Part shown: positions 1-64,000 of the stretch, in pieces | How positions within the stretch are numbered: position 1 is the stretch's first letter | Layout: every line of letters begins with the position of its first letter | Program-made: the position numbers and the translations under genes | The notes under the pieces: generated by a model | Databases searched by the model: none | Told to the model about the DNA's origin: nothing | What the model saw: only the letters and a program-made list of their open reading frames with translations | Virus record (IMG/VR): IMGVR_UViG_3300008740_000001 | Location: 62,001 to 126,000 of that record | Direction: 5' to 3' (one strand) | DNA length: 64,000 nt | Source: a virus

Positions 1-1842
1 GACGCACTATGGTACACCTTCTTGGAGCAGTGCGTACAGTCATATGCCAGACAAATTCAGCTAGACGGAAGAGAGCCTTCCTATGATGTTCAAGAGGCCA
101 TGGATAAGCTGAATGCACTCCAGAAAGACTTTCATTATCCAAGCGAAGAGGATCTCTATACTGCTAAGCGAAAGGCTGGTGAGAATCCATGGGAGAGCTA
201 TGGAGTCGACGCAGAAGAACAAGACTCAGAAATTGTCTTTGGCCGAGAAGTTACCAAGACTACAAAATTAGCATGGTACCGACGTTGGGCCCTTCTTCAA
301 GCCGTTAAGGATACTGAGGAATATGCAAACGTGATTCTTCGTTCGTTGATTGAGGAACAGCTGGAATATATGGCTGATAGGTTAGAGACCTCTTTGGACT
401 CCATTGACATGAAGCCGGAGATTACTAATATCTACAAATACTTTATTGGCTCAAGTGGCATGTGTGCTGGTAACATCGAATTTACGCCAGATTTAGAGTC
501 GAGCACCGGAGGAGATGTGTTTAACGTCGCCGCCGATTTAGATGACAACCCTCTTAACCAATATGCTGCATCCGAGTTGGATGTGAAATTTAAGGTTGTA
601 GAAAGCTCTTCAGGTACTTCCACGGTTGATGATCCAATTTCCAGATTTAGCACAGGTGAGTTCATATTAGAAAAATATATAAGAGTTTACGACAAGGAAG
701 ATCTGGGAGTTACCGAAATAGATTTACCAGAATCAGTTTCTACGAGAGATGACAAGTTACGCGGTGTTGTCAACATTGACGAGTGGAAAACGTGGTTGGA
801 GTCAATCTCTGACGAATTGGGTGATAGTAAACTATCTGAGTATTTTGGTGATTTGGCGTACATATATGAAACAGATGAAAACGGAGATCCAACTGGGGAT
901 CCGACCGGAATCGAAGGCTCTATGGGCGTGGCTTATGGATTAAGGCTCAGTTATGTTCCTCCACAAGATGCGGTTAATGCTCTCAGCGGCTCAGTCCTCC
1001 CCGGCCTGCAGGAAAATGCTTCGTGGGCTACGTGGCAATCTGAGGCATTAAAAGAGAAAGCGTTTTTCTTAGCCCCTCCACAATACGATTATACGGATTT
1101 AAATGTAACAGACGTTACTTTGTATAATTCCTCTGACGAAGAGATGGAGGCCACTACAGGCACTACGGAGACGCAGGACACTATTTTGGACATTGAAAGT
1201 GGAGTCTACCCCGGAACATATACCATTAGGGAGGCCGGTTTTATCATACCTTTGGCATATGCAGAATATGATGCATTAGATCATACGATTTCAGATCATA
1301 TTAATCAAATCGAAGAAGAAATGGACCTAACATGTCTCGCGAATGATCTTATTGAAACTCCAGAGTTTGAGATGCTGTTCCAGTATGTGTTCCCCCTAAA
1401 CAGAATTACATCGCTAATGAGCATTTATGTTGGGCGCGCCTTCTTAATGTCAATTGGAGAAAAGGTTTTAGAAATGGATCCAAAGGACATTCTCAACCTC
1501 ATGTCGGGAGGATTCCCTATACCTGATAACGCCGCCGGCGAATGGCAGGCGTATGCACTAAGAAGGGGGCAAGGCAGATGGGGAGCGACATACGACAAGT
1601 GGGATTTCGACTTCTTATTTAGAAGAACAAAGAAAAGGCTAGTAAGAATGTTTAGAACTTACTTTAAATCTAGGGAGTTTTTGTCTAACAAGGATGATGA
1701 TAATATCGGCGGAGGCAGTCACTCTGATGGCGAGTCTGATCGCAACAAGACTCGTAATCGGCCCAACAAAAATAAGGGCCTAGGTTCTCGCAAGATGCGC
1801 CGTAGGCGCCGGGATCGTCCATACGACAAAAATGGAGAGTAG
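1..1842 (+). CDS. Virion structural protein of unknown role, 5'-truncated
   Basis: The reading frame is open from the first base, so the true start lies upstream; the visible part is 613 residues. The TTG at 22 is probably internal. I do not recognise a named family. The protein is acidic and mixed alpha/beta for most of its length. A helical stretch near the end is rich in Met, Ile and Leu, and the last 60 residues form a very basic tail (repeated Arg/Lys, including a run of six Arg-rich positions) after a Gly/Ser/Asp linker. It lies 54 bases before baseplate gene gp25, so it is probably a baseplate or tail component. The basic tail could bind nucleic acid or an acidic partner. The structural role is inferred from position only. 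Confidence 0.6.
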   Translation, partial: DALWYTFLEQCVQSYARQIQLDGREPSYDVQEAMDKLNALQKDFHYPSEEDLYTAKRKAGENPWESYGVDAEEQDSEIVFGREVTKTTKLAWYRRWALLQAVKDTEEYANVILRSLIEEQLEYMADRLETSLDSIDMKPEITNIYKYFIGSSGMCAGNIEFTPDLESSTGGDVFNVAADLDDNPLNQYAASELDVKFKVVESSSGTSTVDDPISRFSTGEFILEKYIRVYDKEDLGVTEIDLPESVSTRDDKLRGVVNIDEWKTWLESISDELGDSKLSEYFGDLAYIYETDENGDPTGDPTGIEGSMGVAYGLRLSYVPPQDAVNALSGSVLPGLQENASWATWQSEALKEKAFFLAPPQYDYTDLNVTDVTLYNSSDEEMEATTGTTETQDTILDIESGVYPGTYTIREAGFIIPLAYAEYDALDHTISDHINQIEEEMDLTCLANDLIETPEFEMLFQYVFPLNRITSLMSIYVGRAFLMSIGEKVLEMDPKDILNLMSGGFPIPDNAAGEWQAYALRRGQGRWGATYDKWDFDFLFRRTKKRLVRMFRTYFKSREFLSNKDDDNIGGGSHSDGESDRNKTRNRPNKNKGLGSRKMRRRRRDRPYDKNGE

Positions 1843-1896
1843 GCGATATTAAATATAAAACTAATTACATGATAGTTATTGTAAGGAGAGACGAAA

Positions 1897-2289
1897 ATGG
1901 CCTATGATGCATCGCTACCGCTGAGGCGGGATCCCACATCTGGTTTTGGCGAGTTGAGTACTTTAAAGGCAGCGGTACATCAAGACTTGCTGATTCTATT
2001 ATTAACCGCGCCCGGCGAAAGGGTTATGGATCCGCTATTTGGTGTCGGATTAAAGAGATATTTATTCCAGCCTTTGACTAGAAGTACGTTGGCCAGTATA
2101 GAAGCACGCATAAAAGAACAAGTTTTTCGTTATCTGTCATTTATCACAATTGAGAGTGTAAATTTTCAAAGCGCATTAGATTCCGGACCCGGCGCCACTG
2201 TTACTGATATGGATCCAAATCAAGTTAGTATTAATATCACTTATAAATTTGGCCGTGGTGTGTATGGAAATATCACAGTGGGCGCCTAA
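1897..2289 (+). CDS. gp25: Baseplate wedge protein gp25 (gpW/TssE-like)
   Basis: This 130-residue protein matches the gp25/W-like family, which has sheath-initiator and wedge roles in contractile baseplates (T4 gp25 is about 132 residues). Visible signatures are the early segment LTAPGERVMDPLFGVGL, followed by YLFQPL and a C-terminal beta part ending VSINITYKF. The ATG at 1897 sits behind GTAAGGAG. It is directly followed by gp6, the usual partner order in T4-like phages, phage P2 (W-J) and type VI secretion (TssE-TssF). The protein acts in the assembled baseplate, linking the wedge to the first sheath ring. Confidence 0.92.
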   Translation: MAYDASLPLRRDPTSGFGELSTLKAAVHQDLLILLLTAPGERVMDPLFGVGLKRYLFQPLTRSTLASIEARIKEQVFRYLSFITIESVNFQSALDSGPGATVTDMDPNQVSINITYKFGRGVYGNITVGA

Positions 2290-2332
2290 ATTTTATAAAA
2301 CTATTGCTAATTAAATGGTGGAGAATTAATTA

Positions 2333-4141
2333 ATGGCCAAGAACAAGAGATATACAAGAAGCATTAAATATACCAGTAGAGATTTCTCATCCATCAAGAC
2401 CGATCTGATAGAGCAAGCAAAAATCTACTATCCAGATACGTATAAGGACTTCAATCAAGCTAGTTTTGGCTCTATGATGCTGGATGCGGTTGCATACGTT
2501 GCCGACCAGCTTTCCTTTTACTTAGATTATCAAGCGAATGAGAGCTTTTTAGACACCGCAGTAGAATACAATAATGTAGTTCGGCATGCCCGCAGTCTGG
2601 GATATCGGTGGAAAGGTGCACCATCAAGCACAGGTGTCATCGCGCTCTACATAATCGTCCCAGCGGTCGGCTTGGGAATGGGTGTGGACACAGATTATGT
2701 TCCGATCCTTAAAGCCGGCGCCCAGTTAAAGTCTGGCGCCACCAATGCTAGTTTCATATTAATGCAAGATGTGGATTTTTCATTAAGTTCTAATGAAGTT
2801 GTTGCCGCAAAAAAGGATTCCACCACCGGCTTGCCGTCTCATTGGGCCATTAAGGCTTACGGTAAAGTGATATCGGGAGAACTGATGCGGAAAACGGCCA
2901 CAATTGGTTCGTTCCAAAGATTCTTGAAAGTACCAGTGGGCTCTATTAATTCCGTTTCAGAGATCCTCCGCGTCACAGACGACGAGGGTCATGAGTATCA
3001 TCAGGTGGAATATCTATCGCAAGATGTAGTTTATAAAGAGGTGGTGAACCAAGACGCCCGTGCCTCGGGCATTCCATCGGTTATGAAGCCATATTCTGTT
3101 CCGAGAAGGTATGTTTTAGAGACAGAGGGCTCAAACCTGTATGTTCAGTTTGGACATGGATCAGATTCCGAAACTTCAGATCCTTCCGTTGTTGAACCGA
3201 CAAATTTAACCCTCCAGCGATTTGGGAGAGATTATATAACAGACGAGGCCTTTGATCCTACAAACTTGTTATCCACAGATAAGTTCGGAATCAGCCCAGC
3301 TAACACAAAGTTGTACATAGTATACAGGATGAATTCAAAGGAAACGGCTAATGCTGCTGTGGGCACCGTCAATAAGACTGGTGACTATGAGATGGTAGTG
3401 GCTAACGAGCAGATTTTAAGCCAAACTAAGCTTCGTGAGGTCCGAAAATCCCTAGAGTGTTATAACGAAGAGCCATTTGTTGGAGACATCACACTTCCCG
3501 ATTCTGCAGAAATTAAGAGAATGGTATATGATAATTTTGCCACGCAAAACAGGGCAGTCACTCAGCAAGACTATATGGCACTAATCTATTCTATGGATCC
3601 AAAGTTTGGATTAGTAAAGAGGTGCAATATTTTGAGAGATCCGGATTCTCTCAAGAGAAACTTAAATCTATATGTGGTTTCAGAAGGTCCCGATGGAAAA
3701 CTAATTGCTGCAAACGATACATTAAAAAAGAACCTTAAAACATGGATAAACCAATATCGAATGATCAATGACACGATTGATATTCTAGACGCAAAAATAC
3801 TCAATTTTAAAATTAATTTTTCAGTAGTGGCTCACAGGGATTATGATAAACACGATGTTTTAAATCAATGCATTAGTGTCTTAAAAGACAAATTTGCCCA
3901 ACCGCTGTCCATGGGCGAACCATTTTATATCTCAGATATACAAAAGGTGTTAAACGATGTCCCGGGCATCACCGATGTGAAACAGGTTATTGTGGAGTGC
4001 GCATCCGGAGGAACATACTCGACAGCATATATGAACGTCAACCAGCAAAAATCAGCAGATGGTAGATATGTCGCCATTCCAGCAAATTGTGTAGTTGAGA
4101 TAAAGTTTCCGGACAACGATATTATAGGATCTATTACATAA
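2333..4141 (+). CDS. gp6: Baseplate wedge protein gp6 (J/TssF-like)
   Basis: This 602-residue protein is a gp6-like wedge subunit (T4 gp6 is about 660). The N-terminus has the family pattern YTSRDFSSIKTDLIEQAK followed by a segment on how much of the molecule is embedded in the baseplate core (DQLSFYLDYQANESFL, then a long beta-rich domain). The C-terminal half has the typical AVTQQDYMALI and DVLNQCISVLKDKF segments seen in J-like proteins. gp6 dimers form the inner ring that ties the baseplate wedges together. The stop (TAA) shares its last A with the ATG of the next gene, so translation is probably coupled. Confidence 0.9.
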   Translation: MAKNKRYTRSIKYTSRDFSSIKTDLIEQAKIYYPDTYKDFNQASFGSMMLDAVAYVADQLSFYLDYQANESFLDTAVEYNNVVRHARSLGYRWKGAPSSTGVIALYIIVPAVGLGMGVDTDYVPILKAGAQLKSGATNASFILMQDVDFSLSSNEVVAAKKDSTTGLPSHWAIKAYGKVISGELMRKTATIGSFQRFLKVPVGSINSVSEILRVTDDEGHEYHQVEYLSQDVVYKEVVNQDARASGIPSVMKPYSVPRRYVLETEGSNLYVQFGHGSDSETSDPSVVEPTNLTLQRFGRDYITDEAFDPTNLLSTDKFGISPANTKLYIVYRMNSKETANAAVGTVNKTGDYEMVVANEQILSQTKLREVRKSLECYNEEPFVGDITLPDSAEIKRMVYDNFATQNRAVTQQDYMALIYSMDPKFGLVKRCNILRDPDSLKRNLNLYVVSEGPDGKLIAANDTLKKNLKTWINQYRMINDTIDILDAKILNFKINFSVVAHRDYDKHDVLNQCISVLKDKFAQPLSMGEPFYISDIQKVLNDVPGITDVKQVIVECASGGTYSTAYMNVNQQKSADGRYVAIPANCVVEIKFPDNDIIGSIT

Positions 4142-5646
4142 TGGCTATTAAAAGATACTTTGCTATAAAAGACAATACGATTACAAACGCGTATGAGACT
4201 AATTTAACTACCCGTGCAACCGGTTCTAACATGGGCGCGGCAGATATTTTAGAAGTATTCTCAATTTTTGGCCAAGCTACCGGCTCAACTGCTGCGGCTT
4301 ACGAAGCTTCTCGAATCTTAATTCAGTTTCATGCGACCGGCTCTGATATACAGAATAGCCAGAATTCGATCAAAAGAGACCGAACGCTCAGCAAACTCCC
4401 CGCTAGTGGAAGTGTAAACTTTTATTTAAGGATGACGAATACAAAACATTCCCTAACTACGCCTAGAGATTTTCGGCTGGTTGTAAGCGCTGTAGAAACT
4501 GCGTGGCAAGAGGGATATGGCTTGGATATGGACAATTATACAGATTTGACATATAACCAGCGCGGCTCAAACTGGGCCCGGGCTTCATCTGAAGCTACGT
4601 GGACCACTGCTGGTGGAGATTGGGATAACGACGATTCGTCGTCTTTGACTGCATCTTTCACTAATGGAACAGAAGATTTAGAACTTAACATTACGCCGAT
4701 TGTGGAGAAGTGGATTGCCGGCACCAAAGACAATAATGGTGTGATAATCCGCCTCACTGCAGATTTAGAAGATGCAGAAACTTCATATTATACGAAAAAG
4801 TTCTATGGGAGAACTTCAGAATTCTTTTTCCGTCGACCGGTCATTGAGGCTCGCTGGGATTCTGCCACTAAAGACGATAGAGCAAACTTTTACTACAGCA
4901 GTTCAAATGCCCCAGCAGCAGATAATCTGAATACACTTTACTTTTATAACTATATCCGTGGTCGTCTTACAAACATCCCCAACGTGGGTACGGGCAGCAT
5001 CTTGCTTAGCTTGTATTCTGGGTCTTCTGGCAACCCCGGAGGAAGCAAACTAGCACTTTCTAAGGGAGGCGGTGTTGTTACAGCCGCCGATGTCAACGTC
5101 ACCGGAGGATATGTAAGCACTGGCATTTATTCTGCTAGTGTAGCAATAACTGCCTCTTCTACAAACCGTCTCACAACATTGTATGATATATGGCATTCAG
5201 GCTCAGTGCAATATCACACAGGCACACTTGAGCCGCAAAGTTTATATGCGTCAAACTACAATCCAAATCCGACATATGTCACAACGGTCAACAACTTAAA
5301 GCCAGTATATCGTAAATCAGAAACAAATAGGTTAAGATTGTATACTAGAACAAAAGATTGGTCTCCAACTATTTATAATAAAGCTAGCAAAACTATTGAA
5401 AGGACGATTATTGACAGCGGATCCTACAGAATTACAAGGAATATTGATAGAACAGAGGTTATTCCCTTTGGCACAGGCTCGGATTTACATACCCAGATGT
5501 CTTTTGATGTATCTGGAAATTACTTCGATTTAGACTTTTCGATGTTGGAGCCGGGTTATTCATATACTCTAGATTTCAGTTATTACAATGGTTCAATAGA
5601 TTCGTGGACAATTCAGCCTGAAAAGTTTAAATTTAGAGTTGAGTAG
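4141..5646 (+). CDS. DNRLRE-like baseplate or fibre protein
   Basis: This 501-residue protein is rich in Ser, Thr, Tyr and Asn. Between roughly residues 50 and 250 it resembles the DNRLRE beta-sandwich repeat fold: a segment like ITPIVEKWIAGTKDNNGVII corresponds to the family's W-x-x-G...N-G pattern, and is followed by a strand ending in RRPVIEARWD. The second half is beta-rich, with an NPNPTY motif that recurs as NPTY/NPTF in the proteins at 28448 and 30379. It starts on the stop codon of gp6 and ends 15 bases before the giant protein, so it probably sits on the outside of the baseplate. The DNRLRE call is by eye. Confidence 0.6.
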   Translation: MAIKRYFAIKDNTITNAYETNLTTRATGSNMGAADILEVFSIFGQATGSTAAAYEASRILIQFHATGSDIQNSQNSIKRDRTLSKLPASGSVNFYLRMTNTKHSLTTPRDFRLVVSAVETAWQEGYGLDMDNYTDLTYNQRGSNWARASSEATWTTAGGDWDNDDSSSLTASFTNGTEDLELNITPIVEKWIAGTKDNNGVIIRLTADLEDAETSYYTKKFYGRTSEFFFRRPVIEARWDSATKDDRANFYYSSSNAPAADNLNTLYFYNYIRGRLTNIPNVGTGSILLSLYSGSSGNPGGSKLALSKGGGVVTAADVNVTGGYVSTGIYSASVAITASSTNRLTTLYDIWHSGSVQYHTGTLEPQSLYASNYNPNPTYVTTVNNLKPVYRKSETNRLRLYTRTKDWSPTIYNKASKTIERTIIDSGSYRITRNIDRTEVIPFGTGSDLHTQMSFDVSGNYFDLDFSMLEPGYSYTLDFSYYNGSIDSWTIQPEKFKFRVE

Positions 5647-5661
5647 CAATGAGAGGGAATT

Positions 5662-8600
5662 ATGGGCATCAAAGATCTATTTGAGAAACCACAACAAATT
5701 CTGACATCGGCCGACGCCGAAAGTACAACAAAAGATAAGGTTGAATCTCTTGATTATCTTGACGCAGTAATGCGCGCCAAGGAAGAGTTTGTTCCTCATA
5801 TTGATTTTTCTTCCGCTTCAAATTTTGCAATTTATGGTTCTGCAGAAAAATACTACGAAGATGCGGTTACAACCATCTACCGTCAATACCCATATGATGG
5901 CACTGCTCGGGAAGTGCAAGAGTTTAATTTAAATTTAAATTATCTCACAAAGCACGTTTTAGAAAGCTTATACCCCCGAACCACCGGATATATTACTTTA
6001 GGAAAAAGCGCTACTTACAGCGGCCTGTCTGGTTCATATGGTAGCCCTGCGGCAAACGAATACATTGAGTTTTTCGGCGGCCCGCATACCGCCTCTAACA
6101 TACAAACCTCGCTGGAAGGAATGGCAAATCGGCCATTACACGAAACGTTTGAATATTCTAATCAACTCTCATCTGATCCATATACTAAAGCCGGCTTTCA
6201 AAAAGACAGCAGTAAGAAAGGCACACAATTATCAAACCTAAGATTCAATCCGGCAGATGGAATGACCGTCGAGTTCTGGTTGAAGAAGGACGCTTTTGAT
6301 TCTACCAAGACCAAAAGGGAGGTAATTTTTGATCTGTGGAATGGGAAAGATGATGATGATATCGCCTATGGCCGTCTTCTTTTAGAGCTTTCCTCATCGG
6401 CAACGGATCCGTTCAGGCTGACCATGGTCTCCGGCTCTGGTTCCCCGGTCCAAGCCGGCTATCAGAGCGCCACTCGCATCGCCCGAGATACATCAATCTC
6501 CTCCGGAATAACATCAGAAAAGATCACGGGCGGGGATTGGAATCATTATGCAGTATCGATTGCAAATAAAGGCGCTAATAAAACTGCTGTAAAGTTTTAT
6601 ATCAATGGCGATCTGGATACTACAACGCTTTTAACTGGACAGATTAACGAGGTGACAGGCGGATTAAGAGCCCACCTTGGCGCACTAACTCATCCAAATC
6701 GACAGCACGGAGGAGCTAAGGGCCACGGGCTTTTGAGTGCTTCTTTAGATGAATTCAGATATTGGAAGGAGGCCCGCTCTTCAGAACAAATCGGCCGTTA
6801 TTGGTGGACACAGGTTCGGGGCGGCTCAAACAGAGAAGTTTACAATTCAAGTTTGGGCGTATATTATAAATTCAATGAGGGTGTCGTGCAAACCGACGCC
6901 ACCGATTTAACTGCATATGCTATTGACAAAAAGGTGCTTGACTACTCAGGACGCGTCTCGAACGGTAATTGGGTCGGCTACCCCGGATATCCTGAAGGGG
7001 CCCGCTCAACGGATTCTGCACTAAACCGAACCGGCTCAGCAGAATTTAAAGATCCAATCATTTATAACTCGCATCCAAAAGTTAAGGCCTTGCTTGCAGA
7101 GCTTAAATCTTCAGGCTCAATCTGGGACGACCAGAACAATGCTTCAATGTTGAACGCGGTCCCCACTTTTATGAGAGAGCAGGACGAGGCCTCTGGTGAT
7201 GGAACGCTGACAAACGTGCTTCAAATGATGGGTTCTTATTTTGATAAGATTTATCATCTCGTTGACGCGCTGCCAAAAATTAGAGCCACTTCATATTTGA
7301 CCGCTTCTGCCAAGCCCTATCCTTTCGCCACCCATTTGTTAGAGAGCGTCGGCATGAATGCTCCACAGATGTTTGTTAATGCAAATGTTTTAGAGTCCAT
7401 TTCAGCCCGCGATGAAGATCGAAAGTATGAAAAAGACATATCGGAGATTAAAAACCTCATATATCAGAACATTTATAACAATCTTGTATATGTGTATAAA
7501 TCAAAGGGTACCGAGAAATCGATTAGAAACATAATACGGTGTTTCGGCGTGGATGAGGAATTAATACGCCTCAACATGTACGCCAATAACATGACGTATG
7601 AACTACAGGACAACGCTAGAACAAAGACTGTAAAGAAGAAATACATCAACTTCAACGATGTAGACAAATTTGATTGCGTAATATATCAGTATCCAGACCC
7701 AAATAATTCAAATACGGTCGGATATATAACTGGCTCTGGGCCAACAACCGTAACGGCTAGCTTGGGACATGAGGATGTTTTGGGAATGACGGTCGAGACA
7801 GAAGTTCTCTTCCCAATCAAGCTTACTCAAAGAGATTCGGGGTTTTTTACAACGGATTTTGAAGAAGCTTCCTTGTTCGGCTTACATACACCATTAAGCG
7901 ATGCGTCCCTATTGACGATTTCTAGGCCCAATTACGCGAACTTCCAAGTGACTGCTATTCGACCTCAGCGTGAATCGAAGCATGTATATTTTAAACTGAC
8001 ATCTGAAGACCCCGGAAACGGTTTCAGTGCCCCAATTCCTGAGTTGACATCTAGCTTGTTTACCGAGGTATATGACAATCAAAGATGGAATCTATCAGTA
8101 AGAGTTAAGCCTAGCAAGCCGTTGAAAAATCTTGTGTCAGGTAGCCACGCTTTGGCTTCTGATAAATATGAGGTTCACTTTTACGGTGTCAATATGGAAA
8201 CTGGTTATAAAGAACACTCGTTCCATCTATCGGCCTCCATTGCGGGCCACGAAGCACGCAACTTCTTGCGCGCCTCAAAAAGACTATATGCTGGCGCCCA
8301 CCGCGATAATTTCGTGGGAGATGTAAAAAATTATACCGATGTTAAGGTTTCATCGATAAGATACTGGGCAACTTTCCTTGAAAATAGTGAACTAGATGCA
8401 CATGCCTCCGATGCAGAAAACTACGGAGTATCAGATCCGTTTGAGAACCTTACATTATACGACAAGCAGCTTGGCGGAATTCATGTGCCTAGGATTGATA
8501 CCCTAGCACTGCATTGGACATTCGGAAACGTAACTTCTGCTTCGTCAGACGCGGCTAGCCCAACGTTGTCGGATTCATATTTTTACGCCGATGACGTTTC

Positions 8601-11600
8601 TTCCGGATCGGTAGAAGCAGTTAGCGCCGCAAGATATGGTTGGCTTAGTAACATTGTTCACAAACAGCACAGCGCTAAGGGCGACTTGTTTCTGCCACCA
8701 GAAAGCGGCGACAAAAACCCTGTCGATGTTAATTACATATCCTCTGCACGCCGTCAGTTACCAGAAGTAATTAGTTCGAATGATGCAGTTCAGATACTGA
8801 CTCAAGATGACGACAAATATACTAGAGAGCATAGAATTGTTGAACACTATTATGCATTAGAAAAGAGCATGTATCAGACAATCTCGGAAGAGATGATAAA
8901 CATGTTTGCATCTGTCGTTGATTTTAACAACCTTATTGGCGAACCCGTTAACAGATATCGGCAAGAATATAAAGATTTATCAAAGTTACGTCAACTTTTC
9001 TTCGAACGCGTTGGAGAAGTTTCAACTTTAGATAGATATATCAATTTTTACAAATGGATTGACAATGCTGTTACTACAGTTATCCAGCAGTTAATCCCGG
9101 CCTCGGCTGAGGTTTCAGAAGAACTCCACAATATGGTTGAAAGCCATGTTCTAGAGAGGAACAAGTATTGGACTAAATATCCAACGATTGAATTTAAGCA
9201 GGACGATCCAGAGGCCGGTGTTCATGGTGTCCACGAGTTAACTTATAACTGGAAATTTGGTCACGCTCCAGTCGATAATTCTGCACAATCTAACAATGCG
9301 CTTTATTGGCGTGAACGCGCCCACCGTGCTTCTGGCTCACTAAGCTCTGGCAATACAAACACTGACCAAGATCGTGAAGATCTTAGGATTAAAATAAACC
9401 AGCATCGTGAAGCCAAGGGCAAGATGTTGGCCAACGAGGATAATACAACCTATACCGGCAGAGTATACGCTCTTAAGAGATTTACAAAGCCATATAGGTT
9501 TACTGTTGATATTCCAAGAGAGTTGCGTTCGGGTACAAACTTCACTAGAAACAGAAATGTGCAGGTAGCCAAGACAGCGCTAGCTTACGGCGCCCCATTG
9601 ACCATCTCCTCGTCAACAAATCGCCCGGGCCTCCCGGGCCTCCCCACGGGCGTCATGTTTGTCGACGGCGATACGCTGGGACAATTTAAAGACATCAATG
9701 ATAATTTGGAGTTAAGGCGAAAGCGCTTCCATGATGGAACGGTGATCTTGGCTAGAGAGCAGGAGTATGATGGCAGGCAGGCAGTGCCCACTTCTACAAT
9801 CGCCAAGATTCTACCGGGCAACGTAGTAAGTAGTTCGGTGATTTCTGGATATAACAAAGTATTCAGTGGGGTTAACACTCCCGGCTTCGTAACAGGCACG
9901 GCGATTACGAACATTCATCATGATTTTTACGGCGAAGATAGGGAGATCCCACTGCAGGGCCCCTTCGTAGCAAAATATGTCGGTGGCCACCAATCTAGAC
10001 ACGTTAGATTGAATCCCGGTACGGATACTTCACATAACCGCCCAGAGGCTTGGAAGCTTTTGATAGGAAAAAGAGACTCCACAGAAGCGTTTAGAAACAC
10101 TAAAACTTCCGGAGCTTTTGGATTTGTGAGTCCTGACTATCCATATCCAAACATGGGCAAGAACCCATCACCTGCCACTGCTGTTTTCACTGCTGCCGGA
10201 AGCCACCCGAAGGCCGGCTCCAAGCTTAGATTAACTGATGGTGTAAATACAGCGACCTTTGAATATTGGGACGACGACATGACGGGGGATCACGATACGG
10301 CTCTCACTGCAGCCGAACAGTTGTTGAGCGCTTCACACATTGCAGTAGATATGGCGGGCCAAACCGGCCTCGCTGGGTCCGCCCTGCGAACCGCAAAATT
10401 AAACAGTATGGCCAATGCAATTAATGAGTCGACTATTGCAATGAACGCCACTGTGGACGGAAATGATATAACAATTACCAATACACGATATGGGCACTCA
10501 ACATCCAAGGGCCCCAACATATACGGAATAAAGGGCAACACTGAAATTTCTTCGTCATATGAAACGGTCTACGATTATCGCATGACGAGCGGCCTGCGTA
10601 TCGATGAGGTTTCTGCTCGCACACTCGCCCCGGGTCATGCCGCCAATGGCTATTCCGCAGGTATTGGATTTGAAGATCAGAGCGACTCCATAGCGGATAT
10701 TTTTGACACTGGCGCATCCGGGTGGGGTGAATTTACCATGACCGGCTGGTTCTACTTGCATGATGGTAGTGTCGGAGAGGCCAGAACAAATCTTCATAGA
10801 ACCCTCTTGACTCTCGGACCCTACTCCGTCCTTGGGAACAACTTGGCGATATCGATTATCAACAACAAACTGCATCTTAGGGTGGATCAGGGTACCATCG
10901 ATGCGCATCGTATGGCATATACAACAAATTCAGCAATCGTCACAGGCTCAGATTGGTATCATATAGGGGTCGCATGGAATCACCATTCCACCCGTAACAC
11001 CCAGACCACTAAAGAAGTTGAGAACGTACCGCGAATGTATGTGAACGGTACTCTTGTTGAGGGAGATTACAAGGATTACGATGGCTCAGTTTATGTTGGG
11101 ACCGGCTCCCTGCCAAGCTTTAACACGATAACTAAGTCCGATGGCGCCAATAATCGCACTCTTGTTGGTACTGTTGGTTGCATGATCAGTTCTGCTGCCA
11201 AATTCATGTCTGCCTCTCATCTTGCGGGCGATGTAATTGGAGATCTGGCCCTCTGGAATGCTAAATTAACTGCTGCTGAAATAACAGAGGCGTATAGTGG
11301 GCAAGGCCACAAACGACTTCTGCCCGGAGCCCAAAATCTCTTTAATCATTCCAAGTATAAGTCCAACTATAGCGACTCCGCTCTTAAAGCATGGTGGGGA
11401 TTTGGCGATGCGACCAAGCCAAATGCTGATAATGAGCTTTACGATGATGTCACCTCCATTTGTGGCACGCGTGGTGCACCCGGCGCCGCCGATGCTAAAG
11501 AGTTCTGCTATAACGGTGTTTATGGCTCCGGCGCCGGCCTCCGCTTAATAGCTTGGGAATACCAAGGAACGAGTTTCGGCGGAGACAATCCCCACCCCGG

Positions 11601-14600
11601 TACTCATTTTTATCAAGAAACCCAAAACACAACAGATGCCTCTTTGCCCGCCGGCGTCGGCGCTATCGGCGCACTATACGGTAATCGGCCTCTCAAGAAA
11701 TATGGCGGCGGCGAATGGTACGATGCTGCAGGCCAACCTTTCGCCTCCACCGGCGGCCCAAGTTCCTTCTCCGGCGGCGAAGACCCGGTGATACTAAATT
11801 ATCACGCACCTAGGGCCACAATGTATCGTGAAGAAGTGGTTAAACGCCCGGTGAATATTCGGAATATTCTGCAAACAACGGCCTCAGTGGACATCGCCCT
11901 TTCTGGTACTTTACAACATGGCCCAATCGGCAACTATGGCCGCAATTATGAAGTTGTGCACACTTCGCCCCGATCAGTCAATGATCTCCAGTTTAGGAAA
12001 GCATTGGGAGCCGAGGCCGGCCCTGCGTGGAACCCTCCCACCGAAGTCGACGCAATGTACTTCAGAAAGCCCATGCAGCGTCCAGTGACGGGCAGCTTTG
12101 ACCCGGCCCGGCCACTTAAATCGACATTATCTGATCCGAGATTTTGGGATAATGCAACGAGTCAACGTGACGGGACAGAACTCGGCGTCAATCCACGAAA
12201 TCTCAATACCCACCAGCGCGACTTTGAGGCTTTGGCCGACCGTCAGAAGAACAAAACAGTTATAGTTACAAAGTTTAGCGCCCCGGGCGGGTTTGAAACC
12301 ATGACTGCGGGATATATGGATTCGAATCATGGTGAGTACGCAGCTAACAATGTGACAACTTTTAGAAATCGTTATGTTCGCGGCCTAGGCCAACATGTGT
12401 TGACATCCGGATCCATGGAGGGCCGCACTTATAGCGGACAATTAACAGCCTCCTCGGGTGTCGACGGCACTGCTCTTCGTCGGCTAGTAGTGGAATCCAA
12501 AGAAAATGGGTACGGCATGGACGATGCCTATGTATACCCAGCTGAAGATGGGGTACCCGTACACAGATTCCAACATGCTACCCGCGAGCAACTGGCCGGC
12601 ACGTATCGCGTTTCAGACATTCACGATGAACCCTTTGGTCTTAGAACCCACTTGGCACGTTACACGGCGAAGTTTGGTCGAGATTCCGCTTTAGTATATG
12701 ATCCATTAGCAACTGGCACAAGTGGAAGCACGCAAGAGCCGGCCGGTTATCACAAGATCCATAGAAATAGGACTGCTGTTAATGATTTTTATGAACATTA
12801 CACGACCTATCATGGCCCCAAAAGCACTTACTCCATGCACTTCAACGATGATTCCACCGGTTTAGAAGCCGAGTCCGTGGACGATAAAAAACTGCTATCT
12901 ATAAATCCCTCGTGGCCTGTAGATATGTCCAAACCATGGTCATTCTCAGCTTGGGTCAAGCAAAGTGCAGCACAATCCGGGGCCCGGGCCCTGTTTTCTT
13001 TGGGTGAAAACCAATGTAAATTTTCGATTAGTATCGATGCAGCCGGCCGGTTTAGGGTCCATATGTACAATGATGATCAAACGGGCTCTGAATTCGCAGA
13101 TTTTTACTGTAGTGCTCCTGTTACATCAGGTGGCTGGGATCATGTGGTCATAACCTACGACCCAACCAAGGCTGAGACTTCACAGTCGGACGTTCCGAAA
13201 TTCTATGTCAATGGACAGCCGGGTAAATTTGCCAACTCCGATACTTTTCCGTCCGCGCCCTTCGCGCTGACATGCCTCAATGAACGCTCTTATATTGGCG
13301 CTCGCTTTGACAATGTTGAGCAGAAAGTGAAAACACTTGTCGATACTGAGATTGCAGAATTGGCGTTTTACGATAGAATTCTAGACTCCGACGAAGTACG
13401 ACGGCTTTGGGGGTACCCGAATGTACTCGGCGGCACCGGCGGAACAGTAAACCTTTCTGGCTCTATAACCCCAGCTAGTGATAAGCTGAAGGTATGGATT
13501 CGCTTCGGTGATCATGCAGATGGGCCAGACAAAGGCGTATCTGGTGGTTCCGCCTATCCAACAGGTCCAACTGGCGCGCCCTATTTTTACGATGTTATGG
13601 GGAACGTTAACTACGATCTCGCCGGTACTAAAGCGGATGCGACGGCGGGCACACCATATGCTGATGGCCTAGAGCCGGCCCAGTGGGAAAACGCCGCTCG
13701 AAATATCCACACATATTCGAAGTATCAGCATGATAACTTCTATGTGAGACATCAGCTTCCTAGGAATCATTCAAATTACAGTTGGGTTAGAGCAGCCCTT
13801 CCCGCTAGCCATGTACCCCAAGGTCTGCCAACAGCATCAAACTTCTATTCAGAACTTATGATTACTGCAAGCGAAATTGGTTCAATTCTGCGAGACGGCG
13901 AAAACGCGGCCGGCAACGTCTCCGTGAACGCCCTAGGTCGCCTGTATGGCGTGAACAAAGACAATGTTAACAATGCGGACACCGGCTACGGCGGGGGGAT
14001 GGATGCAGGCTTCGCCGCAATCCATAAATACAAATCATCATTGATTCTGAATGATATGGTCGGTATGAACTCCAACATCGTCACCAAGGTTGACTGGGAT
14101 AACAGTCTTGAAGGTTACACAGCCGATGAGGTGGTCGCCGCGACCGTAAAGCACGCTTGGGAGGTTGGCGCCAATGCCGATCAGAATAATAAGTCCGCTT
14201 ACAGTCCCTATTTCAACGAAGCTGCTATTGGTATTTGGAACAGATTCGGCACCGGATACAAACACCCCGGCCATCGGACAAGCAGTCCCTATGAATTTTT
14301 CGGAAAACAAGGCGCCTATGGACTTTCGGCGTTAGCAAACTATGACCCGGGCGCCCACCTGATCGGCCACAAAGCCACAAATGATCACGCCGGCGCGAAC
14401 GCAAGCCGCCACTTGCAGGCTATGGTACTCAACGGCGTCCTTCTCCATCGACAAGGGCCATATGGGTGGCCCTCATGGAAGCAGATCCGAGGTGCCCAGC
14501 ATCCTCTGGTGCGTTATGAGCGCAAACATAGTAGAATGTCATATGTTTTGGAAGACGCGCCAGAAAAACACTTGAGTTCTAGTCAGCAGGGCCACATGGT

Positions 14601-17600
14601 CGTGCGGCCCAAATATGGAAAGCCACACAAGTGGACTCGGGTCACTCCGCTTACTACCAAATACTCTCCCTTGACTATTACTCTTGGTATTTCGACTACG
14701 ATGCGAAACAGATTCGGGAAAAACAACACTGTAACTCTTCCGGTTGATATATCAACAACCTATGGAAACGCACTAGTTTACTTTAATAGAGACGAAATTA
14801 ACAAGGAACTTAATCTATCTCGTGCTACAGTTGAGTCTTATGAAGAAGTAAAGAGCATGTACACGCGAGGCGCCCTTGAATCCGATGTTTCTCCTGTGAC
14901 AGAAATTCAAAAACTCCAATATAGTGAGGTGGTGTTCCCTTCACACCTTAACATGTATATGGGAGATGTCCGGAAAAAGACTGGCTACACAAACAACTTC
15001 TGGCAAAGAGGCCATGTGAACAGAATCTCGAATACGGCACGAACGATCCACAATCGTATTGATTACGGGATTTCGTTTCATGACAACCAATATGGCCACC
15101 AAAAACTTGCGACCCTAGGTCGCGGGATTGGTATGTCTATCTGGCCACTTGACGACGCATCATCAAGCGCTGGTCCGCTAGATTCAATTCACTGCCCTGA
15201 CGGAACATGGGCGACCGAGGAAGACCTGAAATACCGGGCCTGTTGGGCCTCTTTTCTCCATCCAGATGCAGCCACTGGGCGCGGAGCAGGAGAGCTACAG
15301 AATCGCTGGACATACCTCATAAAGAACGACGATGGTCGCTATCATTATCACAATGGTCGCGGAGACAACAAAGTGAAGACGAACCCTGAAGCCGGCCCAC
15401 TTTATGCCATGCCACAGTTCTGTGCTGCAACATCGTCGATTGCTTCGCCCACAGCTAATCCCTTGGTTGGCGTTTCAAACGCTAATATTCTAACTGGCTC
15501 TGGGCAGGAAATTGCTGGTGTTAAAATCACCCAACAGTCCGGTGATCGTGGCTTATACCAATCAAGCGAATGGCGCCACGGCACTGCCAACGACGGCGGC
15601 ACCGAGAACGTAAGAAACAAATATATTACGCCCCTTAATAAGAACGCCAACTGGGCTGGTTATGCGCCAATTTTTGGCGGGTTTGCTAAATTTCAAACTG
15701 GCGAACTTGCCGGCAAGATCACGTCGGACACAGTGGTTATTACTAGGGAAGATGGGGTTGTGATTTCTCGTGAAACTGTGCCACAAGTACGCGAATTCGT
15801 GAGCAGTCCGACCAACCCATGGCATGACTCATATGAAGAGTTCTATAATGATATTAGAGTAAAAGCAAAAGATTACGCAGTACTCCCAGAATTCAGGATG
15901 GAAGACCATATTGAGAACTGGATTATGAGTCAAAATTCTGACTTCTTGGCAGAGCAGGATTCGTTGTTTAGGATGATTGGTATGCCATCTGGCTCCAATG
16001 GCCACAACGCCGCAAATAGCTCGGAAGAGAACTTCTATAAAATTTATGCAACATCAGATTTCTTAAAACACTTTGATGTCATTAAGACTGACATGTCAGA
16101 ACATTTTGAGCCTAGCGCACTAACACTTCAGTGTAAGGCCGTACTGAAATTTAACCCATACGATGGGTTTTACCCTGCACAAAGAACGGTGCAGTTGGCG
16201 GAAGCTTTCTCGGGCTCTTACGGAAAACATGTACAATACTCTGGCAACGGCATCCTCGCCACTGGACAACCAAAGCTGTGGGACAGCAGCTCTTGGAGTT
16301 CGGGCGACTGGGATTATCACACCGCTGAAGTAGCCAATGCAAACGAAAGAATGGCCTTTAGAAACTTTCTTACTCCATTGTTCGCGCCCGGAATCATGTA
16401 TAACACGATTAAAGCAGGTGTCGCATGCGATTGGCCGATATTCACAGATGCATCAAAACTATACAAGGTTAGATTAGGAAAGTCGAACTATTGGGGCCTA
16501 GGCTTTCCGAGTCCACAAGAAGATGGAGAACTTATAGGTCGTTTCGAATCCGTCTACGGTGAACAGGTCTCTCCAGACACAAAGAAAATGTTGTATGGAC
16601 TGCAAGGCCGCTCTGTGATTAATTATGGACCATATAAAATTCGCGAGCAATACAGGAAGCAAGCAATCGAGCTTTCTATCGTTCCCGCATCGGCTTCGAT
16701 AGGCGGACTTACTACGGGTACCGGATTCACTGGTATCAAGACAACAGATGCTGGAGGTGCTGGCGGCGCGTCCCGAACATATTATAAGCCCGGATATTAC
16801 ACTACAAAAATCAATGTCAACGAGATTCCCGGCCTCGCAGCATCGTCGATTACAATGGCCTTTGACGACGGCGGTGGTGACTCCGGTGAAGGCGACGACC
16901 AAGAAGACGGCGATGGCATCATGACAAGAATCATGCGGCGTATTGACATTACTGCTTCTTTTGGTCCGGGCCCGAACTTGGGACGATGGGATAAGAGAAT
17001 TCCGTTCGAAGCTCTCGTCAATCCAGAAAACTATCTTAAAGACACAGATCTATATGATTATACTCCGCACCCCTCTGCATCACTAGATGTTACAGCTTCG
17101 TGGGATGGCCAAGGAAACGACGTATACTCGCTAATGGCAAACAACTTCTTGGCAGCAATCCCAGAGTTGTACTTGGCCGGCGGAGGGTTTACAACTATTG
17201 CTTCAAAACCACAAGATGATTTGTCACTATACGCTCAAGCCGGTAAAACCTACGGAATGCGTCTTAAAATGTATCGATCTCTGAACAGATTTCGAAACTA
17301 TAAGACAGAGCGGAGCCTTGCTCTTTCATCAGCTAGCTATGAAGTGCCTCAAGATCCAAGAGATGACCACGGCTTACACGAAACTTTCACGATGTACAGT
17401 CGCCATTCCGCATTCGGATATCCCGTCTGGGGGAGAACCCACACTATTGTAAATAATCTGGCCCAGACCGCCGCCCTTCGGGCCGCGAGAGGCCTCAAAA
17501 CCGGCGTGTCACAGGACCCCACCACCACAGCCTATGAGACGGCCATGGCACTCACAGCATCTTATAAGTTCGAGGATGTCAACGGCGACAACGTAAAGGG

Positions 17601-19923
17601 CAAACTCGGTGCTATTTTCTCACCCATTAATTCATCACACGCTCCCACACCCGGACTGAACAATACCAAGGCCGGCTTCCAGAACGAATATAGTCGCCAT
17701 GGCACCAAACAACAAAATAGAGTACTCTTCCACACTTCATCTTTTTTGGCTACTCCTGCCGGAGCGCTCGACAGCGTAGAAGGTTACTATTGGTCTTATA
17801 CTCCGCCATATGCACATGGAGAGGCGTGGGTCGACATGATCTTCGCGCCACAGCAAAGTCGAACGTACACGCTGGCAGAAATTGTCGACAGTCTGGAAAC
17901 AGTACCATATCGCGTTGATCCCGGCTTCCAGTTCCCCACCGGTGCAAGTGGACAGATGAACCCACGGTTTATTCCCAATGGTTATCATAGTCAATCATTA
18001 TATTCTGCTGAGAATATTAACGCAAACGCCATGCAACTTGATTCTTGTCTCAACATGTTTAGTCTTGGTAAGGTGAAATCATTTGCATATGGTAACATCG
18101 GCCGACGCGGCGGAACAGGCGCTAGAACAACGAAAAGAACAGTGGGAGATTCTCCAGCTTGGATTATCCAGCCAAAGTTTGAAACACCAATGTTGAATTT
18201 TAATAGTTTAACAAATGAACAGGGTGGTACGTGTCCTAGACCATTAACAGACGATTTACTGGACCTGCCAGCTTACGGTTCAGGCTCAACCCCTAGAGGA
18301 ATGTGGCACCAGTTCGGTACTCTCCCAGTGGACGATGAGGGAATTTGGCTCGAAGCAGGGGACATTCCTGCAAAATGGTTGGCAAACAACCCAATTGTGG
18401 AACATGATTATCGATACTCCACCCACAGTGCCAGAACATCTGGCTCTGTCGCTGCCTACAAACGAATGAACGCGCAGTATGAAATGGAGTCTTTGGCTGA
18501 TTTGGTTGGCATGGACACTAGTCCGAAACGGCTTGGCAAGGTGCAAGAAACAGTAACGATTTCAGAGGCCGTCGTAGCTGTACCCTTTATTGAAAAAGAC
18601 AATCAGCGCAACTTCTTTACTATAGACCCGCACATGGTTGATATCGTAATGGGCGAAGAAAGCTATAGGCTGTCTGATGAATCGGACTCCCCCGGACGTT
18701 CTATTGAAAACTTAGTAGAAAAAATGGAGAAATATCTCTTCCCGCCGGTCTTTGATTTTGTACAAAACCGCTCTGTCACTCCTGTGGCCATGTACGTCTT
18801 TGAATTTAGCATGGCTTTCGATAAAGATGATTTGGCACACATGTGGCAGAATGTTCTTCCTCCCAAAGCTTCGGGTTTTGAAATGAGCACTGCTACAGTT
18901 AACCACAACTTGTTGAAGAATGAACTAATGGGCTATTCTAATAACGAGGCGGCAGTAACACTGCAAAACAAGGTACAGTGGCTAGTGTTTAAGGTCAAGC
19001 AACGCGCCCCGACAAACTATTACGATAAGGTCATCAAAAGTTCTCCGGAGCTAGATCGCCTAGATAAGATTGCCAGAAGTAGGCAAGTTTCTCTGGGTGG
19101 CCAAGCAGACGCCTCATATAGTTATAACTGGCCTTATGATCATTGTTCTATCGTCGAAATGGCACAGATCGAGGCCTCAGTTGAATATTCGAACATGCCC
19201 GAAAATGTTGCAACTGCTCAAAGAATTGACGGCCAAGGTGGCCGCCGTGGAAAACAAGGTCAGTATATTGGTCCATCGCTTCCCGGCCAGACATTCCCCG
19301 GATCAATGAATCCTGCTGCAGCAGGTAGTTATGTTGGAACAAGTGTTGCAACTGTAGCTGATTCCGACATCCTTGGTTCCGAAGGTGCTGGCACCGCTCC
19401 CAGCACCTTTGTAGCGAAATGGGGGGATGGTCTCGTACAAAAACAAGCCCAAAAACATCCAGACGCCTTAACCAAAGATCTGACCGTGCGAGAATTTGGA
19501 GGAAGTCCATTTGTTGGTACCAACGTTGCTGAAAAAGAGGCCTCAAAAGTCTCGCGAGACTTCTCCAGCACTGCAGCAATGCCATCGGCGCTACAAGGCG
19601 CCACCGGTGATATGATCCGCGATTTTGCCAAAGGGGGCACCACAGGGCCCATCGTTATGGGAGGTCAAGAAGACGAGTATAGTTTTGGAAAAACCGGCGT
19701 CAGCACCACCTCCTTTAACCCTAGCACGTTTGACAATACAATGAGCAGTATGGCATCCACAATCGCAACAGCTGCAACTGCGCAGTCATTTGCGACAACT
19801 GCCGGAGCTTCGAGTGTTGCACCCGGCTTCACCCAGACTACTGCAGCTGCCACTAGTTTAGTCCAGCCAGTAACGACCACAACGGTTAGTACAGCATACT
19901 CATTCTCGTTTAAGTACTTTTAA
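5662..19923 (+). CDS. Giant multi-domain baseplate/adsorption protein with LamG-like domains
   Basis: This is one uninterrupted frame of 4753 residues (14.3 kb), about a fifth of the window. At least three concanavalin-A/LamG-like lectin modules can be seen, near residues 195-390, 1685-1885 and 2420-2590. Each opens with an FxW-type strand (VEFWLKK, MTGWFYL, FSAWVKQ) and has the W-x-H-x-x-V/I and Y-V/I-N-G signatures of pentraxin/LamG folds. Each closes with an L/F-x-x-W/Y...S/T-x-x-E/Q-I segment. Near residues 600-640 a helical stretch (YVYKSKGTEKSIRNIIRCFG) recalls the gpI/gp7-type wedge proteins that normally follow gp25 and gp6. The C-terminal about 120 residues are Ala/Ser/Thr-rich and low in complexity. 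It starts behind AGAGGGA. It is probably a wedge component carrying carbohydrate-binding domains; the gp7/I link is inference. Confidence 0.75.
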   Translation: MGIKDLFEKPQQILTSADAESTTKDKVESLDYLDAVMRAKEEFVPHIDFSSASNFAIYGSAEKYYEDAVTTIYRQYPYDGTAREVQEFNLNLNYLTKHVLESLYPRTTGYITLGKSATYSGLSGSYGSPAANEYIEFFGGPHTASNIQTSLEGMANRPLHETFEYSNQLSSDPYTKAGFQKDSSKKGTQLSNLRFNPADGMTVEFWLKKDAFDSTKTKREVIFDLWNGKDDDDIAYGRLLLELSSSATDPFRLTMVSGSGSPVQAGYQSATRIARDTSISSGITSEKITGGDWNHYAVSIANKGANKTAVKFYINGDLDTTTLLTGQINEVTGGLRAHLGALTHPNRQHGGAKGHGLLSASLDEFRYWKEARSSEQIGRYWWTQVRGGSNREVYNSSLGVYYKFNEGVVQTDATDLTAYAIDKKVLDYSGRVSNGNWVGYPGYPEGARSTDSALNRTGSAEFKDPIIYNSHPKVKALLAELKSSGSIWDDQNNASMLNAVPTFMREQDEASGDGTLTNVLQMMGSYFDKIYHLVDALPKIRATSYLTASAKPYPFATHLLESVGMNAPQMFVNANVLESISARDEDRKYEKDISEIKNLIYQNIYNNLVYVYKSKGTEKSIRNIIRCFGVDEELIRLNMYANNMTYELQDNARTKTVKKKYINFNDVDKFDCVIYQYPDPNNSNTVGYITGSGPTTVTASLGHEDVLGMTVETEVLFPIKLTQRDSGFFTTDFEEASLFGLHTPLSDASLLTISRPNYANFQVTAIRPQRESKHVYFKLTSEDPGNGFSAPIPELTSSLFTEVYDNQRWNLSVRVKPSKPLKNLVSGSHALASDKYEVHFYGVNMETGYKEHSFHLSASIAGHEARNFLRASKRLYAGAHRDNFVGDVKNYTDVKVSSIRYWATFLENSELDAHASDAENYGVSDPFENLTLYDKQLGGIHVPRIDTLALHWTFGNVTSASSDAASPTLSDSYFYADDVSSGSVEAVSAARYGWLSNIVHKQHSAKGDLFLPPESGDKNPVDVNYISSARRQLPEVISSNDAVQILTQDDDKYTREHRIVEHYYALEKSMYQTISEEMINMFASVVDFNNLIGEPVNRYRQEYKDLSKLRQLFFERVGEVSTLDRYINFYKWIDNAVTTVIQQLIPASAEVSEELHNMVESHVLERNKYWTKYPTIEFKQDDPEAGVHGVHELTYNWKFGHAPVDNSAQSNNALYWRERAHRASGSLSSGNTNTDQDREDLRIKINQHREAKGKMLANEDNTTYTGRVYALKRFTKPYRFTVDIPRELRSGTNFTRNRNVQVAKTALAYGAPLTISSSTNRPGLPGLPTGVMFVDGDTLGQFKDINDNLELRRKRFHDGTVILAREQEYDGRQAVPTSTIAKILPGNVVSSSVISGYNKVFSGVNTPGFVTGTAITNIHHDFYGEDREIPLQGPFVAKYVGGHQSRHVRLNPGTDTSHNRPEAWKLLIGKRDSTEAFRNTKTSGAFGFVSPDYPYPNMGKNPSPATAVFTAAGSHPKAGSKLRLTDGVNTATFEYWDDDMTGDHDTALTAAEQLLSASHIAVDMAGQTGLAGSALRTAKLNSMANAINESTIAMNATVDGNDITITNTRYGHSTSKGPNIYGIKGNTEISSSYETVYDYRMTSGLRIDEVSARTLAPGHAANGYSAGIGFEDQSDSIADIFDTGASGWGEFTMTGWFYLHDGSVGEARTNLHRTLLTLGPYSVLGNNLAISIINNKLHLRVDQGTIDAHRMAYTTNSAIVTGSDWYHIGVAWNHHSTRNTQTTKEVENVPRMYVNGTLVEGDYKDYDGSVYVGTGSLPSFNTITKSDGANNRTLVGTVGCMISSAAKFMSASHLAGDVIGDLALWNAKLTAAEITEAYSGQGHKRLLPGAQNLFNHSKYKSNYSDSALKAWWGFGDATKPNADNELYDDVTSICGTRGAPGAADAKEFCYNGVYGSGAGLRLIAWEYQGTSFGGDNPHPGTHFYQETQNTTDASLPAGVGAIGALYGNRPLKKYGGGEWYDAAGQPFASTGGPSSFSGGEDPVILNYHAPRATMYREEVVKRPVNIRNILQTTASVDIALSGTLQHGPIGNYGRNYEVVHTSPRSVNDLQFRKALGAEAGPAWNPPTEVDAMYFRKPMQRPVTGSFDPARPLKSTLSDPRFWDNATSQRDGTELGVNPRNLNTHQRDFEALADRQKNKTVIVTKFSAPGGFETMTAGYMDSNHGEYAANNVTTFRNRYVRGLGQHVLTSGSMEGRTYSGQLTASSGVDGTALRRLVVESKENGYGMDDAYVYPAEDGVPVHRFQHATREQLAGTYRVSDIHDEPFGLRTHLARYTAKFGRDSALVYDPLATGTSGSTQEPAGYHKIHRNRTAVNDFYEHYTTYHGPKSTYSMHFNDDSTGLEAESVDDKKLLSINPSWPVDMSKPWSFSAWVKQSAAQSGARALFSLGENQCKFSISIDAAGRFRVHMYNDDQTGSEFADFYCSAPVTSGGWDHVVITYDPTKAETSQSDVPKFYVNGQPGKFANSDTFPSAPFALTCLNERSYIGARFDNVEQKVKTLVDTEIAELAFYDRILDSDEVRRLWGYPNVLGGTGGTVNLSGSITPASDKLKVWIRFGDHADGPDKGVSGGSAYPTGPTGAPYFYDVMGNVNYDLAGTKADATAGTPYADGLEPAQWENAARNIHTYSKYQHDNFYVRHQLPRNHSNYSWVRAALPASHVPQGLPTASNFYSELMITASEIGSILRDGENAAGNVSVNALGRLYGVNKDNVNNADTGYGGGMDAGFAAIHKYKSSLILNDMVGMNSNIVTKVDWDNSLEGYTADEVVAATVKHAWEVGANADQNNKSAYSPYFNEAAIGIWNRFGTGYKHPGHRTSSPYEFFGKQGAYGLSALANYDPGAHLIGHKATNDHAGANASRHLQAMVLNGVLLHRQGPYGWPSWKQIRGAQHPLVRYERKHSRMSYVLEDAPEKHLSSSQQGHMVVRPKYGKPHKWTRVTPLTTKYSPLTITLGISTTMRNRFGKNNTVTLPVDISTTYGNALVYFNRDEINKELNLSRATVESYEEVKSMYTRGALESDVSPVTEIQKLQYSEVVFPSHLNMYMGDVRKKTGYTNNFWQRGHVNRISNTARTIHNRIDYGISFHDNQYGHQKLATLGRGIGMSIWPLDDASSSAGPLDSIHCPDGTWATEEDLKYRACWASFLHPDAATGRGAGELQNRWTYLIKNDDGRYHYHNGRGDNKVKTNPEAGPLYAMPQFCAATSSIASPTANPLVGVSNANILTGSGQEIAGVKITQQSGDRGLYQSSEWRHGTANDGGTENVRNKYITPLNKNANWAGYAPIFGGFAKFQTGELAGKITSDTVVITREDGVVISRETVPQVREFVSSPTNPWHDSYEEFYNDIRVKAKDYAVLPEFRMEDHIENWIMSQNSDFLAEQDSLFRMIGMPSGSNGHNAANSSEENFYKIYATSDFLKHFDVIKTDMSEHFEPSALTLQCKAVLKFNPYDGFYPAQRTVQLAEAFSGSYGKHVQYSGNGILATGQPKLWDSSSWSSGDWDYHTAEVANANERMAFRNFLTPLFAPGIMYNTIKAGVACDWPIFTDASKLYKVRLGKSNYWGLGFPSPQEDGELIGRFESVYGEQVSPDTKKMLYGLQGRSVINYGPYKIREQYRKQAIELSIVPASASIGGLTTGTGFTGIKTTDAGGAGGASRTYYKPGYYTTKINVNEIPGLAASSITMAFDDGGGDSGEGDDQEDGDGIMTRIMRRIDITASFGPGPNLGRWDKRIPFEALVNPENYLKDTDLYDYTPHPSASLDVTASWDGQGNDVYSLMANNFLAAIPELYLAGGGFTTIASKPQDDLSLYAQAGKTYGMRLKMYRSLNRFRNYKTERSLALSSASYEVPQDPRDDHGLHETFTMYSRHSAFGYPVWGRTHTIVNNLAQTAALRAARGLKTGVSQDPTTTAYETAMALTASYKFEDVNGDNVKGKLGAIFSPINSSHAPTPGLNNTKAGFQNEYSRHGTKQQNRVLFHTSSFLATPAGALDSVEGYYWSYTPPYAHGEAWVDMIFAPQQSRTYTLAEIVDSLETVPYRVDPGFQFPTGASGQMNPRFIPNGYHSQSLYSAENINANAMQLDSCLNMFSLGKVKSFAYGNIGRRGGTGARTTKRTVGDSPAWIIQPKFETPMLNFNSLTNEQGGTCPRPLTDDLLDLPAYGSGSTPRGMWHQFGTLPVDDEGIWLEAGDIPAKWLANNPIVEHDYRYSTHSARTSGSVAAYKRMNAQYEMESLADLVGMDTSPKRLGKVQETVTISEAVVAVPFIEKDNQRNFFTIDPHMVDIVMGEESYRLSDESDSPGRSIENLVEKMEKYLFPPVFDFVQNRSVTPVAMYVFEFSMAFDKDDLAHMWQNVLPPKASGFEMSTATVNHNLLKNELMGYSNNEAAVTLQNKVQWLVFKVKQRAPTNYYDKVIKSSPELDRLDKIARSRQVSLGGQADASYSYNWPYDHCSIVEMAQIEASVEYSNMPENVATAQRIDGQGGRRGKQGQYIGPSLPGQTFPGSMNPAAAGSYVGTSVATVADSDILGSEGAGTAPSTFVAKWGDGLVQKQAQKHPDALTKDLTVREFGGSPFVGTNVAEKEASKVSRDFSSTAAMPSALQGATGDMIRDFAKGGTTGPIVMGGQEDEYSFGKTGVSTTSFNPSTFDNTMSSMASTIATAATAQSFATTAGASSVAPGFTQTTAAATSLVQPVTTTTVSTAYSFSFKYF

Positions 19924-19966
19924 AAAGTAGTATAAAGGGCTATATATTTTAGGATAGTATATTGAA

Positions 19967-21034
19967 ATGGCATTTTTTAACAAAAAAGAAGAAGTAATAG
20001 ACCTGCAATTGACTCAATACGGAAAGAATCTTCTTTCCAAGGGAGAGTTCAAGCCGGTTTCCTATGCTTTTTTTGACGACAATGTTCTTTATGATAGTAC
20101 ATATGCCGGCATAGACTCGGAGACACAAAATGATATCGAGCCAAGAATTCAGGAAAATACACCATCTTTCAAAACACAATATATTTACTATGGCGCCGAA
20201 ACAGAAATAATGAGAATCGCTGAAGAAATTAGAGGATCCAATGGCGCCGTCCCTGCAATGCAGCCGGTAGCCGACAAACTCTATGCACTATCAGCACCAC
20301 TCGGCACTGGGGCCCTTCATACAACGAATCTACCGGCATGGCAGGTACGCTTCTTTGGCGCAGAACTATCAGGCTCAGTGCAATATGTTACGGGCGCCCA
20401 CCCTACCATGAAGATTCCGCAATTAAGATCTAACATCGTATACAAAACAACAGTTTATGACCCCAATAGTACGGCCCCAGAGGATCCGACAGGCAAGTTT
20501 CCAGAGGGTCCGCCCATTACGAGTAACGCAGAGTATAATATGGTATCTAGTACATTTTCAGATGGAACATATTTTGTTACAACCGGCGACCAACTGTTGA
20601 TCGAGATCGATGAGAAAAATACAGATTTTTTCAAAGAAAACTTTGATATTGAGGTCTTTTTGGTTGAAGAGGTCGATGTTAGTGGCTCTTACATGACTCC
20701 AAATATTTCCAAGACTGACAAAATGGAGCTACTTAAGCCACTAAACTTTACTATTGAGCCCCCCGTGGTTGTGGATAATCTACTGATCGAGCCATCAGTT
20801 CAGAATTCTCGCGACCTCAACCCCGACGATACAGAATACTATTTTAACATTAACGTGGATTCAGAGATACCACCAGAAACTTTGTGCGCCATAATTCAAA
20901 GACTTAAGTCGGAAGGCAGGGACTTGGGATATCTCGATTCTTATGATCTGGTCTGTCCGGATATTGCACCAGCCCCATTCGATCTTTATGGCTCCAGCGT
21001 CACAACCGAGGATATTGAAGAATGCCAAGACTAA
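19967..21034 (+). CDS. Virion structural protein (LTxxG...KGxFK family)
   Basis: This 355-residue protein has an N-terminus (residues 1-45) with the pattern VIDLQLTQYGKNLLSKG, then FKPVSYAFFDDNVLYD. I recognise this arrangement from uncharacterised structural proteins of marine T4-like phages. The same pattern recurs at the start of the protein at 27516, so the two are probably distant paralogues. The rest is beta-rich, with an acidic end (EDIEECQD). The gene overlaps the next one by 13 bases. Its ribosome site is weak (an AGGA about 12 bases upstream). The exact role in the virion is unknown; its position between the giant protein and other large structural genes points to the tail or baseplate. 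Confidence 0.65.
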   Translation: MAFFNKKEEVIDLQLTQYGKNLLSKGEFKPVSYAFFDDNVLYDSTYAGIDSETQNDIEPRIQENTPSFKTQYIYYGAETEIMRIAEEIRGSNGAVPAMQPVADKLYALSAPLGTGALHTTNLPAWQVRFFGAELSGSVQYVTGAHPTMKIPQLRSNIVYKTTVYDPNSTAPEDPTGKFPEGPPITSNAEYNMVSSTFSDGTYFVTTGDQLLIEIDEKNTDFFKENFDIEVFLVEEVDVSGSYMTPNISKTDKMELLKPLNFTIEPPVVVDNLLIEPSVQNSRDLNPDDTEYYFNINVDSEIPPETLCAIIQRLKSEGRDLGYLDSYDLVCPDIAPAPFDLYGSSVTTEDIEECQD

Positions 21035-24000
21035 CGCCAGATGTAAACTATGATTCAATGTTCGAAGGGATACTGCCAACCCCTAAAATTAGAACAGTGT
21101 CTTTGAAGCTTTCGCCTTTGCCTCCTCCGGTAAATAATCCTCATATTGATCATGTGAGGGAAACAATCATATATGAAGGAAGAGATGGAACGCAGCAGCT
21201 TAAGTCCCCCGGGTTTTCAATTAGTAAAGATCCGAGAAATCTTCTGATTGAAGTTACCGTAGTTTTAATAGACAAGATTGAAGATAGTGGGATTTCATCT
21301 TGGTTTAAAGATGAAGACTTGATGAAATATATGAGATTGCAGTTAATTCACTGCGAAGACGCAACATTTTCAGAAAAACTAACCTCTCAAACACTTAGTC
21401 CACTGCCGTCAATGGTTAATAAATACAAAGAGAACAATGGATTGGTCCAGAATGTTGTGATATCTCTAGAAAGCTCAGAAGATCTTGAGGGGTTTTACGA
21501 CAAAGAAGCCGGCGAAAATGTAGTCAAAGAGGCTTCATATAAGTTTAATTTCGCTATCAATACTACGACGCCAAAACACTTGACTTATTTTGCAAATGTT
21601 TATTTAGATACCGATCAATTGATAAATGATTATAGTTTAGATTTGTCTGATAATGGATTAATATCCGCCGTTAGTGATACCACAGTCGAATCAGTATACA
21701 AAGATGGTAAGCAAGTATCATCTGCTTCCATGTACTATACAAAGGGTTCTAATATTTTCACTGGACAAGTATATGAAGCTCCCGGCGGAATTGTGGTGCC
21801 ATCAACGGTTATAAATGACGAACAAATCATCATAGATCTAAATACGATTCTGTCCTCTTTCAGTTCAGATGCACGCTCCTCAACCGCGAATAGTTATAAA
21901 CAGCAGTTAAACAAAGTTATGAACGACCACTCAGCGCCTAAAATGGGACAAATAAACAGGTTGCTCAAATCTTGGCAATCAAGAGATGGCAGGACGAAGG
22001 CCGGCCGCATTTATAAATTATTGAAAAAGAGATATGAGGTATATGAAAAGAAGATTAACGCATCTACGCGCCAGTTAACTAAAAAACAAGTCACCAACCC
22101 CACAATTCGTGATGATCGCACAATAGCAGATTTGGCCGACATTGAGATCACACTAGAAGCTCCAGTAGAAGAGACTTTGGCCCTTGAAGACATCCGTTCG
22201 GCCAACAATAACATGTCGGCCGAAACTGCTGCAGCCAATTTAGAAAACGCACTATACTTTAGTGAGTTGTCGTTAACAAGGCCTACTGATAGTTCGGTCC
22301 GTGGCCTTTTTTTGGTAGATTTCGAAAAAATGGTGTCTAAAAATAGCAAATATTCCGGCTTGCTAAACAACACGAATGCTGAAATTCGGTCTGTTTTACG
22401 AGATCGTGTAAGATTAGAAGGTGTTAGAATAACAAGAGAGAGAATAGACGACCAGAACACCTTGAGTCAGTATGATCTGCATATGGTAAGAGATACAGAA
22501 TCGATTAATCAATTGATAGCTAATGGAGTGATCGACGAAAAAACAAAGGAAATAAAGGGCGCCGCTCTGGAGTCTTCGACAAACAAAAAGAAGGGTGAGC
22601 TTATTGGTTCTGTATCACAGGTCCACTTGGACGGCATAACTAATCGCAACATCATGGCTTTCGAGATACGTGATGCTAACATGGTGGGCAAAACTACTGG
22701 AAAATACAAATACCGAGTTAGCCTGTTGGCAGTCGATAGGATTGGCATATATCTGGCCGACAAGCTTTATGAGCTTGTTCAGGCCAAGGAGAGTATGAAA
22801 GTATATTATAATCTGGCCAACTTACAGTGTAACTATGATCTTAAGAACGAACGTTTTACGGAATTTTTTATTGCGTCTTTATATGAAAAATATAACTTAG
22901 CTAATCCGGATTCCTTAATGTTGGAGAATATAGAAGAACTGAATAAGCTTCTGGTTTCTGAGTCCCCCATGGACGCACCTTGGATGCGACCAATTACGAA
23001 ATATGTTGAGGTACTGAATTTATTTGGGGACATTAACGATGACTCCGGCGCCTCGCTGGCTAAGAAGATGTATCTGAAAGTAGAACCTTCGACAGCCACA
23101 CCGGACTCGATTTTAGAAGTTATTGGTCAATTGGAAGAGCTAGAAACAAAGGCCTCCGACGCACTGGGGCTGTCACAGACACAACTTGCATCATACAACT
23201 CTGCGGGATCCAAAATCACTGCAAACCTAGCTGCCAATATACAAATTGACTATCTTTTCAATAGTGTTCTGGATAACACCACGTTGAGTAATGTCGGCGC
23301 CCGTTATTTGGAATATGCTTCGGAGGCAACTCAGGGCCTCCCGGTGATAAGCAAAAACGACTATGTTCGCAGACTCAATCAAGAAAATTCAAGATATTTT
23401 AAAAATAATCCGACAAAAACTGCAAACGCCTTAAACGATATGGGCACATACAAATTGTCTTATTTGGCGCCATCATTTATGCAGGTCGGAGGTAAAAAAT
23501 TAGCATTATTAGAACGAGGAGAATCTTTGTATGACCCAGATCAATTCCAAGAAATGCTGTTCAGTATCTCTCTCTTAAAGACAAATCCAGCAGCGCGCTC
23601 TTTGACAATGCCAGTGTTGAACAAGTCGGCAACCAGTCTAGATCAGAGCACCAAAGCTTCGTCAGAAATGTCGTCAATTAACACTCAGGCATTGACTCTT
23701 TTGGCTAATTTCGGGATTGCATTTGCCAGCCCTAAGCCATCTAAGTCATCCTTGACGATTACCGCCGATCCTTTGTCTGAAGTAAAAAGCATTCTTGGCG
23801 AGAATACTCTTTTGGCAATCAATAACGCCGTCATGAACGATATTAACACGGCCGACGATTTGTCGATGATAACGGATTTAACAAACGTAGAAGTCTCGGT
23901 TGCAGATGCCACCTCGATGGCGAGTGCACTAGTGGGTACCTTGACTAATCTGGGAATGCAAAATTATTTTGGGATTAATGCTCAGGGCTTACAAGTGGCA

Positions 24001-24939
24001 GAAATGAGTGCAGTAGAAAAAGAACAGGTTCAGTTTTCTAAAACTTTAGACTTCTTTGATCTGACGAATCCTAAAAATGGAATCGACGCAGAAATGAAAA
24101 CGGCTGGGGGGAAAAGCTCCACTTCGAAGATTAGAAAAATTCCAAATCAATTAAAAAGCATATTTTTGACAAAAACTGGCCAAGCTAGCCCAAACAAGAA
24201 CTGGTTCCAAATGGAACAAGATCCTATCACTAGTCCAGATACGAGAGCAATATTCGAAATTCTGTATTTTAACTTACAACAAGTGGAAGTTCTGACCGGC
24301 TTTGAAGTTTCTCCTGAAGGAACTTTGTTGTTGAGGAGTCCGCAATGGGAATTGTTACAAGAATCACACTTTTCTAATGTTGGAAAAATATTTTGTAGAA
24401 TGAGCAGATACAGAAATGATTTATTGCATGTTGGCCAAACCGACATGATAGATTTACCGGCATATAACGATTATTTCGTTTTAAACATGTCAGACAGATC
24501 AACAAAATTTATCAGCCCGGTCACTGATCCCGGCCTTTATACATCCGGTGGAGAATATGAATTGCCTGACGGAACTAATTATATAGGCGATTATCATATC
24601 CACAAGGACGGAACTGTTATGACCGGCACTGATCATACAGAAGCCAGTGAGGTACTGGTGCCTATTGGGAGCACGATTTCGACGAAGGCACGCGCATCTC
24701 GTCGCGCCTCCTCTTTACTGCAAGCAGATGAGTCGGGATACCAGCGTACTTTGTTACAGCAAATGGTTTCAACTCATTATGAACAAGTTGCAGTCTCAAG
24801 CGAGTATTGTTCAACAGCTAAGACGATTACAAGCGCCGGCCAGCGAACAACAAAGAAAGCCAGCAAAAGGGCCACCACGTCGGCATCCACCAGATCTACG
24901 AAGGGTTCCAAGAACAAGAGAAGTAGGAGTAAATATTAA
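21022..24939 (+). CDS. Large virion structural protein, unknown role
   Basis: This protein has 1305 residues. The start at 21022 lies inside the end of the preceding gene, behind GAGGA. The sequence is mixed alpha/beta. The N-terminal 200 residues are beta-rich, residues about 280-560 look helical with charged heptad-like stretches, and the last 50 residues are very rich in Ser, Thr, Lys and Arg (a basic, probably disordered tail). I do not recognise a named family. Its size and the coupled position in a run of structural genes suggest a baseplate or tail-fibre-attachment protein. The stop overlaps the ATG of the next gene (TAATG). Confidence 0.6.
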   Translation: MPRLTPDVNYDSMFEGILPTPKIRTVSLKLSPLPPPVNNPHIDHVRETIIYEGRDGTQQLKSPGFSISKDPRNLLIEVTVVLIDKIEDSGISSWFKDEDLMKYMRLQLIHCEDATFSEKLTSQTLSPLPSMVNKYKENNGLVQNVVISLESSEDLEGFYDKEAGENVVKEASYKFNFAINTTTPKHLTYFANVYLDTDQLINDYSLDLSDNGLISAVSDTTVESVYKDGKQVSSASMYYTKGSNIFTGQVYEAPGGIVVPSTVINDEQIIIDLNTILSSFSSDARSSTANSYKQQLNKVMNDHSAPKMGQINRLLKSWQSRDGRTKAGRIYKLLKKRYEVYEKKINASTRQLTKKQVTNPTIRDDRTIADLADIEITLEAPVEETLALEDIRSANNNMSAETAAANLENALYFSELSLTRPTDSSVRGLFLVDFEKMVSKNSKYSGLLNNTNAEIRSVLRDRVRLEGVRITRERIDDQNTLSQYDLHMVRDTESINQLIANGVIDEKTKEIKGAALESSTNKKKGELIGSVSQVHLDGITNRNIMAFEIRDANMVGKTTGKYKYRVSLLAVDRIGIYLADKLYELVQAKESMKVYYNLANLQCNYDLKNERFTEFFIASLYEKYNLANPDSLMLENIEELNKLLVSESPMDAPWMRPITKYVEVLNLFGDINDDSGASLAKKMYLKVEPSTATPDSILEVIGQLEELETKASDALGLSQTQLASYNSAGSKITANLAANIQIDYLFNSVLDNTTLSNVGARYLEYASEATQGLPVISKNDYVRRLNQENSRYFKNNPTKTANALNDMGTYKLSYLAPSFMQVGGKKLALLERGESLYDPDQFQEMLFSISLLKTNPAARSLTMPVLNKSATSLDQSTKASSEMSSINTQALTLLANFGIAFASPKPSKSSLTITADPLSEVKSILGENTLLAINNAVMNDINTADDLSMITDLTNVEVSVADATSMASALVGTLTNLGMQNYFGINAQGLQVAEMSAVEKEQVQFSKTLDFFDLTNPKNGIDAEMKTAGGKSSTSKIRKIPNQLKSIFLTKTGQASPNKNWFQMEQDPITSPDTRAIFEILYFNLQQVEVLTGFEVSPEGTLLLRSPQWELLQESHFSNVGKIFCRMSRYRNDLLHVGQTDMIDLPAYNDYFVLNMSDRSTKFISPVTDPGLYTSGGEYELPDGTNYIGDYHIHKDGTVMTGTDHTEASEVLVPIGSTISTKARASRRASSLLQADESGYQRTLLQQMVSTHYEQVAVSSEYCSTAKTITSAGQRTTKKASKRATTSASTRSTKGSKNKRSRSKY

Positions 24940-27458
24940 TGTCTCTAGCTAAGAAGAAAACCTATATTCCCGCTTCCCTTATTGGTACGCCTACAGATCC
25001 TTTGCGCAGTGAACTCGGCGCCCACTGGATTCGTTATAAAAAGTCGGAAAAGTTTTCAAAGCATGAGCAGTTGCTATACTTGGCCGACAATACTAATAAT
25101 GCGGATTTAACAATACCGACAAACATCAAGGACTTTACGTTTTCAGAGGAAACGGATGTAGACTCCGCTCGCTGGACTCAAAAAAAGGTTACTATGAGGA
25201 TTTATGGAGACCCGAACACTTTTGAGAGCCAAAAGCATTGGCGCGCCTTCGTACTCGGCACAGTTTATAATGAGGAGGCTTACGCACCAATCATCAACAC
25301 TGGAACAAAGTATACAGACCACGTATTCACATGTGAGGCTCCTTTTACAGAAAAAGAAGCTAGCCTTTTAGGCGGCTCGTCTTTGGTGAAAACATACGAT
25401 GTGGACTTGGAATACAACTTCTATCAAAGAGAATATGAAAGACTCTCCATACGTAAAGTACCAGAGAGGCTGCTACCTAACTTGTATGTACTATATTCGT
25501 TTAAAGAAGAGGAGGAAAACGACGCTGTTGTAACGAACAAGATGTTCCGCAAGCACGTTTCCTTGGGGGGCGCCCTCAACGACAACACGGTAAATCAGTT
25601 CACAGACATAGGTTCAGAAAATCCAGATGTATCCAATAGTGACGAATACCTTAAATCGTTTTCTTATGCTATTTTAGATCGCACTGTATCAAAAGAAGGG
25701 CTGTCGAGCGTGATTGAGGCATACCAGAATGTTATGTTACCTGCATCTAACCTGAGTATACTTGGCTATAATGTAAAAAGGGAAATGTTCCCCATGTACA
25801 GCGACATTACTTTTGCTACTGACAAGACGACACAGTTCACACAAATATTGCTAGACTGCAATGCTAGTTGCACTTTTATGAAAGACATATACGATTCGAC
25901 AAAGGGCTCTGATTTGACCTTTGTTGATCAGAACTTTACAACACATGTTGAAGTTCCTGTACAGAAGGAAAACGAATTAGGTACAACCACATACGATAGT
26001 GTCAGCATGCTTGGCACTTCTGCTGCTAGAATTTGGAACATGAACGATTGGTATGAGCATTTTCAGACAATAGAACCAACTCCGATGGTAAACGGCATTT
26101 ATCTGGGCCACCAAAATAGAGAAACCCAGCTTGTCACTGAAGCAAATTATGGCTTTTATAAAAAGCTAATGGAAACAATTTTCTCTGGCAAGCTGAGAAC
26201 CCTTATAAAAAGCCAGCAGCGCCGCTTTGCTGATGTTATAGATGGAGACAGTTCATATTCGGAAGAGGTTTTTTACAAAATTGAAAAGTATGCCGGAAAT
26301 GCCACGGGTACCCCCATGCAAACTTTTTGGATTCCAAATACCAACGAGGTCGATATTGTTAACTTTATCGACACACAGGTTAAATATAACAAGAAGTACA
26401 CATATGTAGCCACTGTACACAAGCTAGTTATTGGAGCTTCCTATCGATATAGTAATGTGGCAGTCACAAAGAGAGTAACAGAAGATTGCGTCGAGTTTAT
26501 TGACGCGACTACTGGAGACACAGTATCACCCAGAGTTGAGGGCGATGTCACCGTGAACAACATTACGGGAACTCGTACTGCTATTGCAATAAACAAGGAC
26601 GACAGATTTATGGCAGAGGTAGATGTCACTATGACACCGGAAATCTTTTTGGTCGAGGTACCATTCTTTACTTATTCTGCTAGACTTATTGACGATCCGC
26701 CCATGCCTCCTGAAATCGACATATTGCCCTATAGAACCGACAGTAGATTCTTGAAATTTTTTATGCAAGGCTCTACGGGAGAACTGGAAGTAATGCCAAT
26801 TATATTAACTGACAAAGACAGAGTGATGGTCCAAAAAATACGGTCGGCTAAAAATCTAAGTAAAACAGAACCCATTGTTTACAAAGCGGACGATTATCCT
26901 TCATACTTTGAAATTTATCGATTAGATGAGCCGCCGCGAAGTTATAAGAGTTTCCGAAACAACCGTCGCGCCGTCGTAAAGACAGATATCTCGGATCAGA
27001 CAGCGCAGAAAGCCTCATCGGCCGCATATGTAGAGCAAATTCTGCCAAATATAAAATATTATTATATGTTCCGTTCAATAGATCTTCATGGCAAAACAGG
27101 TTACCCTTCTCCAGTATATGAAATCGAAATGGTAGAAGACAAGGGAGCCTTTTACCCCATAGTCAAGGTACACACAATTAATCCGCGTCTAGATCTTACA
27201 ACAATAAAATCTGGACGAAGATTCGTTCAAATCATACCAAATATTGGGCACACACTAATTAATGAAGTAGACTCGGCTTTTGAAGACTATTCATCAGCGA
27301 AAGATATCCCGGGCGACGTGGCTTATGGGTTCAAGGAAGACCCAATCTGGGGCAAGAAATTTAAGGTAAGAATCACATCGAAAAAGACAGGCAGAAAAAT
27401 GGACTTTAACCTTCAGTTTAAAACCAAAAGAGTTAAAACAGATTTTGAAGCAAGTTGA
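24939..27458 (+). CDS. Large virion structural protein, unknown role
   Basis: This 839-residue protein is translated from an ATG overlapping the previous stop. It has no membrane segments or enzyme motifs that I can see. It is beta-rich with many Tyr and Thr residues, and the C-terminal 40 residues are Lys/Arg-rich (MDFNLQFKTKRVKTDF). A stretch near residues 690-760 (AAYVEQILPNIKYYYMFRSIDLHGKTGYPSPVY region) resembles a fibronectin-III-type strand pattern, in which a paired aromatic strand is followed by G-x-x-S-P. This is a weak resemblance. The gene belongs to the same overlapping cluster as the 1305-residue protein, so the two products may act together in the tail. Confidence 0.58.
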   Translation: MSLAKKKTYIPASLIGTPTDPLRSELGAHWIRYKKSEKFSKHEQLLYLADNTNNADLTIPTNIKDFTFSEETDVDSARWTQKKVTMRIYGDPNTFESQKHWRAFVLGTVYNEEAYAPIINTGTKYTDHVFTCEAPFTEKEASLLGGSSLVKTYDVDLEYNFYQREYERLSIRKVPERLLPNLYVLYSFKEEEENDAVVTNKMFRKHVSLGGALNDNTVNQFTDIGSENPDVSNSDEYLKSFSYAILDRTVSKEGLSSVIEAYQNVMLPASNLSILGYNVKREMFPMYSDITFATDKTTQFTQILLDCNASCTFMKDIYDSTKGSDLTFVDQNFTTHVEVPVQKENELGTTTYDSVSMLGTSAARIWNMNDWYEHFQTIEPTPMVNGIYLGHQNRETQLVTEANYGFYKKLMETIFSGKLRTLIKSQQRRFADVIDGDSSYSEEVFYKIEKYAGNATGTPMQTFWIPNTNEVDIVNFIDTQVKYNKKYTYVATVHKLVIGASYRYSNVAVTKRVTEDCVEFIDATTGDTVSPRVEGDVTVNNITGTRTAIAINKDDRFMAEVDVTMTPEIFLVEVPFFTYSARLIDDPPMPPEIDILPYRTDSRFLKFFMQGSTGELEVMPIILTDKDRVMVQKIRSAKNLSKTEPIVYKADDYPSYFEIYRLDEPPRSYKSFRNNRRAVVKTDISDQTAQKASSAAYVEQILPNIKYYYMFRSIDLHGKTGYPSPVYEIEMVEDKGAFYPIVKVHTINPRLDLTTIKSGRRFVQIIPNIGHTLINEVDSAFEDYSSAKDIPGDVAYGFKEDPIWGKKFKVRITSKKTGRKMDFNLQFKTKRVKTDFEAS

Positions 27459-27468
27459 TAAGTTGAGT

Positions 27469-27495
27469 ACTATTTATAATTGTTACTATTTATAA
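27469..27495 (+). promoter_or_regulatory. Tandem ACTATTTATAA elements (candidate late promoters)
   Basis: Two exact copies of ACTATTTATAA occur at 27469-27479 and 27485-27495, 16 bases apart, ending 20 bases before the ATG at 27516. The same element or close variants lie before other structural genes (39533, 46759, 54770, 57336, 60438, 60740, 63474). On the opposite strand it reads as the T4 late octamer TATAAATA, but all genes run forward. The promoter role is inferred from recurrence and position. Confidence 0.5.
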
Positions 27496-27515
27496 AAGGA
27501 GAAGAGGATTAACAC

Positions 27516-28430
27516 ATGGCATTTTTAGATAATTCGGGAGATATCATTCTCGATGCAGTTTTGACTGATACGGGACGTTTCCGTTTGGCAAAGGGGGACG
27601 GAAGTTTTAAAATTACAAAGTTTGCTCTAGGTGATGATGAAATAGACTACGCCTTGTACAACAAAACCCATGCCAGCGGCAGCGCTTATTACGATTTGGA
27701 ACTGTTACAAACTCCTGTTCTCGAAGCCTTCACCAACAACACCTCACTGCTTAAGTCAAGACTTGTTTCTATTCCAAGAACAAACTTGCTGTATTTGCCG
27801 GTAACAAAGATTAACGAGATTTATTCCACCAACAATGCACGTCACACCAGCGGCGCATTTTTGGTTGCAGTTAATAAAGATACCGAGGAGGCTCTCGGTG
27901 TCGATTCTTCGGGCAATGCAGTTAGCGGAATCATGTATGGTGAAAATGTGGGAGCCGGTACAACAATTAGGATTGATCAGGGACTGGATACAACAGAAAT
28001 CTCCCCAGCTTTTACAATTGATGCTGACCTTGTTGAGACGCAGTATATCGTTGAGATTGATAATCGATTCGGATCCATGGTCAACCCAACGAATGGTTCT
28101 ATTGCCTCGCCTTCTTTTATTGACGATGACAACATTGCAACCTACTTCTTCTCTCTGGGCACAGACATTGGCATTGTCTCAGAGAATACCGAAAGAGATG
28201 CAGCCGCCTCTACACAGACAATTCAAGGCCCTCGCGGCACTTATTTAGAAATGCAAATGCAAGCTTCGCTGGATTTGAACACGGGTACTTTCTTGTTTAC
28301 CGAATTGGGTTCTACCACGACTGTCAATAGCGTGTCGGTTTACTATATTGACACAACTCTTCGAATTACGGGCGCCACCACAGGTTATAGGCTTGATGTC
28401 CCGGTTCGATTCGTAAGAAAACAATCATAG
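27516..28430 (+). CDS. Virion structural protein (LTxxG...KGxFK family)
   Basis: This 304-residue protein starts MAFLDNSGDIILDAVLTDTG, a beginning I recognise from uncharacterised structural proteins of T4-like marine phages. Residues 15-50 share the LT-x-x-G...L-x-KG-x-FK...A-x-x-DD...Y-x-x-Y pattern with the protein at 19967. The rest is beta-rich and Ser/Thr-rich, without cysteine clusters or membrane segments. It has a good ribosome site (AAAAGGAGAAG) and tandem candidate late promoters, so it probably opens a transcription unit that includes the two fibre-like genes and the J-domain gene downstream. The exact location in the virion is unknown. Confidence 0.68.
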   Translation: MAFLDNSGDIILDAVLTDTGRFRLAKGDGSFKITKFALGDDEIDYALYNKTHASGSAYYDLELLQTPVLEAFTNNTSLLKSRLVSIPRTNLLYLPVTKINEIYSTNNARHTSGAFLVAVNKDTEEALGVDSSGNAVSGIMYGENVGAGTTIRIDQGLDTTEISPAFTIDADLVETQYIVEIDNRFGSMVNPTNGSIASPSFIDDDNIATYFFSLGTDIGIVSENTERDAAASTQTIQGPRGTYLEMQMQASLDLNTGTFLFTELGSTTTVNSVSVYYIDTTLRITGATTGYRLDVPVRFVRKQS

Positions 28431-28447
28431 GGATATAGGATAAAAAT

Positions 28448-29665
28448 ATGGCAACCACATTTAAAACATTTTCTAGCAATGACGTAATTTCAACAAAGAC
28501 CTTGCTGCACGAAGCGGTACCCGTCACGGGCGCAATCTGTTCCGGAACATATGCAGATGGCAATATTAAGAACTATTCACATGGAATGTTCGAATCAGTT
28601 TACGACTACCCGTATCTAAGTTCTTCGGCAAACCATATTTTTGATATTACCATAGGGTATTCTCCCAAGTCTATTCTGTATGCAACTGGTTCGACCAAAG
28701 TCATGCAAACAAAGAAAAACAGCATCTACAATCAAATGGCGCAGGTGCTCATGGGATTCGACCATACTGGCTCGGTCCAGTTATTCGACGAAGACGGAGA
28801 CCTCCTCGCCGGCGGAAATAAACTTAAAGAATGTTTCTTCCTCAACTTCTCTAGATTGCTGGTTAAGGACGAGATCAAAAAAGGCTCGTTTGCAGTAGAA
28901 TTCGGAGTTGGCTCTAATGCCCCACACTACAATACTGACGATGGAACAAACAATACTTTCCAGAAATTAGTAAAGTTGGCGGACACAAACGCCCAGAATG
29001 ATTTTAGAGTTAACTCTCCGGCCGGCGAATACGGCGTGCTGTATGCATCTGTGTCAAAGGGTTCGAATGTGCTGTTTGGCGATCCCGCAGACGGCGCCAC
29101 CACCGTCCGCGCCGGTTTGATTTATTATCAAGCAGGCATTGCAGTTATCACATCTTCTTTGTTCCACAGGGCAACATCGGATGATACGGGGAATCCCACG
29201 TTAGACTCTTCCAGAACCGGTACGGGATTGCTACACAGAAGCCTAGGCGCCCCACTCACAGCCTCTATTTATGCTCATAAGGGGTATAACACGACTGATT
29301 CACACGGCGGTACACCCGGCGAAACTTTCCAGATGCTATTTACGGGCTCCAACATTACGGCCTCTTGTGACGGCTTACGCGCCCGAATCTTTAATATATC
29401 GTTCAACAATACGACAGAACTTAATTCTACGGTATATTTCTGCAGAGCGAACCACAATGAATTCAATTATAGTTCAAATCCGACCTATTTGAGTTCTTCG
29501 AAGATCCGCGTGAAGCAGCAGAGCACAGACACTCCGGTATCTTATATTACAACGGTTGGATTATATTCGGCCGATAATGAGCTTATGGCATGTGCAAAGC
29601 TGAGCGAACCATTACGTAAAGACCCCACTAACGAGATGACACTGCGAGTCCGCTTGGACTACTAG
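28448..29665 (+). CDS. Fibre-like structural protein, paralogue of 30379-31641
   Basis: This 405-residue protein is beta-rich, with many Ser, Thr, Asn and Tyr residues. It shares two regions with the 420-residue protein at 30379. One is the middle segment with IKKGSFAVEF (IKKGSVSLKF there). The other is the C-terminus, where NYSSNPTYL is followed by YITTVGLYSADNELMACAKL (NYSNNPTFI and FITKIGLYDANNNLIAVANL there). Both end in a K/R-x-x-LD-aromatic strand. The pair therefore arose by duplication, and both are probably structural units of fibres or baseplate edges. The J-domain gene starts one base after this stop. Confidence 0.65.
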   Translation: MATTFKTFSSNDVISTKTLLHEAVPVTGAICSGTYADGNIKNYSHGMFESVYDYPYLSSSANHIFDITIGYSPKSILYATGSTKVMQTKKNSIYNQMAQVLMGFDHTGSVQLFDEDGDLLAGGNKLKECFFLNFSRLLVKDEIKKGSFAVEFGVGSNAPHYNTDDGTNNTFQKLVKLADTNAQNDFRVNSPAGEYGVLYASVSKGSNVLFGDPADGATTVRAGLIYYQAGIAVITSSLFHRATSDDTGNPTLDSSRTGTGLLHRSLGAPLTASIYAHKGYNTTDSHGGTPGETFQMLFTGSNITASCDGLRARIFNISFNNTTELNSTVYFCRANHNEFNYSSNPTYLSSSKIRVKQQSTDTPVSYITTVGLYSADNELMACAKLSEPLRKDPTNEMTLRVRLDY

Positions 29666-29666
29666 T

Positions 29667-30356
29667 GTGTCTGATAGTCGCGAGAAACGCCGTCTCAGCG
29701 CAAAATATAAGAAGCTCTTAAACCAGCTTCGATACATATACTCCGATTTGGAATACCACAAAGAAGAGCATGGCTACCGAAAACAAGATTTCCAAGAAGC
29801 ATTCAATGCGTTCTGCAAAGAGCGAGGATATGACTGTTCCCAGAGATCCTCGATAGAGAAGTTCCAAGAAAAACAAGTAGATGTTTACAAAGCCGAAGTG
29901 ACTGACAAAGAAAAAGAGAAAATAAAAGAAGAAACCGATGCAGAGATCCAAGAGGAAGAAAGTCCGGACGATCCTGAGCGCGAAATAAAAGCTTTATATA
30001 GAAAGATAGCAGTCCAGACCCACCCGGATAAAATATCAGATGCAGAGGCTCTCTCAATAAAAGAAAAGAAAAAGAGACTTTTTATAGAAGCGAAAGAGGC
30101 AATGGATAGTAGAAATTTTTTTCGATTATCACAAATTGCAGAAGAGTTAGGCGTAGAACTTCCGCCGCCCTCAAAGCAGCAATTAGTGTGGCTGCGAGAG
30201 GAAAAGAAGAGGATTGAGAAAATTATTGCTGGGATTTGTTCTACATACGAATGGGCTGCCATGGCAGAAGAAGGCATTGGACGCCCCAAGGAACAGTTGT
30301 TCGAAGAATACGCCACCATCTTGGGGTGCGCCCGAAACGTTTCTGCGAGAATCTAA
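29667..30356 (+). CDS. J-domain (DnaJ-like) co-chaperone
   Basis: This 229-residue protein starts at GTG, one base after the preceding stop. Residues about 103-150 form a J-domain-like helical unit: helix II (REIKALYRKIAVQTH), the invariant HPD loop at 119-121, and a charged helix III. The N-terminal 100 residues are a charged, probably coiled-coil region, and the C-terminus is helical with Trp residues. There is no Gly/Phe region or zinc-finger domain, so this is not a full DnaJ. J-domains stimulate the ATPase of host DnaK/Hsp70. Its position between two paralogous fibre-like genes suggests a dedicated folding or assembly factor for those proteins, comparable in role, not sequence, to T4 gp38/gp57A. 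That role is inference. Confidence 0.8.
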   Translation: MSDSREKRRLSAKYKKLLNQLRYIYSDLEYHKEEHGYRKQDFQEAFNAFCKERGYDCSQRSSIEKFQEKQVDVYKAEVTDKEKEKIKEETDAEIQEEESPDDPEREIKALYRKIAVQTHPDKISDAEALSIKEKKKRLFIEAKEAMDSRNFFRLSQIAEELGVELPPPSKQQLVWLREEKKRIEKIIAGICSTYEWAAMAEEGIGRPKEQLFEEYATILGCARNVSARI

Positions 30357-30378
30357 ATAGTGGGCTAATTAATATACG

Positions 30379-31641
30379 ATGTCTGTTTATAAATTCGAGC
30401 GCGGCGACATATTTCACAATCAGATAAAGACTTATCCTAAGTTTAGCTTTTTTGTATATAACAACAAAATATACATAAACAACAAGACTAATATAAGTGG
30501 TTCGTTTACTGACAGCACGCCCGGCGCAGACGGCGACGGGGGTCGCACTGTAGAAACTGGCCACGTTAGCCTTTACGAAATGAACGTAGATAGAGCGAAG
30601 TCCAACACGGGCCGCACCATATTCTATGACGACGTAAGAGATACCGGGATCATATATCCTTTTATCACCAAAGACGGCACCTTAAGTGCATTTAAGACAG
30701 TTTCTGCCGGCAGCTTTGCGACTTTTGGGTATGGCACCGTCATGTCATCAAGCTATCCGATGACATCTAGCCTCACCAGAGATTTTTATCAGCAAGGAAC
30801 TTCACGCAAGCACATCACTGCACTTAAGAATACACTGAATTATTACACGCCCTTGAGTGATCACTATGCGTTCACCTCTTCTCTAGGAGACAAGAGCACT
30901 CAGGATCTCTGCATGATTAGTATCCCTTCGATTTTATATGGCTCATCGATAAAGAAAGGTTCGGTATCGCTAAAATTTTATTTGTCGGGCGCCCTCTTAG
31001 CAGAACTACAAGATCGTGATCGCAATGGAGAACTAATACAGGTTTCTGGTACAACTTACGCACAAGCACAGGGTTCTGGCTCTGTGGCGGGCGTCATACT
31101 GTATAATGAGGGGTTTATTCTTCTTACGGGCAGTTGGCCTCTTGAAGATCCGACTACTGAAAAACGTGACTTTTTAAATGACCCCACAGATCATCGCTCT
31201 AGCGCTTGGAAGTACTGGGGCACTTCAATGCCAAGTGATGGTTATTCGGTTCCTGAATCTGGCCAGACATTAGGCTGGGTTTCCTATGGCTTAGATTATC
31301 GAGGAACCAACTACGTTCCTGTGCTTACTATGTTGGCTCACGCTCCAAAGGGAGAATTGAATTATTCTAATAATCCAACATTTATTAAACACGGCCAGCG
31401 ACGAAAAATGACGCCTATAACTGGTTCGCGAGTTTATAGAGAAGTAGACACAATATCTGCCAAAAATACAATGAGTTCTAGCTATGCAGATCCGACCGGA
31501 AGTTACCAAAAACAGACTTTTATAACAAAGATTGGTTTATACGACGCAAACAATAATTTAATCGCGGTCGCAAATTTAGCAAATCCAGTGAAAAAGTTAG
31601 AAGAATTAGATTATACTTTTAAACTGAAGTTAGATTTTTAG
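30379..31641 (+). CDS. Fibre-like structural protein, paralogue of 28448-29665
   Basis: This 420-residue protein is beta-rich and Ser/Thr/Tyr-rich. It has an IKKGSVSLKF middle motif and an NYSNNPTFI...KIGLYDANNNLIAVANL C-terminus, both shared with the protein at 28448. The N-terminus (MSVYKFERGDIFHNQIKT) differs from the paralogue, as expected for units that attach at different places. No strong ribosome site is visible before the ATG, so translation may depend on coupling to the J-domain gene, which ends 22 bases upstream. The role in the tail fibre or baseplate is inferred from context. Confidence 0.65.
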   Translation: MSVYKFERGDIFHNQIKTYPKFSFFVYNNKIYINNKTNISGSFTDSTPGADGDGGRTVETGHVSLYEMNVDRAKSNTGRTIFYDDVRDTGIIYPFITKDGTLSAFKTVSAGSFATFGYGTVMSSSYPMTSSLTRDFYQQGTSRKHITALKNTLNYYTPLSDHYAFTSSLGDKSTQDLCMISIPSILYGSSIKKGSVSLKFYLSGALLAELQDRDRNGELIQVSGTTYAQAQGSGSVAGVILYNEGFILLTGSWPLEDPTTEKRDFLNDPTDHRSSAWKYWGTSMPSDGYSVPESGQTLGWVSYGLDYRGTNYVPVLTMLAHAPKGELNYSNNPTFIKHGQRRKMTPITGSRVYREVDTISAKNTMSSSYADPTGSYQKQTFITKIGLYDANNNLIAVANLANPVKKLEELDYTFKLKLDF

Positions 31642-31649
31642 GAGAAAGA

Positions 31650-32063
31650 ATGTCTATAAAAATGCACAAACATGTAAAAACCGCTTGGGTGACCAAATGG
31701 TCACAGGTCTCAAAGCCTTGGGGTCACGAAATGATATGGTCTAGTTTTTCGGCCGGCCATGGAAAGATGCTCTCGCTTTTAAAGGACAACAGGACCAGTC
31801 TAAAGTACAATCCACAGAAGAATGAATCTTTGATTGTACTTACCGGCAAGGTGTTGGCGAAGTTCGGAGATGAGCACACTTTACAGGATCTGGTAGCTCA
31901 CCCTTGGCAAGAGATTATATTAGAACCCGGAATGACCCTCAACGTCCAGTCGGGTTGTCCTTACCGTCTCACCGCGATAGAAGATTCTACCATAATTGAG
32001 ATCGGTAGTCACTTGACAGATGTCCCAATTCGCATCGAAGATGACTATGGGCGCGCCGAATGA
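31650..32063 (+). CDS. Cupin protein of the mannose-6-phosphate isomerase II type, metal ligands apparently lost
   Basis: This 137-residue single cupin domain has the opening motif KPWGHEMIW, typical of type II mannose-6-phosphate isomerase and GDP-mannose pyrophosphorylase C-terminal cupins. It also has the glycine turn LTGKVLAKFGD and the ending PIRIEDDYGR, which is typical of that family. The segment that usually reads SLQ-x-H-x-x-R-x-EHW, which carries the metal-binding histidines, is SLKYNPQKNESLI here, so the histidines are replaced. The fold is well supported, but isomerase activity is doubtful. It could bind sugars or serve as a structural cupin. The stop overlaps the next start (ATGA). 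Confidence 0.78.
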   Translation: MSIKMHKHVKTAWVTKWSQVSKPWGHEMIWSSFSAGHGKMLSLLKDNRTSLKYNPQKNESLIVLTGKVLAKFGDEHTLQDLVAHPWQEIILEPGMTLNVQSGCPYRLTAIEDSTIIEIGSHLTDVPIRIEDDYGRAE

Positions 32064-32620
32064 TAGTCGGATTAGATATCTCTACAAGCATTTCGGGCGT
32101 AACTGTACTTGACGAAGAAGGAACAATGATTCATAATGAAGCATGGGACACCAGAAAGTACAAAAACATATTTGAAAAAACCACCTATGTCAAAGAGAAG
32201 ATTCTCGACCTTTATGATGAATACGGGCCTGACATTTTTGATTCTCGCCGCGATGGTGTTCAGCATATATTTATCGAGCAAAACTTACAATCTTTCCGAA
32301 GCGGATTCTCATCAGCAAAAACTTTATCTACTTTATCTAAATTCAACGGGATTGTGTCGTGGCTGTGTTATGACACCTTTGAGATAGAGCCGGAATATAT
32401 TGCAGCCACAACAGCTAGGAAGCTCAACGGCATCAGAATTCCTAGAGGGACTAAGGCAAAAAAGGTTGTGATGCAGCACGTTATCGATAAGAATCTCATA
32501 GAAGTAGAGTTTACTCCAGCCGGCAATCCTCGACCGGAATATTATGATAGGGCAGATTCATTGATTATTGCAAAAGCGGGATACTATTTATTGCAAAAGG
32601 AAGCGGAAAATGAGACGTGA
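32060..32620 (+). CDS. RuvC/RNase H-fold nuclease (Holliday-junction resolvase-like)
   Basis: This 186-residue protein has the RuvC-type arrangement. The first strand, MIVGLDISTSISGV, carries catalytic Asp6, the strand HIFIEQN carries Glu73, and the C-terminal helix YYDRADSLIIAKAG carries candidate acidic ligands Asp163 and Asp166. The IAATTARKLNGI segment is also characteristic of RuvC-like proteins. Such enzymes resolve branched DNA during replication and recombination, and before packaging. T4 uses the unrelated endonuclease VII (gp49) for this, so this protein may fill that role. It starts within the stop of the cupin gene and overlaps the next gene by 11 bases. Confidence 0.82.
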   Translation: MIVGLDISTSISGVTVLDEEGTMIHNEAWDTRKYKNIFEKTTYVKEKILDLYDEYGPDIFDSRRDGVQHIFIEQNLQSFRSGFSSAKTLSTLSKFNGIVSWLCYDTFEIEPEYIAATTARKLNGIRIPRGTKAKKVVMQHVIDKNLIEVEFTPAGNPRPEYYDRADSLIIAKAGYYLLQKEAENET

Positions 32621-33488
32621 TCTATTTTATGAAAATTGGCGTAACTTCTTACTGAAAGAAGAGACAACTTTACAGAACTTACCAGACGAAGTTTTGTATT
32701 TGATCTTTTCTAAAGAAATTACGGCTATGCTACACGATAGAACGTTGAACGAAGTCGAGTCTTTAGAAACAAAGGCCAAGCGGATAGCTAAGAAATATGG
32801 TCTTCCGATAGCGCTGGCAATGGGATTACTTACTGGCACTGTGGGGCATGAAGTTGTCAAGGCTTTTCAAGATGCATCGGCAGACACCTCAGCAGAGATT
32901 GTAGACGACACACCCAGCGGCTATTGGAACAACTACGATCTGCCGCCCGGATATGACGACTTGTCAAACAAGGAGGCCATGGATACGGCTTGGAAGCAAT
33001 ATGAGGGCAGAAGCTGGCAACAGGCGCCAGTTGACGGCTCGTATCCGCTCATCCGCAATGGTCAGGTTATGAATGTACCCTTTGCCTATTTGCCAGCTTC
33101 TGAAATCAGTGATGATGATGTGTTGCCAATGGCACTCATCACCGCCGGCCAATATAGGGAAGCACTAGTTAACCAGCTTGAATCCGGCAACCCAAAAGAG
33201 GTTGTGTACCTAAAGAAAATGCTTTATGGAAACACGGGGAAGTGGGCATCGGGTGAAGGGAACGCAGATTTTAGATTTCACAATGATACAAACCCTCAAC
33301 TTCCGCCAGAGTGGTCAATTGCGCATGATGTTTATGCGTCTGCTGTTGAGGACCGTGCGAATAACTTGATAGAATATATAAATGAAAATCCAGAGCAACG
33401 CCCCGAAATTGCCGAAATGTTAGGCCTTCAAGGTGAAGAACAACTAGAAGATTATTTTAATCACTTATTTTACGGAATTCAAAGATAA
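32610..33488 (+). CDS. Unknown protein with CTS-like N-terminus and one hydrophobic segment
   Basis: I chose the ATG at 32610 (292 residues) because an AGGAAG lies just upstream; a longer frame from 32568 would sit wholly inside the previous gene. The N-terminus LFYENWRNFLLKEE resembles the short amphipathic leader seen on many T4-like phage proteins, possibly a capsid-targeting or prohead-protease-cleaved leader. Residues about 65-90 (YGLPIALAMGLLTGTVGHEV) are hydrophobic. The rest is acidic, soluble-looking and not recognisable. It has no lysozyme, peptidase or nuclease motif that I can see. It might be an internal head protein or a membrane-linked factor. Confidence 0.6.
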   Translation: MRRDLFYENWRNFLLKEETTLQNLPDEVLYLIFSKEITAMLHDRTLNEVESLETKAKRIAKKYGLPIALAMGLLTGTVGHEVVKAFQDASADTSAEIVDDTPSGYWNNYDLPPGYDDLSNKEAMDTAWKQYEGRSWQQAPVDGSYPLIRNGQVMNVPFAYLPASEISDDDVLPMALITAGQYREALVNQLESGNPKEVVYLKKMLYGNTGKWASGEGNADFRFHNDTNPQLPPEWSIAHDVYASAVEDRANNLIEYINENPEQRPEIAEMLGLQGEEQLEDYFNHLFYGIQR

Positions 33489-33501
33489 TTATAAAAAAAG
33501 C

Positions 33502-33530
33502 TTGACTCTCAACACTGCATGTGTTAGATT
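33502..33530 (+). promoter_or_regulatory. Sigma70-like promoter with extended -10
   Basis: TTGACT (33502-33507) matches five of six -35 positions. A 17-base spacer leads to TAGATT (33525-33530), preceded by TGT, which gives an extended -10 (TGn). The start site would lie near 33537, 12 bases before the small ORF at 33549. It precedes the primase/SbcCD genes and is unlike the ACTAYTTAT element before structural genes. Confidence 0.6.
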
Positions 33531-33548
33531 ATAGTTACAGGAGAAATT

Positions 33549-33710
33549 ATGACTAAACATCTTAAAGTGTTTTTGAGCGGATTCATCTTAGGCTTGTGTC
33601 TTACTTATGTGTTCGCTTCCGGTGCTTCGGAAGAGATCATCTATATTGATGAAGCAAAGTACAACGACCAGAGTGTAGACAAGTTGGTTGAACTTGAATT
33701 GCCGCAGTGA
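33549..33710 (+). CDS. Small secreted or membrane-anchored peptide (53 aa)
   Basis: An ATG behind CAGGAG opens a 53-residue frame. It begins with MTKHLK and continues with a hydrophobic stretch of about 16 residues (residues 7-23), followed by an Ala-Ser-Gly-Ala-Ser run that would suit signal peptidase cleavage. The mature part is short and acidic (SEEIIYIDEAKYNDQ...ELELPQ). It follows the sigma70-like promoter by about 20 bases and ends 3 bases before the primase start, so it is the first gene of that unit. The family is not recognised. It could be an exclusion or envelope-targeted peptide, or a leader for the downstream genes. Confidence 0.6.
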   Translation: MTKHLKVFLSGFILGLCLTYVFASGASEEIIYIDEAKYNDQSVDKLVELELPQ

Positions 33711-33713
33711 TTA

Positions 33714-34640
33714 ATGCACGACAAGATCAAGATCGTCACCCAGATTTTGGGTAGATCGTATACATCTGGCGACGAACGACTGTATTTCTGTCCTTATTGC
33801 AAACACCATAAACGCAAACTGTCGGTTAACATCGAACGAGACGTTTACAAGTGTTGGATATGTGATGCCCGTGGAAGGTCAGTTCGTCGCATTGTCCGCC
33901 GGTTCGGCAATTTCACACAATTGCAAGAGTGGGATGCGCTGCATGGCCGTACTAATTTAAGTGATTTCGATAATCTGTTTTCGGACGACATACCCGAAAG
34001 CGAGATGGTTTTGGATTTGCCAAAGGGTTTTCGAACTCTTGCAACCTCGAATCAGACACTGGTCTCTCTCCCGGCAAAAAGGTACCTAAGAGACCGAGGC
34101 TTGACAAAAGCAGATATTCTTAAGTGGAAGATAGGCTATGTTTTAGACGGCCCATATAAGAACCGGGTTATAGTGCCAAGCTTTAATGCAAATGGAGAAT
34201 TAAATTATTTTGTTGCGCGTTCTTATGTCGGTGATTATAGAAAATATATAAATCCACCGGCTAGCCGCGATATTTGCTTTAATGAACTTTACGTAGACTG
34301 GGACAGCGACTTAGCAATCGTAGAGGGTATCTTTGATGCCTTTGTGGCTGGCAATTCAGTACCGATTCTGGGGTCCAGCTTACGAAAGAATTCGAAGCTA
34401 ATTCGACGCATTGTCGAGAACGATACTCCTGTTTATATCGCGCTAGACGCCGATGCAGAGAAAAAAGCAGCAAAAATAATCCAAACAATGTTACAATGTG
34501 ATATAGAATTGTATAGAATTGATGTTAGCGGCTACGAAGATGTAGGCTCTATGACTAAAGAAGAGTTTGCCGGCAGAAAAGCCAATGCATCACCAGTCGA
34601 TAGTGACAGCCAGCTAATGCAAAGCGTAATGTCCATTTAG
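33714..34640 (+). CDS. DNA primase, zinc-finger and TOPRIM (gp61/DnaG-like)
   Basis: This 308-residue protein has an N-terminal zinc ribbon with Cys26-Pro-Tyr-Cys29 and Cys47-Trp-Ile-Cys50. After a linker with LPAKRYLRDRGLT, a TOPRIM domain follows: AIVEGIFDAF carries the catalytic Glu near residue 203, and YIALDADAEKKAAKI carries the two Asp near 244-246. This is a small DnaG-type layout, comparable to T4 gp61 (342 residues). The primase makes RNA primers for lagging-strand synthesis with a replicative helicase, which is not in this window. The gene lies 3 bases after the secreted peptide and 14 bases before the SbcD-SbcC fusion. Confidence 0.9.
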   Translation: MHDKIKIVTQILGRSYTSGDERLYFCPYCKHHKRKLSVNIERDVYKCWICDARGRSVRRIVRRFGNFTQLQEWDALHGRTNLSDFDNLFSDDIPESEMVLDLPKGFRTLATSNQTLVSLPAKRYLRDRGLTKADILKWKIGYVLDGPYKNRVIVPSFNANGELNYFVARSYVGDYRKYINPPASRDICFNELYVDWDSDLAIVEGIFDAFVAGNSVPILGSSLRKNSKLIRRIVENDTPVYIALDADAEKKAAKIIQTMLQCDIELYRIDVSGYEDVGSMTKEEFAGRKANASPVDSDSQLMQSVMSI

Positions 34641-34654
34641 GACAAGGAGAAAAT

Positions 34655-37600
34655 ATGAAACTGGCCCATCTTGCCGATACGCATATTAAGAATTTAAAGT
34701 ACCATTATGAATATAGAGAAGTATTTGCTCAACTATACGAGCAATTGCGTGCCCAAGAAGTAGACTATATTATCCATTGCGGAGACATTGCTCATACCAA
34801 GACGCAAATCTCCCCAGAATTTGTTGAATTATGTTCTGACTTTTTTCGGAACCTCGCTTCTATTGCTCCAACGTATATCATTCTGGGGAACCATGATGGG
34901 AACCTGAAGAACAGTAGCCGTCAGGACGCCTTAACGCCCATTGTAGAGGCTTTGGACCTGCAGCACCTACATCTACTCAAAAACTCTGGAGAGACGGTTG
35001 TAAGCCCGTTCTTGACGCTTAATGTGCTTAGTGTTTTTGATGAAGATAATTGGGTCAAGCCATCAAACCCCGAAACGGTGAACATCGCTCTGTATCACGG
35101 GTCAATTAGTGGGGTTTCTACTGATATTGGCTGGGTTATGGATCATGGCGAGCACGATGTTGGCATCTTTGCCGGCCACGATTACGCCTTTTTGGGTGAC
35201 ATTCATAAGACAAATCAGGTTTTAGATACTGAAGGAAGAGTAAGGTACTGTGGTTCGACAGTTCAGCAGAACCATGGTGAGACGAACGACAAGGGATATC
35301 TGCTTTGGGACATTCAAGACAAAGACACCTTTAAGTGTTCGCATCATGTGTTATCGAACCCGAAGCCTTTTGTAACGATTGAACTTACGCCCAAGGGGCG
35401 AATGCCCAGAGGGACTAGTGTCCCAGAGGGCGCCCGATTGCGCCTAGTAAGTAACAATAATTTGGCCCTATCCCAGATGAAAAAGGCCATCGATGTCGCA
35501 AAGCACAGATTTAAGCCCGAAGCTATTACTTTTCTGAACCGCGCCGCCGGCAAGCGAGGTAATGTCGAGGAGATCACTGATAATCTTAAGATAGAAGACT
35601 TGCGTAATTTGGCCATACAAGAAAGGTTAATCAGAGAGTATCTGAAAGATTACGAAATAGATGAGCCTTTGATGGAAAGAGTGATCCGCTTGAACGCTCA
35701 CTATAATAAGGTTGCTGAGCAGAACGAAGAAGTTGGAAGAAACATCAATTGGAAGCTTCGCAAGGTCGAGTGGGATAATCTGTTTAATTACGGCACCAAA
35801 AATAGTGTTAATTTTACTAATCTTAATGGGATTACAGGTATTTTTGGAAAGAACTATTCTGGCAAGAGCAGTATTATTGACTCCCTATTGTACACTGTTT
35901 TTAACTCCACCTCGAAGAACGAGAGAAAGAATCTCAATATCATTAACCAAAACAGAGATAGCTGTCGAGGCATGGTAGAGATATCAGTGGGCGAAAAGAT
36001 TTATACAATTGAAAGGACTAGCGAAAAATATATTAAAAAGCTTAAAGGTGAAACGACGCTAGAAGCAAAAACAGATGTAGATTTTAGTGTATATTGTCCC
36101 GCCACAGATGTTCGTGAGAGCCTTAACGGACTAAGCAGGATCGAGACAGACAAAAACATTAGAAAGCATTTTGGAACCATGGAAGACTTCTTGTTGTCTG
36201 CAATGGCGAGCCAACATGGCGCCCTGCAGTTTATCAACGAGGGCTCAACAAGGCGAAAAGAGATTTTTGCTAAATTTTTAGATCTAGAAATCTTTGAGAA
36301 GAAATTCAAGCTTTCCAAGGAAGACGCGTCAGATACTCGTGGAGCCCTCCGAAGATTTGAGGGCCGTGACTATGATGAAGAGATTTCCGGCGCACTCCAA
36401 AACCTTACAGAGAACACGGAGAGATTGGAGCAGCAACAGTATGCTTGTGAGACTCTCAAAGGCCAGTTGGCTAGCCTTGACACGGAGTTAGCTACTACAA
36501 ACGCCCTGATTGAGTCTATCCCAGCAGAGATTATTGACGTGGTAGATGTTCGACAAAGACTTAATGATGCAAAGAATAAGCAATTTAGTCTTAAATCAAA
36601 GAATGTAGAGTTAGTTGAGAAAAGAAGGAAGAACGAGGATCTATATTCTAAGATAAATGAATTTCTAGAAACGTTCAACGTAGAAGAGCTTGAAGCCAAG
36701 CAGGCAGAAATTGAAGCATTGTCGCATAGCATTTCTGCACTGGAGTTCGACCGGACAGCTGAGTCGACCGAATTGGAGCGCCATCGCAAGAAAAGCAGTC
36801 TTTTAGAGGGCATTCCCTGCGGGACTTCGTTTCCAAAATGTAAGTTCATCAAAGATGCTCATGTAGCCCAATCAAGAATCCCTATTAGTAAAGAGCAAAT
36901 TCAAGAGATCGATAATCAAATCTTAGCGCTTTCAAAGACTCTAGAAGGATTTGCACCGGCAAAGGTAGAAGAGCATTTGGAGAACTACCGCAAGGTTGTC
37001 GAGAAGAAAACTAATGTTTCCAATACGATAGCCGATCTGAACCTTGAAATAGAAAAGAACAAGCTGGCAAAAGAAAAGGTGTATCACTCAATTAAGTCTT
37101 TGGCTGAAAAACTAGCTGAGTATGATCAAAATAAAGAGGCTATCGAGAACTTAGAAGAACTTGTTACGACTCGTAATAACTTGAATTCTGAAATCAAAAG
37201 TCAAAATATGAAACTTGATGTGTGCGAAGCTACGATTTTAGAACTAGTACGACAAAACGGTTCTCTAGAGCAGAAAGTGGAAACAGTACGACAGAGCAAG
37301 CAGGAACACACAGATCTTCAAGAAGAGTATGCAGCATATGATTTGTTCATGCGATGCATGCATTCTAACGGAATTGCCTATGACGTGATCAAAAGGAAGC
37401 TTCCGGTTATTAACCAAGAGATAGCCAAGGTTTTGGCCAATATTACAAATTTCGAGATTTACTTCGAAGACAATGGCAAAAAGTTTGAAATTTTCATCAA
37501 GCATCCGCGCCACGATCCTCGACCGCTGGAGATGGGCTCTGGTGCCGAAAAGACAATTGCTGCCATGTCAATACGACTGGCCATGTTATCGGTATCTTCG

Positions 37601-37807
37601 TTGCCAAAGGGAGACTTGTTCGTTCTTGACGAACCCGGCACGGCACTCGATGAAGATAACATGGAGGGATTTATTCGTATTTTGGAACTAATTAAGATGT
37701 ACTTTAAAAACGTTTTGTTGATTTCTCACTTGGATTCGCTCAAAGACTGTGTGGACACCCAAATCATGATTGAAAAGAAAAACGGGTACGCAAAAGTTAA
37801 CCAATAA
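34655..37807 (+). CDS. gp47-gp46: SbcD-SbcC (gp47-gp46) single-chain fusion nuclease/ATPase
   Basis: This 1050-residue protein joins both subunits of the Mre11/Rad50 complex. Residues 1-about 330 are an SbcD/gp47 phosphoesterase: Asp8 and His10 in LADTHIK, Asp44 in HCGDIAH, GNHD at 78-81, His148, His175 and GDIH ending at His184. Residues about 365-1050 are SbcC/gp46. They carry Walker A GKNYSGKS (398-405), two long coiled coils and a zinc-hook-like pair Cys722...Cys729 (spaced by six instead of the usual CxxC). They also carry the signature MGSGAEKTIAAM near 958 and Walker B DLFVLDEP near 987. In T4 the genes are separate (339 and 560 residues). The complex resects DNA ends for recombination-dependent replication. 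I see no stop, frameshift or internal ribosome site at the junction. Confidence 0.93.
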   Translation: MKLAHLADTHIKNLKYHYEYREVFAQLYEQLRAQEVDYIIHCGDIAHTKTQISPEFVELCSDFFRNLASIAPTYIILGNHDGNLKNSSRQDALTPIVEALDLQHLHLLKNSGETVVSPFLTLNVLSVFDEDNWVKPSNPETVNIALYHGSISGVSTDIGWVMDHGEHDVGIFAGHDYAFLGDIHKTNQVLDTEGRVRYCGSTVQQNHGETNDKGYLLWDIQDKDTFKCSHHVLSNPKPFVTIELTPKGRMPRGTSVPEGARLRLVSNNNLALSQMKKAIDVAKHRFKPEAITFLNRAAGKRGNVEEITDNLKIEDLRNLAIQERLIREYLKDYEIDEPLMERVIRLNAHYNKVAEQNEEVGRNINWKLRKVEWDNLFNYGTKNSVNFTNLNGITGIFGKNYSGKSSIIDSLLYTVFNSTSKNERKNLNIINQNRDSCRGMVEISVGEKIYTIERTSEKYIKKLKGETTLEAKTDVDFSVYCPATDVRESLNGLSRIETDKNIRKHFGTMEDFLLSAMASQHGALQFINEGSTRRKEIFAKFLDLEIFEKKFKLSKEDASDTRGALRRFEGRDYDEEISGALQNLTENTERLEQQQYACETLKGQLASLDTELATTNALIESIPAEIIDVVDVRQRLNDAKNKQFSLKSKNVELVEKRRKNEDLYSKINEFLETFNVEELEAKQAEIEALSHSISALEFDRTAESTELERHRKKSSLLEGIPCGTSFPKCKFIKDAHVAQSRIPISKEQIQEIDNQILALSKTLEGFAPAKVEEHLENYRKVVEKKTNVSNTIADLNLEIEKNKLAKEKVYHSIKSLAEKLAEYDQNKEAIENLEELVTTRNNLNSEIKSQNMKLDVCEATILELVRQNGSLEQKVETVRQSKQEHTDLQEEYAAYDLFMRCMHSNGIAYDVIKRKLPVINQEIAKVLANITNFEIYFEDNGKKFEIFIKHPRHDPRPLEMGSGAEKTIAAMSIRLAMLSVSSLPKGDLFVLDEPGTALDEDNMEGFIRILELIKMYFKNVLLISHLDSLKDCVDTQIMIEKKNGYAKVNQ

Positions 37808-37820
37808 AAAAGGAAACAAA

Positions 37821-38015
37821 ATGATGGCAACAGTAACAGCGAAGCTGGATAGACTAGTCGAGAAAATGATATCTCGCAAATTTATGGTGTGGCTCACGGC
37901 CACCGGATTGATGATCGTGGCCGGTCTGGAATCTAGCGACTGGGTAATCATCTCAGGCATTTATATCGGCTCTCAAGCCGTTATTGACGGGATTACAAAA
38001 ATGAAGGGTGCGTAG
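37821..38015 (+). CDS. Small two-helix membrane protein, putative holin
   Basis: I chose the ATG at 37821, behind AAAAAGGAAAC (64 residues); a longer frame runs back into the fusion gene. After a short charged N-terminus with a SRKF motif, residues about 21-36 and 40-57 are hydrophobic (FMVWLTATGLMIVAGL and DWVIISGIYIGSQAVI). They are joined by a short ESSD turn, and the end is Lys-rich. The SRKF start and the hydrophobic hairpin ending in xxQ...D resemble small phage holins. The next gene begins on its last base and looks like an inner-membrane spanin, which supports a lysis role. The holin call is an inference from shape and neighbours. Confidence 0.6.
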   Translation: MMATVTAKLDRLVEKMISRKFMVWLTATGLMIVAGLESSDWVIISGIYIGSQAVIDGITKMKGA

Positions 38016-38395
38016 TGAAGAAGACAATATTACTGTTTTTGGCCAAACACTGGAAAGAAATCGCATTGATTGTACTTTCTGCAGTGGTGATTGGTAAAAT
38101 GCAATATGATATGAACGAGATGCAGAAGGCATATGCTGCCGCGAAAGAGAGCTATGAACAACAAATTATTGGCTTGACAGAGATCCATGATCGCGAACTG
38201 AAAGAGCGCGAAGAGGCTCTCGCAGATTATGAAAAGCATATCGCCAAGATTGAAAAGGACTATCGAGAAGGCCTGCGCAATGCTGAACGCGATGCTCAAA
38301 GAGATGAACACCGGTATGAGCGCGAACACACAGAGGCCCCAGCAGAATTAATCGCAGAAATTGAAGGCCAATTTGGATTTGAATATGTTGAGTAA
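38015..38395 (+). CDS. i-spanin-like (Rz-type) protein
   Basis: This 126-residue protein starts at a GTG that shares its first base with the stop of the holin-like gene. Residues about 8-30 form one transmembrane segment. The remainder is a long charged helix with many Glu, Arg and Ala, probably a periplasmic coiled coil, ending in a short GQFGFEYVE tail. This matches the layout of inner-membrane spanins, which join an outer-membrane partner to fuse the envelope at lysis in Gram-negative hosts. It overlaps the next gene by 11 bases, as Rz/Rz1 genes often do. Confidence 0.65.
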   Translation: MKKTILLFLAKHWKEIALIVLSAVVIGKMQYDMNEMQKAYAAAKESYEQQIIGLTEIHDRELKEREEALADYEKHIAKIEKDYREGLRNAERDAQRDEHRYEREHTEAPAELIAEIEGQFGFEYVE

Positions 38396-38858
38396 AGTGT
38401 TACCAGTCCTAGTTGGTATTCTGTTTTTAAGCACTCCGGCATATGCACAGGATTCGGAAGATACGGCATCGGAATCCGAAGCGCCCAAATTTACAATACT
38501 AGATTATGGCCAACCAGCCCCATTTCGAGGCACTCTATTCGATCCGACTGCGACTGCACAAATTTTGACCTTGAAGCGCCGACTAGGTGTGGAATATCAA
38601 CTAGAGTTAGATTATAGAATTTCGGAGTTAACAGCTACGCATCAGTTAGAGATGACAAATATGCAGTCTAGATACACGGCCCTCGATGAAGAATATCGTC
38701 TCAGAATTGAGGCCAAAGATGGCGAGATCGAGCAATTAAACACTTCCCTGTCCAAGCTGAGTAAAGATAATCGCCATTGGTTTGCCATCGGCGGGTTCGC
38801 TATCGGCGTTGGAGTTACGGTTGGGATTGTATCAGCCATCGCGGGAGCCAGCAAGTGA
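38385..38858 (+). CDS. Secreted coiled-coil protein with C-terminal membrane segment (possible spanin partner)
   Basis: I chose the ATG at 38385 (157 residues), since the next residues form a clean signal peptide: MLSKVLPVLVGILFLSTPAYA, cleaved before QDSED. There is no Cys at the cleavage site, so this is not a lipoprotein, unlike usual o-spanins and u-spanins. A charged coiled coil follows (residues about 65-125). A C-terminal hydrophobic stretch of about 20 residues (FAIGGFAIGVGVTVGIVSAI) follows and ends in GASK. The topology resembles a unimolecular spanin with its lipid anchor missing. The overlap with the i-spanin-like gene supports a shared lysis role, but it is not proven. Confidence 0.55.
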   Translation: MLSKVLPVLVGILFLSTPAYAQDSEDTASESEAPKFTILDYGQPAPFRGTLFDPTATAQILTLKRRLGVEYQLELDYRISELTATHQLEMTNMQSRYTALDEEYRLRIEAKDGEIEQLNTSLSKLSKDNRHWFAIGGFAIGVGVTVGIVSAIAGASK

Positions 38859-39257
38859 ATGTCAAAGAAAGATTGGAACAAACTAGCAGCTTTTGAGAAA
38901 GCAATATCAAAAAAATATGGACAGGAGACGATCCAAAATCCCAAGTCGGGATGGGATGAAGAAAAGGAAAAGGAATACATTATACAACAGAAAGAGTTGT
39001 ACGAAAAGGAAATCGAGAGAAGGAGCGACACAGAGAAAATAGACCATGATGGTATTTTAATTTCTAAAAAACTACTTAATAGGGAATCTCGAAGAGCATG
39101 TCCAGTTTGCTATAAAATCTTTTTAAAAGCGATGGATGATGTCTGCTTGACAAAGCATGAATGTTGTTTCGAGTGTTATGTAAAGTGGGTAGAAGGAAGA
39201 GAAGAGAGATGGATAAAAGGATGGAGACCAGATGAAGTTCACGAAGAAACAGATTAA
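38859..39257 (+). CDS. Small zinc-binding protein, unknown role
   Basis: This 132-residue, highly charged protein starts immediately after the previous stop. The C-terminal half has two cysteine pairs: Cys81-Pro-Val-Cys84, then Cys103-Phe-Glu-Cys106, with extra Cys at 96 and 102. This is the layout of a small treble-clef or ribbon zinc site. The N-terminal half is a Glu/Lys-rich helix. It overlaps the next gene by 26 bases. I recognise the type (small zinc proteins in T4-like marine phages), but no function. It could be a regulator or an adaptor for a host protein. Confidence 0.6.
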   Translation: MSKKDWNKLAAFEKAISKKYGQETIQNPKSGWDEEKEKEYIIQQKELYEKEIERRSDTEKIDHDGILISKKLLNRESRRACPVCYKIFLKAMDDVCLTKHECCFECYVKWVEGREERWIKGWRPDEVHEETD

Positions 39258-39516
39258 AAAAATTATTGAAGAAGAGTTAGCGTCTTTTAGTCACGGCTTC
39301 TGGCGTCAAGATTTGAAGGAACTCGATGCTTCTGATATAGAACCACCGGTAGCCTCTACTGGCACCGGCCAAGATGGTGTGGTACTCCGAACCCTAACGC
39401 CGGAGCAGAGCGCAGATGTGGAGAACATGGCGGACGCTATTAAAGCAATGGCTCAACAAGACAAAGAGCAAATTGAAGTTATTTTGGCCCAATTGAGTAC
39501 TGAAGCTCTGAGTTAA
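39232..39516 (+). CDS. Small protein with KKQIKKIIEEEL leader
   Basis: This 94-residue protein begins MKFTKKQIKKIIEEEL, an amphipathic helix that recurs on many small T4-like phage proteins and may be a targeting leader. A Gly/Pro/Ser linker follows, then a helical C-terminus rich in Gln, Asp and Ala (residues 55-94). It has no cysteines or membrane segment. It starts inside the zinc-protein gene and is the last gene before a candidate late promoter. The function is unknown; an internal head protein or scaffold accessory is possible, judged from the leader alone. Confidence 0.55.
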   Translation: MKFTKKQIKKIIEEELASFSHGFWRQDLKELDASDIEPPVASTGTGQDGVVLRTLTPEQSADVENMADAIKAMAQQDKEQIEVILAQLSTEALS

Positions 39517-39532
39517 CTAATTATAAAAGAAT

Positions 39533-39545
39533 ACTACTTATTTAA
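39533..39545 (+). promoter_or_regulatory. ACTACTTATTTAA element (candidate late promoter)
   Basis: This variant of the recurring ACTAYTTAT element ends 14 bases before the ATG at 39560 and just before the AAAGGAAG ribosome site. It lies upstream of the packaging and prohead genes. The function is inferred from recurrence. Confidence 0.45.
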
Positions 39546-39559
39546 AGGAAGCGAATATT

Positions 39560-40096
39560 ATGGCAACAACTATAGAAATTATCCAAGGAATTCAGCAGGC
39601 CGCCGCCAACGCTTATGACGGTGCACTGGACGAGAATGGCGATCTAGTAAAGGTCGGCTTGAAGAGAGAAGAAGGCAACCCGCTTTTGGACAAGAGAGTG
39701 ATGGATGGATTCAATGTTTCCTTCTATGGCAACAAGTTGTGCCTTTCTTACCACTCGGAGATTCAATTGAAGGAAGTTTATGGCAACAGCTTCGAATCAG
39801 ACATCGAACAAATGTTGGAAGATGTAGCAAGCTTTTTGCGTAAAGAATATAAGAAGGTGACTGGCGAAAGTTTGTCTTTGAAGGGCTTGGGCGAAGTCGA
39901 TATTCTTGTACAGAACACCTCTAGAGTAAGGTCTTGGGTGCAGGCGAAAAAGCATTATGAGATTGGCTCGCTTAACGAAGTGGAGTCCGTCCCCGGATCT
40001 GACGAAACACCCCAGCAGCGCAAAATAGATCCAGAATTCGAAAAGTTTCTCGCTCTTGGCGGCTTGGGCAAGAAGGCCAAAAACGATAAGCGCTAA
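39560..40096 (+). CDS. Conserved phage protein preceding the terminase
   Basis: This 178-residue protein starts MATTIEIIQGIQQAAANAYDG, then runs as mixed alpha/beta with a Lys-rich C-terminus (LGGLGKKAKNDKR). I recognise it as a conserved but uncharacterised type in T4-like marine phages, adjacent to the terminase. Its position 17 bases before the large terminase gene, where T4 carries the small terminase gp16 (164 residues), makes it a positional candidate for that role. However, I see no clear helix-turn-helix or coiled-coil core as in gp16, so the call stays open. Confidence 0.6.
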   Translation: MATTIEIIQGIQQAAANAYDGALDENGDLVKVGLKREEGNPLLDKRVMDGFNVSFYGNKLCLSYHSEIQLKEVYGNSFESDIEQMLEDVASFLRKEYKKVTGESLSLKGLGEVDILVQNTSRVRSWVQAKKHYEIGSLNEVESVPGSDETPQQRKIDPEFEKFLALGGLGKKAKNDKR

Positions 40097-40113
40097 TTAT
40101 AAAATGGCGAACA

Positions 40114-41697
40114 ATGGCAAAACTGTCCAAAAATCAACAAATCAAAGAAATATTAAAGTGTGGTAAAGACCCAAGTTATTTTTTAAGAAACTATGCCAAG
40201 ATATCTCATCCGCTACATGGTCTAATACCATTTAAAACTTATGATTTCCAAGACGACCTTTTATGTGATTTTAACGATTATCGTTTTAATGTTATTCTGA
40301 AAGCACGTCAGCTTGGAATATCCACTATCACGGCCGGATACATTGTTTGGCTGATGATGTTTCATCGGGATAAAAATGTTTTAGTCATGGCCACAAAGTT
40401 TGGCACAGCCGCCAACCTAGTCAAAAAGGTAAAAGCAATTGTCCAGCATATTCCGCCATGGCTAAAGATTACAGATATCAAAATAGACAACAGAACGTCC
40501 TTTGAGCTGTTAAACGGCTCTCAGATTAAAGCCTCTTCGACCTCTTTCGATGCCGGTCGTTCAGAGGCTCTTTCTTTGTTGGTCATTGACGAGGCGGCGC
40601 ACGTAGAGGGTTTAGAAGAATTGTGGACCGGTTTGTACCCTACGCTGTCGACTGGTGGCCGCTGCATTGCTCTATCAACCCCAAATGGTGTGGGTAACTG
40701 GTTTCACCAAACTTATATCGATGCTGACGAAGAGATTAATGATTTCCATCCAACGTGTTTGCGCTGGGATGTTCATCCTGATCGCGACGTAGATTGGTTT
40801 GAACGCGAAACGCGTAACATGTCCAGACGCCAGATTGCTCAAGAATTAGAATGTAATTTCAATACTTCTGGAGACAGTGTGATCCATCCAGATGACATAT
40901 CTATTCTTGTTGAGAACATTCGCGAGCCACAGTATAGAACCGGATTTGACAGGAATTATTGGATCTGGGAAGAGTACATGACCGAGGCCTCCTACCTGTT
41001 GGTGGCAGATGTCGCTCGCGGTGACGGCGCAGATAGTTCTGCTTTCCACATTATAAAACTAGAAACGATGGAAATTGTTGCAGAATATAAAGGAAAACCT
41101 ACAATTGATGCGTATTCTAGGATATTATATGATGCAGGTCTTGAATATGGTCGATGCCTTTTGGTGGTGGAGAACGTTGGAGTTGGATACTCGGTGTTAG
41201 AAAAGCTTATAGAACTAGAGTATCCCAATTTATATTATTCTGTCAAGTCTACGCACGAGTTTGTGGAGCAATACCAAGCAGAAGTCATGTCTAACGCAGT
41301 CGCCGGTTTTACCACTTCTACAAAAACTAGACCATTAGTTATTGCAAAACTGGAGGAATTCATTAGAAATAAACTAATTAAGATATATTCCGAAAGAACT
41401 GTGGAGGAACTTAAAACATTTATTTGGTATAATGGCAAGCCACAGGCTATGAGGGGCTACTCTGATGACCTAACCATGGCATTGGCAATTGCGTGCTGGG
41501 TTAGAGATACAGCCCTAACAGTAAACCAGCGAAATGTTGAATATCAGAAGGCCTTTTTGAGTTCGATCCAAACCACTAGTAGAAAAATGAACACTACAAT
41601 TGCAGGGATGGAAGGACACAAGCGCTCCAAGGGCGACAGAATAACCGAGGAAGAGAAAAAGAGAATGAAAGAATTTATGTGGGTATATAAAGGATAA
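40114..41697 (+). CDS. gp17: Terminase large subunit gp17
   Basis: This 527-residue packaging motor has an N-terminal ATPase with a variant Walker A, KARQLGIST (residues 63-71), and Walker B LLVIDEAAH (Asp159, Glu160), followed by the coupling motif LSTPNG. The C-terminal RNase H-fold nuclease has the acidic triad in LVADVARGDGADS (Asp299), VVENVG (Glu353) and GYSDDLTMAL (Asp451/Asp452). It is shorter than T4 gp17 (610 residues), mainly at the ends. It cuts concatemeric DNA and pumps it into the prohead through the portal, whose gene starts 2 bases later. No inteins or insertions are visible. Confidence 0.95.
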   Translation: MAKLSKNQQIKEILKCGKDPSYFLRNYAKISHPLHGLIPFKTYDFQDDLLCDFNDYRFNVILKARQLGISTITAGYIVWLMMFHRDKNVLVMATKFGTAANLVKKVKAIVQHIPPWLKITDIKIDNRTSFELLNGSQIKASSTSFDAGRSEALSLLVIDEAAHVEGLEELWTGLYPTLSTGGRCIALSTPNGVGNWFHQTYIDADEEINDFHPTCLRWDVHPDRDVDWFERETRNMSRRQIAQELECNFNTSGDSVIHPDDISILVENIREPQYRTGFDRNYWIWEEYMTEASYLLVADVARGDGADSSAFHIIKLETMEIVAEYKGKPTIDAYSRILYDAGLEYGRCLLVVENVGVGYSVLEKLIELEYPNLYYSVKSTHEFVEQYQAEVMSNAVAGFTTSTKTRPLVIAKLEEFIRNKLIKIYSERTVEELKTFIWYNGKPQAMRGYSDDLTMALAIACWVRDTALTVNQRNVEYQKAFLSSIQTTSRKMNTTIAGMEGHKRSKGDRITEEEKKRMKEFMWVYKG

Positions 41698-41699
41698 AC

Positions 41700-43676
41700 A
41701 TGGCAGATAACGATAAAAATCCAAGAAACAATCAAGCGGATCTGTTTAAGAGACTAACGAGGCTCTTCTCAGGCCCGATTATTAATCATAGAAGCCAGTC
41801 TGGTCGTCGTATCCGACGCCAGCATATGGATAAATATGCTGCACAGTTTAAGTCAGCTAGCGGTCAGCAGTTTAAGAAGAGCACATATAACCCCCTTGAA
41901 CGTATTTCACACGATGCTATCGCTAACCAGCGTAGAGCAGAACGCTATGTAGATTTCGATCAGATGGAGTATATGCCAGAGTTGGCTTCTGCTTTGGATA
42001 TCTACGCTGACGAAATGACAACCTCGTCCGACTTGTCTCCGATGATTAGGATCAACTGTCCTAATGAGGAGATCAAAGCAGTCTTAAGCACGCTGTATGT
42101 AAATATTTTAAATGTCGATTCCAACCTATTCGGCTGGTGCCGCACCATGTCAAAATACGGAGATTTTTTCTTGTATCTAGATCTGGACGAAAGCTTTGGA
42201 ATTCGGACTGTGTTGCCTTTGCCCCCACAGGAGGTCGAGAGACTAGAAGGTCTAGACGCCACAAATCCAAATTATGTTCAGTACCAGTGGAATTCCGCAG
42301 GTATGACATTTGAGAATTGGCAAATTTCACACTTTAGAGTACTCGGCAACGACAAGTATGCTCCTTATGGCACATCTATCCTTGAACCAGCCCGCCGGAT
42401 CTGGCGCCAGTTGACGCTTATCGAAGATGCCATGATGGCGTATCGAGTTATTCGCTCCCCCGAACGCAGAGTTTTCTATATCGATGTTGGCCAGATCGCC
42501 CCACAAGATGTGGAGCAATATATGCAAAAGATTATTACGCAGATGAAGCGCCATCAGGTACTTGACCCCGACACAGGCCGTGTTGATCTTCGCTATAACC
42601 CAATGTCCGTTGAAGAAGACTACTACATCCCTGTCCGTGGCCAACAGTCAAACACTCGGATTGAAAATCTCCAAGGTGGCCAGCACGCCACAGCGATTGA
42701 CGACGTTAAGTACTTGAGAGACAAACTGTTCTCCGCACTAAAGATTCCGCAATCGTACTTAACGATGGGCGAAGGCGCCGAGGAAGATAAGACCACCCTC
42801 GCACAAAAGGACATTCGATTTGCGAGAACGATCCAGCGCTTACAGAGAGTCGTAATCAGCGAATTGGAAAAGATTGGGATTGTGCACTTATACACTCTCG
42901 GATTCAGAGGTGACGATCTTCTGAGCTTTAAGCTTACTTTGAACAATCCTTCACGCATTGCTGAATTGCAAGAACTTGAACACTGGCGCACGAAATTTGA
43001 AGTTGCCGGCGCAGCCACCGAGGGGTTCTTTTCAAGACGCTGGGTGGCACAACACTTATTCTCAATGTCGGAGGAAGAATTCCTACGCAACCAGCGAGAA
43101 ATTTACTATGATAGAAAATACGATGCATCTCTGCAGGCTGTTGCTGAAAGTGCCGCCGCCGAAGCAGCAGGAATGGCCGGCGGCATGCCACCTGCAGGCG
43201 GCGAAGAAGGGGCCCCGCCGCTTGATCCCGGCGCTGAAGGAGAAGAGGGCATGCCAGAGCCCGGCGCCGAGGAAATGCCACCAGATGCCGGTGGAGAGGC
43301 CGCACCCGAGCCTGAAACTGGAGATCTCCTTGCGGCTCCACCCGGATCGCGACCTTCACCCAGAATACACGATGGTCCCCATGGCGGCAAGAAATACTAT
43401 CCCGTTAAGAGTGATAAGAGGGATATGGGCGCCCGCAACAGAAGTTTTAACAGGCTAGCCACCCCAGAATTTGGCACTTATAGAACCACTAATTTAGGCG
43501 CCCCAGAGCTTCGATCTTTATCAAAGGGAATTTTTGCTGAAGAAGGGTCTAATTATAGTGATAGCGAAATAATACAAGAGAAGCGCCTGTTTGAGATAAA
43601 CAATGAGATTAGAACATTGATCGAAAATCTAGAAAAGAATTCGGAGTTGACACAAAATGAAGATGAAACACAATAA
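41700..43676 (+). CDS. gp20: Portal protein gp20
   Basis: This 658-residue protein is a T4-type portal (T4 gp20 is 524). Signatures include YVDFDQMEYMPELASALDIYADE (residues about 80-105), HFRVLGNDKYAPYGTSILEPARR in the middle, and the stem and crown region KYLRDKLFSALKIPQSYL. Residues about 483-543 are an extra low-complexity stretch rich in Gly, Ala, Pro and Glu, and a further extension carries it beyond T4's length. The dodecameric portal sits at one head vertex, nucleates assembly and is the channel for DNA. The gene starts 2 bases after the terminase stop and overlaps the next by 20 bases. Confidence 0.94.
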   Translation: MADNDKNPRNNQADLFKRLTRLFSGPIINHRSQSGRRIRRQHMDKYAAQFKSASGQQFKKSTYNPLERISHDAIANQRRAERYVDFDQMEYMPELASALDIYADEMTTSSDLSPMIRINCPNEEIKAVLSTLYVNILNVDSNLFGWCRTMSKYGDFFLYLDLDESFGIRTVLPLPPQEVERLEGLDATNPNYVQYQWNSAGMTFENWQISHFRVLGNDKYAPYGTSILEPARRIWRQLTLIEDAMMAYRVIRSPERRVFYIDVGQIAPQDVEQYMQKIITQMKRHQVLDPDTGRVDLRYNPMSVEEDYYIPVRGQQSNTRIENLQGGQHATAIDDVKYLRDKLFSALKIPQSYLTMGEGAEEDKTTLAQKDIRFARTIQRLQRVVISELEKIGIVHLYTLGFRGDDLLSFKLTLNNPSRIAELQELEHWRTKFEVAGAATEGFFSRRWVAQHLFSMSEEEFLRNQREIYYDRKYDASLQAVAESAAAEAAGMAGGMPPAGGEEGAPPLDPGAEGEEGMPEPGAEEMPPDAGGEAAPEPETGDLLAAPPGSRPSPRIHDGPHGGKKYYPVKSDKRDMGARNRSFNRLATPEFGTYRTTNLGAPELRSLSKGIFAEEGSNYSDSEIIQEKRLFEINNEIRTLIENLEKNSELTQNEDETQ

Positions 43677-44478
43677 GAAACGCAACACAGCTATATTGTA
43701 TGAGGTCCTGACACAACAGCTTACTAAGGCAGTGATCGATAAAGATAAATCAAAAAAGCAGCGTATCGCCAGTGTGTTACGTTCGTTTTTCAGCACCGGC
43801 AAAATTATGAACCGTGAGTTGGAGCTATACAAAGCTTTATACGAGACTAGGGGTCTGGAAGAGGGCCTATGTATTCGGCTGGTTCAAGAAGTGGCCAAAG
43901 CTCACGCGGCACTTGATCAGAAAGAGATCTACAAAGAACAGTCAAAACTGATTGATGTGATTAATAAAGAAGTTTCGAAGTCAGCATTTCAGGCGTTTAT
44001 TCCAAATTATAAATGCCTAGCCAGTATTTCGCAAATGTTTAATCCTTCTGTGACAATCAAGAACAAGGTTTTATTAGAGAAGCAAATTGTAGACTATATG
44101 TCAGTGACCAAACTGGAAGACAAGAAAGATCTGGTGCCAATTGACAACATTGTTTATACTAAGTTTGTGGAGAAGTTTAATGACAAATACAGCGATCACT
44201 TGTTAGAAGAACAGAAGACGCTTCTTAGTAAATATATTTCTTCTTTTGCCGACAACGGTGTTGAGCTTAAGATCTATTTAAACGAGGAAATCGAAAGACT
44301 CAAGGAAGAGATGGCTTCCTGTATTACACTTAAAGAGTTCATCGACGATAGCCACATGCAAGAGAAGGCCAAAAAGGTTGTTGAGTTATTGGACTCCACA
44401 TCTACCCGGGCCGTCAACACGGCTTTAGTAGAAGACGTGGTGAAGATTCAGTCTTTGGTCAAGGAGATAAGGGACTGA
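43657..44478 (+). CDS. Conserved prohead-module protein, unknown role
   Basis: This 273-residue protein starts inside the end of the portal gene (MKMKHNKKRNTAILYEVL). It is almost entirely helical, with Lys/Glu-rich heptad-like stretches and no cysteine pattern. I recognise it as a protein commonly found after the portal gene in T4-like marine phages, but no function is known to me. Its position corresponds to T4 gp67/gp68, the prohead core proteins, so a core or scaffold role is possible. Its stop overlaps the next start (TGATG). Confidence 0.6.
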   Translation: MKMKHNKKRNTAILYEVLTQQLTKAVIDKDKSKKQRIASVLRSFFSTGKIMNRELELYKALYETRGLEEGLCIRLVQEVAKAHAALDQKEIYKEQSKLIDVINKEVSKSAFQAFIPNYKCLASISQMFNPSVTIKNKVLLEKQIVDYMSVTKLEDKKDLVPIDNIVYTKFVEKFNDKYSDHLLEEQKTLLSKYISSFADNGVELKIYLNEEIERLKEEMASCITLKEFIDDSHMQEKAKKVVELLDSTSTRAVNTALVEDVVKIQSLVKEIRD

Positions 44479-45020
44479 TGGGCATTAAAATCAAAATTGG
44501 CAAGTCTAAAGTAACTGAGCCGGTTACTAGAAAGTTTGAATTAAAGATTAGAAAGTCGCTGGATGGCAACTTGATGATTTTTGATCATGCCGATATTGAT
44601 ATTGTAATCATGCCTTCCAAGAAAAAGATTCTTACACTTCCAAAAGAGATCATGACTGATGCTGTCTATGGTGCTCAAAATAGATTGATGGCACACCTGA
44701 GAAGAAAGGGTGTTATCGATGTAGCTTCTGTACAGGGCGGGAACGTGTATGGCTCAATAGAAGCGATCATTGCTGAAAGCGTTGATGGTTTAGATTCAGT
44801 AAAGATGGTTTTGTTAAACATTGATAAATTTATCGATGAAGAGCGCCCCTACTTCGACTTTGTTAAGGGCTACGAAGATGAGGCCTCTGACGTGTACACT
44901 GACCCAGATGATCTGCACTCTACCGACCTAGGAGATGTGAGCCATCACGATACGAAGGGATCTATCCGCCCGGGCTGGGTAAGAGATCCATACGGCCTAT
45001 CCCAACTTTACAAAATCTAG
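44478..45020 (+). CDS. Conserved prohead-module protein, unknown role
   Basis: This 180-residue protein follows by stop-start overlap. The N-terminal half is beta-rich (TRKFELKIRKSLDGNLMIFDHADIDIV). The middle is helical (AQNRLMAHLRRKGVIDVASVQGG), and the C-terminus is acidic, with a final RPGWVRDPYGLSQLYKI tail. It has no membrane segments. Similar proteins sit between portal and protease genes in large T4-like phages. A head-assembly role is inferred from that constant position only. Confidence 0.6.
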   Translation: MGIKIKIGKSKVTEPVTRKFELKIRKSLDGNLMIFDHADIDIVIMPSKKKILTLPKEIMTDAVYGAQNRLMAHLRRKGVIDVASVQGGNVYGSIEAIIAESVDGLDSVKMVLLNIDKFIDEERPYFDFVKGYEDEASDVYTDPDDLHSTDLGDVSHHDTKGSIRPGWVRDPYGLSQLYKI

Positions 45021-45029
45021 AGGTGATGT

Positions 45030-45365
45030 TTGAGTATATTAGTGAATTTATTATGGTTTATCCTGTGTTCTTATGGGTTGACCCAGATACTTGTATACGG
45101 TTCTCTCTTTAACAGAATAAGACCCCGTAAGGAATGGCTTAAAGGCGCCGGCGAATTATTCCATTGTCCAATGTGCATGGGATTTTGGGTTGGTGCTTTT
45201 TTGTTTTGTATTTCTTCGCACACCGAACTATTTACATTTGAGCAGAATTTAGTAAACTTATTTATTTGTGGCTGGGTCTCTTCTGGCACATCATATATAA
45301 TGAATGTTTTGTTTTGCGACAACGGAATTCAACTAGGAGTTAACAATGGCAAAGACATGGACTAA
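45030..45365 (+). CDS. DUF1360-type small membrane protein
   Basis: This 111-residue protein starts at TTG behind AGAGGTGA. It has about three hydrophobic segments (residues 1-23, 50-63 and 72-95). A Cys46-Pro-Met-Cys49 pair followed by MGFWVGA matches the CPxCxGFWxG signature of the DUF1360 family, found in phages and bacteria. The positively charged loop RIRPRKEWLK lies between the first and second segments. Its function is unknown; placement beside the prohead protease gene suggests expression with head genes. It overlaps a tiny ORF by 20 bases. Confidence 0.72.
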   Translation: MSILVNLLWFILCSYGLTQILVYGSLFNRIRPRKEWLKGAGELFHCPMCMGFWVGAFLFCISSHTELFTFEQNLVNLFICGWVSSGTSYIMNVLFCDNGIQLGVNNGKDMD

Positions 45366-45411
45366 AAAGTGGCTACTTCAACCTGTTCGACGCTGCTGCA
45401 AGGGCTCTTAG
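45346..45411 (+). CDS. Possible 21-residue peptide ORF
   Basis: An ATG preceded at normal spacing by TAGGAGT opens a 21-residue frame that begins MAKTWTKKW and ends in an RRCCKGS segment. It has six basic residues and two adjacent cysteines. It overlaps the end of the DUF1360 gene and stops 33 bases before the prohead protease gene, just before a GC-rich hairpin. It could be a real small protein or a leader whose translation controls the hairpin. The good ribosome site is the main support. Confidence 0.4.
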   Translation: MAKTWTKKWLLQPVRRCCKGS

Positions 45412-45415
45412 CTCA

Positions 45416-45432
45416 CGCGGGTGGCGCCCGCG
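45416..45432 (+). promoter_or_regulatory. GC-rich hairpin before the prohead protease gene
   Basis: CGCGGG (45416-45421) pairs with CCCGCG (45427-45432) around a five-base loop TGGCG. The AAGG ribosome site and the ATG at 45445 follow directly, with no T run, so this is not a terminator. It may pace translation or mark RNA processing. Confidence 0.45.
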
Positions 45433-45444
45433 AAGGTATTAATT

Positions 45445-46044
45445 ATGAAGAAAGTGCTTTTACGAGAATATTATGAACTATGCGAAGGTGGCGTTTGCCA
45501 AGATCTCTTAACTGAAGAGGAAAAGAGGTATGTGGCAAACGGAGGCATGATTTTGTCTGGCGTTATGCAGAGATCTGACGCCCAAAATGGAAATGGCAGA
45601 ATTTATCCTCACAAGACCCTCCAGCGAGAAGTCGAAAATTACAATAAGCTTGTGCGAGAGTCCCGAGCCTTGGGTGAATTAGACCACCCTGAAGATTCCG
45701 TCATCAATCTTAAGAACGCTTCACACTTAGTCACTGACATCTGGTGGGACAATAAGGATGTGATGGGCAAAGTAAAAGTATTGAACACTCCGGCCGGTAA
45801 GGTTCTGCAAGAACTGGTTAACAGCGGAGTAAAGCTTGGGATATCCTCCAGAGGCCTAGGTTCAGTTTCCGAGTCCACCGGCGGCACAATTGTTGAAGAT
45901 GATTTTCAGTTGATTTGTTTTGATTTCGTCTCTGAGCCCTCAACCACAGGTGCTTTCATGGTGAAGGAGAACAAAGAGCCAAATATTTTCACCAAGGCCG
46001 ATAAGATAAATCGAATTTTAAATGATATTTTGAGAGACAAATGA
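45445..46044 (+). CDS. gp21: Prohead core protease gp21
   Basis: I chose the ATG at 45445 (199 residues; T4 gp21 is 212) because a GAAGG site precedes it; the GTG at 45421 lies within the hairpin. The herpesvirus-assemblin-like protease fold of gp21 is supported by GGMILSGVMQRSDAQNGNGR near the N-terminus, the GELDHPE motif with catalytic His81, and the LGISSRGLGS motif with catalytic Ser134 or Ser135. The protease matures the prohead by cutting scaffold and capsid proteins after (L/I)-x-E sites. The next gene starts within its stop codon (ATGA). Confidence 0.93.
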   Translation: MKKVLLREYYELCEGGVCQDLLTEEEKRYVANGGMILSGVMQRSDAQNGNGRIYPHKTLQREVENYNKLVRESRALGELDHPEDSVINLKNASHLVTDIWWDNKDVMGKVKVLNTPAGKVLQELVNSGVKLGISSRGLGSVSESTGGTIVEDDFQLICFDFVSEPSTTGAFMVKENKEPNIFTKADKINRILNDILRDK

Positions 46045-46484
46045 AAAAAGAAGAATTAAAGGCAGCCCTAAAACCGCTAATCAAAGAGTGCATCAAGGAG
46101 GTGATGTTTGAAGACGATGTGTTGTCTTCCGTGATTAAGGAAGTCATTAAAGGCACGTCTTCTGCACAAGTGGTAACAGAGGTAAAGACGGAACAAAAGC
46201 CTGCACCGGCGCCCGAGAGGTTCGGTGCAGGCCGTCCCGATCCTGCAAAAGCTCTAGCAGAGAGAAAGAGTAAACTTCTTGGAGCAATCGGCTCGGAAGC
46301 GTTCAATGGGATTGATATTTTTGAAGGTACCGCCCCACTGAGCAAAGGAGCAGAAAGTTCAGATGGCCCACATATCCCAAGCGTGCTGGGGGACGATCCT
46401 GCAGACTCGGGAGTCGATATCACCGGACTGTTCTCTTCTGCTGGCCATACTTGGAAAACAATATCTAGTGGGATGAAGAAGTAA
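46041..46484 (+). CDS. Small prohead-module protein with helical leader
   Basis: This 147-residue protein starts MKKEELKAALKPLIKECIKEV, a leader-like amphipathic helix recalling the N-terminus of the protein at 39232. A Pro/Ala/Glu-rich linker with PAPAPERFGAGRPDP follows, and the C-terminus ends SAGHTWKTISSGMKK. The gene overlaps the protease gene (ATGA), and the bS21 gene starts on the base after its stop. The family is unknown to me; an internal head or core protein cut by gp21 is plausible but unproven. Confidence 0.58.
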   Translation: MKKEELKAALKPLIKECIKEVMFEDDVLSSVIKEVIKGTSSAQVVTEVKTEQKPAPAPERFGAGRPDPAKALAERKSKLLGAIGSEAFNGIDIFEGTAPLSKGAESSDGPHIPSVLGDDPADSGVDITGLFSSAGHTWKTISSGMKK

Positions 46485-46724
46485 ATGGCAGCAGTAAACG
46501 TATCGGTAAGGGCCCGTGGTAGAGAACCGGCCGAAAAATTAATTCGACGGTTTATTAGAAAGTGTAAGAAAGAGAAAATTGTTGAGAGATATCGAGAGCG
46601 ACACGATCACTACGTCAAGCCCTCGGAAAAGAGAAGAATAAAGAGGAGAAAAGCGAAACGTCTTCGTGAATTAGACGAGCTTAAACGCTCAAAAATCAGG
46701 AAGCGTTCTAAATACAATAGGTAA
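46485..46724 (+). CDS. rpsU-like: Ribosomal protein bS21 homologue
   Basis: This 79-residue, very basic protein matches bS21. It has the conserved start VNVSVRARGREPAEKLIRRFIRKCKKE (compare V-x-x-x-E-P-x-x-x-A-L-R-R-F-K-R in E. coli) and a YVKPSEKRRIKRRKA segment corresponding to YEKPTxERKRAKA. A Lys/Arg-rich tail follows. bS21 binds the 30S platform near the anti-Shine-Dalgarno and is added late, so a phage copy could enter host ribosomes and bias initiation. bS21 genes are known in various uncultured and cultured phages. Here the gene begins directly after the previous stop (TAA-ATG), with no ribosome site of its own, so it is translationally coupled to the prohead module. Confidence 0.88.
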   Translation: MAAVNVSVRARGREPAEKLIRRFIRKCKKEKIVERYRERHDHYVKPSEKRRIKRRKAKRLRELDELKRSKIRKRSKYNR

Positions 46725-46758
46725 ATGTTTGTAGATTTGGATTACTTCTAAATCGCAG

Positions 46759-46769
46759 ACTATTTATAA
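46759..46769 (+). promoter_or_regulatory. ACTATTTATAA element (candidate late promoter)
   Basis: An exact copy of the element seen at 27469, 27485 and 54770. It lies 33 bases before the ATG at 46803 and just after the bS21 gene, at the start of the fibre-gene array. The promoter role is inferred. Confidence 0.5.
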
Positions 46770-46802
46770 AAAGCAACGTATTGCAATCGTAGGAGTTAGA
46801 AA

Positions 46803-47210
46803 ATGTCATATGATCAATCACAGCCATATACAGTAGGGCTGCACAATGTAGGTTCGTATCAGGTCTCGGCAGTACCGTATATAACGGGCTCGGCTACATT
46901 GGCTGCGAACAGCGAGCATAAACTTGAATTCCCAAATGTGACCAGATCTGTGACGGTCGTAAATCATAGTTCAGAGACCATCCGCATACACTTTGTCTCT
47001 AAAGACGAGGGAAACGTGATGGGCGGGTATCATTACGTCGAACTTGATAGCGACGAGGATTCGTACACATTCAATGTGAAGTGTAATGTAATTTATGTTT
47101 CAACACCTTCTGGTAACTCAGGAGCGGCGGAATATAGAGTAATCGCAGAGTTGACCAATATTGCCCGCCACCGCATGTATGCCCTGACCGGTTCAGGAAT
47201 TTCAGAATAA
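46803..47210 (+). CDS. Small beta-rich structural protein
   Basis: This 135-residue protein has a good ribosome site (TAGGAG). The sequence is beta-rich, with alternating hydrophobic strands such as RSVTVVNHSSETIRIHFVS and CNVIYVSTPSGNSG, and ends HRMYALTGSGISE. This would fit a single jelly-roll or immunoglobulin-like decoration domain. I recognise no named family. It opens the array of fibre-like genes and is a candidate head decoration or fibre-anchor protein (inference). Confidence 0.6.
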   Translation: MSYDQSQPYTVGLHNVGSYQVSAVPYITGSATLAANSEHKLEFPNVTRSVTVVNHSSETIRIHFVSKDEGNVMGGYHYVELDSDEDSYTFNVKCNVIYVSTPSGNSGAAEYRVIAELTNIARHRMYALTGSGISE

Positions 47211-47222
47211 AGGAGAGTTAAA

Positions 47223-50006
47223 ATGGGTTTTGGAGGAGGCTTTAAGGGCGGCGAAGGAGATCTTGGTAGCGACCTTAAAATTAATGACGGTACCATAAAG
47301 ATTAAGGAGCAAGCTAGCGCCGAAAGCGATAGTACCGCGTATGGTCAAATTTGGGTAAAATCAAATGCCCCATGTGATTTATATTTCACGGATGATACGG
47401 GCCAAGATATTCGAATCACCAACGATGGTAGTCTTGCGGCTGCAGGTTCGGCATCTGCCGTCAAGGCCGACGATATTGAGGACGGAGACGCCGCCGTTAC
47501 CCTGCAGGCCGAGTCTGGCAATAATGTTACGGTCAATGCCACAGCCGCACAACTACAGTTAAAGACTACAACTTCCGGCGAACTAGATATTACATCAGCC
47601 GGCACACTTGATATTAACGCAGTCGCCGTAGATCTCGACGGATCCGGGGCTGTCACTATAGATACCAGCGACACTACAAATGGCGTCAAGATTGGCGCAT
47701 CAACGTCTGGCATGCCGATCACTCTCGGCCATGGTACTTCCGAAACCACGGTTGGAGACAATCTGGTAGTTACGGGAGATCTTAAACTCACCGGAAACGT
47801 TATTAAGGCGTCAGACGGCGGAAGCACTATTACATTAGATACTTCTGACAATGTTACGATTGCTGGTGATTTACAGATTGATGGGAACAACATCAAAGAT
47901 GCCGGCGGAAACCAAGGAATTACATTTGATGGAAGTGGACACACAACTATCGATGGAAACCTGACAGTAACCGGAAACGTCATTAAGGCTTCAGACGGCG
48001 GAAGCACCATTACAATGGACACGTCTGACAACGTTACAGTTGCGGGCACTCTTACCTGCTCGACAAGCCTAACTATCGGATCCGCAGCAATGAGCGAGGC
48101 AGATCTTGAACAGCTTGACGGTATCACTGCCGGCACTGCTGCTGCTAGCAAGGCCGTCGTATTAGACGGAAGCAAGAACATCGCTACCATCGGAACAGTT
48201 GGCTGTGGAGCTATCACTTCTACTGGCGCCTCATCTATGGGGAGTCTATCTGTTGCCGGCGCCCTCGATTGCGACACCAGCTTCACGCTTGATTCAGTAG
48301 CAATTAACGCAACAGAGCTTGGTTACATCGACGGCGTAACTGCTGGAACCGCCACTGCTTCCAAAGCTGTGGTTCTTGATTCCAACAAAGATATTGGCAC
48401 TATTCGAAACTTGACTATTGATGGGACGCTTTCAGACGGAAACTATACTTTCGATACAAGCGGGAATGTAAGTGGCCTCGGCACAGTCGGCTCAGGGGCT
48501 ATCACTTCTAGTGGCATAATCAAGACAGATGATACAACTGACGCGACTAGCAAGACTGATGGTTCACTTCAAACTGATGGTGGCTTAAGCGTTGCCAAGG
48601 CAATTTATAACGGAACAGCAGCTACGCTAGCCGCAGATTCCGGCGTTGTGACAATGGGCTCCACTACTGCAGCCACTGTTTCAGCCGCCGGCATCTTGAA
48701 TGTCAACAATACAACAGAAGCAACTTCGGCAACGGATGGTTCACTTCAAACTGATGGCGGACTTTCGGTTGTAAAGAGCGCCGTAATCGGAGACGACTTA
48801 GATCTCTTATCTGATGGCGCCATTCTTAACATCGGAAGTACTTCCAAGTTTACTGTAACAGATCAGGGCGCCAACAATTGCGTAATGGCCACTTCGGGTC
48901 ACAGACTAGCCTTTGGTCATGCTGATGAATATGTTAGCGGCGATGGCACCGATCTTACAATTAACAGTAGTGGAGAAATCAATCTTGACGCAACAACCGT
49001 GGATCTGAACGGGGCCCTCGATGTTTCAGGCGCCTCACAGTTTGGCAGCACCATTACGGTCGGAGTCGATGGCACTGGCTATGATGTGAAGTTCTTTGGA
49101 GCCACGTCCAGCGCGTACATGCTTTGGGACGAAGACGAAGACGATCTTGTCTTGGCCGGCGCAGCCCGGGCAGTTGTCCCAGATGGACAATTGGTTCTTG
49201 GTTCGACGGCAGTTTCTTCTACGGCCGCTGAGTTGAACAAGCTCGACGGTGCAGACAGTAACGTTACGGCAGCCAAGCTCAGTACGCTTTCTGCATTAAG
49301 CGATACAGAGATTGGTTACATCGATGGTTCGGGTACATCAGTTGTGGCCTCTAAAGCAGTTGTCGCAGATAGCAACAGAGATGTTGCCACGCTTCGAAAT
49401 CTTACCATTGATGGAACACTTTCAGATGGAAACTATACTTTTGATACCAGCGGTAACGTCAGTGGCCTAGGGACGGTTGGCTGCGGTGCTATCACTACAA
49501 CTGGTAACTTTACTGGTTCAGGCGCCCTAACTTCATTTGGTTCAGGCCTACACAGGATTACGGTCGATCAAGATATTCGTTACGCCGATACGGCTGACGC
49601 GTCAGTGGTGGTAGAACTATCCGGCGTTAAAATCCCAGCAAACGCAATTATTACGCGAGTCGTCGCAGTAGTAAAGACGATATCAAATCTGGGCTCAGCC
49701 GATTCAGGCGCCCACAAAGTAAACATCCAAATGTCCGCTACCAGTGGCACAAGTGCAGATGCAGCGATTTCCACTGGAACAGAACTTCTGGGCGGCGGTG
49801 TTTCCAACACAATTAGTAGTGACGGCGCCGCAGAGGATGTTGATATGACTTCGCTTGCTGATGTTTGGATGTGTAACGATATTGTCAAAAACGGAACTTC
49901 GGATCAGTATCTCTATATTTGCAACGGCGGCGACGTTGACAATGGAACCACCGACCCGTCTGCTGGCACCTTAACCGTTATTGTTGAATATTATGGTATG
50001 GACTAG
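47223..50006 (+). CDS. Repetitive fibre-like structural protein
   Basis: This 927-residue protein is built from imperfect beta-repeats rich in Gly, Ser, Thr, Asp and Asn. A 26-residue unit occurs at residues about 190-215 and 250-275. A 29-residue unit beginning RNLTIDGTLSDGNY occurs near 395-423 and 725-753. LGYIDGVTAGT-type and SLQTDGGLSV-type elements also recur. Such repeats form long triple-beta-helix shafts in phage fibres. The C-terminal about 150 residues (from RITVDQDIRYAD) are non-repetitive, with ELSGVKIPANAIIT and end TVIVEYYGMD, and probably form the globular tip. Its position inside the head module suggests capsid fibres or a side fibre; the attachment site is unknown. Confidence 0.72.
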   Translation: MGFGGGFKGGEGDLGSDLKINDGTIKIKEQASAESDSTAYGQIWVKSNAPCDLYFTDDTGQDIRITNDGSLAAAGSASAVKADDIEDGDAAVTLQAESGNNVTVNATAAQLQLKTTTSGELDITSAGTLDINAVAVDLDGSGAVTIDTSDTTNGVKIGASTSGMPITLGHGTSETTVGDNLVVTGDLKLTGNVIKASDGGSTITLDTSDNVTIAGDLQIDGNNIKDAGGNQGITFDGSGHTTIDGNLTVTGNVIKASDGGSTITMDTSDNVTVAGTLTCSTSLTIGSAAMSEADLEQLDGITAGTAAASKAVVLDGSKNIATIGTVGCGAITSTGASSMGSLSVAGALDCDTSFTLDSVAINATELGYIDGVTAGTATASKAVVLDSNKDIGTIRNLTIDGTLSDGNYTFDTSGNVSGLGTVGSGAITSSGIIKTDDTTDATSKTDGSLQTDGGLSVAKAIYNGTAATLAADSGVVTMGSTTAATVSAAGILNVNNTTEATSATDGSLQTDGGLSVVKSAVIGDDLDLLSDGAILNIGSTSKFTVTDQGANNCVMATSGHRLAFGHADEYVSGDGTDLTINSSGEINLDATTVDLNGALDVSGASQFGSTITVGVDGTGYDVKFFGATSSAYMLWDEDEDDLVLAGAARAVVPDGQLVLGSTAVSSTAAELNKLDGADSNVTAAKLSTLSALSDTEIGYIDGSGTSVVASKAVVADSNRDVATLRNLTIDGTLSDGNYTFDTSGNVSGLGTVGCGAITTTGNFTGSGALTSFGSGLHRITVDQDIRYADTADASVVVELSGVKIPANAIITRVVAVVKTISNLGSADSGAHKVNIQMSATSGTSADAAISTGTELLGGGVSNTISSDGAAEDVDMTSLADVWMCNDIVKNGTSDQYLYICNGGDVDNGTTDPSAGTLTVIVEYYGMD
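47790..47867 (+). repeat. 26-residue fibre repeat, copy 1
   Basis: Encodes TGNVIKASDGGSTIT followed by LDTSDNVTIAG. It pairs with the copy at 47970-48047, which lies 180 bases (60 codons) downstream. Confidence 0.8.
47970..48047 (+). repeat. 26-residue fibre repeat, copy 2
   Basis: Differs from the copy at 47790-47867 by two conservative residue changes (Leu to Met, Ile to Val) plus several silent base changes. Confidence 0.8.
48405..48491 (+). repeat. 29-residue fibre repeat, copy 1
   Basis: Encodes a unit starting RNLTIDGTLSDGNY and ending SGLGTVG. The protein sequence is identical to the copy at 49395-49481. Confidence 0.85.
49395..49481 (+). repeat. 29-residue fibre repeat, copy 2
   Basis: All 29 residues match copy 1 at 48405-48491, although by my count 16 of the 87 bases differ. 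Every one of those differences is silent. Confidence 0.85.
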
Positions 50007-50024
50007 GAACAAGGGGAGTGTTGA

Positions 50025-50885
50025 ATGAGTTTTGGATGGGCATATGTAGGATGCGAAGACATAGCGGTTACAAGTCTACTTGGACCCTCCGGGTCCATTC
50101 TTGTCAGAACGGACACGTTTGTCCTCTCCGGTTCGCAGAATTATAAGCTCCTTCAAGAAGAGCCCGGCGAAGATGGCGAAACTCATAGTCACGCCTTATT
50201 ATTAACTGGCTCGTTCAAACAGCTAGGCAATGTTCATCGACTCGGATCCACACATATCACTGGAGCCCTAGGAGTCTCTGGCGATGTGACCGTGCAAGGA
50301 AACATCCATGCGAACTCATATAATGTCGTTAATACATCGATTACCGAAATAGAAGCTGCCGGTTCAAGTAACCTAGGCGACTCATTCGGGGATCTCCACA
50401 CTATAACTGGCTCTCTGGTTGTTGCTGGTCTCGGCACCCAGCGCCCCTCGTTGGTTGTAACGGGCTCTACACTGGGTGACAATGTACCGAGCACAGCTCT
50501 CCAAACTGCTTTTGTTGGTGTCGCGACAAACAGGCCCCCGACAATGTTGGCAGTCAGCGGCAGTTACTCAGTAAACTATGACAAGCTACCAACTAACTGC
50601 TTAGCGGCCACTTTGACGTTAACCAGTTCAATTGTGGGCGTAAACGCAAATTTGGCCGTAGCAGTCACCTTACCTCCAGCTACATCGACTCCCGGCCGGA
50701 TGGTTATTATCAAAGACGAAGCCGGTACCCAGCCGCGCACCACTAGCAACAAGATATCCGTTTTACCCGGCACTTCCAACGGAGTTGCCGACACTATTGA
50801 CGATCAATCTGCATACTACATTATGGGCTCTAGAGCAGCCTTATCGCTCTATTCAGACGGCATCAGTAAATGGTTCGTGTTCTAA
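50025..50885 (+). CDS. Fibre-like protein with shared C-terminal beta-domain
   Basis: This 286-residue protein has an AAGGGGAG ribosome site. The N-terminus is MSFGWAYVGCEDI. The middle contains typical fibre segments (ITGALGVSGDVTVQGNIHANSY). The C-terminal about 90 residues form a beta-domain with TLPPATSTPGRMVIIKDEAG, then DTIDDQSAYYIMGSRAAL and the ending SLYSDGISKWFVF. The same domain type ends the proteins at 50909 and 52256. This tip is common in phage fibres and probably trimerises or binds the receptor. Partner or attachment point unknown. Confidence 0.68.
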   Translation: MSFGWAYVGCEDIAVTSLLGPSGSILVRTDTFVLSGSQNYKLLQEEPGEDGETHSHALLLTGSFKQLGNVHRLGSTHITGALGVSGDVTVQGNIHANSYNVVNTSITEIEAAGSSNLGDSFGDLHTITGSLVVAGLGTQRPSLVVTGSTLGDNVPSTALQTAFVGVATNRPPTMLAVSGSYSVNYDKLPTNCLAATLTLTSSIVGVNANLAVAVTLPPATSTPGRMVIIKDEAGTQPRTTSNKISVLPGTSNGVADTIDDQSAYYIMGSRAALSLYSDGISKWFVF

Positions 50886-50908
50886 GCCATGCGTGGAGGG
50901 CACGATAG

Positions 50909-52063
50909 ATGGGATACAATGTATTATCAGGTTCAATTACTTCATACGGCTCAATCCAGATCACTGGCTCATTCAAAGCCATGGGTACGGGAGATCAGGG
51001 ATTCGTCGGAGACGGTTCTTTACTGACGGGTCTGCCCCATACAGAAGTATATTCAATTACAAATGCCAGTACTGATCGTCTCATAACAACGAATGACGGC
51101 AGCGGGAATTCATTCAACGCCGAAGATGGTTTGACATATAGTAGTGCTACGCGCACACTGACTGTAAAAGGTCTCGATGACGTACATGATACAACGATAA
51201 CAGTTGATATTACAGGTTCAAACAAATCTCAACTTCTACACGTAAGATCTAACGCAAACTCAAATATTCTGTTTGTAACGGGTTCTGGCAAAGTTGGTGT
51301 CGGCACCGGTACCCCAATCGCAACACTTGATGTAGCCGGAAAGATAGCGATCTCTGCGGAGAGTAATACTCCTGCTCAGCCGGCCGATGGGAAAGGGTTT
51401 CTATATAGCAAGTCAGACGGCAAACTGTATTGGCGTTCATATGATGTTACGGAAGTCGATTTGACCAGCGGTACTACACCGACTTTTAAGACGCTTGCTG
51501 TGTCGGGACAAGACGATGTAGTGGCCGATAGTACGACCGACACTCTGACTTTGGTTGCAGGAAGCAACATGACAATTACTACAGATGCCGCCGGCGACTC
51601 GATTACTTTTACATCCACCGGAGGAGGTGGCGGAGGCGGCTCTGGCATTTTTACAGAAGTAGACGGTTCAAACGCTTATGTTACTAGCAGTTTGAAGCTC
51701 GGCGGTACCGGCGCGACTAGCCACCAGTTGGCCGTTGTTGGTAGCACTTTACTCCTCGGCGGCATGGTACATAAGAGAGTAAGCAAGACCGCTGATTATA
51801 CGATCACTACGGGAGATTACTATATCGGTGTCGATACGACAGGCGGAACGTTTACGCTAACTTTGCCAGTTGCGAACAATACAGCGGAAGGTCAAACGTT
51901 TATTGTAAAAGATGAAGGAGGCGCCTCGAATACAAATGCTGTGGTGATCCATACTTCTGGCGATGCTGACAAAATTGATGGCGGTGATTCAGTGGTTTTG
52001 GAGTCTCCATACGCCGCTATAGCTATATACAGCGACGGTACATCGCGTTATTATGTGTACTAG
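50909..52063 (+). CDS. Fibre-like protein with shared C-terminal beta-domain
   Basis: This 384-residue protein starts MGYNVLSGSITSYG, like the MSYNLMSGSVEF start at 54813. Repetitive segments such as VGIGTGTPIATLDVAG-like units (VGVGTGTPIATLDV) are typical of fibre shafts. A Gly-rich hinge of about nine glycines lies near residue 240. The C-terminal domain has TFTLTLPVANNTAEGQTFIV, then DKIDGGDSVVLESPYAAIAI and the ending YSDGTSRYYVY, shared with 50025 and 52256. After the stop lies a T-rich structured intergenic region. Confidence 0.68.
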   Translation: MGYNVLSGSITSYGSIQITGSFKAMGTGDQGFVGDGSLLTGLPHTEVYSITNASTDRLITTNDGSGNSFNAEDGLTYSSATRTLTVKGLDDVHDTTITVDITGSNKSQLLHVRSNANSNILFVTGSGKVGVGTGTPIATLDVAGKIAISAESNTPAQPADGKGFLYSKSDGKLYWRSYDVTEVDLTSGTTPTFKTLAVSGQDDVVADSTTDTLTLVAGSNMTITTDAAGDSITFTSTGGGGGGGSGIFTEVDGSNAYVTSSLKLGGTGATSHQLAVVGSTLLLGGMVHKRVSKTADYTITTGDYYIGVDTTGGTFTLTLPVANNTAEGQTFIVKDEGGASNTNAVVIHTSGDADKIDGGDSVVLESPYAAIAIYSDGTSRYYVY

Positions 52064-52255
52064 TTTTTACAATAGTAGTTCGCTCTTTTAAAAAAAGCCA
52101 TTTTTTTTTCATTTTTTTTGTTTTTTTATTGTGACTAGCCTTTGGACGACTACTTAGAGGTGCTCGTCTGACCGTAATATCATGGCGCTTGCCGTGGTAT
52201 ATAAACAATCTTTTTTATAAAAGAGCTATTAAATCACATATGGAGGGATTAAAAA
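52064..52255 (+). other. T-rich intergenic region with nested inverted repeats
   Basis: This 192-base gap has no ORF of note. It has three T runs (52101-52109, 52112-52119 and 52121-52127). A 9-base inverted repeat, GCTCTTTTA at 52082-52090 and TAAAAGAGC at 52218-52226, encloses a hairpin with a 10-base stem, 52177-52186 pairing with 52191-52200 around GCTT (two G-U pairs). A TATGGAGGG ribosome site precedes the next ATG. It could end the previous transcript or act as a structured 5' leader for the next gene. Confidence 0.5.
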
Positions 52256-54676
52256 ATGGCTTATAAATTTCAATTAGGATCCGCTGTTCTCAGTGGTTCC
52301 ATTACACAGGAAGGTGACATTACTGGTTCATTCGACCTGTCTATCGCCACAGGTGGTACCATCGGCTGTGCAGCCGATAAAGACCTGATGACGCTCACAG
52401 ACGGCGTTGTCACCGTTGCCGGCGAGGTCTCTATGACCACGCTCGACATTGGTGGCACCAATGTTACGTCCACTGCCACCGAGCTTAACTTGCTCGACGC
52501 AATTACTAGAGGTTCTATCCTTTATGGAAACGCTTCCGGCGCCACGGCCCGGTTGGCAAAAGGTAGCGCGAACACGGTACTTTCATCCGATGGTACTGAC
52601 ATTGCGTACAGTACTGTTAGCAACGACATGCTCGCAGGCTCGATTGGCGCAGGCAAACTCGCAGGTGCTATTCCTGACAGCAAGCTGCAAACGATTGCTA
52701 CTGCAGGCAAAGTGGCACTCACCGCTCTTGAGATCGACGGTGGTACCGACATAAACGGCGCGCTCGCTGATGCAGATTTGATTATTATTGACGACGGTGC
52801 TGGCGGAACCAACAAATACTCTGCAATGTCCAGAGTCAAGACCTATGTGGCTGATCTGACGCTCACAACTGCCGCACAAACCAACATTACTTCTGTTGGC
52901 AACCTCGCCGGCGGCACTATCGCTAGCGGCTTCGGCGCAATCGATAACGGCACCAGCGGCATCACCTCGTCCGGCGTGCTTAAGCAGTCTGCCGACCTCG
53001 CCGCAGCCCCGAGCACTTCTCAGGCCGTCGCAGGTCAAGCAGGCTCAATCACTTTAGGTGTCGGCGCGGATGCTGGTATCGGTGTTCACAATGATCACCT
53101 TTACATTGAGAACAATACTGACACGAAGGATATTATCTTCAGAGTCCACGATGGCACTGATTATGATGACATCTTCTCGGTTGGTGGTATGGGCCTCGAA
53201 GTGGGCGACACCACGCCATTCATCTTCGGTGCATCTGAAGACTTTGCCTTGTCATGGGACGGCAGCGGCGGCGCATTCGTGATGAAAGCAAACGTCGAAG
53301 ATCAGCCTTTCGTAATGGACTGGCAATCCGACCAAGGCGATGACGCTGCGGACGCGTGGAGGTGGAGCATCAACAAAACCTCTGGAGTTATGACACTGGC
53401 CAGCAAGATTGACGGCGACTTCGACGACGTGCTGGTACAGCACACTCCCAATAATACCTTGGCCGATTCGATCAGCGCCTTCGGAGGCTCTGTTACCGTT
53501 GGTAAGGATCTCACCGTGACTGGCAACCTTACTATCAATGGAACAACAACCACTGTCGATACCACAAACATGCTGGTCAAAGATAGTTTGATTGGTTTAA
53601 ACGAAGGTGCCAGTTCTAACGCAAACGACTGCGGATTCATCATTGAACGTGGTTCAACTGGTAACAACGCTGCATTCATTTGGGACGAGTCTGCTGACAA
53701 GTTCACAATGGGCTTAACCACCGATTTGCCGAGCGCCACTGGTGACCTTACCGTCACTGCTGGTACACTTGTTGTAGGTACTTTAGAGGGTGACGTAACT
53801 GGTGATTTGACTGGTACCGTCCAGACCGCTGCACAAACCAACATTACAAGTCTTGGTACACTTACTGCACTTACTGTTGATCAAATTGCTATGGACGGCA
53901 AGGTCATGACCATGACCGGCAACACCGGTGATACTGCAGTCTTTACTGTAGGTACCAACGGCGACCTGAGTATCGTAACGACTGACACGGCCGCAGCCGC
54001 TGCTAACATCGCCATCACCGCAGATGGTACGGCAGAACTTGCTGGCACTACGGTCACCCTGAACTCCGGCGGTGGCGTTACTATTGATGCAGACAACGGA
54101 ACCATCACCTTTGCGGATGGTGGCGTATCTCTGGGAACGATCACATCGTCTGGATACTCCGGTGCTGCCGCTAGCGCGGCAACTGCGACTGTTGCTACAA
54201 CAGTGACAGTTTCAGACAACGAGTCTACAGCTGAGAATAACGCAATTCTCTTTGCCGCTGGCGCAGCCGGTTCTGGTAATGTTGGTGTTGAAGCCGATGC
54301 CGGCGATCTCCACTACAACCCCAGCACTGGTTTGTTGACGGCACCGGTCTTCTCCGGCGCTGTGCTGGCTAGCCTGAATTTTGTTGCTGTGGCTTCGTTG
54401 GGGAACGATTTCGCAAATGCCTACGCTCTGCAAGCCGGTAAGTATAACGTAGTCGATGGCGACCTTGATGCAAATCACTACGTGAAGCTTCCCAGCGGCG
54501 CCGCCGTTGGCGACCTAGTTCATGTTAAGCTGGAAGGAGCCGGCGGGTTCAAACTGTTCATTGAGTCTTATGCAGATGCTGTCAAGATTGATGGAGGCGA
54601 CTCCATTGTTCTCGAATCAGACTATGCTGCGGTCACATTGATTCAGGCTGACACCAACGATTGGCGAGTATTCTAA
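52256..54676 (+). CDS. Large fibre-like protein with shared C-terminal beta-domain
   Basis: This 806-residue protein starts MAYKFQLGSAVLSGSITQEG. The long shaft has elements such as VTSTATELNLLDAITRG and repeated TAAQTNITSLGTL segments. It also has a central patch NTLYIEN-like strand region (HNDHLYIENNTDTKDIIFRVHDG) and VTGNLTINGTTTTVDTTNMLVKD; these are hallmarks of repetitive phage fibres. The C-terminus has VKIDGGDSIVLESDYAAVTL and the ending WRVF, homologous to the tips at 50025 and 50909. The gene looks richer in GC than its neighbours and is preceded by a T-rich region and followed by a strong terminator. It therefore forms its own cassette, possibly exchanged between phages. Confidence 0.7.
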   Translation: MAYKFQLGSAVLSGSITQEGDITGSFDLSIATGGTIGCAADKDLMTLTDGVVTVAGEVSMTTLDIGGTNVTSTATELNLLDAITRGSILYGNASGATARLAKGSANTVLSSDGTDIAYSTVSNDMLAGSIGAGKLAGAIPDSKLQTIATAGKVALTALEIDGGTDINGALADADLIIIDDGAGGTNKYSAMSRVKTYVADLTLTTAAQTNITSVGNLAGGTIASGFGAIDNGTSGITSSGVLKQSADLAAAPSTSQAVAGQAGSITLGVGADAGIGVHNDHLYIENNTDTKDIIFRVHDGTDYDDIFSVGGMGLEVGDTTPFIFGASEDFALSWDGSGGAFVMKANVEDQPFVMDWQSDQGDDAADAWRWSINKTSGVMTLASKIDGDFDDVLVQHTPNNTLADSISAFGGSVTVGKDLTVTGNLTINGTTTTVDTTNMLVKDSLIGLNEGASSNANDCGFIIERGSTGNNAAFIWDESADKFTMGLTTDLPSATGDLTVTAGTLVVGTLEGDVTGDLTGTVQTAAQTNITSLGTLTALTVDQIAMDGKVMTMTGNTGDTAVFTVGTNGDLSIVTTDTAAAAANIAITADGTAELAGTTVTLNSGGGVTIDADNGTITFADGGVSLGTITSSGYSGAAASAATATVATTVTVSDNESTAENNAILFAAGAAGSGNVGVEADAGDLHYNPSTGLLTAPVFSGAVLASLNFVAVASLGNDFANAYALQAGKYNVVDGDLDANHYVKLPSGAAVGDLVHVKLEGAGGFKLFIESYADAVKIDGGDSIVLESDYAAVTLIQADTNDWRVF

Positions 54677-54715
54677 GATACCCTTGGATTCTTACGAATC
54701 TCGACTCTATTTACT

Positions 54716-54749
54716 GGGGGCCCTCTTCGGGGGGCCTCCTTTTTATTTT
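54716..54749 (+). terminator. Rho-independent terminator with TTCG tetraloop
   Basis: GGGGGCCCTC (54716-54725) pairs with GGGGGCCTCC (54730-54739) over ten positions (two G-U) around a TTCG loop, followed directly by TTTTTATTTT. It lies 40 bases after the 806-residue fibre gene. This is a textbook intrinsic terminator. Confidence 0.9.
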
Positions 54750-54769
54750 GGCGGATTTGTTAACACTCT

Positions 54770-54780
54770 ACTATTTATAA
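54770..54780 (+). promoter_or_regulatory. ACTATTTATAA element (candidate late promoter)
   Basis: An exact copy of the recurring element, 20 bases after the terminator at 54716-54749 and 32 bases before the ATG at 54813. A new transcript is expected to start here, since the terminator stops upstream transcription. Confidence 0.55.
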
Positions 54781-54812
54781 AAGAACCTTAGAAGTGTCTT
54801 GGAAGGTATTAA

Positions 54813-57299
54813 ATGTCATATAACTTAATGTCAGGTAGCGTAGAGTTCATCGGTGATACTCTCGGCCAAGTAGAAGATATTGTAAACGTGCACACAGCAC
54901 AGACTATTAGTGGTGCAAAAACGTTTAACAACATCACCGCATCCGGCGGAAACCCGGTTGGGCTCACTGTCGTGGGCCAACTTTCAATAGATCAGGATAT
55001 TATCCACGCCGGCGATAACGATACTAAACTCAATTTTCCCGGCGCCAATGAAGTCCGCCTTTATGCGGGAAATCAGAATTTCCTTCAAGTCAAGGACACT
55101 ACAGGGGTTGATATCAACAAAGCCGCAGATGACACCGGACATTTCACTTGGTGGGCGAAAAGTACTTTTAATTCTAAACAGTTCTATCTAGACGCAGATC
55201 TTGGCACGGTTTCCATCGGAGGTGCCACACCACTAGATGATAGTGTTAAGGTTCATATTTCTGGAAGCGCCGGAGCAGCTGAAGATCCAATTCCGGCCCT
55301 GTTAGCTGTTGGTGACAGAAAACATCCTGTTCTAGCTGTTTCTGGAAATGTGTACGGTCGCGGCGCGAGCGACTGGAAGATCGAGATGTCGGGCGTGTTA
55401 AAGACAAACAGGCCTATTCTGCTCGAAGGCCCAAGTGCCAATCTTGTTTCAGCGGGCCCCATTAGTGCGTCTATTGTACAAGCCAGCCAACTCTCTGGGG
55501 CCCTCAATAATCTTGATTCGCAGTCACTATATTACATGAATGCAGGATCCCCCGGAGCAGAAAAGTATCTAGCAGTGAAACTGGATGCCGATGAGGGTCT
55601 TACCAAAACTGCTTCTGGTCTTGCGCTAGACATCCACAGCATAGCCACAGTGGGCTCTATTAATACGAGCACATCGGGACAAGATTTTATTGCAATTTCG
55701 GATAACGACGATAGCAACTCTATAAAGAAAATGGGCGTTGGTTCTCTTCTCGCCCTCACTATGGATCCTTCAGTAAACAACCTAGGTTCAGGAGGCCAAG
55801 TTGCTAAAACAGTCACAACCCGCGTACCTCAGTTTAGGTCGATTGTCGGCGGAACCGGAATTACTGTTGCGACAAACACTAACGACCTTACTATTAATGC
55901 TGCAGTTGCCGGCGCCGGCGGTGATCATGGAATGGTTACTTATAACTATACCGGCTCTACCACTGGAGCCGCATGGTTACGTTATGATCCTACTCCGAAT
56001 GATCCTACATCAATCTGGGCATCTGGCAATCCCGCGAAAAGCCATGTTCCTGAAGCAGTTAACGGAACTTTTCAAGTTGGTGATTCGGGGTTCTTGACGG
56101 CTTTTACTGGTTCGGTACACGTCACCGGCGCCGCCGCACTGGGCGACAATACCGTCCTTTTCGACGTGTCAAGCAACACGGTGCCTTCAATATTCTTTGT
56201 GAGCGCCTCTTCCAACGCTGGATACGTCGGGATTGGCGGGGATGGTCTCCATGTACCGGCCCACACTCTTTCTGTAAAAGGTAATGTTAATGTCACAAGC
56301 TTTGTGTCCGCCTCCGGCTTCTCTGGCGATGGATCGAACCTTGCAAACGTTCCCATCACGCCCGCAGGCCCAGCCAATGCGCTGCAGCTAAACCAATCTG
56401 GCAGCATCGGAGGATCCGGCGATCTTCTGTTGAAAAGGACAGAGACTCCAGCCCAGAGCGAGATGAGTCTAATAGGTAATTTGACTTGTACAAGTTTCGT
56501 TTCAGCCTCTGGTTTCGCCGGCGATGGTTCAAACATCACAGGCCTACCCGCGTCTGTCGCTGGTCCGCATAACTCAATTCAGGTTAATCGCAGCGGTTCT
56601 CTCCATGGCGATCCCATGTTTAAGGCTATAGCTGCAACTGCACCCGGCGGTGGCGACGAGGTTAGATTGTTCCTTACGGGTACCCTTACAGCCACAGAGG
56701 TTTCTTCTTCTGGAGGATTCAAAGCTGGTGGTTTCGGCGGGAATAACGCTTCTTATGACTTGTATAATTTGGGCGGGGCCAAGATTGCCGATCTTAGACT
56801 TTGGGACGGCGCCGCCCTGACTCTTTATGATTCCGGCAACGCGAGAGCACAACTGGCAATCGGCATGGAGAGCGACGGCCAGCTACAACTAAAAACTCAA
56901 GGTGGTCAAACTTACTTCCATGCATCAGAAATGGACACCATAATCAGCGGAAGCGCCATCCGGCTTCAAGGCGCCGTCCATGTGAATTCGAGCATCAAAA
57001 CTGCCAATTATATCCTTGATGTAGAAGATCGAGTGGTAATCTTTAATTCACCGCATGGCCTCACCGCCTCCTTGCCAAAAATCACAGCGGAAAATGTCGG
57101 AGTTGTATATACTATCAAGAATATTAATACGGGCGCCGTTAAGATAACCGGAAGTGGTGATCCGCCTCTTGGTCCACAGAATATTGACGGAAATGAGTAC
57201 GTAACAATTCCCCAGACATCAGGGATGGGCAAATACAGGACCGTAACGGCTGTTGATACGGGAGCGGACTACGATTGGATCATCATTGGCGAGAACTAA
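54813..57299 (+). CDS. Large fibre-like structural protein
   Basis: This 828-residue protein starts MSYNLMSGSVEFIGDTLGQV, then HTAQTISGAKTF, a motif widespread in phage fibre proteins. The shaft carries repeated VNVTSFVSASGFSGDGSNL and LTCTSFVSASGFAGDGSNI units (residues about 490-590). A LYDSGNARAQLAIGMESDGQ stretch follows. The end has YTIKNINTGAVKITGSGD, then a variant tip ending DWIIIGEN, distinct from the WFVF/WRVF tips upstream. It probably forms a separate fibre type. It is the last fibre gene before the scaffold gene. Confidence 0.68.
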   Translation: MSYNLMSGSVEFIGDTLGQVEDIVNVHTAQTISGAKTFNNITASGGNPVGLTVVGQLSIDQDIIHAGDNDTKLNFPGANEVRLYAGNQNFLQVKDTTGVDINKAADDTGHFTWWAKSTFNSKQFYLDADLGTVSIGGATPLDDSVKVHISGSAGAAEDPIPALLAVGDRKHPVLAVSGNVYGRGASDWKIEMSGVLKTNRPILLEGPSANLVSAGPISASIVQASQLSGALNNLDSQSLYYMNAGSPGAEKYLAVKLDADEGLTKTASGLALDIHSIATVGSINTSTSGQDFIAISDNDDSNSIKKMGVGSLLALTMDPSVNNLGSGGQVAKTVTTRVPQFRSIVGGTGITVATNTNDLTINAAVAGAGGDHGMVTYNYTGSTTGAAWLRYDPTPNDPTSIWASGNPAKSHVPEAVNGTFQVGDSGFLTAFTGSVHVTGAAALGDNTVLFDVSSNTVPSIFFVSASSNAGYVGIGGDGLHVPAHTLSVKGNVNVTSFVSASGFSGDGSNLANVPITPAGPANALQLNQSGSIGGSGDLLLKRTETPAQSEMSLIGNLTCTSFVSASGFAGDGSNITGLPASVAGPHNSIQVNRSGSLHGDPMFKAIAATAPGGGDEVRLFLTGTLTATEVSSSGGFKAGGFGGNNASYDLYNLGGAKIADLRLWDGAALTLYDSGNARAQLAIGMESDGQLQLKTQGGQTYFHASEMDTIISGSAIRLQGAVHVNSSIKTANYILDVEDRVVIFNSPHGLTASLPKITAENVGVVYTIKNINTGAVKITGSGDPPLGPQNIDGNEYVTIPQTSGMGKYRTVTAVDTGADYDWIIIGEN

Positions 57300-57335
57300 A
57301 ACATAGTGCAAAAATGTCATTTACAGTTTTTACTT

Positions 57336-57346
57336 ACTATTTAAAA
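57336..57346 (+). promoter_or_regulatory. ACTATTTAAAA element (candidate late promoter)
   Basis: A variant of the recurring element, 37 bases before the gp22 start at 57384. It could drive gp22 and gp23 together, since no copy lies between those two genes. Confidence 0.45.
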
Positions 57347-57383
57347 GATGAAGAAATCTAATTTTGTTACTAGGAGTATTTGA

Positions 57384-58433
57384 ATGTCTTCGTTGTTAGA
57401 ACAGGCTATTATAGACGCTACCGCGCTTAAAGAGGCGGCCTTAAAAAATGCCGAAACGGCTGTGTTGGAAAAGTATGCCCCCGAAGTCAAGAAGGCTGTC
57501 GAGTCCCTCTTGGAGCAAGAGGTTGATCCGATGGCAGATCCAATGGCTATGGGTGCACCTCCGGCCGACATGGGAATGGAGACAGATGTTGACGCGCCCT
57601 TAGCAGCTACAGATGGAGAAGAGATGTGCCCATGCCCCGATGACGGTGAAGAGCAGGAGATTGAAGTGAACTTTGCAGAACTTGAAAAGATGATTTCTGG
57701 AGATCAGGAGCCGGCCGAAGATCAGCAAGATCTGGCTGCTGCAATTCCGGTCCAAGAAGAAATTGAACTCTCCGAAGATGTTCTTGATGCCCTGCTCAGC
57801 GAGGTAGGCAACGATTGTACAGCAGAAAACGACGACGGACAGGAACAAGAGGAACTTGAAGAGTCAGACGCGTCAGACGAAAACCTCGAAGAGTCCCTAG
57901 AAGACATCATAGAAAAGATGGTTGTCGACATGGCCTCCAGAAAAACTGGTTGGCTAGGCGCAGCCGAAGGCGAAATTGCACACGAAGCTGAGCTTGAGTT
58001 AGCTCGTCGCCAATCCACAGAATTTAAAGAAGAGAACGCAGCGCTCAAGAAGGCAGTTGCAGATTTGCAGGAAAAGCTTACTAAGTATGAAGCCACGTTC
58101 TCTCAAGTGAAAACCAAATTAGAAGAAACCAATCTTACAAACGCAAGATTATTATACGCGAACCGTATTTTGAACAGCAGCTCCTTGAATGAGCGGCAAA
58201 AGAACAAAATTGTTGAAGCTATTTCAAAGGCAGGTTCAGTTAAAGAAGCAAAGGTTATTTATGAGACCCTTCAAGACACAGTGGGTTCTGCGCCGGATCG
58301 ACGCGGACCACAATCACTGCGTGAGGCAGTCACCAGACCTTCTTCTATAATGTCTCTTCGGGAAAACCGAAACAGGCAAAATTCTGATCCACAAGCTGAG
58401 AGAATGCAAATTCTCGCAGGAATTAAAAAATAA
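57384..58433 (+). CDS. gp22: Prohead core scaffold protein gp22
   Basis: This 349-residue protein lies directly before the major capsid gene, the position of T4 gp22 (269 residues). The N-terminus (residues 1-50) is helical, with two ALK/AVE-type stretches, and then comes a very acidic, partly disordered region (residues about 55-190, rich in Glu, Asp, Ala, Met). A long coiled-coil helix follows (residues 195-300, including ENAALKKAVADLQEKLTKYE), with a basic tail. The ending GIKK is typical. It builds the inner core that shapes the prohead and is degraded by gp21. Several L-x-E type sites are present in the acidic region. Identity rests on position and composition more than on sequence. Confidence 0.8.
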   Translation: MSSLLEQAIIDATALKEAALKNAETAVLEKYAPEVKKAVESLLEQEVDPMADPMAMGAPPADMGMETDVDAPLAATDGEEMCPCPDDGEEQEIEVNFAELEKMISGDQEPAEDQQDLAAAIPVQEEIELSEDVLDALLSEVGNDCTAENDDGQEQEELEESDASDENLEESLEDIIEKMVVDMASRKTGWLGAAEGEIAHEAELELARRQSTEFKEENAALKKAVADLQEKLTKYEATFSQVKTKLEETNLTNARLLYANRILNSSSLNERQKNKIVEAISKAGSVKEAKVIYETLQDTVGSAPDRRGPQSLREAVTRPSSIMSLRENRNRQNSDPQAERMQILAGIKK

Positions 58434-58459
58434 CATAACATTCAAGGAGAAAATTAATA

Positions 58460-60304
58460 ATGTCTATTTTAACAAAATTAACTGAAGGCATCGTTGATCG
58501 TGATCTCTCTAAAGAATCGCACGCACTTCTGACGAAGTGGGAGCGTACTGGTCTTCTTGAAGGTTTGACCGATGACCGTTCGCGGTCGTCGATGGCCCGC
58601 TTGCTTGAGAACCAAGCCAAAGAGTTACTTCGTGAGGCATCTGCTATGTCCGCAGGTGACGTTGAAGGTTTTGCCGCTGTGGCATTCCCCATCGTCCGAC
58701 GCGTATTTGCAGGTCTGATCGCTAACGATTTGGTTTCAGTTCAGCCAATGAGCTTGCCATCCGGTCTCATCTTCTTCTTAGACTTTAAGTTCAGCCCCAA
58801 CATCTCAGATGCGAACGATCTTTCTACAGATACGCGAATCACCGGTATGTTCGGTCAAACTAACGATAAGTCCATTTATGGTACTGATCAGGTCGGTAGC
58901 CAGATTACTGGTGGTGTCGATCTAGTCGGATCTCAAGGTGAAGACCTTAGTGGTCCGCGCACGACGGTAGGTTACGCTTATGGCGCATCCTCCGGTTCGT
59001 GTACGCTTCCCAATGGAACGGCAGCTGCTTCGCACATGCGTGCATCTTTCGGTATTTCCACTTCCACGGAAGCTCAGAAGAAGCTGGTTCTTTATGATCC
59101 AGACCTTATGGCCCTTTCCGGCTCTAGTACTGCGCGTGGCGTTGCTATTATCTCGGTTGCCAAGGCCAGTCTTACCGGTTCTAATGGTATTTCTGCTGAC
59201 TTTGACAACTTAGGTGCAATCAGTCTGCATGGTATCTCTAGTGTTACCGGTCTCGGTTCGGGCGCTAAGCTCGTCCGTCGCCTCACCCGTCCAGATCCAG
59301 ATCAGAAGGATCGTATTCTGTTCACCATTGTTGGTGCTTCTGGTTCTAGCGGTGTTTACGTCAACGGCTCCCCCGCCGCCGGCGTGCAGGTTGCGGCCTC
59401 CGGTGCTGTTGTTGCTGGTACAGCAATGACTGCTCGTTTCCCGATCAAGGATAACCTTACGTCGTCTACGGCGCTTGGTTCCGTTGTCGGTGCAACTCCG
59501 TGGGGACTTGAGAACGAGGCCTCGATCCCTGAGATCGACATTCAGGTGGACAGTATTGCTGTTACCGCGCAGACCAAGAAGCTCAAGGCTAAGTGGACGC
59601 CAGAGTTGGGACAGGATCTTAATGCCTATCACAACCTTGACGCCGAAGTCGAGCTTACCAGCATTCTCTCTGAGCAGATCGCTCTTGAGATTGATCGCGA
59701 GATCCTTGCTGACTTGATCCGTGGCGCCAGCGCTGCTACCTACTACTGGTCCCGTTCCCCGGGCATGTTCCTTAACAGGACTTCCGGTCAAGAGGTTGGT
59801 GCTAGCTCTGCTGCTCCTGACTTCACGGGTACAGTGTCTGAATGGTATGAGACTCTTGTCGAGACCGTTAATGATGTGTCTGCACAGATCCACCGTAAGA
59901 CTCTACGGGGTGGAGCAAACTTCTTGGTGACTTCACCAGAGGTTGCAAACATCCTTGAGTTCACCGCTGGGTTCCGCGCTAGCGTGACTGCAGATGATGA
60001 TCGTGGCACCGTTGGTGCTGTCAAGGTTGGTTCCTTGAGCAAGAAGTGGGATGTCCATGTTGACCCCTACTTCCCACGTAACGTCGTCTTGGTTGGTCGT
60101 CGTGGCGGTAGCTTCCTCGAAAGTGGCTACGTTTACGCCCCATACGTCCCGCTGCAGGTCACTCCTACCATCTTTGGCCCCGAAGACTTCGTGCCCCGTA
60201 AGGGCGTGATGACTCGTTATGCCAAGAAGATGGTTAGACCAGATATGTATGGTCTAGTCGTGGTTCGTGGCTTGGTTGGTGAGTCTGGTCAGAAGACTAG
60301 TTAA
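58460..60304 (+). CDS. gp23: Major capsid protein gp23
   Basis: This 614-residue HK97-fold capsid protein is longer than T4 gp23 (521). Signatures include the N-terminal leader MSILTKLTEGIVDRD and AFPIVRRVFAGLIANDLVSVQPM, equivalent to the VRRAIPNLIAFDICGVQPM region of T4. LIFFLDFKF follows, then the C-terminal RKGVMTRYAKKMVRPDMYGLVVVRGL. Possible gp21 cuts of L-x-E type end at Glu34, Glu50 and Glu59; the last (LRE|A) best matches where the T4 leader ends. The gene prefers CGT/CGC for Arg and GGT for Gly, unlike neighbours that use AGA and CGA, as expected for very high expression. An AAGGAG site and a strong terminator frame it. Confidence 0.95.
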   Translation: MSILTKLTEGIVDRDLSKESHALLTKWERTGLLEGLTDDRSRSSMARLLENQAKELLREASAMSAGDVEGFAAVAFPIVRRVFAGLIANDLVSVQPMSLPSGLIFFLDFKFSPNISDANDLSTDTRITGMFGQTNDKSIYGTDQVGSQITGGVDLVGSQGEDLSGPRTTVGYAYGASSGSCTLPNGTAAASHMRASFGISTSTEAQKKLVLYDPDLMALSGSSTARGVAIISVAKASLTGSNGISADFDNLGAISLHGISSVTGLGSGAKLVRRLTRPDPDQKDRILFTIVGASGSSGVYVNGSPAAGVQVAASGAVVAGTAMTARFPIKDNLTSSTALGSVVGATPWGLENEASIPEIDIQVDSIAVTAQTKKLKAKWTPELGQDLNAYHNLDAEVELTSILSEQIALEIDREILADLIRGASAATYYWSRSPGMFLNRTSGQEVGASSAAPDFTGTVSEWYETLVETVNDVSAQIHRKTLRGGANFLVTSPEVANILEFTAGFRASVTADDDRGTVGAVKVGSLSKKWDVHVDPYFPRNVVLVGRRGGSFLESGYVYAPYVPLQVTPTIFGPEDFVPRKGVMTRYAKKMVRPDMYGLVVVRGLVGESGQKTS

Positions 60305-60329
60305 TAACTCTAGCCAATAGCGATAAAGT

Positions 60330-60367
60330 AAAGCCCTCTTCCAGAATTCTGGGAGGGGGCTTTCTTT
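60330..60367 (+). terminator. Intrinsic terminator after the capsid gene
   Basis: A 15-base stem pairs AAAGCCCTCTTCCAG (60330-60344) with CTGGGAGGGGGCTTT (60349-60363). It includes two G-U pairs, has an AATT loop, and is followed by CTTT. It lies 26 bases after the gp23 stop. It probably ends the gp22-gp23 transcript and protects it from decay. Confidence 0.85.
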
Positions 60368-60437
60368 GTAAAAACACCGATCTGCCAAAAAATACCGCCG
60401 GCAATTTTTTGAGATTTTTGGTTTTGTGAATTTTCAA

Positions 60438-60450
60438 ACTACTTATATAA
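60438..60450 (+). promoter_or_regulatory. ACTACTTATATAA element (candidate late promoter)
   Basis: A recurring-element variant 24 bases before the ATG at 60475, downstream of the gp23 terminator. A fresh start of transcription is needed here for the neck genes. Confidence 0.5.
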
Positions 60451-60474
60451 ACAAACCACATAAGGAGATCCCCC

Positions 60475-60714
60475 ATGGGAAAGAAGAGAAAGATAATTGC
60501 ATATCCGCAGAAGTATGGACGTAAATACAAGTATTTGGCCCCGTCAGAGCCAGTAGAGGCCCCAGAGCCTGAGCCGGTTGTTGAACAGGCCCCAGAGCCT
60601 GCACCCGCACCAGCGCCGAAAGCGCCTGCACCTGCTCGCTCCACAAGGGCAAAGAGAGCAGTTAAGCCTAGGACTTCACGCGCCGCAAAAACAGAAACTA
60701 CAGAGACAGAGTAA
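60475..60714 (+). CDS. Small basic Pro/Ala-rich protein
   Basis: This 79-residue protein has an AAGGAG site. The N-terminus, MGKKRKIIAYPQKYGRKYKYL, is strongly basic. A Pro-Glu-Ala-rich stretch (residues 25-58) of alternating EP and AP repeats follows, and the C-terminus is Arg/Lys/Thr-rich. This bipolar layout looks like a disordered linker or a DNA-binding internal protein. I recognise the RKIIxYPKK-type start from small proteins near capsid genes of marine T4-like phages, without known function. Confidence 0.6.
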   Translation: MGKKRKIIAYPQKYGRKYKYLAPSEPVEAPEPEPVVEQAPEPAPAPAPKAPAPARSTRAKRAVKPRTSRAAKTETTETE

Positions 60715-60739
60715 AACCAGCCGGTTTCCTGATTCCCTA

Positions 60740-60750
60740 ACTACTTATGT
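60740..60750 (+). promoter_or_regulatory. ACTACTTATGT element (weaker candidate late promoter)
   Basis: A variant of the recurring element 16 bases before the gp13 start, just before the TAGGAGG ribosome site. It keeps ACTACTTAT but lacks the A-rich end, so it is the weakest copy. Confidence 0.35.
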
Positions 60751-60766
60751 CTAGGAGGAACTATGC

Positions 60767-62020
60767 ATGGCTGTGCCTACCTTAACCCCTGCTAGTAATA
60801 CTAGTGCTTCAAGACTGCCAGTAACGGGTAACGTTAGTAGCGTATCCGCAGCTTTGCCTTTTGGTATTTATTCGGCTAACACGGATTTTCTGTCTGGTGC
60901 AGCCGAACAAGTAGCTTATACTTATAAAAAGCTGGGCGGTGATATTCTTGACATAGAGCTTAAAGCAGACAACGTATATGCCAACTACGAAGAGGCATGT
61001 TTAGAATATTCGTATCTTATCAATACCCATCAGGCAAAGAATGTATTATCTGATATATTGGGGTATACAACAGGCACGTTTGACCACGACGGGAGCCTAA
61101 AAACAGGTCCCAGTAATTTAAATCTAAAGTATCCCAGATTTGAGTTTGCATATGCGCGCCGAGTAACAGATGCTATTTCAACAGAGGCCGGCTCGACAGG
61201 TGGCGTTCTCACTGAATATTCCGCCAGCTTTACTTTGGAGAATGCGAAGCAGGATTACGATCTGCAGACAATTATCTCATCTTCCGCAACTGACTCCGAT
61301 TCACCGTTTTATAACGCAGTTGGGAACAACAAGGTTACTATTCGTAGAGTTTATTATGTTTCCCCCCGCGCAATGTGGAGATTTTTTGGCTATTATGGCG
61401 GTGTAAGCGTTGTCGGCAACTTTAATACATATGGACAGTTTGCTGATGACTCGACTTTCGAGATTATTCCAACTTGGCAAAACAAGGCGCAGGCTATACA
61501 ATATGAAGACTCTATTTACACCCGTACATCGCACTATGCATATGAGATTGTCAATAATAAATTGAGACTTTATCCAGTTCCGTCCCAAGATTTCTCCCCG
61601 GGAAAAATGTGGGTTACTTTTACGATCAAGAAGGATCCTTGGGAAGAATATTCGGATAGAAAATCTGGTATTGGAGGAGTAAACAACGTTAATACGGCTC
61701 CGTTTGATAACATACCATACCAGAATATTAACGCTATTGGAAAACAGTGGATCCGGCGTTATGCGCTAGCCCTCTCAAAAGAGACTTTGGGTCAAGTAAG
61801 AGGTAAGTTTAGTACAGTTCCGATTCCGGGCGAAGCGGTAACCTTGAATCATTCGGAACTTTTGTCGCAAGCAAAAGAGGAGCAGGAGAAATTAAGAACG
61901 GAACTTAAAGAAGTGTTGGATCAGCTAACTTACAGTGCGCTAATGGAGGATGACGCCAAAATCGCAGAATCCGCCGGCCAGATTAATAGTGCGATTCCAA
62001 TGAAGATCTTTGTGGGGTAG
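60767..62020 (+). CDS. gp13: Neck (head-completion) protein gp13
   Basis: This 417-residue protein is longer than T4 gp13 (309). The N-terminal segment YTYKKLGGDILDIELKADNV, followed by NYEEACLEYSYL, matches the LG-x-P-V-I-E-I-x-V-D-D-x-Q-V-x-x-x-V-x-E-A start of cyanophage gp13. The C-terminal segment WIRRYALALSKETLGQVRGKF, with PIPGEAVTLNHSELL and a final helix, matches the WLxxYxxALIKxQWGxNLxKFxGVxLPG motif. It helps close the head after packaging, together with gp14. The order gp13-gp14-gp15-gp18 here matches T4. The ATG at 60767, not the out-of-frame ATG at 60763, is the start. Confidence 0.85.
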   Translation: MAVPTLTPASNTSASRLPVTGNVSSVSAALPFGIYSANTDFLSGAAEQVAYTYKKLGGDILDIELKADNVYANYEEACLEYSYLINTHQAKNVLSDILGYTTGTFDHDGSLKTGPSNLNLKYPRFEFAYARRVTDAISTEAGSTGGVLTEYSASFTLENAKQDYDLQTIISSSATDSDSPFYNAVGNNKVTIRRVYYVSPRAMWRFFGYYGGVSVVGNFNTYGQFADDSTFEIIPTWQNKAQAIQYEDSIYTRTSHYAYEIVNNKLRLYPVPSQDFSPGKMWVTFTIKKDPWEEYSDRKSGIGGVNNVNTAPFDNIPYQNINAIGKQWIRRYALALSKETLGQVRGKFSTVPIPGEAVTLNHSELLSQAKEEQEKLRTELKEVLDQLTYSALMEDDAKIAESAGQINSAIPMKIFVG

Positions 62021-62024
62021 GTAA

Positions 62025-62522
62025 ATGGCAGATGATAACAACAAATGGAAACAGCCTGCAGCACCACCGCCGCCTTTATTTACTGGAAAGCCCGAAAGGG
62101 ACTTAGTAAAACAGGTAAATGACGAACTGATTGAGAGAGTCATTGGCCAGACTGTTGTATATTACCCTATTGACATCGAACACACAAATTTCCATGATTT
62201 ATATGGTGAAGCGTTACGAAAAAGCTTCTTGCCTCCGGTAAGGGTTTACGCTTTGGTTGAGTTTGAGGGCATCAAGACAACATACACGCCCGGTATTGGG
62301 ATTGATAAAGAAGCCGGGATTATAGTTCACTTTCATAAGCGTAGATTGACCGAGGACCAAAATTTATATGTCCGCGAGGGAGATTTCTTGTTATATGGAG
62401 ATATTTACTACGAGATTGTGACGTTAACAGAGCCAAAACAGCTTTTTGGACAGATTGATCACCGAATTGAGATTTCGGCAAAGTGCATCAAGGCACGCGA
62501 GGGTATTTTTGATGGGAACTAA
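62025..62522 (+). CDS. gp14: Neck protein gp14
   Basis: This 165-residue protein is shorter than T4 gp14 (256). After a Pro-rich start, LVKQVNDELIERVIGQTVVYYP corresponds to the LIEDLV-x-E-A-I-x-I-Y-G-x-x-x-x-Y-I-P segment of related gp14. The C-terminus, REGDFLLYGDIYYEIVTLTE with LFGQIDHRIEISAKCIKAREG, matches the family's GD-x-I-Y-F...F-x-I-x-x-V...Y-x-L-x-C-x-x-F pattern. It forms the head-side connector with gp13. The gene overlaps the next start by 11 bases. Confidence 0.78.
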   Translation: MADDNNKWKQPAAPPPPLFTGKPERDLVKQVNDELIERVIGQTVVYYPIDIEHTNFHDLYGEALRKSFLPPVRVYALVEFEGIKTTYTPGIGIDKEAGIIVHFHKRRLTEDQNLYVREGDFLLYGDIYYEIVTLTEPKQLFGQIDHRIEISAKCIKAREGIFDGN

Positions 62523-63450
62523 TTTCATAAGTCCGAGAAAAGAGGCTGAAAGGTCGAATGAAGAGAACGAGAAAGAAGTTGTTGAGTTTTATATGGCGGC
62601 TTCTACTCTCGAAACTGTTGATAGGGCCTTTTTCGAGTTTCTTGATGAAACACTCGACCCGTTTATCTCCACTGGTACTGATTTTAAGAAAGTACCGGTT
62701 ATTTGGACCTCAGCAGAGCGTGCCTTCCAGATTAAGAGTGATAAAGATATTAGGGACAAAGATGGCAGAATCAAAATGCCGGTTATAACCATCGAAAGAA
62801 CATCGATCACTAAAGATTCTAGTCAGCATGGAAAATTGGTCGCCACCTTAGCCCCTTTGGAGACAATGAACGGCGGTAGTTGGGTTGTAGCAAGAAGGAT
62901 TCAGCATGAAAAAACTGCTCTTTTTGCAGCTAGCAATTCAGCGCGAAAAACATCCGAAAAGGCCCTAAATGGCGCCACGTCGACCCCCATAACTACAGGT
63001 AATGGCCAAAAGTGGTTTCCGGGCGAAAACAAGACAATTGTATATGAAACATTGTCTGTGCCCATGCCGGTATATGTAAACATGAATTACACCATAATTC
63101 TTAAGGCCCAATATCAGCAGCACATTAATGAAATGCTAATGCCATTTTTGACTAAAACGGGAAATTGGAATATTTTTGAATTAGAGCGCGATGGTCACGT
63201 ATATGAGGCCTTCTTGCCTAAAGAATTTGGCGCGAATAACAATGTTTCTGATTTGGGAGAAGATGAGAGAATGTACGAGACAAAGTTCGATGTGCGAGTG
63301 TTAGCTTATCTTATCGGCCAAGATGCTAACCAAGAGGGCCCCGAAATCGGTATTACAGAAAACATTGTCAAAGTTCGGCTGCCGCGTGAGCAGGTTATTT
63401 TTGAGGACCCCCATCCCAGAGCACATAAGGGTCAATTTTATAAAGAGTAA
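62512..63450 (+). CDS. gp15: Tail terminator / sheath stabiliser gp15
   Basis: I chose the ATG at 62512 (312 residues) because a GAGGG site precedes it and the upstream frame lies inside gp14. It resembles T4 gp15 (272 residues) at VPVIWTSAERAFQIKSDKD (T4 has VPITYASKEHFMMKL) and at VNMNYTIILKAQYQQHINEM (T4 has a YELSIFTRYEDDM segment), with a LMPFLT end of that helix. gp15 caps the tail tube and sheath and receives the head. Its place before the sheath gene matches T4 order. Confidence 0.8.
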   Translation: MGTNFISPRKEAERSNEENEKEVVEFYMAASTLETVDRAFFEFLDETLDPFISTGTDFKKVPVIWTSAERAFQIKSDKDIRDKDGRIKMPVITIERTSITKDSSQHGKLVATLAPLETMNGGSWVVARRIQHEKTALFAASNSARKTSEKALNGATSTPITTGNGQKWFPGENKTIVYETLSVPMPVYVNMNYTIILKAQYQQHINEMLMPFLTKTGNWNIFELERDGHVYEAFLPKEFGANNNVSDLGEDERMYETKFDVRVLAYLIGQDANQEGPEIGITENIVKVRLPREQVIFEDPHPRAHKGQFYKE

Positions 63451-63473
63451 AATGGAGATTGAGGCAAACGGTT

Positions 63474-63484
63474 ACTATTTATTA
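63474..63484 (+). promoter_or_regulatory. ACTATTTATTA element (candidate late promoter)
   Basis: A recurring-element variant 70 bases before the sheath start at 63555, farther than the other copies. It probably drives the tail sheath gene and what follows outside the window. Confidence 0.4.
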
Positions 63485-63554
63485 TACGATAAGGCTCGAT
63501 ATGTGTAGAGAGCGTTTTGCTAAATAAAGTTTGTTTTTAAGGAGTTAAATTAAT

Positions 63555-64000
63555 ATGTCTGTGAAGAAGTACAAATTCGTATCTCCCGGTATTTTTATCA
63601 AAGAGGTAGATCAGTCCTTCCGCCCGGCCGCAAGGCCACGCGTCGGACCGGTCATTATCGGGCGAACCAGAATGGGGCCTGCGATGCGCCCAGTTCGCGT
63701 TGATTCATTCGGTGATTTCGTGAACACTTTCGGAAACACCGTTTCTGGATTCCAAGGAGGAGATATCTGGAGGGATGGAAACCTAGGTGGTCCGACCTAT
63801 GCCGCATATGCTGCCCAAGCATATCTCGCCGCGAAGGTGGGCCCCGTAACCATGATGAGGTTGCTCGGAACAGAGCATGCTAATAGAGAATCGGGCGGAA
63901 AAGCCGGCTGGACTACTTCCGCTGGCCATAACGTCTCAGAAGGCAGCAACGGAGGCGCCTATGGGCTCTTCCTGTTTAACTCTGCTTCGGCCGCAGGGAT
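63555..64000 (+). CDS. gp18: Tail sheath protein gp18, 3' end beyond the window
   Basis: The ATG follows AAGGAGTT at normal spacing, and the frame is open to the last base (148 codons visible). The N-terminus KYKFVSPGIFIKEVDQS matches the phage sheath start, in which a beta strand carrying VSPGIxIxExD is followed by GPVIIGRTRMGP and FGDFVNTFGN. The visible part also has the YAAYAAQAYLA helix and GPVTMMRLLG. The protein forms the contractile outer tail. Only the N-terminal part is present; T4 gp18 is 659 residues, so most of the gene lies outside. Confidence 0.93.
   Translation, partial: MSVKKYKFVSPGIFIKEVDQSFRPAARPRVGPVIIGRTRMGPAMRPVRVDSFGDFVNTFGNTVSGFQGGDIWRDGNLGGPTYAAYAAQAYLAAKVGPVTMMRLLGTEHANRESGGKAGWTTSAGHNVSEGSNGGAYGLFLFNSASAAG

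Follow-up and report, generated by a model that had tools for sequence, protein, structure and literature searches.

Why should a phage carry a gene for a ribosomal protein among the genes that build its head? The question is raised by a small gene in a 64,000-nucleotide stretch of viral DNA (hereafter the window; positions 62001–126000 of a 203,859-base virus record), the source of which is a large, probably marine bacteriophage. Ribosomal protein bS21 was the commonest viral ribosomal protein in the survey of Mizuno et al. 2019 (PMC6375957). Chen et al. 2022 described bS21 among head genes, with a prohead protease near it in 310 of 900 phages, and reported that phage bS21 is expressed with late genes, that the bS21 region is not transcribed as a single operon and that the protein might serve a take-over of the ribosome (PMC9723584). 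The position beside prohead genes, late expression, incorporation into ribosomes and the take-over idea are therefore already published (PMC9723584, PMC6375957). What is added here is the near-fixation of the gene in one clade, its coupled same-strand junction with a partner gene that we call CN147, and a non-aromatic residue at position 59 in a phage that uses Shine–Dalgarno (SD) sequences.

Identity of the ribosomal protein

A preliminary description of the window, made from the letters alone, had assigned a 79-residue open reading frame (ORF) to bS21 on the basis of motifs. The ORF is present exactly where it was claimed, and it indeed encodes bS21, a phage copy of the ribosomal protein:

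46485–46724, + strand: bS21 gene, ATG to TAA, 79 amino acids, net charge about +23; matches in Pfam, NCBIfam, PHROG and the PDB

The profile search that had been proposed as a check was significant, exceeding the curated cut-offs of both Pfam (PF01165, E = 1.4e-9, 37.9 bits against a gathering score of 27) and NCBIfam (TIGR00030, an equivalog model, 31.4 bits against 28.95); PHROG 21469, ‘ribosomal protein S21’, also matched (E = 1.4e-4). The PDB chains matched by phmmer were almost all bS21 (best E = 4e-5), and all 28 PDB matches of a 42-sequence family profile at E ≤ 0.001 were bS21/S21 (best E = 9e-12). The AlphaFold model (pLDDT 87; helices at residues 16–29, 32–40 and 46–78) has the helical bS21 fold with its long C-terminal helix. 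The top four Foldseek matches of this model were bS21 chains of solved ribosomes, at E-values (0.06–2) that are weak, as would be anticipated for a protein so small and helical.

The protein shares its fold and family with cellular bS21 (Escherichia coli, Pseudomonas, Acinetobacter and others in the PDB), but differs in a phage-type core, RFIKKCKKEKIVE, and in a C terminus that reads KYNR rather than RLY or KLY. A search of 84,980 genomes for cellular relatives carrying phage-specific bS21 patterns, which is a narrow test, found none, and tblastn with P0001 against named phages and plasmids gave no match at the thresholds used. The whole virus record holds a single copy of bS21. Two sequence pairs have measurable dS, and both show purifying selection (dN/dS of 0.065 and 0.021); between the window bS21 and its nearest relative, synonymous sites are saturated and hence yield no ratio.

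The head operon

The preliminary description had placed the gene inside a prohead operon, and the annotation of its neighbours agrees. Genes for TerL, portal, S77 protease and CN147 precede bS21 on one strand, in the order TerL–portal–x–x–x–protease–CN147–bS21, and the Gp23 capsid gene follows at 58460, so that prohead protease, portal, TerL and major capsid protein (MCP) are each only a few genes away from bS21:

40114–41697, + strand: terminase large subunit, TerL (PF03237; phrog_2, E = 6e-52)
41700–43676, + strand: T4-type portal protein, gp20 (PF07230, E = 2e-77)
43657–44478, + strand: conserved head-operon protein, function not assigned (synteny)
44478–45020, + strand: conserved head-operon protein, function not assigned (synteny)
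45030–45365, + strand: small conserved head-operon protein, DUF1360 (PF07098, barely passing at 21.5 bits against 21; conserved order)
45445–46044, + strand: prohead core serine protease, peptidase S77 (PF03420, E = 1e-29; phrog_207, E = 2e-53)
46041–46484, + strand: CN147, conserved partner gene, 147 amino acids (alignment; beside bS21 in 79 of 80 loci)
46803–47210, + strand: conserved gene downstream of bS21 with its own AGGAG (SD; 53 of 80 loci)
58460–60304, + strand: major capsid protein, Gp23 (PF07068, E = 1.6e-71)

The protease more likely starts at the ATG at 45445 than at an upstream GTG, because its relatives align from that ATG. Between the head genes and the capsid gene, 47223–57299 holds probable fibre or adhesion paralogues (beginning at 47223, 50025, 50909, 52256 and 54813) with common repeats and a similar C-terminal domain. 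A further ORF of 4,753 amino acids at 5662–19920, with a concanavalin-A-like/laminin-G domain, probably encodes a giant protein for the tail or adhesion.

Conservation of the gene cassette

Among 80 IMG/VR loci selected by bS21, 79 have the protease and a CN147 homologue (CN) upstream of bS21 on the same strand; the 80th begins 132 nt before the match and is thus cut off and not judgeable. As a check independent of bS21, loci were picked by the protease instead, and CN and bS21 are both present in 51 of the 53 such loci with at least 2.5 kb of downstream sequence. In this clade, bS21 therefore comes close to being a core gene of the head operon. The protease-selected loci that lack bS21 (L144, which keeps CN, and L139, which has neither) are natural losses that provide a useful comparison.

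bS21 protein distances track those of the protease (Mantel rho 0.46) and of CN (0.42), values that 0 of 500 permutations equalled. The nearest relative, L002, is 71% identical to the window in bS21, 84% in TerL, 80% in the protease and 55% in CN. In 7 of 67 unique loci, a gene related to that at 46803–47210 stands between CN and bS21; in relatives with this arrangement (L037, L041, L046, L048, L052, L080 and L008), the bS21 ORF has an Arg/Asn-rich N-terminal extension of roughly 25–40 amino acids. In a 484-kb phage of the set (LR756508.1), the portal ORF (L013:17793–21953) is 1,386 amino acids long with its portal matches in three separated pieces, and looks broken up by several intein-like inserts.

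The CN147–bS21 junction

In the window, the stop codon of CN147 abuts the start codon of bS21:

46465–46487, + strand: 3′ end of CN147 and start of bS21, GGGATGAAGAAGTAAATG, TAAATG with a weak SD

In 60 of 67 unique loci, −20 to +16 nt separate the CN stop from the bS21 start, and in 36 of these the two genes overlap or are at most 5 nt apart; the other seven are those with the intervening gene described above. This spacing makes coupled translation likely, and bS21 is probably translationally coupled to CN147 within the head operon. The preliminary description had gone further in giving bS21 no ribosome site of its own. This is true of the window copy, before which there is no 4-nt SD match at normal spacing and for which the anti-SD duplex energy (−4.0 kcal/mol) is weaker than at about three-quarters of the phage’s starts; it does not extend to the family, as an SD of at least 4 nt precedes bS21 in 59 of 67 unique relatives.

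CN147 found no family in Pfam or PHROGs, and its predicted model consists mostly of short helices at low confidence (pLDDT 66). The alignment has a conserved N-terminal helix and a YNGV(D/N)(L/I)FEGT motif, the (L/I)FE part of which fits I/L-x-E, a site of the T4 gp21 prohead protease type; the T4 enzyme cleaves after L/I-x-E (PMC9026906). On the strength of this short motif and the T4 cleavage rule, CN147 is a probable prohead-core or head protein that may be cut by the neighbouring protease.

Shine–Dalgarno use and the anti-SD pocket

Across the whole record, an SD of at least 4 nt precedes 68% of gene starts compared with 17% of internal ATGs, and at 5 nt the figures are 38% and 4%; these fractions are approximate, as starts came from a simple script rather than a trained gene finder. 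The preliminary description had suggested that late phage mRNAs, with strong AGGAG sites, could be favoured by the phage bS21. Late genes show no significant SD excess over the rest of the genome (Fisher p = 0.13–0.62), and TerL, protease, CN147 and bS21 all have weak starts (−1.9 to −4.0 kcal/mol, against a median of −6.3 for all starts); the capsid gene start is strong (−8.5 kcal/mol). Because SD use is genome-wide and not specific to late genes, an SD-based preference for late mRNAs finds no support here. An SD-using phage also implies an SD-using host, in which case the SD by itself would not distinguish phage mRNAs from those of the host. The SD use of the phage would argue against a Bacteroidia host.

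In Flavobacterium johnsoniae, bS21 contributes to concealment of the anti-SD, and a Y54A mutant raises translation of a strong-SD reporter (PMC9976891); an aromatic residue occupies the Tyr54 position in all phages of Chen et al. (PMC9723584). Tyr54 was placed by HMM alignment with 7jil and falls opposite a basic position: Arg59 in the window bS21, Arg in 62 of 68 phage sequences and aromatic in none of the 68. Judged from this alignment, the clade is without the aromatic residue that stacks on the anti-SD in Bacteroidia bS21, and an Arg at this site is consistent with a phage that uses SDs throughout its genome.

Comparison with known phage bS21 genes

The closest described arrangement is that of freshwater Bacteroidetes phages (PMC9723584), in which bS21 likewise lies in the TerL–portal–prohead protease–MCP region by a conserved hypothetical gene. 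There, however, bS21 is on the opposite strand (five described clades), whereas all 79 judgeable loci of the present set have it on the same strand. Those phages have the aromatic residue and predicted Bacteroidetes hosts, whereas the phage described here has Arg, uses SDs and probably couples bS21 to CN147. Late transcription was demonstrated for the Bacteroidetes phages.

The E-values of the next two comparisons come from four-sequence searches. RpsU of Microcystis phage Mel-JY01 (PP395634) shows the same strand and order (TerL, portal, protease, one gene, RpsU, capsid) and matches the family profile (E = 2e-15), but it is distant from the window bS21 (35% identity over 48 residues) and the gene upstream of it has no clear homology to CN147 (E = 0.004). 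The bS21 of Pelagibacter phage HTVC008M is also matched by the profile built here (E = 3e-13), but it is 67 amino acids long and, unlike that of the window phage, neighbours cobS, Hsp20 and sliding clamp genes. Proteobacterial bS21 chains have Lys, which is non-aromatic, near the Tyr54 position.

Proposed function

We favour, as the probable though far from certain explanation, that bS21 is a near-fixed member of the head operon in a clade of large T4-like phages and provides a late, coupled supply of an exchangeable 30S protein. bS21 would probably be made alongside the late head proteins as translation runs on from CN147. It would then enter host 30S subunits, replacing or topping up the easily exchanged host bS21, and initiation on phage mRNAs would stay efficient at the time of heavy demand for capsid proteins. 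For the window phage we infer late timing (read from gene position only), incorporation into ribosomes, and a part in supply or tuning rather than in selection by SD strength. HTVC008M bS21 enters E. coli 70S ribosomes, which then retain only about 5% of in vitro activity (PMC6375957); given that figure, a phage bS21 could act as an inhibitor of translation or depend on partner factors.

The same measurement would suit a different role, in which ribosomes that carry phage bS21 translate host mRNAs poorly and so shut off the host, while other factors spare late phage translation. We regard this as improbable: the HTVC008M protein was tested in a mismatched host, and general inhibition would be ill-timed if bS21 is produced late with the capsid proteins. 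A selective take-over, in which phage bS21 biases the choice of start sites towards late phage mRNAs with strong SDs at the expense of host mRNAs, has more in its favour, as bS21 adjoins the SD helix in the 2020 2 Å E. coli ribosome (PMC7550191), its removal or mutation alters mRNA selectivity in F. johnsoniae (PMC9976891) and the hypothesis has also been put forward elsewhere (PMC9723584). For this phage it nevertheless seems unlikely, in view of SD use across the genome (68% versus 17%) with no late excess (p = 0.13–0.62), the weak SDs of the head genes adjoining bS21 and the probable use of SDs by host and phage alike. Moreover, some huge-phage S21 proteins have KLY-like C termini with no clear relation to the ribosome-binding-site consensus, and phage S21 showed no link with predicted ribosome binding sites (PMC7550191).

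The tight coupling to CN147, and the conserved I/L-x-E of CN147 that resembles T4 gp21 sites (PMC9026906), would also fit a role in the head itself: the very basic bS21, made together with a probable prohead-core protein, would be packaged in the head and injected, to act on ribosomes as the next infection begins. Encapsidation has been raised as a possibility before (PMC9723584). Against it, the window bS21 begins almost at the ribosomal fold, with no N terminus resembling a capsid-targeting sequence, and operon position alone explains the co-expression, so we give this role little credence. The broader proposal, that bS21 is no sporadic auxiliary gene but a core, translationally coupled part of head morphogenesis, made in step with CN147 and perhaps encapsidated and delivered with the genome, is a long shot to the same degree. 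With bS21 encapsidated, modification of ribosomes would begin in the first minutes of the next round of infection.

Phage bS21 is a particularly clear example of a ribosome component carried by a virus. Near-fixation, the coupled junction and Arg in place of Tyr54 together imply that the association of bS21 with head genes holds in SD-using phages too; phage bS21 therefore cannot in general be explained by blocking of the anti-SD. Were incorporation demonstrated, this clade would stand beside the Bacteroidetes phages as a second mechanistic class for comparison.

Host and tmRNA

Several leads to the host or to relatives were pursued and set aside. The nearest named TerL proteins, from a Flavobacterium phage (48%) and a Microcystis phage (45%), are too distant to indicate a host. 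The KLY/RLY C terminus was considered as a host hint, but the window protein ends in KYNR and the [KR][LM]FR or similar ends of 17 of 67 relatives are suggestive only. Membership in the RNA-polymerase-encoding mReC phages was rejected on finding no Rpb1/Rpb2 domains, and the 75-amino-acid ORF at the syntenic spot in Flavobacterium phage immuto is not bS21.

tmRNAs of phages are already known (PMC9004378). The phage record carries a complete one-piece tmRNA outside the window (L014:19518–19938; Rfam RF00023, 120 bits) with the tag ANNNYYFEESRLAA. The tag pattern, used as a host lead, matched three genomes, but none of the matching stretches holds a tmRNA. SmpB was sought in nine records and found in none. 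A complete tmRNA is also present in 6 of 15 related records tested, with tags such as ANNNNHFEQRLAA and ANDADYDLALAA, and the occurrence of bS21 and tmRNA in one clade suggests a broader management of the ribosome.
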